Shown here piece after piece: positions 1 through 64,000 of a stretch of DNA of 64,000 nucleotides. This DNA comes from Dioscorea cayenensis subsp. rotundata (taxonomy: Eukaryota; Streptophyta; Magnoliopsida; Dioscoreales; Dioscoreaceae), in the NCBI RefSeq assembly GCF_009730915.1, contig NC_052474.1, positions 20,743,501 to 20,807,500 of the forward strand. Direction: 5' to 3'. Position 1 is the stretch's first letter, and the number at the start of each line of letters is the position of its first letter. A model generated the notes under the pieces. That model ran no database searches. It was not told the origin of the DNA and saw only the letters and a program-made list of their open reading frames with translations. The translations under genes and the position numbers were made by a program.

Positions 1-517
1 AATAATAAATAATATTCATCTGATGTCAATATTGCCAGACATATTGGGACATCAGTACTATTAAATAAATTGAACAAAAAACACATAATGATGGATGTTA
101 GTTGTTAGCAACACTCATTCAAGTCCGTATAAAACATAAAAATTACATTAAAATTTGATAAGATCTATGAAACATTTTTTTTTAATGAATTTTAAAACAT
201 GTAATAGTTATAACACTTGGATTAAACCTCTTCCGAAGAATATCCACAATATTATATTATTAGAAGGAAAAAAACTCATTATGTTATTTTTTTATTTATT
301 TATTTATTTATTTATTTTTGAATAAAATTATTTTTATTTATTTATTTTGTGAACACCAAAGTTCACTAGTTTTTTTTATTTACAAAAATTCGAACTCAAA
401 ATCAACCATGTTAATTAAAATTTTTATTTATTTAATTTAATATTATATTTGTTGTGATCTAATATACATATGATTAATATTTAATAAAAGAGTTTTTATA
501 CAACTCTTGACATACTT

Positions 518-561
<44 letters not shown>

Positions 562-1497
562 CTTAATAGTCATAACTCCATAAGATTTTTTGCCAAATAT
601 CAATGGGTAACTATAACTTTGCCATTACCAATTCAAATATGGATGAGAACAAAAAATAAAATAAAATAAAATAAATGGATGCATTCTGTAACATGTGAAC
701 TTTTATTAGAACACAATAAACATTAACTTGATCCCAAATAATTGGGACTATTAGTATGTTGTTACTATTATTATTTTACCCATGTTTACCATGAGTTAGG
801 AGTTCAATTAATATGAGGCAGGTTTTGCAACAGTAACAAAGTTTTTTGGGAATTATGTTCAATAATAAAAAGCTATGTTTTTCCCCAACAAATGCAATAA
901 TTTTTTTTATCTATAAATTATAAACTACAATTATAACTAATGTCAAAACCACTATTTTCATTATAAAATATAAAATAAAAAGGTTAAATCCAAACTATTA
1001 TTATTTTTAAAAAATAATTTTAAAATTTGAAAGATATATAAATTTCATGACATAAAATATTCTAAATATGAATTTATTCTTAAAATATTTATCTTTTTTT
1101 TTTAAATTACAATATAATTTTCTTTAAAAAAACACACTGTCCATACCCAAAAAAACCTATCATTGATTTTTTTTTTAAAAAAAAATTCACTTGATAAAAT
1201 GACTGAAAATCTTTAAATTAAACATTTAAAAAAAAAGTTTGAAATTTTTTGAGTTTTCAGGGACATGGAAGGAATTAACTTTTTTATTGAGGACTGTTTC
1301 GCAAAAAAAAAAATTCTCGGAAAATGATGAGTAAAAGGCGACGATTTTGCCTCGCAGTTTCATTGTGAATCTTCTCACCAAAGTATACATTCCTCGTTTC
1401 TTTCGTTTTTGCGATCCAAGAACAAGAGAAGACTGCGAGCTTGATTCTCTTGGGCTTCTTTGTTTACCTCGGAGAAGAAGAGAAGAGTAGGAAGGCG
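1..1497. other. AT-rich intergenic DNA
   Basis: No supportable gene. The stretch is very AT-rich, with a (TTTA)n tract near 290-345, a (TA)n tract near 527-558 and several poly-A/T runs. The last ~150 bases become more GC-rich (around 1380-1497) and probably hold the promoter-proximal region and 5' UTR of the CHIP gene that starts at 1498. Confidence 0.7.
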
Positions 1498-4400
1498 ATG
1501 GCAACGGTGCCGAAGAGCGTCAGAAAGCAGGCTGAGGTGCTACGCAAGGCCGGCAACGCTGCCTTCAAAAAGGAGCGATTTGGTGCGGCTATTGATGCCT
1601 ATACTGAGGTGAGAGACCATATATCTGGGCGAAATTTGGGATCTTTGATGTTTGTTGTACTCTCTCTCTCTCTCCCCTTCCTTTTTTTTGAAAAATTCCC
1701 CCATTTTTTTGGGTGATTTGATCTTTGTGGCATGTTTTCTTGTGGTTTTCTGGTCCGCATATAATCGATTTTATGGCCAATTTTGGTTCTTTGTTGCGAA
1801 TTTTGTTCAATTAGGTTTGTTCTTGATCCATTCTCTGTTCAAACCTTGTTTTTTATTTTTTATCTTTTAAATGATTAACATGGATTGCGTCTTTTAGTTC
1901 TCAGTTTCCTGTTTTTTATTGTCATTTTTCTGATTCTCGCTAATTCTTCTGATTTTTGTTTGTTCCTCGTCCTTATTTTTGGTTCAAAATTTAATCTTTT
2001 TTATTCTGGGTCAATTAGAAGTCTTTCCTGAGTCAATTGCGGTCAACTGTGAGGTTTGTTAAAGTTAAAAAGCATTTATGTTCTCTATTTTAACCATGCT
2101 ATTTCCTTATCAAATTTGAAAATTTATGCCTCCTTTAGTTCATGACATATTTGTTGTTCATAGCGGAATTGAATGCTTATTAGTTCTTGATTGGGAGGTT
2201 TTTCAGGCGATTGTGCTTTGTCCAGATGTATCAGTTTATTGGACAAATCGGGCTCTGTGTCGCATGAAGAGGAAGTTTGTACACCAACTGTCCTGTCTCA
2301 TTTTCTTTTCTCTTGGAATTCTTTTTTCTTTAATTTTGAAGAAATTGATTGTTTCTTCTTCTTTGGTTGTGCAGTGATTGGACTGGAGTTGAAGAAGACT
2401 GCACACGAGCTTTGGAACTTGATAGTAGCTCTGTTAAGGTGAGCTTTCATCAGTTTTCTTCAATCAAAATTTTTTCTGTCATTGGGAGTTATTAGCATTT
2501 TCTAATACTTGAAAAGAGGCTCCTTTCCTCCCATTCTACTTCATGGATAAATTTAATGGTTGCAACATCTTGTAACTTTCTATCTGTTAACGGTTCCTGC
2601 AATTTGGTCAAATATTGTAGAAGTGTTGTTCAACCTCGTAGTTTTTATTCTCTCCTTACCTGAAAGATGCATTGATTGTCATCATAGTTCTTGTGGGTGA
2701 TATTCTTGCATTCAAGAGCTGATTGTAAATATTGGTCTCTTGAGTGGAGGGTGAATCCATTAAGGACCTGTGTCAAAATATAACAGAATCCTTTTTTGTG
2801 AAATGATGTCTATTTGTTCTAATTCAAAATCAATGCGAATTCTGGCTTTTGCTGCACTGATATTTTTCTCTCTCGATCTTGCACTCCATGTAATATATTG
2901 AAGGAACTTCTTGTTATATGTTTCAGAACATTCAGGGGTTTTTCCCAATGTTGGTGGTTTTGAAACCCTTTGAAAAAAATTTAATTGTTCTAGTGCTTAA
3001 TTACTACATAAATGATGTATCCATTTTCATCTGAATCTGATCCTTCATATGTTTTACTCTGCCGGCCCTTGAATTTCCAAGGTATATCGAATGTGCCACA
3101 CCTCCTTTTTATTCTAAGATTTGTTTCTGAAAATATTTCTTTTTTTCTTAGTCATCTTTGTGTCAAGTAGTTTTGGGTCATGACCATACATTTGGAAATC
3201 GCTCTCAGCTACCCTTAACAATACGGGATATATTGCTTGTGTGATTGAATGATTTATCTTGTTTTTATTCCAGGCTCACTATATGCTGGGGCGTGCACTG
3301 TTGATTAAGCAAGACACAGTCAGAGGGATCAAGGAATTGGAGAAGGTTAATCCCTCTGTTCTCAATTTATAAATCCTGAAAAGTGTTTGTTAAGAAATGT
3401 TGGTTTCTTTTGTTAATGATTGCTGTGCTGTAAAGATTCTTATATTGTTGAGTGGGAGCTGTAAAGGTAAAGCTGCTGTAATAAAGCTTATTATGTGAAT
3501 AACTACAGTCATTGGAAATAAGGCTATAGATCTGCTGCAAGTAAGCTGCAATATAGGCTTTTTTCTGACTGAAAGGGACCGTTATCTTCTGACAATGACT
3601 TTCTGATATGTTTGCATTATTCTCAAGTTACCTTCATCTTCTTTATTTTCCATGTTTATGGAGATGTTTCTCAGATGCTAATGAATAATTTCTATATAAT
3701 TTGTTTGACATAGGCTTTGGATCTTGGGAGGGGTGCAGATCCTTCGGGATATATGATTGACGAGATTTGGCCGGTTCTTGCTGATGCCAAGTACAAGGAG
3801 TGGGAAGAGTTGTCTGATCGACGAGCATGGAAGCTACAGTGTTTGAAGTAGGTCACTCATATCTCCGTAAATGAGCAGTTCTGAGAATTCCATCTTTGAT
3901 GTCCTTTGATGCACACTGCACGGCTATAGTCTTATCTGTACTAATGCTATATATTTCAGGGAATTGTGTAATGAAGCGCTGATAGAGCATGATTTTCTTG
4001 AAACCTCTCGTACTTTGGATGAATCTGGAAATGCTGCTGCTCGTGACCGCCTCTCTGAACAATTAGAATTATTAGGCAGAGTTTTTAGTAAAGCAGCTGA
4101 AGCAGATAAGCTGACTGAAGTGAGTCTTATAATTCTCTTTTCACGTGGCATTTTTATCGCTCTTTGAATCGTTGATAATTATTCTTGGGATTGATATTAT
4201 ATTGATATTATTTAGATACCCGACTACCTTTGTTGCAAAATTACACTTGATATCTTCCGGGATCCTGTGATCACTCCAAGTGGTGTCACTTATGAGAGGG
4301 CTGTTATTCTAGAGCATCTTCGGAAGGTGACTTTGTGTTTGACCTCTATTTCTGCATACTTTTTAGTACAGAACTTTAACCTTTTCAACTGTCAATAAAG

Positions 4401-4526
4401 GTGGGGAACTTCGATCCTCTCACACGGGAACCACTTGAACGACACCAGTTAGCTCCTAATCTTGCCATCAAGCAAGCCGTCCAATCATTCCTCAGCGAAC
4501 ATGGCTGGGCTTACAAGACTAACTAA
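1498..4526 (+). CDS. CHIP: CHIP-type E3 ubiquitin ligase (TPR + U-box), 8 exons
   Basis: Exons: 1498-1608, 2207-2274, 2375-2438, 3274-3345, 3714-3847, 3960-4119, 4216-4326, 4401-4526, all with GT-AG borders and an open frame of 281 codons plus TAA, close to the Arabidopsis protein. The N-terminal ~120 residues are TPR repeats ([20 protein letters not shown], then [15 protein letters not shown] and [10 protein letters not shown]), which in this family hold the C-terminal tails of Hsp70/Hsp90. A helical middle region follows. Residues ~204-281 form the U-box ([18 protein letters not shown], then [11 protein letters not shown] and DPLTREPL), which recruits the E2 enzyme. The known family role is chaperone-coupled ubiquitination of misfolded client proteins in the cytosol. 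The start is the ATG whose peptide begins [13 protein letters not shown]; nothing upstream continues the homology. The gene is convergent with the methyltransferase at 4930. It looks intact. Confidence 0.95.
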
Positions 4527-4929
4527 ATCCAACGCTATTATTAAATAAAGGGCTTCCAAGACAAGTTTTTCTTTTGTGTGCTGTTGTTGCATCAAAAGCT
4601 GATCACATTGTGTGTGGAGTGCCTATGTACAGAGAGTCAGGTTCAACTTATTGTTTAGTGAATCGAGCTAATATATTTTCATGTTTGTTGTATAGACAAT
4701 TGGCTTCGACTATGGTGTTTGTATCGAAATGGAAGTTCAGAATGTGAATGAAACTTCATTTTAATTCCTTCTCTCTCATTGTTGTACAGAGAATTGCATC
4801 AGTGACGTTTGGATTATATTCTGTTATCTGATACAGAGAAATTTTGTAAAACAAACGATGATGAAAACTGAAAGACTAAAAGACCAAGTTAAGGTACTGC
4901 TATTTTGCTGTAAGTTTGGATGTTCTAAT
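4527..4929. other. Convergent 3' intergenic space
   Basis: About 400 bases between two convergent genes. It should contain both 3' UTRs and polyadenylation regions. No other feature seen. Confidence 0.6.
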
Positions 4930-6256
4930 TCAAGTCATTGGTTTCTCAAGTAGGGCAGAGATGTACCACTCATTCTTTTCGATCCCTCTGTCGAGCTTCC
5001 TCCCTGCATTCCATCTCAATTTTTTGAACCCAATCCGATCAAACGTAGGCACATACGTGGAGTTGAGCTGATTTCCGATGCAGAAGAAGTGATCAAGCCA
5101 GAACAGCCCGCCTGGTCTCAGCACCCTGTAAATATCAAACAGCGCAAACTCCAACATCACGTCGGGGATCCAGTTGCTCAGCACATGCATCGAATGCACG
5201 ATGTCAAGCGTATTCTCAAAGAAAGGAAGCCGATTCGCGACACTGATGTGCAGCGGCACAAGCCCTCGTGATGCAATGAAGTTATTGAACGGGCCATCGA
5301 AGTTCATTGTTGTGGTGACAATGGTAACCTCATGCTCTCTCATTCTCGCAGCAAATGTTCCCGGATCCACCTCCAATGTCAAGACCGATACGTATGGTCC
5401 CCTTCGGCTTCATCTTCAGCACCTGCTCAATTCCATAGTCAAGCTCACCATTGTCAAAGGTCCACCTTGTCTTCTCCCTTCCATTAAGATCAAAGCAGTC
5501 CTTGCAGTCATAAGATCCCTTGTCCTTGTTTCTCTCAACAAGACATTGATAGTTCTTGCAGGTATATGCATCCCAGGTGATGCTAGAGTCTGGAGGTATG
5601 CTCCAGAGACTCTCCGGAAATGGAGATGGTTCAACATAACCAGCAGGGGGCTTCAGGTGGCATCTCCGGCGAGGAAGTGGCTCACAACCCTTGAGCATCA
5701 AATGCTGCGCGAAAACATCATCAGCGGGGCATTCTCCGCCAATTTGATAGCTCATGTACTGCATCAGCTCTTCTTGGTATCTCCGGCAAGCAGTGCCAAG
5801 AGCAGGATAAATCTCATCAGCGCCAAGATTCGGTGTGAAGCCTAAAGGGAGTTTGTGAGGACCTACAGCAAGCTTAAGCTCACCGGAAAGCTTGTGTCGC
5901 CAACCATCTGACTCCTCCGGCAATGCCTTCTCCTTCTGAGCTTTTCCAAACTCAGTCAGGAGTGTTTCTAAGAGTGAGTTAGAGGTCATGAGACGACGCC
6001 GGAGCTCCACCATTTCGGTCTGGCTTGAAGAGAGTTTGGCTTGTGTGGAGTTGAGCTCATGGAGGAGTGTTTCAGAGTCAAAGAATTGAAACTTCGGGCC
6101 GTATTTCGACAGTTTGAAGTTCGCCGAAGGTCCGGCCACGAGGTAGATGGTGAGGATATTGGTCGAGAGGACTAATAAGATGATCTTGAGCTTGTTCCGG
6201 ATCGAAGAGCTTTGTTGTTGTGAAGGTTTTCTATGGTAATCATCCATCCCACCCAT
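4930..6256 (-). CDS. Membrane-anchored SAM-dependent methyltransferase, At1g29790-like, with one frameshift
   Basis: A single-exon gene on the minus strand starts at the ATG at 6256. Its first frame gives MGGMDDYHRKPSQQQ, a hydrophobic anchor at about residues 23-42 (KIILLVLSTNILTIYLVAG), a helical stalk and a Cys-containing middle region (CKNYQCL, CKDCFDL). It runs into the SAM-binding motif I (IGLDIGGGSG, about residue 296). The frame then shifts by one base within 5357-5363 (minus-strand GGGAACA where family members read GGGACA). The second frame carries FAARMREHEVTIVT, NFDGPFNNFIASRGL, LPFFENTLDIVHSMHVLSNW, YRVLRPGGLFWLDHFF and the conserved tail ALLEKPMT. Removing the extra base would give a 441-residue protein, the usual family length. 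Either this is a consensus error or a very recent inactivation, since no other decay is seen. The family topology suggests a type II membrane protein of the secretory pathway; the substrate is unknown. Confidence 0.85.
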
Positions 6257-8128
6257 TTCTACTTGTTTTAGTTCTATTTTGCAGTGTAATTGAGAACAAT
6301 GAAAGTTTTCATAGAGCTCTTAATGGAACCAGTTCTCTTTCACTATCTCACACTTTTTTAAAATTCAGTTAAGGGACAAATTTGGCGGGAAACACGCGGG
6401 AAGTAACGGCTAGTTTATTGCTTTTTATTCCTAGTTCAATGTAACCCGCCTTTTGTGCCGTTCTAAGTTTTTATATATTCCTTTTTTTCTTTTTTTTTTA
6501 ATTGTTTTCATTAATTTAATAATTAATAATTACATAAATAATAATAGAGGTTTGACTGTTTGAATGGACCTGGCCAGATGGGTTAAGCTTGTTTATAATG
6601 AACAAGCAAAGTGATTTAGTCTTCATTATTTTATTAGTTTTTGAAGGTTGCTAATTAATGAACCTATTGATAAGGTCTCAATAATAATATTTTAAGTTTA
6701 TTATTAATGAAAACAAAGACTTTGTTACTTTGATTTGCTTGGAAGTAAATGGACTTTGAAATCAATAATGAATGAAGCCATGCTTTCTTCACATGTGATG
6801 TCTCAATGTTGTTGCTTTTCTTGCAAGTTCTTTGCACATTCACTGTTTAGTTGGGCTCTTATTTCAGTGTTCTTATTATTAGATTTGGTTAACACCGGCA
6901 GAAGGTGGTCCTAACTGTTAAGAAGAATCTTGGAGTTTATTGAGCTAAAAAAAAAAATTTATATGGATAGTTCCTGAGAGACACACATTACTACCAGACT
7001 AGTTTGATCATTTTTGTCGGACTATATGAAAAAATACGACTCTCTAAATTATATTTTGGTTGTGTTTATTTTGTGTTTTGTTTTCTAAAAGAACATATAG
7101 AGTTAGTGTTTTAATTCAAAATCGAAAAACATGAAACATTCGAAAAAGAAAACATAGGATTATGTTTTTAATTTAAAATCGAAAAATAAAAAGTATATTA
7201 CACATTTAGTGAATTTTTTTATATTATATTATTTTTTTTTTTGTCCCTTGAGATTTGTTGATTTTTTTAATAAATTATGATCAATCTATTTCATTAAAAA
7301 AAAATCATTCTAGATAATTAATAAATCATATATTCAAAGACATATTTCAAGACATTTTGACCACCGCTGGGAATACTTTATGAATTCTGAACTGGCATAT
7401 GAATGAACCTAATAAGATAACAATTACTGACTCAAGAATTAATAAGTACTTAGCTATAGTTTTTACAAATATAAATATTAGTCTACTTCTACTCGTTTGA
7501 TGTGGCATATAACTGCGTATGGCATAACATTCATACTGTCCGAGAAAAAAATGAAAACTTAAATTTTGTATTTAACCATGTTTTTATAAACTTAGCAACT
7601 TTTACCAATAAATCGATTATTTCAGAGTGATCACATGAGATTAATTTCCCAATTATTTTTTTAAAAAAATTAAAAACAATAATCTAATATTTTTTAAAAT
7701 AAAATATGAACTAATTATATTAGAGATTTTCATTAACATGGAGTTAATATCTCAACACATCTGTGCCATCATTTTGTATGAGTTGAGATTTAAATTTATC
7801 TCATGACACAAACAACTTTTATTATGAACCCAACTGCAATGAACTAAAAAGATTGTTAGGTTATTTAATAAATTTATGAAATTCTCAAATCAAATAATTA
7901 AGTAATTTAATTATTAAAATTTTCAGAAATAAATAATGATTTATTTATTTATTTATTTTGATCTTTTCGCTTTGTCGGAGGAGGCACAAACTAGTTTAGG
8001 GGCATCAATTCATTTGCTTAAACAAACCCAATAATAACTCACTTAGATCATATTATTGATATAATAATCAATGGTTTTTTTATTATAAAATCTAATTATA
8101 TATATCTAATAAATACGATAAGCGTTGT
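6257..8128. other. AT-rich intergenic DNA upstream of the methyltransferase gene
   Basis: The first ~200 bases are the likely 5' UTR and promoter of the minus-strand methyltransferase. The rest is AT-rich with poly-A/T runs and a short (TTTA)n tract near 7938-7960. No gene or clear mobile element was recognised. Confidence 0.6.
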
Positions 8129-9128
8129 NNNNNNNNNNNNNNNNNNNNNNNNNNNNNNNNNNNNNNNNNNNNNNNNNNNNNNNNNNNNNNNNNNNNNNNN
8201 NNNNNNNNNNNNNNNNNNNNNNNNNNNNNNNNNNNNNNNNNNNNNNNNNNNNNNNNNNNNNNNNNNNNNNNNNNNNNNNNNNNNNNNNNNNNNNNNNNNN
8301 NNNNNNNNNNNNNNNNNNNNNNNNNNNNNNNNNNNNNNNNNNNNNNNNNNNNNNNNNNNNNNNNNNNNNNNNNNNNNNNNNNNNNNNNNNNNNNNNNNNN
8401 NNNNNNNNNNNNNNNNNNNNNNNNNNNNNNNNNNNNNNNNNNNNNNNNNNNNNNNNNNNNNNNNNNNNNNNNNNNNNNNNNNNNNNNNNNNNNNNNNNNN
8501 NNNNNNNNNNNNNNNNNNNNNNNNNNNNNNNNNNNNNNNNNNNNNNNNNNNNNNNNNNNNNNNNNNNNNNNNNNNNNNNNNNNNNNNNNNNNNNNNNNNN
8601 NNNNNNNNNNNNNNNNNNNNNNNNNNNNNNNNNNNNNNNNNNNNNNNNNNNNNNNNNNNNNNNNNNNNNNNNNNNNNNNNNNNNNNNNNNNNNNNNNNNN
8701 NNNNNNNNNNNNNNNNNNNNNNNNNNNNNNNNNNNNNNNNNNNNNNNNNNNNNNNNNNNNNNNNNNNNNNNNNNNNNNNNNNNNNNNNNNNNNNNNNNNN
8801 NNNNNNNNNNNNNNNNNNNNNNNNNNNNNNNNNNNNNNNNNNNNNNNNNNNNNNNNNNNNNNNNNNNNNNNNNNNNNNNNNNNNNNNNNNNNNNNNNNNN
8901 NNNNNNNNNNNNNNNNNNNNNNNNNNNNNNNNNNNNNNNNNNNNNNNNNNNNNNNNNNNNNNNNNNNNNNNNNNNNNNNNNNNNNNNNNNNNNNNNNNNN
9001 NNNNNNNNNNNNNNNNNNNNNNNNNNNNNNNNNNNNNNNNNNNNNNNNNNNNNNNNNNNNNNNNNNNNNNNNNNNNNNNNNNNNNNNNNNNNNNNNNNNN
9101 NNNNNNNNNNNNNNNNNNNNNNNNNNNN
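8129..9128. other. Assembly gap (1000 N)
   Basis: An uninterrupted run of exactly 1000 N. The round length indicates a scaffolding placeholder, so the real missing length is unknown. Retroelement sequence begins immediately on its right side. Confidence 0.99.
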
Positions 9129-12100
9129 ATCTTTCCACACTTAAGCTTTTGCTTGTACTCAAGCAAATATAAAACACTGAAGCATAGAAGAAGGAAATAT
9201 TGAAAGTTCTTGGCCTTAGGTTCACCAAAGCATGCAAGTAGAGCATTCCACAAGTAAGGGAACTTTCAACACTAAATATGAAAAATCAATGCTCTAGCTA
9301 AAAACTCGAATGAAAAAGGACAACAAACCTGAAATCGTGTAAGTGTGTGTAACCTTACTCAAGTCAACCCAACATATACTCCTCAAAGTTATAATTATAA
9401 GGGGCTTATTTATCTACAAAGCAACACAAAACAATGATATGGTAGTAGCTTAACACATCCTCTAAGGTAACCCTTTCCAAAGCGGCCGCCAAGGTGGTTT
9501 TCACACTTTCAAGGTGGTAGCTCTTTCTACCAGGGTGGTAGCTTTCACTCATCCCTATAAGATAGCTCCATCTCTCTCATTAAGGCATAACTAGTATCCG
9601 AAGTTATGAGAGTGCTGCATACTTCATCGTTGATAGCTCTTTCTATCCCAAATGCACAACTAAAACAAGTAATTTTCTCTTTTTTTACCAAAATTAACAC
9701 AAGAAGAAAAAACTAACTACTCCCTTAAATATCAAACTTGAGTTCCCAAAAGTGTTTAATGAGTGAGTAGTGCAACAATTGTCAATCAAGCAAAAATTCC
9801 TAGAAATTCAAGTAAAAACTAGAGCATGAGAACATTAAAGTTAAAAATTTCCCTAAACTTAAAAATACAATCATTACAACTAAGGTGAACTACCATTTGC
9901 TATGTGCACATGTATTTTAGTCAAAACTTGTGTAATGAACATATGTAATGTGAACTCCGCCCCTACACTTAAGATGTACATTGCCCTCAATGTACGCAAG
10001 CAAGCACAATAGGATAAAAATCAATCAAAAGCATATGTGGAAGTGGGTAATTGAAACAATAATCCCCTAAACTCAGAATGGTACATTTGATGGAGCTATA
10101 TTCATTGAGAGTTGGGTCCCAGTTGGTTGTAGAGCACACACAACCATAAGATCGTGTCCATGACTAGTTCTCAAATTCCATACTCACAAGACCATCTGCA
10201 CATATACACAAGAGGACTCAGTAAAGCTCAACAAAAACAAAAAAAAACTCGATTATATAAAGATAAAGCAATGAAATACTTTTTAGAACAAAAATAAATG
10301 ATAAACTCGGAAGTAAAGTCATTTTTGAGTAGTGCAAGTCTAACAACAATCCAAAATAAAGTACGGAAACAAAAAGGAATAAAGTAAAGACACATCAAGC
10401 ATTGGTGTCATGCTCGTTCATCTCTGATGGTGCTACTGATGGTGACGATGCTAGAACTGGTGGATTGACTGGTACTGGTGAAGCCTGAGGTGTACGGGTC
10501 TCATAATAAATGGTGAGGCGCCATCTTGCTCGAGTAACTGCTGTAACATATCGAGATGCGCCATCACCTCTGTGTGATTCCCAGCATGTGTCAAGTGAAC
10601 CTTAGTAATCTCAGTCAATAGCACTCCTACAGCACTCTCGAGTCTCTTCAGCGATCATTGGCTCAAAATGAAGAAAACATGCGCACTGGGGGCGGCTCTT
10701 GTACTACTGGTGGTGCATCGATCTCCATCTGCTTGGGAACCGGCTGAGACCCCACAGCTACGTCGCCCTCTGCCTCAGCTATCTCTAGTGCACATGTAAT
10801 CAGAACATGAACTCCTGGCTATTATTTGCGTACCATCCCCATCTGTCTCATTGTCTCTATGCACAAGGTAGTAGGTATGATTGCCTTCTCGACCCTTCGA
10901 ATGGTGTCCAGTAGACCCATCCCGATGATGAGTCTGGTGATGTATGGGCCTAAGAAAATAATTCCAATCCTGGCGTACTACCCCTGGTGCCTAAGATACT
11001 CAGCAATAATGTGCCCCAGATGGATTGGCTGACTCTACAACATGGTGTACATGTATAATACATCCTGTCTGCTCAGTACCCTTGTGCTATCACCACGACA
11101 GTTCACAGACCTGCTCTGAACGGCATGCTAGTAGGAGTATACAGGTCGAGAAAGGCACATGGCCTGTTGTGACAAGTAACTGCTACATTGATTTGCTACA
11201 GTACCTGCTATAGTCTCTGCCAAAGCACTCCCAATTCCACACTTTTCATCGAGGCAATATAAACGGGCACACGTTTATGCCGTAGATCGCAACTCTTCTT
11301 CAATCAAAGTCCTCATTGGTGATGATCTTGCTATTAATGTACAAGTCGGGTTACGCAAATGCGACTATCTTCGTGCCCGTCCAACTCATTGTAATGCCTT
11401 GACTACATGGAGGTTAGCACACATTCACATATCTTAGAGCCCCAATTGTGTCTTCGCGTTTGTTCCTTCAAAGATTCTACCAAATAGTGCGTTCACGATC
11501 TACTTTTGGCTTCTTTTCTTAATATACTCAGCTTCACAACACTAAATGCACAAAAAAACACAAATACATATGTATTAGCGCTAAACCCTGATAAAAGTAA
11601 TGCTCATAATAAGGAAAGAACACTTCTCATTCAGTAACACACAAGCACTTATCAAACTCTCCCCACACTTAAGCTTTGGCTTGTCCTCGACAAAAGAAAT
11701 AAAAACATTGAAGTATAGAAGAAAGAGATATTCAAATGCTCGGCCTTTAGGGTTCACCAAAGCATGCAAAGAAAGCATTCTATGAGTAAAGGGAACTTTC
11801 AACACTAAATACAAAAAATCAATGCTCTAGCTAAAAACTTGAATCAAAAAGGACAATGAAGCCGAGATCATGTAAGTGTGTGTAAACTTCTTCAAGTAAA
11901 CCCAAAGTATACTCCTAAAAGTTCTAAGTACAAGCGACTTATTTATCTACAAGCATAACAAAACAAAAGGATGGTATTTGCTTCACACATCCTCTAAGGT
12001 AGCCATTTCCAAAGCGGCTGCTAAGGTAGCTTTCACACTTTCGAGGTGGTAGCTTTTTCTACCAGGGTGGTAGCTTTCACTCATCCCATGAGACAGCTCT

Positions 12101-13724
12101 TTCTCTTATTAGGACATAACTAGTATCCGACTTATGTGAGTAGCTTCATACTTTTTATGTGATAGCCCTTTCCATCCTCAATGCACAACTAAGCAATATA
12201 TTTTTTTAGCAAAATGGAACAAGAAACAAAACTAATTAGTCCCTTAAACATCAAATTTCAATTTCCAAAAGAGTTTCATAAGTGAGTGGTGCACAAATAT
12301 TAATCGAGCGAAAATTCCAAGCAATTCAAGTGAAAACTGGAGCATGAGATCATTCAATGTTCAAATTTCTCCTAAACTTAAGAATACAAACATTGCAACT
12401 AAGGTGAACCACAATTGGCTACGTGAACATGTATGTCAATCAAAACTTGTGTAAAAGACATGTGCAAAGAGAACTCCCCACACTTAAGATGTACATTGCC
12501 CTCAATGTACACATGCAAGCATAATAGAAAGTATAGCAATCAAGTAAATATGTGGGAGTGGGCAATTGAAACAATACTCCTCTACCTCCTAATGTTGCGT
12601 TTGATGAAGCTAAATCCTTGGGAGTAAAGTTCCAATAGGTTGTGAAGCACACACAGCCCACATTGGCCGTGGCCATGACTAGTTCTCAAGTCCCATACTG
12701 ACAAGACCATATGCACGCATACATAAGGGGGTTCAGTGAAGTTTAATAAAAACAAAAATAGCTTGAGTATATAACAGATAAGGTAATGAATATAACTCGA
12801 GACAACAAAATGAAAATAAAAGACATACTTAAAAGGAAAATCCTTTCTGAGTTGTGCAAGTCTAACAACAATACAAAATGAAATAACAAGAGAGAAAGAA
12901 AGAAAGAAAGACGCATCAATCGTTGGTATCGTCCGGTGTCGGCTCTACTGTTGCTGCCGGTGGTACATAATTAAATGGTGCCGGTGGATCTGGTGATTTT
13001 GAGGCTGGTGGGGCAGGAGGGGTACGAGGTGTCCTGATGAAAGGCGAGGACGCGTCTCGCTCTAATAACCGCAGTATGGTGTCAAGATGCGCGATCATCC
13101 CAGCGTACTGTGCAACCTGTATAGACTAGACCTCAGTGATCTCGGTCCAAAGTAGACTCACAACACTCTCGATTCTCTTAAAACGATCATGGGTTCGAGA
13201 AATAGTGAAAATGGGTATCAGGCGCCAAGGTGTCTCTTTTGCTGTAAGGGGTGCCCCGGTCTCCATTGGTGCAAACTCAGGCTTAGGAACTTGCCGTGTA
13301 TCCTCCACTACATCCTCTTAGCCCTCAGCTGTCCCTGGGGTAGGCGTAACCAGAATGTATGCTCCAAGCCCATATCTGCGGACTAAACCCATCAACCTAA
13401 TCGTATCGACTCCAAGAGGGAAGGGGACGACTGTCTTTTTGGCACCTCGGATAGCATCCAGAAGACCCATCCCCAGGATGAGTCTAGTGACATAGGGTCC
13501 ATCAAATAATACTCCCATTCTCCCATGTTAACCCTAGTACCTCATGAAGTCTGCCACTATATACCCCAGGTGAATTGCTAAGTTCTAGACCAACCCTAGT
13601 GCCTCATGAAGTCTGCCACTATGTACCCAGGTGAATTGGTAAGTTCCAGACCATGGAATATAGATAGAGTAACTCCTGTCGGCTCAAAACACCTATGTTG
13701 TCACCTCGCCCATTGACAAGGCTT
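9129..13724 (-). mobile_element. Fossil Ty3/gypsy-type LTR retroelement internal sequence, two direct blocks
   Basis: Two long diverged direct copies of the same sequence lie head to tail, roughly 9129-11640 and 11660-13690. Each contains, on the minus strand, the purine-rich stretch ending in CTTAAGTGTGGGG (near 9130, 9965, 11660 and 12480) that typifies the region before the 3' LTR of plant Ty3/gypsy elements of Tat/Athila kind. Each also has a block of GGTGGTAGCTTT-like short repeats (near 9500 and 12045). Minus-strand coding remnants lie near 12916-13520; one resembles the extra ORF of Athila-like elements. The element is broken and incomplete: one side runs into the assembly gap and no full gag-pol is present. 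Lineage is tentative. Confidence 0.6.
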
Positions 13725-15190
13725 CCCGCAAGTGCACGGAGTTGTCGGAGTAATAAATCCCAGGTGAGTGGGGTATCGTATCCATAGGGAAAAGGAAATA
13801 AAAATACTTAATTTGCTTCTTAACTATATGAAAGATGAATAGTGATATGTGTGATAAGATTCAATTCTCAAAAGTAAAACAACCCGAAAGAGAGCAAAAG
13901 TAAAGTAGAAGGTAAAGCAATCGATAAAGATGGGTACCCGGGTATTGATCCGCCTAGGAAAATTGTTTCAAGTGCAAGAACTCTCTATTATGCTTCCTAA
14001 CTAATGCAATGGTGAGTCAGGGACATCTTTTAATGCATGGCCCCGAATCTAGGGTTAACCAAGCCTAATCCTCTACATGTCTTAGAGGAGAGGTTGAACA
14101 ACCTCTCAACCTCACACTCGTAATAAGGACTGAATTAAGCTCTAGGAATTTCAAGTGATAAATCTCTTCCTAATTGTAGACCTAACCCTTGATCTAGAAG
14201 AAAGGTCCCTCATAAGGTTCCCTTGCGTATATCCCGCAAGTGCACGGGTTTGTCGAAGTAATAATCCCGGATGAGCAGGTATCGAATCCACAGGGAGTAG
14301 GGAATAAAAACACTTAATCCGCTTCTTAGATATGTGAAAAATCAATAGTGATAAGTGTGACAATGATTCAATTCTCAAAAGTAAAATCAACAAGTAAGAG
14401 AGCACGAGTAAAGGAGAAGGTAAGGCAATCGATAAAGATGGGGTACTCGGATAATGCTCCGCCTAGGACGATCACTTCAAGTGCAAGAATCCTCTATTAT
14501 GCTTCCTAATCAATGCAATAGTGAGTCGTGGAAATCCTTCATTACATAGTCCCAAATCTAAGGTCAACTATGCCTAACTCTATACATGTCCTAGAGGAGA
14601 AATCAAACAATCTCAACATCTCGCACTCGCATAGAGTTGCAATGAGCTCTAGGGATTCCAAGTGATAAATCTCTTCCTAATTATAGACCTAACCCTTTGG
14701 TCCAGGTGGAAGGTCCCTAACTACGATTAAGCCCTAGATACTAAGATCACCTCAACGCTTCACTCCGTTGCACTCGCAACTAAGCCCCAGCGGAGGATCA
14801 TCCCTTAGACCATTCACTCTATTATGGCCGCAAAGAACTCGAGGAACGGAGGTAGAATCTATCACGTCGGAGGGGAAAGGGGGCGCTCCTGTACCTCTCG
14901 ACTCACCCTCTCAACCCTCTCCAACCTAGCTTTGTCTAACGCTCGTGGTGTGTCACTCACTCACAAGGTTACCAACAAGAACTCTCAACCCTAGTGTCAC
15001 TCTAGGGGAAATGTTCATACAATCAAGCATTCAAGGTTGGAACTAATAATAGACATCAATTAATTGAAAGCATAATAAAGAGATTCAATGAAATGAATAC
15101 ATCCTAAGGTTCACAAATACCCAAGTACCCACTAAAGGTTTAGCTCTCTATGGAGCTAAGTACAATCAAAGAATAGAATGATAATAAGTG
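13725..15190. repeat. LTR-like tandem repeats of the fossil retroelement
   Basis: Two diverged direct copies begin at about 13725 and 14233, an offset of about 508 bases. Each starts with CCCGCAAGTGCACGG followed by GTAATAA and a phrase ending in CCACAGGGA or CCATAGGGA. These conserved words are seen in LTR or leader regions of many plant Ty3/gypsy elements. The second copy continues to about 15190, where recognisable repeat sequence ends and the region of the decayed hydrolase gene begins. Exact ends and target duplication could not be fixed. Confidence 0.5.
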
Positions 15191-15625
15191 TGATTAGAAA
15201 ATATTATATGGTTCTTATTTTCATCTTATTGTAGCCATCATGTTGGTAATTCTGTTTCTCTGTGTGTTTTGTCTTTCTTGGCTCTGTATCTCTTCCGCTT
15301 AGCATCTCGATTTTAAATGTTGGACTCTCAATAATGCTCTTATCATTGCTAGTGTGAATGATTTTGATGAACTTCTATATTGCGGTTTGATAAAGAAGGT
15401 TGTTTGTGCTATATATGATGTGTTTCGAGCTGGCTTGCCTCTGTACTATTAGCCCATTTTGATCTCTCAAATAATGTTTGAAGAAGTTATTTCCAATGTT
15501 TTTTCCAGGGGATATGAAACATCAACTATGAACATCATTGTGCACAGAAATGTGATTTCTTTTACTTTTACTTTTCTTGCTACTACATTCTAATTCTGAT
15601 TGTTAGTAATTTAATGTCTTTTCAG

Positions 15626-17760
15626 GATCTTTTGCAAAGCGGTTGGCCCAAGAATTTCCAATGTGGTGGTTCTACTTCTTTAGTACTCATAATCTCATTA
15701 TTCTCTTTGTGCTTGTGTCTGTGCTAAGCTGGATGGTACTCTATATGGAAACAAAGTCACAGATATTTAGCCAATATTTTTAATGTCCTTGTCTATCACT
15801 TTGGTTTATCATGCTCACAAACTCATGTTCTGATCATGCAGTTTCTGTTAGTTGATTTTATGTTGTCATGGTGATTCTGCAAAAATAAAGAAGCGTGGTC
15901 CACATACCGTTGCTTCAGCAGCTCGTGATGTGCTAAAGCTTGTATGTTTTTCTACCCACTTTGTGGCACCCTTTCTCATTTTTGATAATACACATATATT
16001 TCTACTTGAGATCATAGAAAAACATCTTCTCTCTCTAGCTGATTTATAATGTGCTCCCTTTTATATCTTGAATTATTGGTGTTTGAACATTGAATTCTTT
16101 TTGGTGGCACAGGTTGCTCAACTTAGAGTAACACCTCGAGTTTTAGTTGGCCACAGTTTTGGTGGCAAAGGTAGTTCTAGATGAATCACTAGCCTGATTA
16201 TCCAATATTTTTGATCTTCTGTGACGTAATGCTCTTGTTTTCTAACTGTTATCTTGTGCATTTTTAAGTGGCCTTGAGCATGGTGGACCAAGCAGCAAAG
16301 CCTCTTGCACGACCTGTTAGGGTAAGAATAAAATTGTTATTATATGAGCATCAGTTAAACAAACAGAAACTCTTCCTTAGCTGGCAACCTCATTGTGTAT
16401 TTTACCAATTCTGCAATGTGCCTAGATTCTGTCACAATAGTAAAGGGTGTCTGTTTCAAATCTCCTTCTTGAAGGAAGTTATTATTGTCGTTTTTATGCC
16501 CATGATAAATAAAAGGAATTTATAATCTTTACTGTTGTTGTTTCTTCCTGAAGGTATGGGTTCTTGATTCCACCCCAGGAAAAGTCCATGCTGGTGGAGA
16601 TGGTGAAGATCACCCTGCTGAATTGATTGATTTCTTGAGTCGAATGCCAAAGCAGGCATGTTTCCTTGTTGATTTATTTTCCAGAGTGTCAATTCTTATT
16701 TAAAACTGAACTGTGTGAATGATGTCTGGAATGTGAGATACTTCCTTTATATAAGAGCAATAATGGAAGGGCATATGCTCAACCATCATTCAGGCTTATC
16801 AAATTCAAAATCTTGTTACAGTTATTATCTGATATTCATTTTCTGTGACAGGTTTCTTCAAAGAAGGAAGTTGTGCAAGCTCTTGAGCAAGCTGGATTCT
16901 CTACTGATGTAGCAAAGGTACATTGATAGCCTTTTTAACAATACAAATGTGTGATTTAATGTCATTTGCTTTTTGGATATGCATACCAAATTGAAGATTA
17001 ATCTTTACTAAATCAAGGTTTTCTATCCTCATTAATTGTAATTTTCAGAAATTAGCTGAACACCATAAGCATTTACTTTTGATTCCTATATTACAATCTG
17101 ACACATTTTATAACTTTCTTGAAGTGGTGGTGACAAATTTTGCGTCCAGTTAGCTCTCAAGCTTCACCGACAACAGAATTTTCTTGGATATTTGATCCTG
17201 AAGGTATCTCTGAGGATGTTCAAGTCTTTCACTGAAGAAACAAATCTATGGTAATCATCATTAGCATTACTTTTGTTTAGATTTATATCATATACATAGA
17301 TTCAGTTGCACCTTTCAAAATACGCAGGAAAATTGTGGATGACGTGCCTCGCGGTGTTCATGTGAATTTCTTGAAAGCAGAGAGAAGCTTACACAGATGG
17401 GCCTCAAGATATCCAGCGTATTCATTCTGCAGAGGGAGTTGGCTGCTGATGAGGGAGCCGGGGTAGAAATGCACGATCAAGATGCAGGACACTGCATGTT
17501 ACTCGGATTACTCATATTTGCTCATTATCGTATTGTTCCTTTGAGATAAACATACTCAAATCACTGGTCGATGACCGGGCTTCTTACTGAGACATTCGAT
17601 TGATTTCTTTTGATCTGCCACATTGTGTGATCGTGGCAAACCGATAAGGTTTATGTTTAATAGCTATGTTTAAACTGGCCGATTTCAGGTTCAAGCCGAC
17701 AACCCGGACGGACTGTTCAGAATTCTTCATCGTGCTCTTTCAGGGATTTCAGATGCAGTA
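15626..17760 (+). pseudogene. Decayed alpha/beta-hydrolase gene (At4g10030-like), 5' end missing
   Basis: Exon-like pieces in order: 15626-15668 (SFAKRLAQEFPMW), 15842-15941 (CHGDSAKIKKRGPHTVASAARDVLKL), 16113-16170 (VAQLRVTPRVLVGHSFGGK, with the GHSFGG nucleophile elbow), 16269-16321 (ALSMVDQAAKPLARPVR), 16554-16655 (VWVLDSTPGKVHAGGDGEDH), 16852-16917 (VSSKKEVVQALEQAGFSTDV), 17123-17255 (PEGIS and ETNLW), and 17329 onward (KIVDDVPRGVHVNFLKAERS, then QADNPDGLFRILH). The order matches the ABHD11-like serine hydrolase family of plants. Frame breaks occur near 15860 (extra base before CHGDS), 17125-17160 and after 17400. The junction at 16655 has GC instead of GT. The first exons, expected upstream, are absent; retroelement sequence ends about 430 bases before the first exon. 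Most likely a host pseudogene, although local sequence errors could account for part of the damage. Confidence 0.75.
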
Positions 17761-18067
17761 AGAAGACGATATAGTGAGTGAAATATATATATATATATAT
17801 ATATATTGGTGTAAGTCTTGTTCCGCAGAGAGAATTTTGAGAAGAGATGCATGAGTTGTATCATTCTTTTGTATGTTTTGTATAATTTAATTAATTTTTT
17901 AAGAAAGGTTAAAGTATGCAATTACTGGAAAATGCAGGAATATTCACGCATTTGTTTATTAAAAATGAGAAAAAAATATTTAGAAAGAATCATCAATAGA
18001 TTAAAATATATGAGAATAAAATACAAAAAGAGGACAGAAGAAGAATTGTTACTATTATTGTTGTTAT
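17761..18067. other. AT-rich spacer with (TA)n tract
   Basis: Short AT-rich stretch after the pseudogene with a (TA)n microsatellite near 17783-17806. No gene seen. Confidence 0.6.
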
Positions 18068-18309
18068 TGTCATTGTTCCGTCTGCTCCTTTTTATCTATC
18101 GTGAAGTAATCAAATTTTTATATACCAAAAAGTTATTATTTCACATAATTTAATAAAAAATTAGTTATTTTTTTAAAATTACTTCTAATTTATATCTTCA
18201 TATTTTTCTCTCATATTAAATTTCAGAGTAAGCAGTAAAGTCTTAGTGTAATTTTTGGAAAGTTAAAATAATAAACGCTCGACGCTTAAAAACGATGTAT
18301 AAAAAGAAC
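18068..18309. mobile_element. Stowaway-like MITE, left part (interrupted)
   Basis: Begins with a degenerate GTTCCGTCTGCTCCTTTTTA end and runs to TATAAAAAGAAC. It aligns along its length with the similar copy at 29330-29626. The missing terminal GGAGGAAGTA is found at 28685-28694, beyond a 10.4-kb insertion, so this MITE was split by the element starting at 18310. The CTCCGTTCC/GGAACGGAG end words are typical of plant Stowaway/mariner MITEs. Confidence 0.6.
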
Positions 18310-18700
18310 ACTGGGCCTATTATAATGCGGGTGGGGTGGGGCGGGAATGAGATCCCCGTCCCCATCCCCGCTCTCCACGGGCGGGATTCCCTGATAGACT
18401 CCCTCATGGGAAAAATCCTCCCCTCACCCTCATGTGATCCCTTCGCCTACCAAAACATTAATATAAAAATTTTCTATAAATAACTATAATATTTCTAACG
18501 ATTTACAAGTTACACACGCTAAAGATGCTATATACAATTGAAAAATAAAAATATAATCGATGATGTAAAAAATCTAGTCAAATCGATATTTGAATATATA
18601 TAACGCTTATACGTAGAACATACACTGGATATTTGAATAAAAAATCTGTATAAAATTACAATTACCTAATTATCCAATTCATTTAAATTAAATAAATAAT

Positions 18701-18709
18701 TAATTTTTA
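18701..18709. repeat. Left target-site duplication of MULE A
   Basis: TAATTTTTA immediately before the element end; the identical 9-mer is at 28193-28201 on the other side. Confidence 0.85.
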
Positions 18710-19779
18710 GTGGAAATTGCCAAAAACCCTTTAAGTTTTGTAAAATCGCCAAAAACACCCCTTAGCTTTTTCGTAAATCCCCAAAAACCCTCCTTTTAAA
18801 AGCTTCATGTTTTTCAAACCCCAAACCGTAGAATCGGATGCGAATCCGAGCGAGTTTCAAATTTTTGGACTTAAAAATGCCCTTGATGTGAGTCGTGCGC
18901 AAGACCTATCTCAGGGCGATTTGAGAGGAAGTGGGGGTTTTCCGTGAGGGTAACCCCGAGACGAATTTACTTTGGAGTCCCGCTTAATCGCTTTTTCTCA
19001 ACTCACGCCTTCGCCTTTTTCCATTTCCAGTCGCTCTCAGGGTTGTCTCTACCGGCCAAGCCTCCAGAATTGGCATTTCATCGCCTTTTCCCTTTCCACG
19101 TGATCTCAAGGAGAAGTCCCTCCCGCAACTAGTTGGCATTTCATCAGCTTTGCAATCTAAGGTATTGAGTATGGTTTTTACGTTAACTGCTCTGCTATCA
19201 AAAGAAAGATTTTTTTCGGTTTTGCTGTGCTCCCCGCTTTTTGTTGGAAGATATCGAAGTCTCAGTGGGGATTTCTACTGGGCTTTTTGTTAGTCTCAGA
19301 GGAGATTTCTCGGTTAGGGTTTTGTTTTTGTTTTCAGATTTCATATGTATACACTATCGGGAAAATAGCTTTTTCGATTGTTATGATTTCGTGTAATATT
19401 TATAATGTACACTTTCCGCTTCGCTTGATATGGTTGCGCTTTACAAACGAGCGTCGACGCGTTAAGAAATGAGATGTTACGCTTAACATTTGTTGTCTCT
19501 GCTCAAGTATTCTCGCCTCGCTTAACAAAAATGGGTCTCTATTTAACATTTTTATATCTCTCGCTTAATAATCGAGAGTTTACCGCTTAAAAACCTTATA
19601 TTTCCGCTAAACTGTCATCATCGCATCGTCGAATGTGTTGCTATCGTCGCAGGCTTGTGATTAGCGCGCGGTCAACCTAGTTAACGGGCGCTGCTATTTC
19701 GACACTCGGCCAAGGAGACCTTAGTCAATCGAAGTTAATACTGACCCTCGACACTCGGGAGATTATTCAAGGACACCGC

Positions 19780-22730
19780 TTGCGCCGCTCACTGAGATGG
19801 AAGCCATATACCAAGAGAGGGCCTCTTCTTGATTCTCTTTCGCAGAAAGGTACGATGGTCGCACTCAATAAATTCGAGGATCGGGAAAGCTTCTCGCCGA
19901 GTTTTGCACCCTCAAGATGCCGCCCTCGTTTTTCGGTCTCATGGCTACGATGGCGACGCAGATGGGTCTTCTCGTAAGAAGAAAACCAGTCGCCGTCAAG
20001 GACTGCAGATCTATCAAAGACCCATGAGAGACACCAGTAGACTCCATCAAGAGCACCTCGCAACTTGTTCGACGGAGGAGGAAGAAGATAATTTTGTCAA
20101 ACTCTCGACGGCGCACTCATGCGGGACGCCCCTCTTCCCAAATACATCACGCTTGCTCCGAATCGGATCGCTGATTACGCTGACGATCTACCACCATCGG
20201 GGCGACACGCACGGGCGCAGACGCACATATGCCGGCGTGGAGGATATTCCACAGCGTATCGCTCGGAGTGCAAGATAGACGCCACGGGAAGTAGCACCAA
20301 CACATGGCAGCATTAAGGGTTGCTCGTCGCTAACGTCTGTTTTACTGAGTCGACCGAACGGGAAGAAAAGTCCGTTTCTAGAAGATCCCAAGGATGTTGT
20401 GCTATGGTGAAAGTACTTACCGGAAGCAAGCGACGGTAGAAACGAGCTTGTCATCGCTCGATGGAAAAGAGGTAATAAATCATGGACAATGTTTAACATA
20501 AGTCTTTAATGTTTAAAACATTTTATTTAGCGCTTAACTTTAGTATTTACCGCTTTAACTCATTATTCATACCGGTTTAAATATTTTGTTCTCCGCTTTA
20601 ATTATATTCTATAACGCTTAAATATATAGTTTTTATAGTTTAAAATGAATGATCTCATCGAAATTGTTTTGGCTTATACATATGTTAGTTTCTGATCGGT
20701 TCCGCTGAACGTCAAGAAGAAATATTTGCGCGCATCGCAACAACCCCCCTACCACGACAACGACAGGGCCCCTGCATCACGGCAGCCCCTCACGGATTGC
20801 AGCCCCACCGCGACATTGGGCGAAGATGTCACCGCGAACTCTTGGCGCAGCAGTAGCGTGATATTGACGATCGAGTTTCTGGGGCTTGCTCGCCTGCGGG
20901 GAGGCGCTCGGAAGGACGCTTTGCAAACGGCCGCGCTCTATCCTCGAAAGAACTCGAGCACCCGGACGAACGAGGCGTGAAATTTGAATGTACGCTGACA
21001 TCATCGGGAAGGTCATTCCAGGCGCTCACATTCAAGAGACTTTGCGTAAAAAGAGGAGAATATCATCGCCTGTCTCCACCGCGGCTTTCACTGACGAGAA
21101 TAATAAGATACATTATCGGGCTACTGACGCTGTTATCGAAGTTCCGGCCGCATTGATGACATGGCTACGACTGGAGGACATCGTAGATGATGTGGCTGCC
21201 GTTGCGGCTGAGAGGTCGCCGACTCCTTTCTCGATGAAATCGCCGACCCGCTGGAACCTACCGCTGAGATCTGGCAGATCAAAGATGGACACAACCCTCA
21301 AGGTCAAGAACAAGCTTAAGCGTGTCTCCCATGACGCTGTCATGGCCACGGCCGAGAAGATCGCCGAATCTGCTGCCGCGGCCGCGCCGACAAGACTCGC
21401 AGCCCAAGCGAGGACACAATCCCACCACAACAAGAACCATGTGAAGGAAGTGTCCATGCGGTTGATGCTTTGCCGCCGCCGTCCTCAAGATCGGGCTGTA
21501 CACAATCCCACAACAAGAACAACAATGTAAGGACGTGTGCGGTACTGATGTCGCCGCCATCGCCCCCGCGATCGAGCAAAGATCTGATGAAGACCCCGAC
21601 CCGAGCAACGAGAGATGATGAAGGCCAATCAAAAATCGACCGACTGCTCGGAAAGCTTTTTATTCAAGAAGAAGAAATCGGGTCGTTCGAGTCGTCTTAA
21701 CAACACTGACAGCGAGTTGACGAGGATCTTCCTCAACCGCCTCATGCATGACGGTAAATGTAACGCTTTTTGATGATATTGTTTAAAAGGGTTTCTTATA
21801 GTGTTTAACTATTAATTAATAGTGTTTAATACCATTATGTTATCATTTAAGTTTTCGCCTTTACCGCTTAATTATATATACTATCATGTAACAATTGATA
21901 ATATCATTTAAATATTTACAATATGGTCTTCTAATATCGCATATCGCTTAACCTCAAACGACTGCTAGTGCTGAAGAACGACGTACTGCCGCGACCACAC
22001 GCCGAGCAGCGTTATACACGCTCGCCGAGGGAAGGAGACGGTCACTCGATGATGCTGATGTACGCTCAGATGCATAATACAAAAAGTCACTGAAAGCAAA
22101 GAGCCATATCTCTTACAAGAAGCGCTGCCTCATCATCGGATCATTAGGCTGCTTACGCTCAAAGCAGGACGACGCACATGACACACACTATGGCTATGAT
22201 CGGGATGCCGCAAGCAACTCGCATGAAGTTCAAATTGTCATCCTCCCGATAATCACGAATGGCCACTTTCCATGTCGTCGCCCTCGACAATGTATAAACA
22301 AGAATATGTATTATTCTTCACGTCCGGGTACTGATAAGGACGCTGACTGACTGGTAAGTTCTTTAATTATGTCCGACATATCTGCTTGGTATTTAAATCC
22401 CAGATTCTAATCTCGACTTGCATATCTCTCGACAATGGAATCTATTCCGACCTTTGGCCGACATACGGAGTTAGGCGAGTCTGCCGACGCAGTACCCACT
22501 GCAAGATCTGCTACGTAAAACCCCACGCCTAAAATAAGGAAGGCCGATTGCGCCCTGCCTCACGCCATCGCGGTTTATCGAGCACCATCATGGGTGAGAA
22601 GTTACGGCCACCGCATGCACGTTTCCTTACCTCGGGACATAGATGTTACCCGCGATACTTAAGGAGGGAGTACACGCTGCCCATGACAAAGTGCGGGGTC
22701 GCCATGCTGGTTAAATTGCTTTTGAATAAC
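19780..22730 (+). pseudogene. Decayed Ulp1-like (C48) cysteine protease gene inside MULE A
   Basis: GC-rich coding-like sequence lies between AT-rich motif blocks. The C-terminal part is recognisable in fragments: IVILPIITNGHF and then HVVALDN (22230-22290, containing the catalytic His region), a DCA triplet at 22546 in the position of the catalytic Cys, and RFIEHHHG soon after (about 22570-22595, another frame). The pattern hydrophobic-PI..NGHFHVV.LDN followed by DC and RFIEHH is that of Ulp1-like proteases carried by plant MULEs. Upstream, 20988-21530 has a longer open stretch rich in Ala, Arg and Ser without a clear domain, probably the low-complexity N-terminal part. Frame changes separate the motifs, for example between NGHF and HVV, so no working protease is encoded. 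The functional proteins of this family cleave SUMO-like conjugates; the role in transposons is unknown. Confidence 0.7.
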
Positions 22731-22784
22731 ATGTCTTAGTATATCTCGATCACAATTTTGTTTTCAAATGTAATCCGACAAATT

Positions 22785-23345
22785 AATTCATTGTTTTCGT
22801 GTTCGAAGAACATGCACTTGTATATCTTAATGTAAATTTTGTTTGTTTTGAATTGTAAAGCGGGTTAAATTCCATTCGGGTTTTTATTTCATTGTTTAAT
22901 TTACGCTTGTAATTGTGTACATTTCACTTTCATCGTTTAAATATAAGTATATATCGCTTTAAAACATCGAGTTTTAAATATTTCAAATTACGCGTATCCC
23001 GCTTAAAAATAACACTTTCTCCGCTTTAAATAAATGCACTCATTGTTTAACTAAATATGGAAAGTTGCCCATCAATACACAATTCAATTCATTGTTTTTG
23101 TTTTCGAAGAACATGACTTTGTATATCTCAATGTAAATTTTGTTTGTTTTCAATCGTAAGGCAGGGTTAAATTTCATCTCGGCTTTCATTTCATCTGTTT
23201 AATTTACGCTAGAAGTTGTGTACATTTCGCTTTCATTGTTTAAATATACCATATATCGCTTAAAACATCGCTTGAAATATTTCAAATTACAGTAGTATCC
23301 GCTTAAAATAACAATGTCTCCGCGTAAAATACATTCAATTCGTTG
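22785..23345. repeat. 301-bp tandem duplication in MULE A
   Basis: Copy 1 begins at 22785 (AATTCATTGTTTTCG) and copy 2 at 23086 (AATTCATTGTTTTTG). They align over almost their whole length with scattered substitutions and small indels. The second copy fades near 23345. Each copy carries several CGTTTAA/CGCTTAA words. It lies between the protease and transposase remnants, where both 3' ends would meet. Confidence 0.85.
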
Positions 23346-23522
23346 CTAAATACACAATGTTTCGTCATCGCTCGGTTTATTAACGCCTAGTCGGGCGACA
23401 GTTTCATCGCAAGATCGCTCGATCGTGACCGGATCCTTGCGCGTAGCCGTAATGTAACTCACGGACATCAAACGCTCATGACTCAATCCTCTTTCGCCCT
23501 AGGCCGCCCAGCTTTTCTTCAG

Positions 23523-25960
23523 TCACAGCGGTCGCAGAACGAAGCTCACGATTTCCGGCTCAAGGCCCTCGCTATCGCCGGGTATGGGAATATAGCTTCC
23601 TTGTACTGCCAGTTTGTAATTGTCGACGCTGAAGTACCCGCTTAATAAATCGATGTACGCTGGTGTCCGCTCTGCATTGTCTAGCCGCGCAAGCATGTTT
23701 CGAAGGGATACCATAAACTTGCCACCTCGATACGTAACAAGTTCCGATGGCGAGATCCACGGAGTTGCTGCATTGGTCGATCACTTCGTGAATCGATCAT
23801 CGACACAACGACCAACACGTAAGATTTCGGGTCCGCCCTCAACAATGATCTCTAACTTCGAATGTATGTCCGGGCATAAGTAGGTCTCCCATTTGGTCGC
23901 TTGCTCACACTGGCTACATAACATGCGCATCAACTCGAACCTGCAAATAAGGTTAAACAAAGGCATGCTGATGGTTAAATAATTCGTCAACATGTTTAAA
24001 CATTATCAGAATTAAATAAACAGAAATGATTAATATTTAAAGTCGAAAAAGTGTAATTAAACAAAGATTTGAGAATGTTTAAAGGGTAATACTAAATGTT
24101 GAGTGTATATCAACATTCGCGACATCTTATGGAGTCGACCATTTTCGCCACCGGTAAAACTGACGAGCTTCCTTGATCCAAGCATTGAACGACTCAGCGA
24201 CGCTCGAATACATCTCACCCCAACGATCACCTCCCGAACAGTATAATTCACCATGTGCCATATCCGGATTTATTAATCAACCGTGATGAGCTCGAGTGAT
24301 ACGGCCTGCAGTTCATCTCACGGTATCATCGAAATCTTTAGCCGTGGATGCCCACGCAATGCGGAAGCTATTATAGACCAAAGACTCCTCCCTCAATGCC
24401 TTCCCAAGTCCGACATTGGCTTTCAATCGCCTCCAAATGTCGAAGACAGATGACGCGTGTGGCGAAGAAGGAAGACTCTCGCAATCGCGCTCACAAGGCC
24501 CCTCGACTCGTCTCGAGACGAAGGCTAATTATCTCATGATAATCTCCACCCTCGATAAGGCATCGCCCAACTTAGATATGAACCAAGTCCAATTGGCGAT
24601 CGGTCGTCATTGTCGATCTATACCGGCGACGTGGAAAAACCATTGTTACCATCTTTCCCTGCGCCCAGTGAGTGTACCCCGATATTTTCCAGGGAGGCGG
24701 TACCATCGAGAAAAAGCTAGCCGGCCCGCAAGCCCTCTCGAATCCCACAATACACACCGAAGAAAGAATGCACGCTTTAAAACGATCACCGCTCTCTCCA
24801 CGATCGCAACGCCGCCGGATTTGTCTCACCACCTTATCCACATACCAAAGCAACACAGATCATACTGGAGATGTCAACGCCTGCCGAGGACCACCCGGCA
24901 TGCTCTTTTCCCAACCAAGCTCGCTAGTATGGTATGTGGACACCATGTTCCCACACACACGTCCTTCCTCGAATGTCGATGGCCTCGTCAAGGGACGCGT
25001 CCTCGAGCTTCGCGAATCACTGCATGCGCTAACCCATTTTTTCGACGCTTTCGGATGTGACGCTGAACCTATGCCACCACCGCAATGTATGACGGGTTGA
25101 TTGCTCTTGATTCAAAGTATTTTTTTGTTATACTTTTGATGCATGAAGGCGCTAACGACAACCATCAGAGTCAGCATTCCATGACCACCCGATGTTTTTC
25201 GTCTTTATGAATTTGAAGTCAAAATTCCTTTTGATCGCATGATTTCAAGTACATCCTCGAAAATGTTCGACACCGCCAAACGTTGACTCAATATCCAACG
25301 ACAACACTTCGTAGAATGATCTCGACGAGGAAGGAAGACATCCCACACCGCCATGGTCACCATGGGATGAATGGGGCACTCGCAATCCGAATTCCCGCCA
25401 ACACTCACATCATATGAAAAGATCAATATGTTGCTTTGGAGAATATAATGTTTAGCTGATAACTGACAATAGTTAAACGCTAAATTAAATACTTAAACAA
25501 TTAACTAATAACGTAAAGGACTAGTACAATATGTTAACCAAACGTTGACGGACATATTTAAACAATAATGACTCCCTGCACAACCGGAATAATTAAAAGA
25601 AAAAGGAACTTACAACGAGTAAACCTCGCTTTTTCATTAGGATTCGCGAACGGCATTATACGTCTCGACGACAAGATCAACTACAAGACATTTGAAGATG
25701 GAGTGGACGCTGACACATCCTACTGGAAGTCAACATCGCTTATCAGGGCAAACCGCTTTTATATCCATCCGGTGTGATGAACTTAACTCGATAAGAGAAA
25801 CTTCGAGACCCCATCGCTCACATATCTTAGCTAACACCAATTCCCAAGAAGTCTCGAGCCGTGAACATTAGCACTCTTCCCTCCCCGCTGAATCTAGCAA
25901 TACCACAAAAACTCTCCATAATATATCGATTCGAAACCAAATCAGATAAAACCAAATGAA
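23523..25960 (-). pseudogene. Decayed MULE transposase gene of MULE A
   Basis: Read on the minus strand, fragments appear in family order. First is an N-terminus starting MESFCGIARFSGEG near 25915, shared with MULE B. In the middle is the MULE core: LLWYVDKVV, FKACILS, the DGT word near 24700, then GKMVTMVF-type sequence for the usual A.DGNN motif and IDNDD. Next come RLKANVGLGKALREE near 24400 and MVNYTVRE plus AESFNAWI-like sequence near 24200. The C-terminal SWIM zinc-finger region is CYVSRWQVYGIPSKHACAA (23650-23730), followed by GYFSVDNYKLAVQGSYIPIP, the conserved tail after the SWIM motif. Motifs fall in different frames and several indels are evident. The first Cys of the SWIM motif is partly obscured. 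The gene is broken. Its family cuts and pastes elements by binding the terminal inverted repeats. Confidence 0.8.
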
Positions 25961-28192
25961 ACGAAGAACAAAACGAAGACGACGTAAGAAGAAGTAGAGA
26001 TGTAAAGAACAAACAAAGAGAGAAAGGCAAACAAAAAGCTGCATTGTATGCATAGAGGTTAGACTAGACGTGATGTGATTGGGCTGGTATTTTTCCCTCC
26101 ATCCTAAGGGCAAAAAGGGAAATATATGTCATCGTCACGAGGAAGACATATCATGTCATCGCTCGAATGAAAGTTCTCAACTCAACATGAGTCTCCGCAG
26201 TAAACGCTGCTTTTTATGTTTAAAATGTATACATATAGTGTTTAAAAATAACGGTTAACTCGCTTTAACTAAAAGTCTATATCATGTAAATAATATGTTA
26301 TTGTTTAAATTGAACGCTTTTCAATCGACATCGCGTTGCTAGATGGGTACCTCCTCGGGTCATCGCTTTAAAACATATTTACGTATTTTCTTAAACACCG
26401 TCGTCATTGTTTAAAGAGTAACTTGAGTATTGTTTAACTTTTTTTCTATCGTTTACAATGACGCTTTTTGTTTCCCACATTGCTTTTTACTAGGTCTCCT
26501 GCTTTAAATTTCGTAGTTCACGATCAAATACGATTGTTTCGCTTTTATTTATAAAAAGATTTACAACATTTACAACATTTACAAAGATTTACAACATTTA
26601 CTAACATTTACAACGTCCGCTTCGGACTTTGACACTCACGACTCGACCTCGTGATAACGAAACAAGTGTTCAGATATTCGAATGCTCACAGTGTTGCATA
26701 ACAAGCGCATCAACTTGAACCTCGCAAAACGTACAACATTAAAAAGGTTAAACAACACACATTCATGAAAAACGACTATTAATCAATGTGTCATGGTAGG
26801 ACTTAAACGACGATCCCGATAGTTAAACACGTAACGTAATCAGCTTAGTACATCGACGCCATTTTCTTAAACGCTAATGTAAAAGTCTCAAGTGGTAAAT
26901 GTCAACCTCGTCTTTAAAGGATGTTTCACGATCTCCCTCCCTCTAGAGAATCCTCCGCAATCACGCAATACGTGAAAAACTCTCTTTTCTTACCCAAGTC
27001 GAAATGCCTCTTAATCGCTTTCCCGCCATCCACCACTGGAGAATCCTCCGCATCGTGCACCATTATGAGAGGACTTCGGCTCAGGTGAAAAAGATAGTTT
27101 AACTAGTTCGGGTGATTACGGCCAATCGATTCTCAAGATAAGGAAGAAGGCTCACTGAAAACATCCTTTCGAGATCAGAGCGGTTGTCCATGGGAAGAGG
27201 AGGAAGAGGAGGAGGAGGAGGAGGATGATGAGGACGACGAGGGAGTGGTTGTCCATGGGGAGGGTTCTTCCCGGTTATTTATGGTGTGAAGTCCATAGCA
27301 GTCGACTTTCAGATCCGAGAAAAGTTAAACGACGAGGGCCGACATCGATCGATGAGAACGAACGGGTGTTCGGAAATTTTGTTATAAACAGGCATAAGAA
27401 TTAATGCCGCCATTAATTCTTACGCACGGGATACCATAACCTCGCCACCGCCACCGCCACATGCCAACAATTCGATCAAACGAAAAAAAGATCACCGCTT
27501 TTACGCAGACTTTGAGAATTTACATCGCTTACTGAATAGTTATACATGTAAAGATAATGTTAAAAGGAGATGGGAAGTATTAAACGGATATGACAATTAT
27601 TAAACATATTAGTAAAAATATTTTAAACGGATAATAGCAAATAGTTAAACATTATTTAAAAATATACAAATAGATAACCATAAACGAGAAGAACTTTTAC
27701 AACGAAACGAACTCGTCAGTAATTATCGCTCTTCCTCGCCGTAATACAACTTTTACAACCATAAACGAGAAGACGACAATGGCACATGCTCCGCCTCGAC
27801 AATAAAATCGACTACATCTCATTTGAGACGAAGCTGCACTTGACCAATCCGACGGAAATCAATTTCATTTTCTCGCTCGAGAAACCGATTTATATATTTT
27901 CGGTATGATAAAACGGCGAGAACAACAAGATGTAATGCAACTCCCTCGCATCGTTTCATCGAAATCAGCAGAAAGTTCTTCAAAAGGTTGAATATGACGT
28001 GATTTGGCGCTTTCCTTTCTCACCATTTTCGTAAACTAAAATCGGGATTTCACAACACGGACCCATTCAGTGAACGGTAGGGGGTAAAAGGAAGTTAAAC
28101 ACTAAATCGAAGCAGTCGTCGTGATGTGTAAAAGAGTAGGGGGGTTTTTGGGAAGCTTTTGAAAATTACGAGGGGTGAACAGTAATTTTCCC

Positions 28193-28201
28193 TAATTTTT
28201 A
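28193..28201. repeat. Right target-site duplication of MULE A
   Basis: TAATTTTTA immediately after the element end; pairs with 18701-18709. Confidence 0.85.
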
Positions 28202-28672
28202 TGAAAATTAGAAATTTGAAAATTAGAAGTTTGAATTTTAATTTTGTAGATATATTATATAATAATTTTATTAAAATAATTTAAGATTTTATTAAATAAA
28301 TATGTTTTAATGAAATATATAAATTTAAATAGTTAATAAAGTTGTATGAAATAATCGTGAGTTCCATAATAATAACTAAAAAAATATTAACAAATAAATA
28401 TTTATTGATTATATATATATATAATATTATGTTAACGTTGAAATAATCTTTAATAAATATATTAAAAAAATATATAATATATTTTTTTTAATCCCTCGCG
28501 GAGCGGGGAGGGATCCCCTGTAGGGCGAGACCATTCACTCTGCCCGCCTGGCCAGGCGGGAGGAATTTTTCCTCGCCCCCGCCCAGGGGATGTTTCGGAA
28601 TCCCGCCCTGTCGGGCGGGGCCTCATGGAACGGGATTCTCGCCCACCCCCATTCCTAGGGCTTTCTACGAGC

Positions 28673-28696
28673 ATAAAAAGGAACGGAGGAAGTATT
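28673..28696. mobile_element. Stowaway-like MITE, right end (separated part)
   Basis: CATAAAAAGGAACGGAGGAAGTA is the typical MITE right end. Its start repeats the last bases of the left MITE part at 18299-18309, which supports insertion of the 18310-28672 element into this MITE. Confidence 0.6.
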
Positions 28697-29329
28697 ATTT
28701 ATATTTTTTATTTGCCATATTTTAAATTTTTTTTTTGTTTATTTAAAAATTTTGTGTAATATAAATACTATTTTTTAATTATATTTAATATATTTTTATA
28801 ATTTTTAATAAATTATATTGTTTTAATATATATTTTTAAAAATATATTTTAATTAAAATCAGTATTGGAAATTTATTATAATTTATATAAATTTTAGGTT
28901 ACGAAATGAAGGAGGATTATATTAATAGTAGTGATTATTTATTTATTTATTTATTATGGACCCTCCTGCCGACCACCATCAATATGGCACGTGAAACAAT
29001 ATTAATTAATGTATATGTCCAACAAACACGGTTTTCCACGTCATCCATTTTCTTTTTTTGAAAGCTATTCTCGGTCCTGAGAGTCGTTTTTAATCAATAA
29101 TTATAGTGTTTAATGTGGTTTTTTAAATTCCTTATATTTATCATAATGATCCTTAGTCATTTTATTCACCAAATGCTTTATAGGAGAGGTTTTGTTTTTT
29201 AAAACCAAGTGAACAAGCCATTGTGAATCAAAGTCTTGCGCACGTGTGTATTGAATGCACCATATGCCTTATCTTGATAAACAGGTGATTTATTGTCTTT
29301 GTCAGTCATTATTACTCATTTTTATCTGT
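28697..29329. other. AT-rich intergenic DNA
   Basis: Low-complexity AT-rich stretch with one (TTTA)n tract near 28935-28955. No gene seen. Confidence 0.6.
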
Positions 29330-29626
29330 CATAAGCTCTTCTCTCTGCTTTTTTTTATTTTTTTTTATTCTTTTTTATCTATCGTGACTAACCGAATCTC
29401 ACATACTAAAAAATTTAGTTATTTTATAAAATTTTATTAAAAAATTTGTTATCTTTTTAAAATTATCTCTAATTTATATTTTCACTCTTTCTCTCTTATA
29501 TTTAATTCTAAAAAGATAATTAAATATAATGTTAAGGGCAATTTTTTAAAAAAATAATAAATACTTCTTGATTTTAGAAAATGGAACATAGATTTGTGAC
29601 TGATAAAAAAGAACGGAGAGAGTACT
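29330..29626. mobile_element. Stowaway-like MITE
   Basis: Non-coding AT-rich sequence that aligns with the interrupted MITE at 18068-18309. It runs from about TTTTTTATCTATCGTGAC to a right end GATAAAAAAGAACGGAGAGAGTA. The left terminal is degenerate, so the start is approximate. Confidence 0.5.
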
Positions 29627-30005
29627 TATATATTAGAAATTTTATGCATTACTAAATAATTTTTTCCAAATTTACTCTTTAATTTAATGTGCTTATATAA
29701 TTTTCAATAAATCACAATCAACTAAAGTATTAAATTATATACTCCGCTAGTGGACTTTTAAATAGGGGTAGTTTTGTAAAATAATAAATTTTTTTATAAA
29801 ATATAAATGATCAACTAATTTTAATAATTTTTTTTTAATTCTGTAAATTAAGTAAATGTGGTAAGAAAAAAAAAACAGAGATGAGATTTGAGTGTACATC
29901 TCTCCCACGAGAATGAATGTACATTAACATTATGTTATACTAATGTTGGTCACCCTAGCGCTATCATGTTTAATGCTTAGCGTACACAAAGGATTGATTA
30001 GGGTC

Positions 30006-30073
<68 letters not shown>

Positions 30074-30686
30074 AAAAAAAAATTTAGAGTGATCATTAAT
30101 GCCTTCAAAGGACCACCGACTCACTCTTGACCTCCAGTTTCTCCATCATGTAATTATTTATTTGGGTGTTTTTTTTCTTATTTTATTTTGGTATGTTCAG
30201 TTTTTTTCTATCTATCACTAATAAGTGCATTTTTTTAGTATTTATTTTTTATATCATCTGCTTATATTATTTCCTATGATTTTGTCAATACCGATTTAGT
30301 TTTTGTTTAATAAAATTATGGTTTATTTATTTTTAAAAAAACTCTATTAATTTAAAAAAAATAGATTTTTAAAAAAACCTATTTGTCATCGAGCTAATTA
30401 TTCTTAATATTATTATTTAAAAAATTGCAAGAATTTTGGTACAAATATTTTTTTAAAAAAATAATTCTTAAAATAATTATTCACACACACAACATATTAT
30501 AAACTTTATTTATATAAATATTACTTTTGCCAAATTTATTTTGTTCTTTAGGATTTCCTTTTATGTTTCAAAATATCATCAACACAGCGTCAATTCTTAC
30601 AATTTCTTTTCCTTTCAAGAGACAGTCAAAACCTCTATTATTATTCTAAATTACTTTCAAATATTATCATCATTAAAAACTAATAT
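29627..30686. other. AT-rich intergenic DNA with long (TA)n
   Basis: Contains a perfect (TA)n of about 60 bases at 30009-30069. No coding or RNA gene recognised. Confidence 0.6.
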
Positions 30687-30695
30687 TTTTCAATA

Positions 30696-31521
30696 GGGAG
30701 AACTGGTTATAAACCCTCAAAAGTTCTATAATTGCATATTTACCTTTAGATAAAACATAATTGTATATATACTCCCCGAAAAAAATATAGGTGAATCATG
30801 GGATATCGTCACATCATTAAATTCGTGAATCAAACTTGATTAACTATGGGGATTAAGATATACAAAAGGTTCAAAATAACCCTTGTACAACTTAAAAAAA
30901 ACTTTTCAAAGGTATATATGCAATGATAAAAAGGGAGAATTGGTTATAAACCCCTCAAAAGTTCTATAATTGCATATTTACCCTCAGAAAAAACATAATT
31001 GTATATATACCCCTGAAAAATATAGGTAATTGCGGATATGCCCCTACTATTAGATTCCGATAATCAAACTTGATTAACTATGGTTATAACTTGGATTAAA
31101 ATATACAAAAGGTCCAAAATAACCCTTGTACAACTTTAAAAAAACTTTTCAAGGGTATATATGCAATGGTATAATAGTAATTTTATATATTTGTTATTTG
31201 TTAATGGATGGTTTTTCAACTAATTTGAACCCCAAGGGTATATACGCAATTATGTATATTATTCAAGGGTATGTATGTAATTAACTTTTATTCAGGGGCA
31301 AATATGCAATTTCAAAATTTTTTTAGGGGTACACCTGCAAAAGCCCCTAATGTTAATTTTATATATTTGTTGTTTGTTAATGGATGGTTTATTAACTAAT
31401 TTGAATCCCAAGGGTATATACGCAATTATGTATATTATTCAAGGGTATGTATGTAATTAACTTTTATTTAGGGCAAATATGCAATTTCAAAATTTTTTAG
31501 GGGTACACCTGCAAAAAGCCC
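30696..31521. mobile_element. MULE-like MITE with duplicated arms
   Basis: An 826-base non-coding element flanked by perfect 9-bp duplications TTTTCAATA (30687-30695 and 31522-31530). Left end GGGAGAACTGGTTATAAACC; right end, read on the minus strand, GGGCTTTTTGCAGGTGTACC. Both continue into similar AT-rich inverted arms with words such as GCATATTTACCC. The left arm is present twice (offset 237, starting at 30696 and 30933) and the right arm twice (offset 176, starting at 31178 and 31354), so each terminus has an internal partial copy. The 9-bp duplication and long inverted arms point to the Mutator superfamily. No coding sequence. Confidence 0.8.
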
Positions 31522-31530
31522 TTTTCAATA

Positions 31531-32030
31531 CTATATAATGAGTTTTTTAAAATATGGATAAACTACATATTAAACCTTCATTTACAAAAGAAAAAAATAT
31601 AATATCAATTTTTTTATAATACACTTATATAATCCGGACAATGACTTTTTGATCTATTGGTACTATATTTTCAATAAATATCTTTTTACCCATAGTAAAA
31701 GTACAACTAAATTAAGAGAGTAACTCCTTTTGTCCATGACCATGACGTGATTTGCCCATTTTGTCCATATATATATATATATATATATAGTATGATACAT
31801 AAATTAGTAGCGGTCTTGGTCAATGCATTTAGCTCTAATTTTTATTTTTATTAACCTATTCCAAAAATTCCTAAACCACATCTTCCAAGCTACTAAAATA
31901 ATATAATTAGTTCCATTTAATTTTCACTTAACATTTCATGCAACAAACAATAAATTAATAAAATGTCTTGCACATGCTACATTTGAAAAAAAAAAAGTAA
32001 AATCTCAACTTGCAAATTGACATTTTAATG
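31531..32030. other. AT-rich intergenic DNA
   Basis: AT-rich with a (TA)n tract near 31766-31789. No gene seen. It grades into the promoter of the ERF gene. Confidence 0.6.
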
Positions 32031-32033
32031 TGC

Positions 32034-32406
32034 TTTTGACTTGACTACAATGATGATATCAAAACCATATCCCATTCCCATTTCAGAGTTTATTTTCTCT
32101 AGAAAATCTTAAAAATCGTGTTCCTCGTTGATTGACTTTTTGTAATATATATTCATGTCGGCTCATGTACAACATAAAGAGTGAGTGAAACTAACAATAA
32201 ACAAAATTCATACTTTTACTAAATCCCATTTTGACCGTGGAATATATCTGTTTGACCTTGAAAATTTTGACTTTACTTTTTTTCAAACCCTTTTTATGGT
32301 CAACCTCCTTTTTTAATTTAAGATCCATCCAATTCCCACTTTTTTAATTTAATTAGTTCCATCCAATTCAATGGTTGACCTCTCTTAACACATATATATA
32401 TATATA
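32034..32406 (+). promoter_or_regulatory. W-box-rich promoter of the ERF gene
   Basis: Eight W-box cores TTGAC(C/T), counting both strands, lie in about 350 bases: two adjacent near 32035-32045, then near 32131, 32231, 32252, 32267, 32298 (reverse strand) and 32375. A TATATATATA tract near 32392-32405 could serve as TATA box, about 70 bases before the ATG at 32473. W-boxes are the known binding sites of WRKY factors, so control by wounding or pathogen signals is inferred. Confidence 0.6.
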
Positions 32407-32472
32407 CACACACACACACGCACAAACACAAAAAAGGCAATATACACTACTTACAAAGTTAATATACATATC

Positions 32473-32919
32473 ATGGCAATGAGAAGCTCCGGCGAGCCGG
32501 AGAACATCGCCGGAGAGGAGAAGAAGTACAAGGGAGTGCGTCGCCGGAAGTGGGGGAAATGGGTATCAGAGATAAGAGTACCGGGTTCGACACAAAGACT
32601 ATGGTTAGGCTCATATTCGACACCGGAAGCCGCGGCGATGGCTCACGACACCGCCGTCGTACTCCTTCGACCAAGTTCATCGTCTTTTAACACTCTAAAT
32701 TTTCCAAATGAAGCTCCTAGTTTTGCTTTAGAGCCCGGAAATGTCTCACCGGACACGGTGCAAAGGCTTGCATCGAACCGGGGAATGGCGATGGATGCCC
32801 GGTTAACGGTGAAGTTGCCGGAGAAGGAGGAGGATAGGCATGCAGAGAATTTGGTTATGTTGCATGAGAGTGAGTTTGGAGGTGGTGATATATCAGTTGA
32901 TGATTATATTTGTAATTAA
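32473..32919 (+). CDS. AP2/ERF transcription factor, ERF019-like (DREB group)
   Basis: A single-exon 148-residue protein. The AP2/ERF DNA-binding domain spans about residues 19-77 ([20 protein letters not shown], then [18 protein letters not shown], ending LNFP). The Val in WVSEIR (domain position 14) marks the DREB side of the family. Outside the domain, the SNRGMAMDA stretch and the C-terminal ISVDDYICN match conserved parts of Arabidopsis ERF019 and relatives, which end in a similar ISVYDYL motif. Such proteins are nuclear regulators binding DRE/GCC-type elements in stress responses. Two in-frame ATGs (32473, 32479) are possible starts; the first is used. The gene is intact, stands alone, and is preceded by a W-box-rich promoter. 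The exact orthologue is uncertain. Confidence 0.92.
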
Positions 32920-33174
32920 TTAAGATAATAATTAAGGTTAGTGATTTTGGTAGATAATTAAATAAATGGATAATAATTTATATGATGAGATTAAAGGTTT
33001 AGAAGTTTGTATTTATTTCTCTTTTGGTTTTTTTTTTGCAAAGAGAGAGATGATGGTGAGGATGGAAAAGTCTTAATTTAAGCTTTTGGGTGATGTGAAG
33101 TTTGATGCTTTGTGGAAATTAGTGGAATTTTGTTAAAACTTGTGGATATTAATTTGGTCTGCCCATCAATATTG

Positions 33175-33177
<3 letters not shown>

Positions 33178-33209
<32 letters not shown>

Positions 33210-33215
33210 TTCTTC

Positions 33216-33259
<44 letters not shown>
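33178..33259. repeat. (CTT)n and (TTA)n microsatellites
   Basis: A run of about ten TTC/CTT units passes directly into about thirteen TTA units. It lies downstream of the ERF gene. Reading it as protein gives only poly-Ser/poly-Tyr. Confidence 0.95.
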
Positions 33260-33287
33260 TAATTAGGGAAGATTCAAATGGACATAT

Positions 33288-34290
33288 TAGTAGCATTGAC
33301 TTGAGTCATGAGAGGGCATATTCTTTTGTTATCCAAGTTCAAAATATCAATTGATTAGAATTGATTAGTGATGAAAAGGAAAAGTTTAAATTTGAAATTT
33401 ATGTTATTTATTAATTTTTTATTTTTTTTGGGGGAAAAAGAGATTGATTTAGTTTAATATATATATATATATATATTATAAAAGTTAGACAATCTTGTTG
33501 AAAAGTACTAGAATTCATTAGAGTTTTATAAGATAATTTTTTATTATCATAGAAAATAACAAAATTATATAATTTCAGTGTGTTTTCTCCCAAACTAATA
33601 GTTTTTTTCTATGTTACTTTATATGTTTTTTTTTTAATATTTCTGAACCTAATTATCATGGTATTATAAGGTGACTCATATAAAAGAAACATATATAGAT
33701 AGAGAAGCAATATTAGCATGCATATATATATATATGGAAAGTTAATTAATATGCATGGCAGCATGAGGATCAGTAATGACCATCAATATTGACCTACTAT
33801 TAGTAGATTATTATTATTATTATGTTAAAAAAATAATTTTGTCATGTAAAGTGGCAAATCAAATTTTCATTTATTGAAATCACTTTTTTTATGCATAGTA
33901 TTTATGTTCTTTCTGAAAAAATGAGTTTGAATTTCAATTTACATAAAATGAAGGTATAAATGTATGAATTATTAACTCCATATCTATATATTTTATACTG
34001 CATAGATTTGTGAATTTTTTTAAAAAAATACATAAAAATAAAAAAAATAAAAAAAATATTAAAGAAGTTTTGATGGGTTGAATTTAGTAGCATTGACTTG
34101 AGTTATGGGGGATGTATTCTTTTGTTATTAGAGTTCAAAATAAGGATTAAATAGAATTGACTGGGAAAAAGACTTGAATTGAAATTTATGTTATTTGCCA
34201 ATTTTTTTAATTCTTGTTTTTATACGTGTTTGTACAAAAATAGATTTTTTTTATTGATTTAGTTTAATATATAATAAAAGCTAGACAATC
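33288..34290. repeat. Direct repeat pair (~206 bp copies)
   Basis: Copy 1 at 33288-33494 and copy 2 at 34085-34290 share the start TAGTAGCATTGACTTGAG, the word ATTGATTTAGTTTAATATAT and the end AGACAATC, with substitutions and small indels. The ~590 bases between them are AT-rich and unrelated. This could be a local segmental duplication or two arms of an unrecognised element. Confidence 0.7.
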
Positions 34291-35976
34291 ATAGACTAAT
34301 ATCCTGCCCGTGAACAGATATAAAAAGCAGATCTAGATCCAAGATATAATATATGAAACAAGTATCAGTGAAAAAATCAATCATTATCTTCAGGGTGAAA
34401 GATGTCAATCTTTGGACAATCCAATGGTTAACTCATTATAGATTTTTTATTTGCGCATCCTTCAAAAAATATTATATGTTTATGTGCTTTTATAAATTAT
34501 TTATTTATTTATTTATAAAATTTAATGGTGAAACTAAAAATCAAATTAATCACACCTGCAATAAAATAATTTATAATAGTTAATATTTCATTTCACTTGG
34601 CCGTAAACAATCACAAAAATAAAATAAAATAAAATAAAGTTTAAAAAACTTATAAAAACAATAACTTATTTTTCACCCTGCTCCATTCCTTTTATAAAAG
34701 AAAAAAAATTATATTTTTATAAAATTTATAAATTAATTATCAAATGACATAAATAAATAAATAATTTTTTTTTTAAAACATAATACTATCTTGTAATATA
34801 TACATATATGAGGACCAGTAATCTAAGTACGTCTACAATAACCTTCGAATGGTAATCCGACGGTTACATAAATAGTAGAGTCCATTTAATTCGATAATAA
34901 ATACAACACAAATAGTACAATATAAAGTACAACACAAAGTACTTGTATTGTTTGATTTTTATTAGACAATACAATTTTTTTTTGTTGTTCAATGTTTTCA
35001 TTTGCATAATGTACAGAGCACAAAATAATATCTTTTTACAATTAAATATCTTTTTGGGTTGTTCAATATTTGATTTGCATAAAAGTGCAACACAAATTAC
35101 AATAATACTATTACTATATTTGTTTTACAATATAAAAAAATCAAAAAAATATTTTATAAAAATCTAATCAAATTTCACAAGAAAATAAAGGCCAAACAAC
35201 ATAACAACCAATTGAAAAATCAACTAAATTTAAATCCAAAGCAACATATAATTTGAAAACTTTCAATCCATACCCACCTAACTTTCATTAAAATTTTAAT
35301 CCTAAAAAAAAACAAACAGATAGATAATTAAATCAATATATAAATAAATAAATAAATAAATAAAATAAAATAAATAATTATTATATTACCTATATAATAC
35401 AGTAATGTACTTTTAATTTTAAATAAGGACAATTTTATCTTTAATTATATACTCTGATAATTTTTTTCTACTAGTTGTACCAATTTGATAAGTTTTGTTA
35501 TACTCCCACTTAACTTCTAAATCAAACATATAACAAAAAAAAATTATCAAATGTGTCGTCCTTTGAAATTTTACCCATCGAAATTTTACCCATCAAACGG
35601 ATAAAAGACGTTTGTTACCCTATAAACAAACTGACGTTGGATCATCATCCAACTTGATCCAACGTGATTAAACATATCTCTCCCTACATAAACGTTGGTG
35701 CTTGTTGCATGTACAAAATCCACATCCAAAATAACACAGCACATCTCAACAACAGCCAAAGAACAAACTAGTACCAAATCCTGGGTTCCCCGCGTTTCTC
35801 GCTCTCCATGCAACCGAATTACCATCTCCATCTACTCCAAAAGAAAACAACCAAAAGCTCAAACCTTTTTTCTTTTTCATTCCATTTTGAATCCAAACAT
35901 TAAATCTCCAAACTTGATTTTCTCATCCTGCTTCTCCTTCCTCCATTGAAGGAGCTTCAAGCATATCCTCCATTAA
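34291..35976. other. AT-rich intergenic DNA upstream of the CDK-like gene
   Basis: Mostly low-complexity AT-rich sequence with short (TTTA)/(AAAT)n tracts near 34500 and 35340. From about 35640 composition becomes mixed and probably represents promoter and 5' UTR of the kinase gene starting at 35977. No other gene recognised. Confidence 0.6.
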
Positions 35977-38544
35977 ATGGGCTGCATTTGTTCCAAAGCT
36001 ATCAAAGTCAAGGACCCTTCATACAACAACAAAGATAAAGCCCAAACCAAATCCTCGTTGAAACTCTTCGTTAATTCATCAAGGAGAGACAATGCTGCTG
36101 TTGCCGATGCTGATGCTATCCCTGCTTCCAAACCTCAGCCCAATGTTGTTCTTCATGGGTTTCTTGCTGAGCATGTCGCCGCCGGTTGGCCTGCTTGGCT
36201 TACCTCCGTCGCTTCTGAGGCCGTCAATGGTTGGCTCCCGCGCAAAGCTGAATCGTTTGAGAAGTTAGATAAGGTATGCCTCATGTGGAAAAAAATTGAG
36301 ATTTTGACAATATACCTGTGTGCATTACATTGCTTGTACTTCTTGTTCTTCTTGCTGCAGATTGGGCAGGGGACATATAGTTCTGTGTACAAAGCTCTGG
36401 ATCTTGAAACTGGTAAATTTGTCGCGCTGAAGAAAGTGAGATTCATTAATATGGATCCTGAAAGTGTAAGATTTATGGCGAGGGAGATACATATTCTGCG
36501 AAAGCTTGATCATCCAAATGTATTGAAGCTTCAAGGAATTGTAACTTCTCGGATGTCTGGCAGCTTGTATTTGGTGTTTGAATACATGGAGCATGATCTT
36601 GCTGGACTTGCTGCAACACCTGGGATCAAGTTCTCTGAATCACAGGTTGCTGAAATATTTTTTATTTTTACCTTTGGAGTTGATTTCCTGAGCCAGGTTG
36701 ATTTCTGTTTTCTGTCAAAACTGAACAATTTAAATTGAATTTCAGGTAAAATGCTTCATGAAACAGCTGTTCAGTGGACTTGATCATTGCCATAGTCAGG
36801 GTGTTTTGCATAGAGATATCAAAGGTTCAAACCTGCTGATTGATGGCAATGGCATACTCAAAATAGGAGACTTCGGCCTGGCAACATTTTTCCATCCTGA
36901 TCAGAAACAGCAAATGACAAGCCGTGTTGTAACGCTGTGGTATCGGCCACCGGAGCTTCTTCTAGGTGCTACAGATTATGGTGTCGGTGTTGATCTGTGG
37001 AGCACTGGTTGTATTCTTGCTGAATTGTGTGCAGGGAAACCAATCATGCCAGGAAGAACTGAGGTACTACAACTTAAACATTCTGCAATGTAAATACATA
37101 TGCACATACCGAGCTTGCTCTTGATGATTGAAGTTCTTTCAGGTGGAGCAAATGCACAAAATTTTCAAGCTGTGTGGCTCTCCATCTGAGAAGTTCTGGA
37201 GTACATCAAACCTGTCACATACTAGTTTTAACCCTCAAAGAACTTACCGGCGTTGCGTTAGAGAGACATTCAAGGATTTCCCGGCTTCTGCTTTGGCTCT
37301 TTTGGATACATTATTAGCAATTGAGCCGGCAGAGCGAGGAACTGCAGAGTCTGCCCTTCAGAGTGATGTAAGTTCATTTAGTTTAAACTTGATGTTAGTG
37401 ATGGTTACTGAATGTTGAGTTTCCTCATCAGTTCTTCAGAACAAAGCCTCTTGCTTGTGACCCTTCAAGTTTGCCAAAGTATCCATCAAGTAAAGAACTC
37501 AGTGTGAAGCTTCGGGACGAGGAAAACAAGAGGTAATTTCCTTCGCAAGCACACTGCAACTTCACTAATAATATAAAAACAGAAAAGACAGATCAGTTTA
37601 GCAACCATCAGAAATCAACAAAACTCTTTTGTTCTGCATACATGAAGTTTTATACCTTCCATCAGACAACGAGCAGCTTCGAAAGGGCATGGGGAATCTG
37701 CGAAAGCAGCACGAGAAAACAAAAAAGCAAGCACAGAATCACAGGTATTTATTTCAGTCCAACATTGATTTCGAAGCTCATCAAATCAGACATTTAACCT
37801 TTTTTTCCTGCCGACCTGGTTTGAATAAAAGGCACAATCACAAAACAACCTCAAAAGCGGGAGTAAGCACAATGCAAAAGAGGATGATAGATCAAGACTA
37901 CCATTGAGCCCTCCAGTGGTTAGCAGTCATGGTAATTCCACACGCCATGGTGTATCAGTGAATCACCGAACAGTTCCCAACCGGTCAACAACCACTTTGG
38001 GGCGATCAACCGGTCGGCAGTTGAAGACACAGAGATCATTCAAGCCTCAGGAAGAAGGTGCTGACTTTGACAACTTTGCAGGGTTTGGCACAGTGAAAAA
38101 CAATGCAAGGCCAGATAATCATAGGGATCCAACAAAGAAATCAAACAGAACAGAACACCGATCGAACAACAAATACAACCAGCTTGATGTTGCTGATGGT
38201 TCTAATCATGCACTTGACAGGCCTTGTTCTTCTCATCAAAAGGACATCGGAATCAAGGAAACAACAACAGTGAGTTCTTCAATCGCTTTTCATTTTATGA
38301 TCCAAGAAGAATATTTGTATAGGAATGATCACAATCAGAAAATCATTTTCTAAATGATAACATATATTCGAATGTGCTAATACAGGGCTATGGGACTAAG
38401 AAGAAGATAATTCATTACTCTGGTCCATTAATGTCTTCTGGAAGAAGCATGGAAGAGATGCTAAAAGAGCATGAGAGGCAGATCCAAGAGGCAGTGCGAA
38501 AGGCACGCATCGACAAAGACAAGAGCAGAAAGGACTTCATTTAG
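35977..38544 (+). CDS. CDK-like Ser/Thr protein kinase, IBS1/At1g54610-like, 8 exons
   Basis: Exons: 35977-36273, 36361-36645, 36746-37063, 37143-37367, 37432-37532, 37666-37744, 37832-38269, 38386-38544. All borders are GT-AG and the frame is open for 633 residues. The N-terminus MGCICSK has Gly2 for myristoylation and Cys3/Cys5 for palmitoylation, suggesting membrane attachment. The kinase domain is about 94-376: glycine loop IGQGTYSSVYK (100-110), catalytic Lys123 in VALKK, HRDIKGSN with Asp218, DFG at 236-238, then VVTLWYRPPELLLG and GVDLWSTGCILAEL. The C-terminal ~250 residues are basic and Ser-rich, without a known domain, ending in KIIHYSGPLMSS and ARIDKDKSRKDF, as in plant family members. 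Substrates are unknown; IBS1 in Arabidopsis is linked to BABA priming. No sign of damage. Confidence 0.94.
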
Positions 38545-39064
38545 AAGAGCTTAAACTTGCTCATTCTCTATGGAAGCACATGCTGCTTAAATGTATAAAT
38601 GTTCCTATTTGCCTTTCAAATTGTAAGTAATAGAGGACAGGAACTCACTGATGAAAGTGATCTACAAGTTGTGACCTTGAGTTATAGATAGACAGCCAAC
38701 ATAACAGGATAATTTGTACTTTTTTCTTTAGTTTGTAATTTCTTTCGTTTTTTGGCCAGCCAACATGCTTTCTGTCTAAAAGCAATTTATGATTCCAATC
38801 AGATCAGTTGTAGCGCTCCAAGTGAACATCTCCAGAAGGAGCTAAGATTAAAATTTTAGTTAAAGGAGCACCACCTAACATACAACTATCTTAATGTTGC
38901 TCCATGTAAGAGAAATAAGAAGTTAGAGGATATATGGAAAACAACAACCAGAATGTTATTGTAAACTGATAGTCAACTGGAAATACATGACAAAAACAGA
39001 ATATTTGATAAGGTTGATGTGAAACGAAATGATCCACTGACAGAACCTAAAGAAAGGGTGGGGT
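38545..39064. other. Convergent 3' intergenic space
   Basis: About 520 bases between the kinase gene (+) and the small gene at 39065 (-). Expected to hold both 3' UTRs. Nothing else seen. Confidence 0.6.
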
Positions 39065-40740
39065 TCAACCAACACGACGGGCTTTCTCTTCTTGTCCCAA
39101 CCCAAGTGATTTCTGTGCATTAGAAATTCCCTCCGGATCTGTGAACAACAAAGCAACCATTTGTTAGTCTTCTATTAGCTAATCCAAGGAGAAATCTGAT
39201 TCAAGAAGAAAAAGAGACATTACATTTGTATAAGAGAGGTGCAAGGTTCGTTTGTATGGAAAAGTGTAGGTGGTACATGATACCGGAAGACAAAAATAAT
39301 AACTTTGATTTTTTTGAAAACCTAATGGCATGATGACAGGAATTGCGGAAGAGAATTTTCGAAACATTGCATCAGTGAATAGGCATTTTCTTGGGTTTCA
39401 TGCAACTAACTCAAATTAAAACAAAAAGTCACCTCAATAAGTTTTCCAATTAACATAAATTGATATTACAATGGAAACATGTAAAATGTCAAGCATTTGA
39501 ATGTTGTACGCCAGTAAGCCAAAGGAACATACCAAAAAATTGTGTGAAAATTCGAGTGAAAAAACTCAGATTCCGTGAGACATTGTATTGCATTGTTGGA
39601 GGCAGAGGCTTGACAAGGGTGTCTATGCTGAAGACTCGGCGGAGAAACTACAAGAGTGAATATCCCATCAGAAAATGTTTCAAACAGCCAAAATCAGAGA
39701 ACATGAATAGATTTGCATTATCAAAACTTGTTGGAACAGGGACAGTCTCGCATTCATGTCAAACAACATATATTGCCGAAGGGAGTAGAACAAAGGATTG
39801 GACTTTGCCATCATGAACCTACAACAATTTGACTCATATTCTCCCATTACCAACAGTGCAAATTCCTCTTGCATGTCTGTGTTTCCAAGTAATTCTAACA
39901 CCAATAGCCACTAAAATTACAGGACGAGAAGGAGCTTACTCATTCGTTCGAGCAATCCATCCACTTATTAAACTTCTAGGACCTAGCACCATGCCAGCCC
40001 AAATTCATAGAAATATGCATTATCATAATATTGACCACAATTACATTGTTTCCTCCAATCTCAGGTCATAAACAAGGTCATTAACAACTACATATTCTTC
40101 CTAAAATAACCAATCAATCAATTCTAAGAATATATGTCCTCTGAAATGAAGACCTTACAACCCAACATGAACACCATGATGCATTATTGTGTAACCATTG
40201 GCTGCCAGACTTCCACAACAACTATAACCCCTTGATATGATAACATACAACATCTTGCCCCAATTTCTCAAACACATATAACTCCAATTTCAATCAGCTA
40301 GATTTCCACCAAAAACACAACATTTATACTATCTAATTTTTCAGGAGAACATATTAGATTCTGGATAGGATTGATATGAAATCCAAGAAAAACTACCAAA
40401 AAGAAAGTCTTGAAGAAATCAATGCAAGTCCTGGCTGAGAAAACGAGATTAAAGAAACAAACGAAAGAATGAAGAGTCTCCTCAAAACCCTAAAATCCAC
40501 AAAAGAATGGTGATGATAATAAGACCTGGGCGTTTCGATGGAAGCTGTAGCGGAGCTCGGGGTCGATCTCGGGCTCGTCGCTGAGGTCGAACTTGGAAGA
40601 GACGGAGCGCTTGCGAGGGACGTGCATGGTGGAAGTCTCGCCGGGTTGGCTAGTGACCTTCAGCTTGGCATCGTCGAACTTGCCAGGCTCCTCCTCGCCC
40701 CTCCATGGCGCCGATGATGCAAGGTCCTTCTTCTTCATCT

Positions 40741-40744
<4 letters not shown>
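39065..40744 (-). CDS. Conserved small plant protein of unknown function, 3 exons
   Basis: Minus-strand exons: 40526-40744, 39533-39647 and 39065-39138, GT-AG borders, open frame of 135 residues. Exon 1 encodes MKMKKKDLASSAPWRGEEEP, then KLKVTSQPGETSTMHVPRKR and DPELRYSFHRNAQ. Exon 2 encodes FLRRVFSIDTLVKPLPPTMQ and NVSRNLSFFTRIFTQFF. Exon 3 encodes DPEGISNAQKSLGLGQEEKA and a TGA stop. I recognise this as a small protein conserved among plants but know no name or function for it. It is hydrophilic with one hydrophobic-aromatic segment (NLSFFTRIFTQFF), no signal peptide and no clear membrane helix. The start could be either of two near ATGs (40744 or 40738). The 5' UTR contains a (CT)n run. 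Confidence 0.85.

Positions 40745-40773
<29 letters not shown>
40745..40773. repeat. (CT)n microsatellite in the 5' UTR
   Basis: About 29 bases of pure CT repeat directly upstream of the start codon of the minus-strand gene; on the transcript it reads (GA)n, common in plant 5' UTRs and promoters. Confidence 0.9.
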
Positions 40774-40775
<2 letters not shown>

Positions 40776-40950
40776 GTTCTTCCACAAAACCAAAAGAGGA
40801 AAGAGATAAGGATCTCAAACTCTCAAATTCTGAATTTTTATAACAAAATAAATATAAAAAATAAAGAGTTTGATAGAATTTAACGAATAAATAAATTATT
40901 TAGTTTTTTTATATATAATTTTAAAAAAAAATTATACTAACAACAGCAAA

Positions 40951-40959
40951 TATAATAAA
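40951..40959. repeat. Left target-site duplication of MULE B
   Basis: TATAATAAA directly before the element; identical to 47104-47112. Confidence 0.85.
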
Positions 40960-41310
40960 GGGTTGTTCACTCCTCGTCATTTTTAAAACTTTCCAAAAAC
41001 CCCTCCAACTTTTGCACACCCCGGACATCCCTTCGTTATATTTTACATTCTCTATAACCCCCCGCCGGTAAGTTGAAGTGGGTCCATGATATGAAATTCC
41101 TTTTTGCTATTGCAAAAGGAGGGAAAAAATGATGCTCAATCATATCATGTCCGAACTTTATCGATAGTTTTCAATTTTGTTTGCCTCCCTGCTTGTTTTT
41201 TTCTCAAACAAAGTTTTAGAAGGCTCATATCTTGTTCTTCTTCGTTCTTGTTCTTCTTTTTTTCTTCTTCCTCATTCTGGTGTACTCAATTTTAACTTTC
41301 TTCCGATTAA

Positions 41311-41560
41311 ATTATGGAGAGTTTTTGTGCTATTGTTAGATACAACGGGGAGGGGTCTAGTGCTACTCGTTCACTGCACCGACTTCTTGGGAATGAGTGT
41401 TAGTCGAAATATATGCGCGATGGGGTCTCGATATTTCCCGTGTCGAGGTGAAGTTTATCACACCCTGATGGACATAAAACGGTTTGTCTCATGCGCCACG
41501 TGCACTCCATCTTCAAATGTACTCGTTGTTGATCTTGTTGTTGGGGACGGATGATGTGGC
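41311..41560 (+). pseudogene. N-terminal remnant of MULE transposase in MULE B
   Basis: Starts with ATGGAGAGTTTTTGTGC, encoding MESFCAIVRYNGEG, and aligns with the minus-strand sequence of MULE A from about 25915 downward (shared: GACTTCTTGGGAAT, GCGATGGGGTCTCGA). The rest of the transposase is absent; motif blocks follow. Too short and broken to encode a working protein. Confidence 0.6.
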
Positions 41561-42729
41561 ATCGTATCCTACTAAAAACGAGTTCTCCTCGTTGTAAGTT
41601 TCTTCTCGTTTATGTTTATATAGTTGTAGAAGCTAATTATTGTTTAATTATCCATGTCTATGTTTAAATTTATCAAGTTTCCATTTAAACAATATTATCT
41701 CCGCTTTAACTTATTAACTTATTGTTTAACTTCTCACGTCAAATACAGATTAGTCGCTGACAAGGAGACCCGATGATGTGGCATCGTATCCTACTGGAAA
41801 TAACGGTTTTTCCACGTCACCTTCGGTGTTGTCGACAACGAGACCGATGCCTGTGACGAGAAGGCAAGCTGGGCGTTCTAGGCGAAAAGAGGATCGAGTC
41901 GTAGGCGTCCCGAGGACGGTGAGTTGCGTTGTAGCCATCTGCACGCTTCGGCCACAATCGCAGATCGTCGCAATGAATCTGCTGCAGAGTAGCCATTGTC
42001 TATATACTTCTTAGTATTGTTTAAATATTGAACTTTATATTTAAATACATCCATTACTCGCTTTAAATATTGACTTCTCTATTTAAATTTGTTTTTATCG
42101 TTTAAACTATATTTTTTTATCCGCTTAAAAATATACAACGCGATGGTGCCAGCGGTTCCCCAGCGTGAATTAATGCACGCTCGTTACCCAAGTGTTTCCA
42201 CTCCCGTCGCACATAAAAAAATCGAAGCCAGGGCAGCGAGTCGTTGGATTTCGCAGTATAAATGGGAAGGAAGAACCATTTCGTTGAACATACTCTACTG
42301 GCGCAACCACTCCTCTTCCTCTTCTTCTTGTGTGATGGTCATCCTGTCGAGTCGAACATTTGGTGTTCACGACATTCAAACCACATTTTTTAGATCATAA
42401 ACTTTTTACAGGATGTGTCATGATTGTTTTCCTCTTGTCATCCGTAGAACAACTCGTAGGGTGAAAACTTTCTTTTTTTCTTGCCTAAGGCGAAATGCTC
42501 GCATTCTTGCTCTACTGTAAGCAAACGACGAAGTGCGTTTCGCCTGGGTCAAGAAAAGAAGGTTTCACTTACAAGTTGATCATGGATGATTACCGAATAA
42601 GGTTCATCACATATCCTTTAAAAAAAGAACTTGATCTATAAAAAATGTGGTCTCGACTGGAGCGAGTGTTGTGGACACCCTATTCAAAGGTATACTTGGG
42701 ACGATTCCGAGGTCCGTGATGGTTACGCT

Positions 42730-43520
42730 CATCCGTTAAACGGAGAGTTTGAAGCTTAAACGAGAATTTTTTTGTATTGTCTTACATTCTATTTTTTTAT
42801 CGAGATTTGTATTTTTAAGTAAAGGTCATTGTAATTATGCTGATATTTAATAATAAAATGAATGTTGTATTGTATTGTATTAAATGTATTTTTATCAGAA
42901 ATTTGTATTTTAAGTACATTTCATTGTAATTACGTTGATACTTTATAAGAAAATGTTAAACTGAGAAAATGAAATTTAAACAGAGCAAAATAAAGTTAAA
43001 GGGAATAAATGTTATCAGAGATTTGTATTTTAAGTAAGTTGATATTGAATAAGAAAATGAATATTGTATTGTATTGTCTTAAGTGAACATTCTATTTTTA
43101 TCAGAGATTTGTATTTTAGATACATTACATTGTAATTAAGTTGATATAATACAATAAGAAAATGTTAAACAGAGAAAAATCAAGTTAAAGGGAGAAACTG
43201 ATACTTAAACGGTATTTTAAACAGAAACTTTGTTATTTTAAATAGAGAGTTTCAATACCTTAGACTGGGAGCTGATGAAATGCCGAATGCTTCAACGAGA
43301 ATTCTTCAGAGGGAAATATAAGTTGTTAAACGGTAAACTCTTAATTCTTAAATATTGATATCATTTGTTAAACAGAGACCTATATTATTAAACAGAGATA
43401 CAAATAGTTAAACGGAGACAACAAAACTTAAACGGTAAAAGCTCATTATTTAAACGGAGACCTCATTTTTACAACTGGAACCATATTAACTGAAAGGGTA
43501 AACGTAGATTATAAACATTA
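42730..43520. repeat. TTAAACGGAGA-like motif block of MULE B
   Basis: Many copies of TTAAACGGAGA, TTAAACAGAGA and close variants spaced irregularly (about 15-60 bases), with longer AT-rich near-repeats containing GAGATTTGTATTTTAAGTA (near 42800, 42900, 43020 and 43105). Same motif as in MULE A's left arm, read on the opposite strand. Confidence 0.75.
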
Positions 43521-44188
43521 CACAAATCACAACAATCAAAAAATCATTTCGATCGTGTACACAGATGAAAATGTAAAACAAAACAAAAACCATAGCCGAG
43601 AGATCTCCCTGCAGACTAACAAAACCCCAGCCGATAAATCCCCACGCAGGCTTCAATGTCTTCCAAGAAAAACAAAATCACAAAACAAAACCGAAAAATG
43701 TCTTTTCGTAACAGAATAGTTACAAAAAAAAACTATAATCAATACATTAGATTGCAAAGTGATGAAATGCCGAATACTTGCGCGGGACTTCTCCTTCGAG
43801 ACGCCGGTGGAAAGGAAAGAGCTGGAGACGCGAGTTGAGAGAAGACAAATGGTTGGAGACGCGAGTTGAGAGAAGACAAGTAGCTGTAGTCCTAAGAAAA
43901 ACCCACCCACTTCCTCTCACACCGCCGAAATGGGTGCAGCCATGATGTCACACCCACCCCTTCTACCGAGATAAATGTGGCACCCATCGCTTAAAAATTC
44001 CCTTTTTAACCGAAACCGACACCTGCTTTTTAAACAAAAATTAGACCTACAAGTTATAATTTACAACTTTACACCAACTGCAGGATTCAAATACAGAAAT
44101 ACAACAAATATAATAACTCAAATTTGCGGGTACAACCGCTACAAGATCACGATACCAACAAATATAAAGAAAAGTATGGGACCCACTG

Positions 44189-46934
44189 CAGTCTTGGACC
44201 TTACCTTGACTAGCTCTAAACTTGAACAGGCAATCTAGGGTCTTGCTCCCCGCAGATTCAAAGACATTCAGCTGGTCGGTAGTGGCTTAATAATTTCAAA
44301 TACTCAAATACAGTATATATATATAGTATATAAATATCAATTTCTCAAATACCATAATTCTAGCAAAATACGTCTTTAAAGAACTTTTGAAACATAAACT
44401 CATCATAAATCAATATCAAATCAATTTTCTAAGAAAATCCAAATTGTTGTGAGAGACTCGCCTCCCTAAGAAGCGGACAGTGGGCTTCGCCCTCATCACA
44501 ACCCAAAAATAACAAGTAATATAAAAAAATTCATTCTCAATTCCACGACCGAAAAACTCTCCCCACTTAGCCGTCAGCGACTAGGTTAGGAGCCGCCAGG
44601 TCTTGCATCCCTGAGCGTTGGCCCATCGGTCCCATGTGGTGACTCCGGGATCCCGATGTATAATCCAATCGTGGGCTCTACGCTCCCACCGATCCGGACA
44701 AATCAACACTCGTGTCCACCACGCCACCTCTAAAGGGCCGGCCCTGGGGACCCACTCATCGCATGAGTCGGGCCTTAGCCCGCGTCACCATCCAAACCAA
44801 CATGTAAATACAAAGAATAAAACAATCAGTATAAATCACATCATAGGGATCCTTATCCAGGGACAAGCATTCATATCACGAAAATAAACATCATTTCCAC
44901 AAAAGCCCAATGTCAAAAAGTATAACAATGCATAAAACCAAGTAAAAATCCAGATCCATGATACCATTCCTATTCCGGGAATGAAAACCAATTCCACAAA
45001 TATTGTTGGTAAAACATTTTAAAATGCTCACATGATTTCACAAATCATTCCAAATCAAAAGCATATATAACCATCAAAAAATAAATACATGAATTGAATA
45101 ATTAAATCACATATACATGTATTTTCACTATTCACAAATACGTATAATTATACTGAAACCGATGTATCAATACGATTTTCAGGAACATCATCGGCAAGTA
45201 AATATACGTATATTTTAACCTTATACGCAAATTAAACATGATAAAATGAAATACTTAAATAATTATTTCCAAAATACTAGCCATTAAACAGTTATTTCAA
45301 AATAATAATAATTAATTAATTTTTTAAAATAATAGCCACTACCAACTCACCTGGTGTCCTTGGGTTAATTCCCAGACCTGGAACTCCCTCCCAAGCCTGA
45401 ACAACACCCTAATGAATAATATAATAAAAAAATAAATATCACATTTGAAAACCCAAAAGAAAAATACAAAAAAACCAAGAATTGACTCTCTAATTGGGCC
45501 CACTTATTCCAATCGGTTAAAAACTCGGCCTTGAATAGTTAAATCGGTCTCCAATTGCACTTAAATTAACTTAATTTAGGCTAAACACTGCTGAACCAAT
45601 TTGAACCAAGATCAATTCCACTGAACCAAGTTTAATTGCACTGAACCAAATTCAATTTCACTGAACCAGATTGAACCAACCCAATTCTTATACAAAAATT
45701 TCCTGGACCAACTTGGTTCAACCGAACCCAAATTTTTCTTGAATTGGTTCAGCCAAAAATCCTTAGCCCAACATCCAAAACCAAGCCCAAATCGATCTCA
45801 ACCAACTCAAATTAACCAAACAATTCAAGTCCAACCACACTCAATTTGATTTGATCAAACCTAGACCAAATTAATTCAATTAAACCCAACCACACCAATT
45901 CTCATTCAAACCCAAGTCCATCTCAACTTGATTTGATCAAGCCCAACTCAACCAAATCAACTCAACTCAACCAAATCAATTCCAACTTGGTTTAATCTAA
46001 TCAAATCAATTGGACTAACTCAACCCATTTCAATCCAACAATCATCATTAACACCTTAATCATCATAATCATCAATTTAATTAACTAAACCAAATTTTTA
46101 ATCTCGTCATGCTACATGAATGCTACAAAGAAAACCGAAAATCTCATCCTCCATTTTAAAACAAAAAATTCAACTCAAATACTAAGATTTTTCCAAAAAT
46201 AACTTCAAGATTCATCATCAATAACAATCAAGCAAGTTTTTATTAATCAAAACCAAGTCCAAATCTCACAATAACAAGATAAAAACTTTAGCATCTTTTG
46301 CCCAAGTTTTCAACCAAATAAAAATGCATCATTTCAACCAAATAACTCTTACCAAGCAAGCAAACACTCCGTGAACTTTCTCCCAAGATTCTCCAAGCTC
46401 CAAACTCCTTCAGTCCCTCCCATTTTTCCTTTTCATTTTCATTTTCATTTTTTTCATCTCTCTCACGGAGTTCGTAGTAGCGAGTGGTGGAGAAGGAGAT
46501 GAACAATCATCAAAAGTCTAGATTTTTTCTCTCAATTAACTATTCAGCCGAAATTCACTTTTTAGTCCCTCAAAAACTTAACTTCTTACAAAACAGTCCC
46601 TGAAAAACTCACAAATGGTCCCTGGATTATAAAATAATATTCTCAAAAAGGTCCTTTAAAAATTATCCAATGGTCCTTGGATTATAACACAATATTTCCA
46701 AATGATCCCTTCAACTTACCTTTCAGTCCTTGGTTTCCGAAATATTTTATATCAATCCTTTTTCTATTACTCTTTAACCCAAAAATCTTTTATAAACTTT
46801 TTACACTTAAGTCGCTTGCATCGTCCACTCGGGCTTTCTCAACAATATTACTCACGTAGAAAAATCTATCGAACTATATAGTAATATCTCGAATATATTT
46901 TTCCAACGAGTTAATCATAGGTTCGAGTATTACA
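44189..46934 (-). mobile_element. Fossil LTR-retrotransposon sequence (probable solo LTR) inside MULE B
   Basis: On the minus strand it begins TGTAATACTCGAACC, a typical start of long plant Ty3/gypsy (chromovirus-like) LTRs. It includes GC-richer stretches near 44450-44770 and a low-complexity stretch of CAACCAAATCAA-like words near 45560-46030. No gag-pol sequence is present, so a solo LTR is likely. The right end is fairly clear; the left end is approximate (44.0-44.2 kb). It lies wholly inside MULE B and so was inserted after it. Confidence 0.5.
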
Positions 46935-47103
46935 CACTGACTTTCCCGTCGAGGGCATTTTCGTCCATAAAATTTAAAAAACACTTTGTTTAATGCCGTT
47001 ACGTACTTTGGGGGTTTGTGTAAAAGGAAGGGGTTTTTGGGGATTGCAAAACTATGGGAGTTTTTTTGGCAAAGTTTGGGGGGTTTTTTTTAGCAATTCT
47101 ACC

Positions 47104-47112
47104 TATAATAAA
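47104..47112. repeat. Right target-site duplication of MULE B
   Basis: TATAATAAA directly after the element; identical to 40951-40959. Confidence 0.85.
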
Positions 47113-47186
47113 TGTACTTTAAAAATAATGTTTTCAACATAATCCGATAAATTCAAATGACTGCAAAAAAAAAGAAAAATTATAAA

Positions 47187-47260
47187 TGGTCCCGGCGGGG
47201 CTCGAACCCGCGACCTTCGGCTCATAAGACCAACGCTCTAACCAACTGAGCTACGGGACC
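47187..47260 (-). tRNA. tRNA-Ile(UAU)
   Basis: The minus strand folds as a full cloverleaf: acceptor stem GGTCCCG/CGGGACC with discriminator A, D arm with AGTTGGTTA loop, anticodon stem TTGGT/GCCGA with 7-base loop CTTATGA giving anticodon UAU, variable AGGTC, T arm GCGGG-TTCGAGC-CCCGC. Internal A and B box sequences are canonical. No intron and no encoded CCA. T-rich sequence follows the gene on the minus strand (plus-strand A-rich run at 47167-47180), fitting Pol III termination. It reads AUA codons after C/A base-pairing of position 34. The anticodon was read from the loop; no isotype model was run. Confidence 0.9.
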
Positions 47261-47588
47261 TCAACAACCAGGATTTTAAAATTAGAAATATATTACTAAA
47301 TAACCAATAAAGACAAAAAAAGACAGAAAACCATACATTTATATTACTTATATGTAGCAGTAGCAGAATTGTTACAAGTCACTTGAAAATTATTGCTGGG
47401 ATGAGTAATAAACACAAAAAAGAAAATAATAAATTGAGATTCAATTAAGTTTTTTAAAAATAATAAGATCACTCTCTGCAAAAGAACACAAGCCTGATGG
47501 CAAACAAGGCTTAAAGACAAATTTCAAAGTGCGGAATTTACAGCCAGCAAGAGTTTAAAGAGAAGGGTAAGGAATAAGAGTTTGATCT

Positions 47589-49921
47589 CTAAGTTGAGCA
47601 GCATTGCTTCTTTGTAATGCTGGTTTCTGCAGATACATTGATGGTTGTTCCATCTTTGATCCCTCCAGTGGTTCCAGCTCCGGGCTCATCGGAAGATGAC
47701 AGAGATTTCTTGCTGATGATTCGATATATCTCGGCCAGTATCATCTGAAATGCTTTCTCCACATTCATGGCCTCGAGAGCAGATGTCTCGATGAAGGAGA
47801 GCCCTTCCTTCTCAGCAAAACTCTGTGCATCCTCGGAAGCAACAGCACGGAGATGCTTGAGGTCGATCTTGTTGCCAATTAGCATGATGACAATGTTGGA
47901 GTCTGCATGGTCACGGAGCTCCTTGAGCCACCGGCTAACATTCTCGAAGCTGGTCGGCTTGGTCACATCATAGACCAAGAGGGCTCCAAGGGCTCCACGG
48001 TAGTATGCACTGGTTATTGCCCGATATCGCTCCTGCCCCGCTGTATCCCATATTTGTGCTTTCACTGTCCTTCCCTCCACCTACAATTCAAGAGATCAAC
48101 ATAAAAGAAGAAAATATACTCCTTGCAAAGAGTTTCATTGGATGTCTCAATGCATACTTAAGGACAAACACAAAATTCCACAATAAAAATCAATTGAGAA
48201 AAGATTCCCTATGAAGATATCTGACACTTGAGAAGTAAAAATTAAAGACATGATGGTCCATCTCTGCTTTATAAATAGCATGGAGATCAAATTGAAAGCA
48301 ACATAGTTAATATTGAACTGTTCTAGTTGTCCCTTGACTTTAATGAAATCCTTTTGGTGAATAATTAATGGCTTTAGACATAGACTCAAGTTCATATTTA
48401 GATGTCATCTTATATGAAAAAAAGGAAAAAAAAACAGAAGCAGAACTTGTTGAATTACTACATATGACTTCAACAAGTTCTGCTATGATCATGAATTGGG
48501 GACTGAGAATGGTGCCATTTTGAGGACATTCTTTTGAGGCTACCAATAATACTTAAATTTAATGAAACTAATACCACAAGCAACCTGTCTTGGTATTCAA
48601 TGGATTGCTAAAAGTTGATCCATATAAAAGATCTCGTCATTAAATTACAGAGAATGTAGAGTGATTAAGAACATATTTTAACAAACATTGAATTATCTAA
48701 TCAAATGACCACTGACAACAACTACATGCAAAAGCAACATAAGTAGAGGAAGAAATCATCAAACATACCCACATGAATAAACACAATTACTCTTTACCCT
48801 GAGCATTCAACAATAATCAGAATAAGTTTATTGTCTTATTTCAGACAAAAAGCACGAACAATCAAAGGTTATCTTCTTACAGAAAAATGTCTATTAAAAT
48901 CTTAAACCAAAGGAAAAATCTAGCAGAACATTGTGCATATATTTGGTTCACGACTTTATGAGCTCTATCTGGAAAATCAACGATAAGGATTCCTAGATAA
49001 ACTTAACTCAATATGCCTCAGAAAATCCCTAGGGTTTCTGTTATGGACAGCCAAGTACTTGACATCACAAGAACTAAGTACATGACAACATAAGAACTCA
49101 AGCACATAGAAATCAAATAGGAATTTGAGCATCTTGTATTTCCACTATAACCATCAATTCCACCATCAATTTCAGTACAAAATCAAAGAATTAGAACTAC
49201 CACATGTTGACCACATGAGCGCATTATCAAGTTAAATGCATGATAAAAAAAATACTTTTTTACACAATATATGAACAAAATGGGTTGGTAGGCATTGAAT
49301 GAAAAGTAAAGCTAAGCTCTAAACGAAATTCGCAGACTAAATCAAATCCAAACACAAAATCAAAACTTTCCCTTTGAACAGATCAAACAAAACCCCTTTC
49401 CAGTATAACCATCAATTCCACCTCCAAAATTCATGCAAAATGAAAGAATTACAACTCCCACTCAAACCCTAATCACAATCTCGACCACCAAGTCAAATGC
49501 ATGATCAAAAAGTACCTTTTTTTACACAATACATGAACAAAAATGGGACGGCAAGCATAGAATGACAAGTAAAACTAAACTATAAACTAAATTCACACAC
49601 TAAAATCAAATCGAAACACAAAATCCAAACTTTCCCTTTGAATAGATCAAACAAAACCCCAACATGAAGACACACACCGAATTTGAATCAAAGAAAACTC
49701 ACACAGATTCAGTGCCAGATCCAAAGAACAAGAAGGGATAAAACAAGAAGCCATACTTGGAGGGTTCGAGTGGCGAACTCGACGCCGATGGTGGACTTGG
49801 ATTCAAGGCAAAACTCATTGCGAGTGAAGCGGGAGAGGAGATTGGACTTGCCAACGCCGGAGTCGCCGATCAACACCACCTTGAACAAGTAATCGTACTC
49901 CTCGTCCGCTCTCCGTCCCAT
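47589..49921 (-). CDS. Rab GTPase, RABA2-like (Rab11 group), 2 exons
   Basis: Minus-strand exons 49757-49921 and 47589-48080, with a GT-AG intron of about 1.7 kb, giving 218 residues. Nucleotide-binding motifs are all present: P-loop GDSGVGKS (19-26), effector region [22 protein letters not shown] (66-72), NKID (125-128) and ETSAL (153-157). The C-terminus KKQCCST has the double Cys for geranylgeranylation. The sequence follows plant RABA2a nearly throughout, including [16 protein letters not shown]. Family members act at the trans-Golgi network/early endosome and at the growing cell plate. The start [14 protein letters not shown] fits the family and no upstream ATG is in frame. Intact. Confidence 0.96.
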
Positions 49922-50696
49922 TTTTTTTTTCTATCTTTTTTTACTTTTATTTTGATTTTTTTATTTTGATCTTTTTTTTTTCGTTTCTTTTGACTGTTTG
50001 GTCTTCTAAATTCTTATATAGTCTATTTTTTTGGACTTCTTTTTCATGTAAGCCCTCGTAAAATACTTTATTTATTTATTTATTTATTTTATATTATTGT
50101 CAAACATTTATTTTCTTTTTTTTTAGTGTAGTGAGAAAACATGTCTCTGATTTTTTAATAATAAAAACTTCTAATTTTTTACAACGTTTACAAGAAAATC
50201 TTAGTTTTAATAAAAAAAATATTTCTAGATTTAAAGAATACAAAATCTTCATTATTTTTTTTTAAAAATTACACCTAAACATTAAGCATGAGTTACACAT
50301 GAACTTTAATTAGAGATTAAATAAAGCAATGTAATCAGAGAAATATGTTTTTCAAATATAATTTAATCACTAAATATTTACATATATTGTGTATGTTTGT
50401 GTGTAGTAGATTATTGATATTATTTAATTTATTATATATATTAAATAAATATGATTGTTAAGATAATATTGTATATGTTTAAATAAGAAACAAATAAGTC
50501 CAAGTTCAAATCAAATTATCCAACATCAAAGCAAATATTAAGTGCTAATAACATTCCTCACCAAAGTGCCTCGTCATCACCATAATTCATTAACACATCC
50601 ATAACTTATCATAAACTAAATTATACCCATCATCCAAACAACCTTAACCCTAATTAAAGTAGCCATACATAGATCAAAACTCATCTCTAATTTAGC
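49922..50696. other. AT-rich intergenic DNA
   Basis: Promoter and 5' UTR region of the Rab gene at its left edge, 3' region of the GDSL gene at its right. Poly-T runs and a (TTTA)n tract near 50070-50090. No other gene. Confidence 0.6.
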
Positions 50697-52445
50697 TCAA
50701 ACTTCAACATTAGCAAGCTGTTGTATGTTCATTGGGAATGCAACATTAGTGTTGCCACTGAAGCAGTTCCTTGCCAACAGTATGTTCACAGCTTCCGTAG
50801 GATGAAATGCATCCCAAAATACATACTGATCTCTTCTTGCACATGGTGCCTGCAACGGCAAACATGATATCTGCCCTCGGTTCCGGCCGATGCCACAACA
50901 TCCCCGATCAATCACACTAAACCCTGCAACATATCGTGATCGATATCATAAATCAAATTTGCTCTGATACCATGTAATACGAAAGGAAAGGAAAATACGC
51001 ACCGTATTGAGTAGGGTTGGCAAGTATGTCAACAAACATGCGGTAGACATCAAGATAAATGAATTTTGCGCCGGGGAGATTTTCGTTGAGATTACTAATC
51101 ATAGCTTTGACTTTTCTATTAAAAGGTGCAATCAGATTATCGACATCTACCGAACACTTACTATACGCACTTTGCGCAAGAATACTCGGCACGCAAGCTA
51201 TTGCTCCTACACCGGCAACAGCAAATTTCCGTGCTCCGAGACTGTACAATCTCTGTAAACATATATGTTTGCGTCTTTATATTTATATTGATATTTATTA
51301 AATTAATTGACGTGAAACTATTAGTAGAATTTTACTCACGGTGAGTTGGCGAGTGTATTGTTGCATCAACAAGTCGGCGAATTGCTCGGCATTGTATTGA
51401 TTTTTCGTGTTGTAGTTCGGCATCATGTAGTTGTTCAAGTAGTCATTGCTTCCAAATCCAATGAAGATGATGCTTTGTTTGATCGAATTGGCAACGGCTT
51501 CGGTCGCACCTAATTCCATGCCTATTTGACTCAATGTTGATTCGAAATTTCGTATTTGCTGGTTGAATGGTATCCTGCCAACCTGCAACATTTAAGCAAA
51601 TCATTGGGTATAAATCCTTCAAGGACCCAAAATCAAACATGTATAGAATTGTATGTGTTTTTGATAATGTGATGGAGCTCACAAAGTTTCCTCCGGTGAC
51701 GTCTAAAATCCCGGCGGCAGCCGACGCATAGTTTACACCATGGAAGACTTGGCTTCCGACGGCTTCTGAGTATGCCGGAGTAAGTGGTAACCCTAATAAA
51801 TTAGCTGCAAGTGATATCGCTGTGTTAATCTTGTGCCAACAAAATAAAAATATTCAAATAAAAAAATATTTTAGATGTAATAAATAAGAATAAAATCAAT
51901 ATTTGATAGTGTTTAGTTAAATATAATTATAAATGAAAAATACAGAGAAGTCGATATTATTAATTATTTAATAAATATAAAATATCTACCAGCATAAGTT
52001 CTGAAATGCCACTAAACATTTAACTATCATAACTAATTAATAAAACTCATTAACTATCATTGGAAAAATTTAATGTTTTCTATTCAACAAAAAAAATATA
52101 TTTATGATAACTCAAACAAATAATATTAAATATTATTTATTTAAATAAGTGGATCTTAATTTATTATAGTGTAATTGTAAATTTTTATATTTAAAAATAC
52201 GGTTGACACATATCTAGTATTATTAATTTTATTTCATAGTAATAAATGTAAAGTATTTACTGCTCTTTGAAATGCCACATAAAATTCTTAAATCTGGATT
52301 TATATATTTCTCTAGATGAATGCAGAATCATACAGATTTTCAAATCCACTTAACTCAAAATCTAGTTAAAAAATCTCATAACTAATTAATAAAACTCATT
52401 AATTACCATTGGAAGTAAAACTTCATAAACCCTTTAATTTAACCC

Positions 52446-52514
<69 letters not shown>

Positions 52515-53058
52515 GGTTAGGGTTAGGGTTCTTGACAGTACCAAGTGAAGATTAATGAACTCATAAGCACTTACCCTGCCAAAAATTTAACCTTAATAAC
52601 CTTTGTTTAGTTAAGTAAAGGAATGAAATAGTGCATGCATAGTCATGCATAGTCATGACTCATAAAATAAAAAAAGGTCAATGAAAACAACATTAAAAAG
52701 CAAAAAATAAAAAAATATAAAAAAACAAAAAAACAAGCTCACCAATTCCATCAACAATGGTGTATCCATTAGAGAACCTTCCGGTAGGACCTCCGGCAAA
52801 GTCAATACCATAAGGGAAGTAATTAGCCTTTGCAAGAGAAGGAAGGTTATTGTTATTACCATTGTCTATCAATGAGTCCCCAAACACAAACATGGCCGGA
52901 ACTAGCTGTCTCCGGCCACCTCCATCACTTCCCACATCTTGACCTCTTGCAAACATAACACTACTACTACTACTTCTCATGCACAACAAGATCAAGCATA
53001 TATATATGCATGCTGTGATAACTCTCATGTCCATTAGAGAAGATGATATATTATTCAT
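50697..53058 (-). CDS. Secreted GDSL esterase/lipase, 5 exons
   Basis: Minus-strand exons: 52743-53058, 51683-51804, 51340-51582, 51003-51252, 50697-50923, GT-AG throughout, 385 residues. The N-terminus has a hydrophobic signal segment (about residues 13-27, [14 protein letters not shown]), so secretion is expected. Catalytic blocks: [13 protein letters not shown] with Ser62; [11 protein letters not shown] (Gly93 region); [11 protein letters not shown] with Asn192; V DAFHPTEA with Asp348 and His351. [12 protein letters not shown] and [16 protein letters not shown] are also family hallmarks. Plant GDSL enzymes hydrolyse acyl esters, some in cutin or cell-wall metabolism; the substrate here is unknown. 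ATGs at 53034 and 53028 could also serve as start and would still leave the signal segment. Intron 1 holds a (TA)n/TTAGGG tract. Confidence 0.94.
52450..52530. repeat. (TA)n microsatellite followed by three TTAGGG units
   Basis: About 61 bases of TA repeat (52450-52510) followed directly by TTAGGG three times at 52511-52530, inside intron 1 of the GDSL gene. The units are 6-mers, unlike the 7-mer TTTAGGG of most plant telomeres. Confidence 0.95.
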
Positions 53059-53088
53059 TAAGGATGAGTAGTTGAAGAACAATGGTCT

Positions 53089-53126
<38 letters not shown>

Positions 53127-54100
53127 GATGGAGAAAGTGAAGGTGAAAGTGAAAGGTGAAGGTGGGTGAGAAGTAGAGGAGAGGTTAAATGCTGTAACTG
53201 TGCTCTCAGAGTGAAGTAAATTATCCTGTTTCATCCTGCATGTCATATTTACCAAAATGTCCCCTACACTTATGGACTATATAATATATATATTGAGAGA
53301 CTTGGTCAAATAGTTCTTTGTTAACCAGGGAAATTTTTATTATTTAAATTTAAAATGTATTAAAAATAATAGCATTAAAAAAAATTAGTATGAGGACGCA
53401 TGGTAGGATGATTAATTCTTAGAAAATTATCTTATTTGATTTTAGTTGTCTGTGACTCTGTGGAGACATTTTTTTTATATAAATAGATATTTAAAATTTA
53501 AATAAGATTGATAACAGTTTATATATTAAAAAAATAATTAGGTGATGAGGGGTAATTTTTACTGTTTTATAGTAAAAAAGGTGCATTAACTGAGGCCACA
53601 TGCAAAACTCTGATGTTGATTTTTTATTTTTATTTTTACTCATTGATATGTGTGCAGTGCGGGCCATGGAATACAGCTATACTGTAGAAAATTGACTTTA
53701 TTTATTTATTTTTTTATAATTTCAATAAATATTTTTAATACATATGGTTATTTGTTCCTAAATTATAAATTACATCAATTGAATTTTTTTTTTAAATTTT
53801 AAAGTTTAAAAGTGCTCATTTTTTAAAATAAAAAAAAATGAGAAATAATTATTGCCAATTCTTTAAAGTATGAAACATCAAATTTATAAAAATAAAAAAA
53901 GTTTATTTATTTTTGACATAGACAAAATATAAATTATACATTTTATATTTTCTAAAATAAAATAAAGCTATTGATTTGGATCTAAAAATATTTAAAAATA
54001 CCATTTATTTACATAAAAATTCTTTTATAAACTTATTATTAAATAAATAAACAAATAATACAAAAGCGGGCAACAGAAACCGGCAATTGAAACGCCGATT
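53059..54100. other. GDSL promoter region and AT-rich spacer
   Basis: A (TA)n tract at 53090-53121 lies just upstream of the GDSL start, in the presumed 5' UTR or promoter. The rest is AT-rich with no gene recognised. Confidence 0.6.
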
Positions 54101-56157
54101 TTAGCTGCTCAATGGACCTCGAGCTCAGCAATGGCGGAGGAGTGGTAATCCATGGAGACGGGCCTCAATAGCTTCGGTGTTGTTATCGTATTCTTCGTTT
54201 TCGATAGCTAGAAGGAGATGCTATGTGATTGGGTGTCGCTGCCGAAAGTGGAACGAGGCCAATGTCAAGGATTTCATCGTCTCTGATCCCCTTTAGGGTT
54301 CACAGGTCTGGCAATCTGGTTTTGATCTCCTTGCTGTCTTTTTAGGGCTTTTTTATGCGTGCTAGAGCTGAAAGTTGAGGTTTTTTTGGTTTTTGATTTG
54401 CATGTTCTAGTGTTTCATTGCCTTTTATACCAATTATGCTACCAAATTGGATTCCTAGCAAAAGAGTTGTATTGGTGGTGAATTTGGGGCTGAATACTGT
54501 TCAATTATATGCATGATTGCTATACCATTCAATTATTTCAAATCATGAGGCAACCTTGAGTGCCCTTGCCATTATTATTGTTACTATTTTTGTATATTGA
54601 GAAGAAGAGCTTGTAAGAATTCACATTCTTTTGGTGTTTTTCTGGTTTTGTGCATTCTGTTTAAACTTGTTGATTTTATGTGTTGATTATGATTTCAATT
54701 GTGTTCTGGTACTAATATCTTTTGATTTTCTGTTGGAAACCTGAGATGATTTGGTTATTCCTTGCTGTTTTCTATTAATGATAATTCATTTGGAGTACTT
54801 AGATGTAAGCTTTGAAGAAGAAAAAGATACCTTTTTTTGGCTTCTCTGCCTTGATAAATATGCATGTTCTCATTGTTTGTATACAAATTCATATTTGTGT
54901 AATATATGGCTCTGTTTTTGCTGAGTGACACATCAGGAATACATACAACACTATAATTCCAATTCCCTGCTAAAACTAACTGATTAAATAGTGCAACAAC
55001 CAAGTGTACAACAAAATATGTTTTTAAATGGTTTGTTAGAATGTTAAGTTATTGATGGTAGTTTTGGGGATAACATGTTCTTAATTGTGGGGATCATAAT
55101 TTTTTTTATGTATGGAGAGCCATTAACATTGAACAACTGTTGACTGCATGTAGCTGGTCTACATACTGTTTCAATTTCATAAACGCGGATACTGCAAAGG
55201 ACAGATCTTTCTCTCTTCTTTTATCCCACATGCGCCTCAGAAGGTTTGTACTCCAGAAAGCATTGAGAAGGCTATGACAGCACCATACATATGAAATATA
55301 TTGTTGCTCAGTGTAATTAATATTGCCCCATCAATTTACCTAGCTGTGGAGAGTCCTCTGTCTGTAGTATTTAACCCTCTCTGTTCAGTGACTAGACTGT
55401 CCTTGTAACTTTGTTGGAACTTTATCTTTTGTTACCACACACACACACACACAATTTAAAAAAGAAAAAAAAAAAGCAACATTGAAGAGAGCTCAACATG
55501 TGGTGCACTTTAATAATAGCTCTGGTAGCGCATTAGAACAGATACTCACCTATGTTCAGATACAATAACTGTATAAAGCAAAGATCTAATGTAGAAAATA
55601 GTATAATATGATATACAGAGATAATGTAACATACTTATATTTAGAAATGAGTCTTATGTTTGTTGTACCATGTGCTCATCTACTAGGAAAGCCAAAGCGT
55701 AGGAATACAGAAGGTAGATCTTCTTTTAGTATCATTACTTATTTTTTGAGTTGAAATTGCCTTCTAAGATTCTCTATTATCAGGTTTATTTGAGTGATAG
55801 AGTCTTTTACTTCTTGCAGGTTTTGCTTTAGGTGTGGGATTGGGTGTTTTATGAGGAGGCATCCTTGGCTACACATTGCAGAAATTGTATTTGGGTGATG
55901 GAGTCTTTTCCTTCTTTAATTTGTTGTTGTTCTCCTATGTGATTATATGATCATGGGATTGTTGCAATTGCATTTGATTAGGCATCTCTTCAGTGTTCCA
56001 GTGATAACTTTTTGATCTTTCTATCAATTCAGCATAATTATGATCCATATTTTTATGCAGTATGTTTTGCTCATTATTTTTTAATCAGAGACTACAATTC
56101 CTATTGTTTTTCTTTTTGTCTGCAGTTTTCACATCCTCATTCAGACTGCATTTGAAA
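54101..56157 (+). other. Possible gene remnant or non-coding transcript, unidentified
   Basis: Composition changes at about 54060-54310: a GC-richer stretch like a 5' exon on the plus strand, with ATG at 54154 encoding METGLNSFGVVIVFFVFDS then stop. After it come long T-rich, intron-like sequences up to 56.1 kb. A short hydrophobic Gly-rich reading GFALGVGLGVL occurs near 55820-55855. I cannot connect these into a gene or assign a family. It could be a decayed small membrane-protein gene or a long non-coding RNA ending near the OPR gene. Confidence 0.25.
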
Positions 56158-57622
<1,465 letters not shown>

Positions 57623-59149
57623 CTGCTTTGTTTCTCTTTAGATTTAGTGGAGGAGATGAAACCTCTTGTTATGAGTATTTATAAGAAGATTGTTTGATGG
57701 TCAGTGATGCCATGTGCAACTATATATTTGGTTCTCGATCAATCTCAGCTCTATAATGCTTGTGGTCGGCCTCAGTGTAAATGAGTTGATATTCGAACCC
57801 GTCTCTTCAAGAAAATGAATGTTTTATACATGGGACACGTTGTCAACAGCCCAAATGGTTGTTGGCCTCACACCCCAAATTTTTATTGATCACAATTTTT
57901 TTATTTATTTTTTTTTTTATTTTTTATTTTTTTTCAATCTGACACGAACCCTATTTGACTTGTTCAATTAACTGATGTTTTTTGGTTTCAATTTTCAGGT
58001 TCAGTTCAAATTTTTACGTCCCCACCGCTGGTACATCCCAGATGACTGATGAGAACTATAAACGATTGCATGGCATCATATGCATGTGCTTTGACACACC
58101 CAAGCACTATCAAATATCAATGTCTTTTGCTTCACAGCCACCAAATAACAACAACAAAATAAATAATATATAAGTGAAAAAAAAAAGGTTAAAAGACTAA
58201 CTTTTTGAGTGGCTCAGCTTAATTATCTTAGTGTCAAGTACTCGTCGCACGTCTCTCTTGTTCGTTTGAATGACAAGTAGTAGTTACACGGCTTTTATGT
58301 GATTTTGACAAATGAGTTTATCTATATATTATATATGTGTGTATTGTTTTTTCATAGAGTACACAAACGTGGATAATTTTTTTTTTTTTAAAGAAAAAAA
58401 CTCTATTGACAGTAACCTCTCTTGCAGCAGCGTTGTTGGTGGTTCATTCATTTTTCAATTTTAAAGTTTGAGAGGTTTGTCCATATTTATCCAATATATA
58501 TATATATATATATTAATAGTGAAAATGTTGTTGACCAATTTAAGTGTCTCATTTTACTAGGAATATATTTCAATAGCTGTATTTTTATTAAAAAAAATGA
58601 CCTTATATTTCTTATGTGAATGCAGCCAATTTTTGTGGCATATATCTATTTTTGTAAATCTCTTCAAAATGTTTAAATTCACTAGGATAATTTTTTTTGT
58701 AGAAAAGCTCCAAAATTGTGAAATTTAGTCACATGGTTTTATTATATATTTATTAAAAAGTCATATTTTTGTTAAAAGATATATTTATTTTTATAAATAA
58801 GGCAAAGAAATGGTTGAGCTTTGCATTTATTATTTCAAAATTACTTAAATTTTATCTAAACCAACCCATGTAAAACTATAAAAACTATACTTTTAATTTC
58901 ACTCTGTATCAACATATTTATTAAATCTGAATATAATAAATTAATTTTTATTTTATTAAAATTTTTTACTCATTCCAAGTCATTCAATTGTCTGGTCCAT
59001 GAACTTGTGGGGATCTCTCAGAAAAAAAAAAAAATTTATTTCATTCGGATTTTCATGATAAAAAAATAAAATACATATAAAAAGTATTTAAAAAATAACA
59101 TAAATAGAGCTTATTTTCTACTTGAGAAAAGATCAATGATCATCAATCA
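57623..59149. other. Intergenic DNA between tandem OPR genes
   Basis: AT-rich, with a poly-T-rich stretch near 57896-57935 and a (TA)n near 58495-58514. It contains the copy 1 promoter and the 3' region of copy 2. No third OPR copy or fragment was found. Confidence 0.6.
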
Positions 59150-60810
<1,661 letters not shown>

Positions 60811-61800
60811 GTTTTCAAAAGAACTTGAATGTTGAAACTCTAAGTTATGTGGATTTATTCAGATAGCAGGGTGGTATATATATATATATATATAAAGGTT
60901 AAAGAAAGGTCATAGCCATCAACATTGACCATTTTTAATGTGGATTGAATTATGCATCATGTAATTTGTTCATTGGTTTGAGTTTTGATTGGTCATTGTT
61001 GCCATTTATTACATAATGGCTTTCGTAAGCGAATATATAAGATATTAATTGTAATCTTATTGAGTTATATGTCATGAGTTGCATCAAAGTTTGGTAATCA
61101 AAATCTGACCACAATTTCTCTGGTCAAAACCAAAGGTTAATTAGTGTGCTAAATAAATAAATAAATAGATATATCATTTAAACCAAAGTTCTTATCTTTC
61201 AACTAAACAATAGATTAATGTCACGATTGCTCGTGTCCTATATTGACTTATCTCTCAAGTTTAAGAATCAAAAGTCAAAGTAAAACACAATTTTGGGTCA
61301 AAATCAAGTTTAGTGTGCACACTTCTATTGTTGCAAAAATGGTTACATGTTCATTAATTTGTCTTAATTTGCATGATAACAAAGTCAAATTACCACATTT
61401 TTAAATTCATGAACCTTTTTGATTATCCTGGTAAATATTTCTTAATTAGTTTTCTTTTACCTTCATAAAGTGTTTAATTATACCTCTTTTAATTTACCCA
61501 TGTTTAATTTTGTAATACTCTAATATAAAAATTAATTAGTTAATTATAAAGAAAACTATTTTACTTATCATAAAATCATGGTTGATATATATACTCTCTT
61601 TTGCCTTCAAGTATTATACATGATCATGATTTTAATTAGATTTCACAGAGATTTACATATTCCTCTTCAATAACAACATACTAATTTTTTTTCCCATAAA
61701 TTACTGAAAACATTGTTCCAAAGCAACAAGAACATACATTGTCATGAGTGATAAGAAAAACAAATTTGGAGAGCATTCAAGCTCCACAAGTTCAAGAATT
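60811..61800. other. Intergenic DNA upstream of OPR copy 2
   Basis: Promoter region of OPR copy 2 at its left edge ((TA)n near 60876-60893), then AT-rich sequence without a recognised gene up to the assembly gap. Confidence 0.6.
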
Positions 61801-62800
61801 NNNNNNNNNNNNNNNNNNNNNNNNNNNNNNNNNNNNNNNNNNNNNNNNNNNNNNNNNNNNNNNNNNNNNNNNNNNNNNNNNNNNNNNNNNNNNNNNNNNN
61901 NNNNNNNNNNNNNNNNNNNNNNNNNNNNNNNNNNNNNNNNNNNNNNNNNNNNNNNNNNNNNNNNNNNNNNNNNNNNNNNNNNNNNNNNNNNNNNNNNNNN
62001 NNNNNNNNNNNNNNNNNNNNNNNNNNNNNNNNNNNNNNNNNNNNNNNNNNNNNNNNNNNNNNNNNNNNNNNNNNNNNNNNNNNNNNNNNNNNNNNNNNNN
62101 NNNNNNNNNNNNNNNNNNNNNNNNNNNNNNNNNNNNNNNNNNNNNNNNNNNNNNNNNNNNNNNNNNNNNNNNNNNNNNNNNNNNNNNNNNNNNNNNNNNN
62201 NNNNNNNNNNNNNNNNNNNNNNNNNNNNNNNNNNNNNNNNNNNNNNNNNNNNNNNNNNNNNNNNNNNNNNNNNNNNNNNNNNNNNNNNNNNNNNNNNNNN
62301 NNNNNNNNNNNNNNNNNNNNNNNNNNNNNNNNNNNNNNNNNNNNNNNNNNNNNNNNNNNNNNNNNNNNNNNNNNNNNNNNNNNNNNNNNNNNNNNNNNNN
62401 NNNNNNNNNNNNNNNNNNNNNNNNNNNNNNNNNNNNNNNNNNNNNNNNNNNNNNNNNNNNNNNNNNNNNNNNNNNNNNNNNNNNNNNNNNNNNNNNNNNN
62501 NNNNNNNNNNNNNNNNNNNNNNNNNNNNNNNNNNNNNNNNNNNNNNNNNNNNNNNNNNNNNNNNNNNNNNNNNNNNNNNNNNNNNNNNNNNNNNNNNNNN
62601 NNNNNNNNNNNNNNNNNNNNNNNNNNNNNNNNNNNNNNNNNNNNNNNNNNNNNNNNNNNNNNNNNNNNNNNNNNNNNNNNNNNNNNNNNNNNNNNNNNNN
62701 NNNNNNNNNNNNNNNNNNNNNNNNNNNNNNNNNNNNNNNNNNNNNNNNNNNNNNNNNNNNNNNNNNNNNNNNNNNNNNNNNNNNNNNNNNNNNNNNNNNN
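61801..62800. other. Assembly gap (1000 N)
   Basis: Exactly 1000 N. Sequence to its right starts within the terminal arm of a MULE, so the element end and its target duplication are hidden in the gap. Confidence 0.99.
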
Positions 62801-64000
62801 AAACTTCCAAAACCCCTCCTACTTTTACACACCACTGATGACTCTTCCGTAGTGTTTAATCTCCCTTTACCCCTACTGCTCACTTCAAATGGGTCCATGT
62901 TGTGAAATCCCATTTTGTCCCCGAAAATGGTGGGAAAGGAAAAGCGCCAAATCACATCATGTTCAACTTTTGAAGGGCTTTCTCGCTTTTCGGCGGATAA
63001 TGCAAGGAGTTGCATTACATCTTGTTGTTCTCATTATCATACACCAAATATATAAATCGGTTTCTAATAAAATGAAATTATCCATCGATTGGCTGGCGAC
63101 TTCATCTTCAAACGAATGTAGTCGATTTTATTGTCGAGGCGAGCATGTGCCATTGTCGTCTTCTCGCTTATGGTTGTAGTTGGATTACGACGAGAAGAAC
63201 AAAGAATTACGACTGAGTTCATTTCGTTGTAAAGTCTTTTCCTGCTTATGGTTATCTATTTGTATATTTTAAATAATGTTTAACTATTTGCTATTATCCG
63301 CTTAAATATTTTACTAATATGTTTAATAATTGTCATATCCGCTTAATACTCCCATCTCCGCTTAACATTATCTTTACATGTATAACTATTCATAAACGTA
63401 CCAAAGTCTCATAAAACGGGATCTTTCGCTTGATCCGAATTGTTGCACGTGGCACGTGGCGTGGCAGAAAGTTATGGTATCCCAAGAAGAATTAATGACG
63501 GCATTAATTTTATGCACGGTAACATAAATCAACACCCGTCGTTTCATCACCAATGCTGCCACCGTATGCTTAACTTTCTGACACGAAGAGTCACCCCATT
63601 GGACTTCACACCATAAATAACTGTGAAGAACCTCCCCAATGGACAACCACCACCTCGCCCTCATCATCCTCCTCCTCCTCCTCCTCCTCCTCTTCCTCCT
63701 CTTCCCACGGACAACCACTCTATCTCAGGATGTTTCGTGAGCCTCTTCCTTATCTTGAGAATCAACAGCCGTAATCACCAACTGTTAAACTATTTTTTCG
63801 CTTGTCAAATCCTCCTCAGCAATCAACGCGCAGGGATCTCCAAATGCTGACGACGGAGCAATAAGAGAGCATTCGACTTGGGTAAGAAAGAAAGTTTCAC
63901 GTATTGGATTGCGGAGGATTCTCAGGAGGAGGACTGTGAACATCCTTTAAGACTGGGTCGATATTAACACCTGGAGACTTCTCTCGCTAACGCTAAGAAA
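62801..64000 (+). mobile_element. Mutator-like element (MULE C), one arm only
   Basis: The whole 1.2 kb aligns, in reverse complement, with about 26930-28160 of MULE A. Shared landmarks in the same order are CCAAAACCCCTCCTACT, CCCATTTTGTCCCCGAAAAT, the CCGCTTAA block at 63260-63400, GGTATCCCAAGAAGAATTAATG, and an acidic-codon (TCC)n tract at 63663-63705 that mirrors GGA repeats at 27195-27240. The element lies in opposite orientation to A and the same orientation as B. Its end is in the gap; the transposase would lie beyond the window. Similarity looks higher than between A and B, judged by eye. Confidence 0.8.

Follow-up and report, generated by a model that had tools for sequence, protein, structure and literature searches.

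How transposons resist silencing by their hosts is still being worked out, and the plant case has been described in Arabidopsis and, going by a title, in eudicots. That study, by Sasaki et al. in 2022, is said to describe the anti-silencing system for eudicots, and its abstract reportedly mentions a helical periodicity of the motifs in the VANDAL/VANC system. In Arabidopsis, VANC21 is reported to bind the motif YAGTATTAY, which VANDAL21 carries in its noncoding parts as arrays of one orientation; dense arrays of this type are tested targets of VANC21, and introns and the region upstream of VANA are where they evolve, in the manner of tandem repeats (PMC5735166). According to the same report, VANC proteins carry DUF1985, and their variable regions contain tandem peptide motifs (PMC5735166); motifs other than those of VANC21 are described for VANC6 and VANDAL6 (PMC10398659). 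According to a review, the KIU genes of Kaonashi are VANC genes that carry Ulp1 and form a subset of VANC; it also states that Ulp1 MULEs similar to KIU have been reported in grape, melon and rice, and it dates the capture of Ulp1 to the monocot-eudicot separation (PMC13317346). In a survey of MULEs, half of the VANDAL members are listed with PMD and/or DUF genes, and the majority of one monocot group with PMD (PMC6446971). The yam genus Dioscorea belongs to the monocots (PMC13128126).

The window analysed here is a 64-kb stretch of the yam genome (C4:20743501-20807500; the assembly that was searched comprises 584 Mb in 2,249 contigs), and the MULE at 18710..28192 within it is a complete element. 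The genome is identified as that of a Dioscorea by an exon matching Dioscorin 5 (E 6.5e-24; next chain 1.7e-9) and by a cluster on C14 of 12 of the 31 carbonic-anhydrase matches; for another such exon, an alpha carbonic anhydrase without a plant name ranked first and dioscorin third. On the plus strand, its gene 1 is laid out as a PMD/DUF1985-like domain, a variable linker and a Ulp1 (C48) protease, and it is convergent with a MuDR-type transposase on the minus strand (25708-23422). The noncoding parts of both genes and the intergenic and upstream regions contain same-orientation arrays of GTTTAA, which recurs every 20-23 bp; these arrays are absent from the preliminary description of this stretch and are the most telling feature of the element. 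The features of the window are listed below; unless stated otherwise, motif arrays were placed by motif and spacing count.

18701..18709, no strand: left target-site duplication (TSD) TAATTTTTA, adjoining the element start at 18710
18710..28192, no strand: whole MULE, non-TIR type, 9,483 bp (ends matched in 9 of 16 other copies; TSDs)
19480..19610, plus: motif array 5' of the PMD exon, noise-altered to CGCTTAA (motif reading)
19633..20472, plus: PMD/DUF1985-like exon of gene 1, frame-broken (tblastn with the L052 exon, best piece E 4.7e-16)
20490..20643, plus: motif array in a gene 1 intron, spacings 20-22
20744..21737, plus: variable linker of gene 1 (tblastn with L052)
21780..21951, plus: motif array in a gene 1 intron
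22012..22377, plus: C48/Ulp1 exon of gene 1 with the catalytic H and D (tblastn E 1.2e-22)
22480..22700, approximate limits, plus: C48/Ulp1 exon of gene 1 with the catalytic Cys (DCA, RFIEHH; letters read, homologous exon in relatives)
22893..23306, plus: motif array 3' of gene 1
23422..24015, minus: SWIM and CCHC region of the transposase (tblastn 1.2e-32)
23959..24080, minus: motif array in a transposase intron
24082..24920, minus: DDE (MULE) region of the transposase (tblastn with L052)
24972..25376, minus: MuDR-type DNA-binding domain of the transposase (PF03108 E 1.6e-4, under the cut-off; tblastn 4.2e-26)
25479..25570, minus: motif array in a transposase intron
25613..25708, minus: N-terminal exon of the transposase (tblastn with L052)
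26217..26510, plus: motif array upstream of the transposase, in plus orientation
26754..26880, minus: motif array in the right arm
27586..27660, minus: motif array in the right arm, period 20
27777..27872, minus: degenerate second copy of the N-terminal transposase exon (tblastn E 2.5e-4)
28193..28201, no strand: right TSD TAATTTTTA, adjoining the element end at 28192
40960..47103, minus: second family member, a 6,144-bp deletion derivative with arrays, between TSDs TATAATAAA at 40951-40959 and 47104-47112
62807..64000, minus: right-end part of a third family member, near full-length, which runs out of the window into locus L009

The ends of the element, GTGGAAATTGCC and, inverted, GGGAAAATTACT, are alike at 8 of 12 positions when read by eye, and the element thus has little or no TIR. 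The preliminary description had placed its borders exactly at 18710 and 28192 on account of a perfect 9-bp duplication, and these borders hold: TAATTTTTA abuts both of them, and the ends of the family agree. By itself, the 9-mer is weak evidence for a duplication, with 11 matches in the window versus 5.4 expected; the 9/9 duplication is unique at these borders, since none of 14,640 alternative offset pairs within 60 bp yields one. Seven elements were compared at both flanks, six of which have a perfect 9/9 TSD (the window MULE, the window copy 40960-47103, the elements on C2, C8 and C1826, and L063), and the one on C13 matches at 8/9 positions. A genome search for the 18-base left terminus GTGRAAATTGCCAAAAAC gave 329 matches, and its reversed control gave none. 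At least 16 other places in the genome match the MULE and are 84-90% identical in the main blocks (17 of 3,998 first-look candidates were scored, and copy counts are lower bounds). A comparison with such copies had been proposed as a check on the ends: all 16 extend to element position 9483, and nine of them also begin at position 1-8, with both ends within 8 bp. The window copy 40960-47103 has lost much of its coding sequence and retains its arrays and a perfect TSD. The third member continues to position 9535 of L009, adjoining a run of N, and its right end falls in the gap.

The genes were mapped with a cleaner relative on C18 (L052), which is 70-83% identical to the window MULE in three blocks (element positions 1-7055), is far less frame-broken than the window copy and whose exons were placed on the window by tblastn. 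Gene 1 maps to 19633-22377, with the Cys exon reaching to about 22700; this last exon gave no tblastn match in the window itself at 1e-4. The Ulp1-type letters that had been read on the plus strand are present, though scattered over several frames, and tblastn places C48 at 22012-22377. An additional GC-rich, coding-like part, which was left without identification before, is explained by the N-terminal PMD/DUF1985-like domain and the variable linker of gene 1. The SWIM-type transposase letters, also recognized earlier as lying on the minus strand and convergent with the Ulp1 gene, are likewise spread over several frames and were followed by tblastn from 25708 to 23422. Decayed second copies of transposase exons are found in the right arm at 27777-27872 and 26693-26755.

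A profile search of the window had been suggested in the preliminary description, and its outcome was largely negative: the six-frame translation (stops as X) gave only PF03108 (E 1.6e-4; score 21.7 bits, under the cut-off of 25) and a chance match, whereas the C48, MULE and SWIM profiles had no match up to E 1 in this translation. There was also no Pfam-level match to PMD in the window copy, and the region corresponding to PF10551 was recognized only via tblastn, without a direct Pfam match. When the same search is transferred to L052, the transposase exceeds the cut-offs for PF10551 (E 7.7e-13, 49.2 versus 27.6 bits), PF03108 (1.8e-22) and SWIM (4.1e-6), and a CCHC knuckle can be read by eye. 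Gene 1 of L052 matches PMD above the cut-off (E 1.2e-10, 41.5 bits, cut-off 34.9) and DUF1985 below it (E 3.4e-7, 30.8 bits, cut-off 35.1), which makes PMD the better match. Taken singly, the first C48 exon of L052 stays below the cut-off of 20.7 with 18.1 bits; the whole C48 place of this copy lies above it with 38.3 bits, and the same locus has PF10551 and PF03108. A Ulp1 (C48) gene is thus present within a MULE at the C18 locus, and the earlier reading of the window element as a MULE that combines a transposase with a Ulp1-type gene, tied to Kaonashi/KI-MULEs, is supported.

The linker of gene 1 contains tandem repeats of 26-27 amino acids in relatives (81 bp x 4.1 in L032, 78 bp x 2.1 in L052). 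The catalytic DC is retained in all seven C48 relatives, and H and D of the HFHVxVLDN stretch in six of them, the exception being L020. The first C48 exon is stop-free only in L022, L032 and L013 and has a stop or frame break in the other four. With stop codons skipped, dN/dS was 0.23-0.50 for C48 exon a (6/6 pairs) and 0.25-1.14 for exon b, with values below 1 in 14 of 15 pairs; two pieces of the transposase gave 0.42 and 0.54 under the same treatment. An AlphaFold model of the PMD exon alone had a mean pLDDT of 35.7, which is too low for use.

Within each array, the motifs have a uniform orientation: the arrays of gene 1 are plus, those in transposase introns and in the right arm are minus, and the one at 26.2-26.5 kb is plus again. 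The nine array segments of the window element hold 31 GTTTAA versus 3 on the opposite strand; since their strand was chosen after the motif had been seen, these counts show uniform orientation and are no unbiased test. A pyrimidine (Y) precedes GTTTAA in 77 of 87 array motifs of cleaner copies. Motif spacings in the window element peak at 20-23, 41-44 and 63-65 bp, which indicates helical periodicity. Pairs of GTTTAA 19-24 bp apart number 5+5 on the two strands of the window element, and one relative reaches 22+3. Genome-wide, there are 17,019 GTTTAA triplets at array spacing versus 74 for the reversed pattern, with triplets overlapping within long arrays. Among the matches listed, C1 up to 2.9 Mb contains 15 triplet clusters, as separated by gaps of more than 15 kb. 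The two that were examined (L063 and L064) hold family termini, and each of the other 13 has at least one sample that fits known family spacers above all 20 spacer shuffles in blastn (16 of 19 samples; three did not). CGCTTAA was considered as a separate motif type and rejected as mainly assembly noise of CTGTTTAA/CCGTTTAA, because L052 mostly reads TGTTTAA or CGTTTAA there and CTG is turned into CCG, CG or CTCG in noisy copies.

Arrays are also found in copies without genes. Between 2924 and 4654, L063 has both family termini, a perfect TSD TTAAAATAA and 26 plus-strand GTTTAA, 25 of which lie within three arrays, and comparison with the family loci gave no match to transposase or protease. 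Retention of the arrays after gene loss suggests a role in cis, for a factor provided in trans. Between the termini lies a fragment that is GC-rich, acidic and coding-like and marks L063 as a Pack-MULE-like derivative; unlike in Pack-MULEs, motif array makes up much of the rest of the interior. L064 contains two adjacent array elements in opposite orientations, at about 420-2443 and 3167-6260; both have family ends and are devoid of an ORF of 90 codons.

The combination of a transposase, a VANC/KIU-like gene and phased arrays matches the VANDAL anti-silencing system of Arabidopsis. As in VANDAL21 and VANDAL6, the MULE transposase has SWIM and CCHC, the TSD is 9 bp long, the TIRs are poor, the second gene combines a DUF1985-like domain (below the DUF1985 cut-off in yam) with tandem peptide repeats, and dense same-orientation motif arrays lie in introns and upstream regions. 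The yam element differs in its motif, YGTTTAA rather than YAGTATTAY, in scoring PMD above DUF1985, in its Ulp1 tail and in its monocot host; its anti-silencing role is predicted from anatomy, and no VANB was seen. A third, VANB-like gene at 26.6-27.9 kb was considered and rejected, as even cleaner copies have nothing in this region but decayed remains of transposase-like exons. With the KIU of Kaonashi/KI-MULEs and the Ulp1 MULEs of melon, grape and rice it shares a MULE with a transposase and a Ulp1-type gene; going by the descriptions in the review, it is set apart from them by phased arrays and gene-less array carriers in a monocot. Because KIU-VANDALs and, in the monocot rice, Ulp1-bearing MULEs have been described before (PMC13317346), the yam element is of a kind already known. 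For phased arrays together with a VANC/KIU-like gene in a monocot we found no earlier description, and no paper on VANC-type anti-silencing in Dioscorea was found either, in a literature search that covered few subscription papers.

We consider it fairly probable that the yam element is a KIU/VANC-like, sequence-specific anti-silencing MULE outside the eudicots, in which binding and demethylation are predicted from its anatomy. The minus-strand transposase would move the element, thereby creating the observed 9-bp duplications of an AT-rich target. Gene 1 encodes, as seen in relatives, a protein in which a PMD/DUF1985-like part is followed by a variable repeat linker and a Ulp1-type protease tail. 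This protein would work like VANC/KIU of VANDAL elements. It would bind the YGTTTAA arrays, whose motifs lie about two helical turns apart in introns and intergenic parts, and remove silencing marks there; autonomous and gene-less copies would thereby be transcribed and mobilized in trans. The protease tail might conceivably strip silencing factors at the arrays of SUMO or of a tag resembling it.

The arrays could instead be binding sites of the transposase, with gene 1 having another role. Ac/Ds and Spm have subterminal repeats that are bound by their transposase, and clusters of short motifs are often seen close to the ends of transposons. Gene-less copies of the yam family keep both termini and the arrays, and in the window element a reverse motif is located 92 bp away from the right end, which would suit such a function. 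However, most arrays of full-length copies are located in introns or between genes, the exact plus-strand motifs of the window element begin only 1.8 kb in and follow at 3.1 and 4.2 kb, and arrays occur in all seven C48-bearing relatives and are absent from the other MULE loci examined. In a sample of 30 of 47 C48 matches and 8 of 150 MULE matches that were cut out, YGTTTAA was present at least nine times in 7/7 element-related C48 loci and at most five times in 23/23 unrelated C48 loci and the 8/8 top other MULE loci. We therefore regard transposase sites as unlikely. Passive minisatellites, or a sequence preference of introns and UTRs that needs no binding protein, seem more doubtful still. 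AT-rich introns are prone to slippage, and the array units are clean tandem repeats in places (20 bp x 11.3 in TRF). Against this, one core recurs at roughly constant phase in different introns and subfamilies, where its spacers differ, and composition predicts about 0.01 pairs at this spacing per copy (0.00-0.02 in 200 first-order Markov simulations for each of ten copies, versus 4-22 observed on the richer strand). The motif bases also outlast the spacers, with pooled identities across relatives of 0.89 for motif bases, 0.74 for array spacers and 0.81 for the rest of the element. Among 72 ordered, non-independent pairs of nine sequences, 34 with at least 30 aligned motif bases were kept, and the motif was more conserved than the spacer in 33 of them (the exception being L009 to window). 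Relative to the rest of the element, it was above in 30, equal in one and below in three (lowest 0.56 versus 0.80), so that the arrays also turn over between relatives, as minisatellites would.

The element might also be an ordinary dead KI-MULE with two genes truly broken by age and nothing more, which we hold to be very improbable. Frames are interrupted in the window copy and in the C48 parts of its nine close copies (L042-L050), as this explanation would predict; yet relatives show longer open frames and constraint, the arrays would be left unexplained, and the differences point to technical error. The window copy and L042 differ by 391 indel events versus 486 substitutions, and CpG observed/expected is 1.35 in the element versus 0.61 and 0.65 in the flanks. 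When the window copy and nine close copies were compared all against all, the disrupted fraction was 0.716 for CTG/CAG, 0.262 for GTC/GAC and 0.13 for ATT, and CTG sites of cleaner copies are often CCG, CG or CTCG in noisy ones. The broken frames thus look largely like assembly error concentrated at CTG/CAG. CWG is a CHG methylation context of plants, and the disruption is therefore read as probable base-calling error, presumably of nanopore reads, in repeats that are methylated and poorly polished. The separation of error from real change is incomplete, because four of four pairs of cleaner copies also show the CTG effect, in a weaker form (0.42-0.54 versus 0.19-0.49 for GTC). While the observation made in the preliminary description stands, its interpretation is supported in part: calling the protease a remnant is doubtful, because the differences between copies cluster at CTG/CAG and consist of indels to nearly one half, as expected of assembly error in methylated repeats, and because the catalytic residues persist in less noisy relatives, where dN/dS is mostly below 1. 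Broken frames in this assembly can hence be methylation-linked errors and not pseudogenes, which calls for caution. Judging by the window MULE and L042-L050, the density of errors in this assembly may roughly trace CHG methylation.

If the KIU/VANC-like reading is true, one helper protein could unsilence a very large network of several subfamilies via one shared motif. The family would then have spread about 17,000 phased GTTTAA triplets through the yam genome, in autonomous-type, deleted and gene-capturing copies alike, and we see an even chance that sequence-specific anti-silencing of the VANC/KIU type is older than the eudicots or has arisen outside them. A shared origin across the monocot split is unproven, because the published system is described for eudicots; an element with VANDAL-like anatomy in a monocot crop makes the origin of the system testable. 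The yam element also supplies another pair of motif and protein for binding tests, and the gene-less carriers permit a test of trans-activation.

Other loci were noticed in the course of the analysis. The C48 loci L014, L015, L018, L021, L026 and L030 have similar frames of 325-334 amino acids with three or four internal TAA, are unrelated to this MULE by blastn and possibly belong to another repeat or gene family. Within the window, two similar coding stretches resembling oxophytodienoate reductase lie on the minus strand at 56158-56799 and 59150-59821, the latter of which matches OPR1 with E 3e-87.
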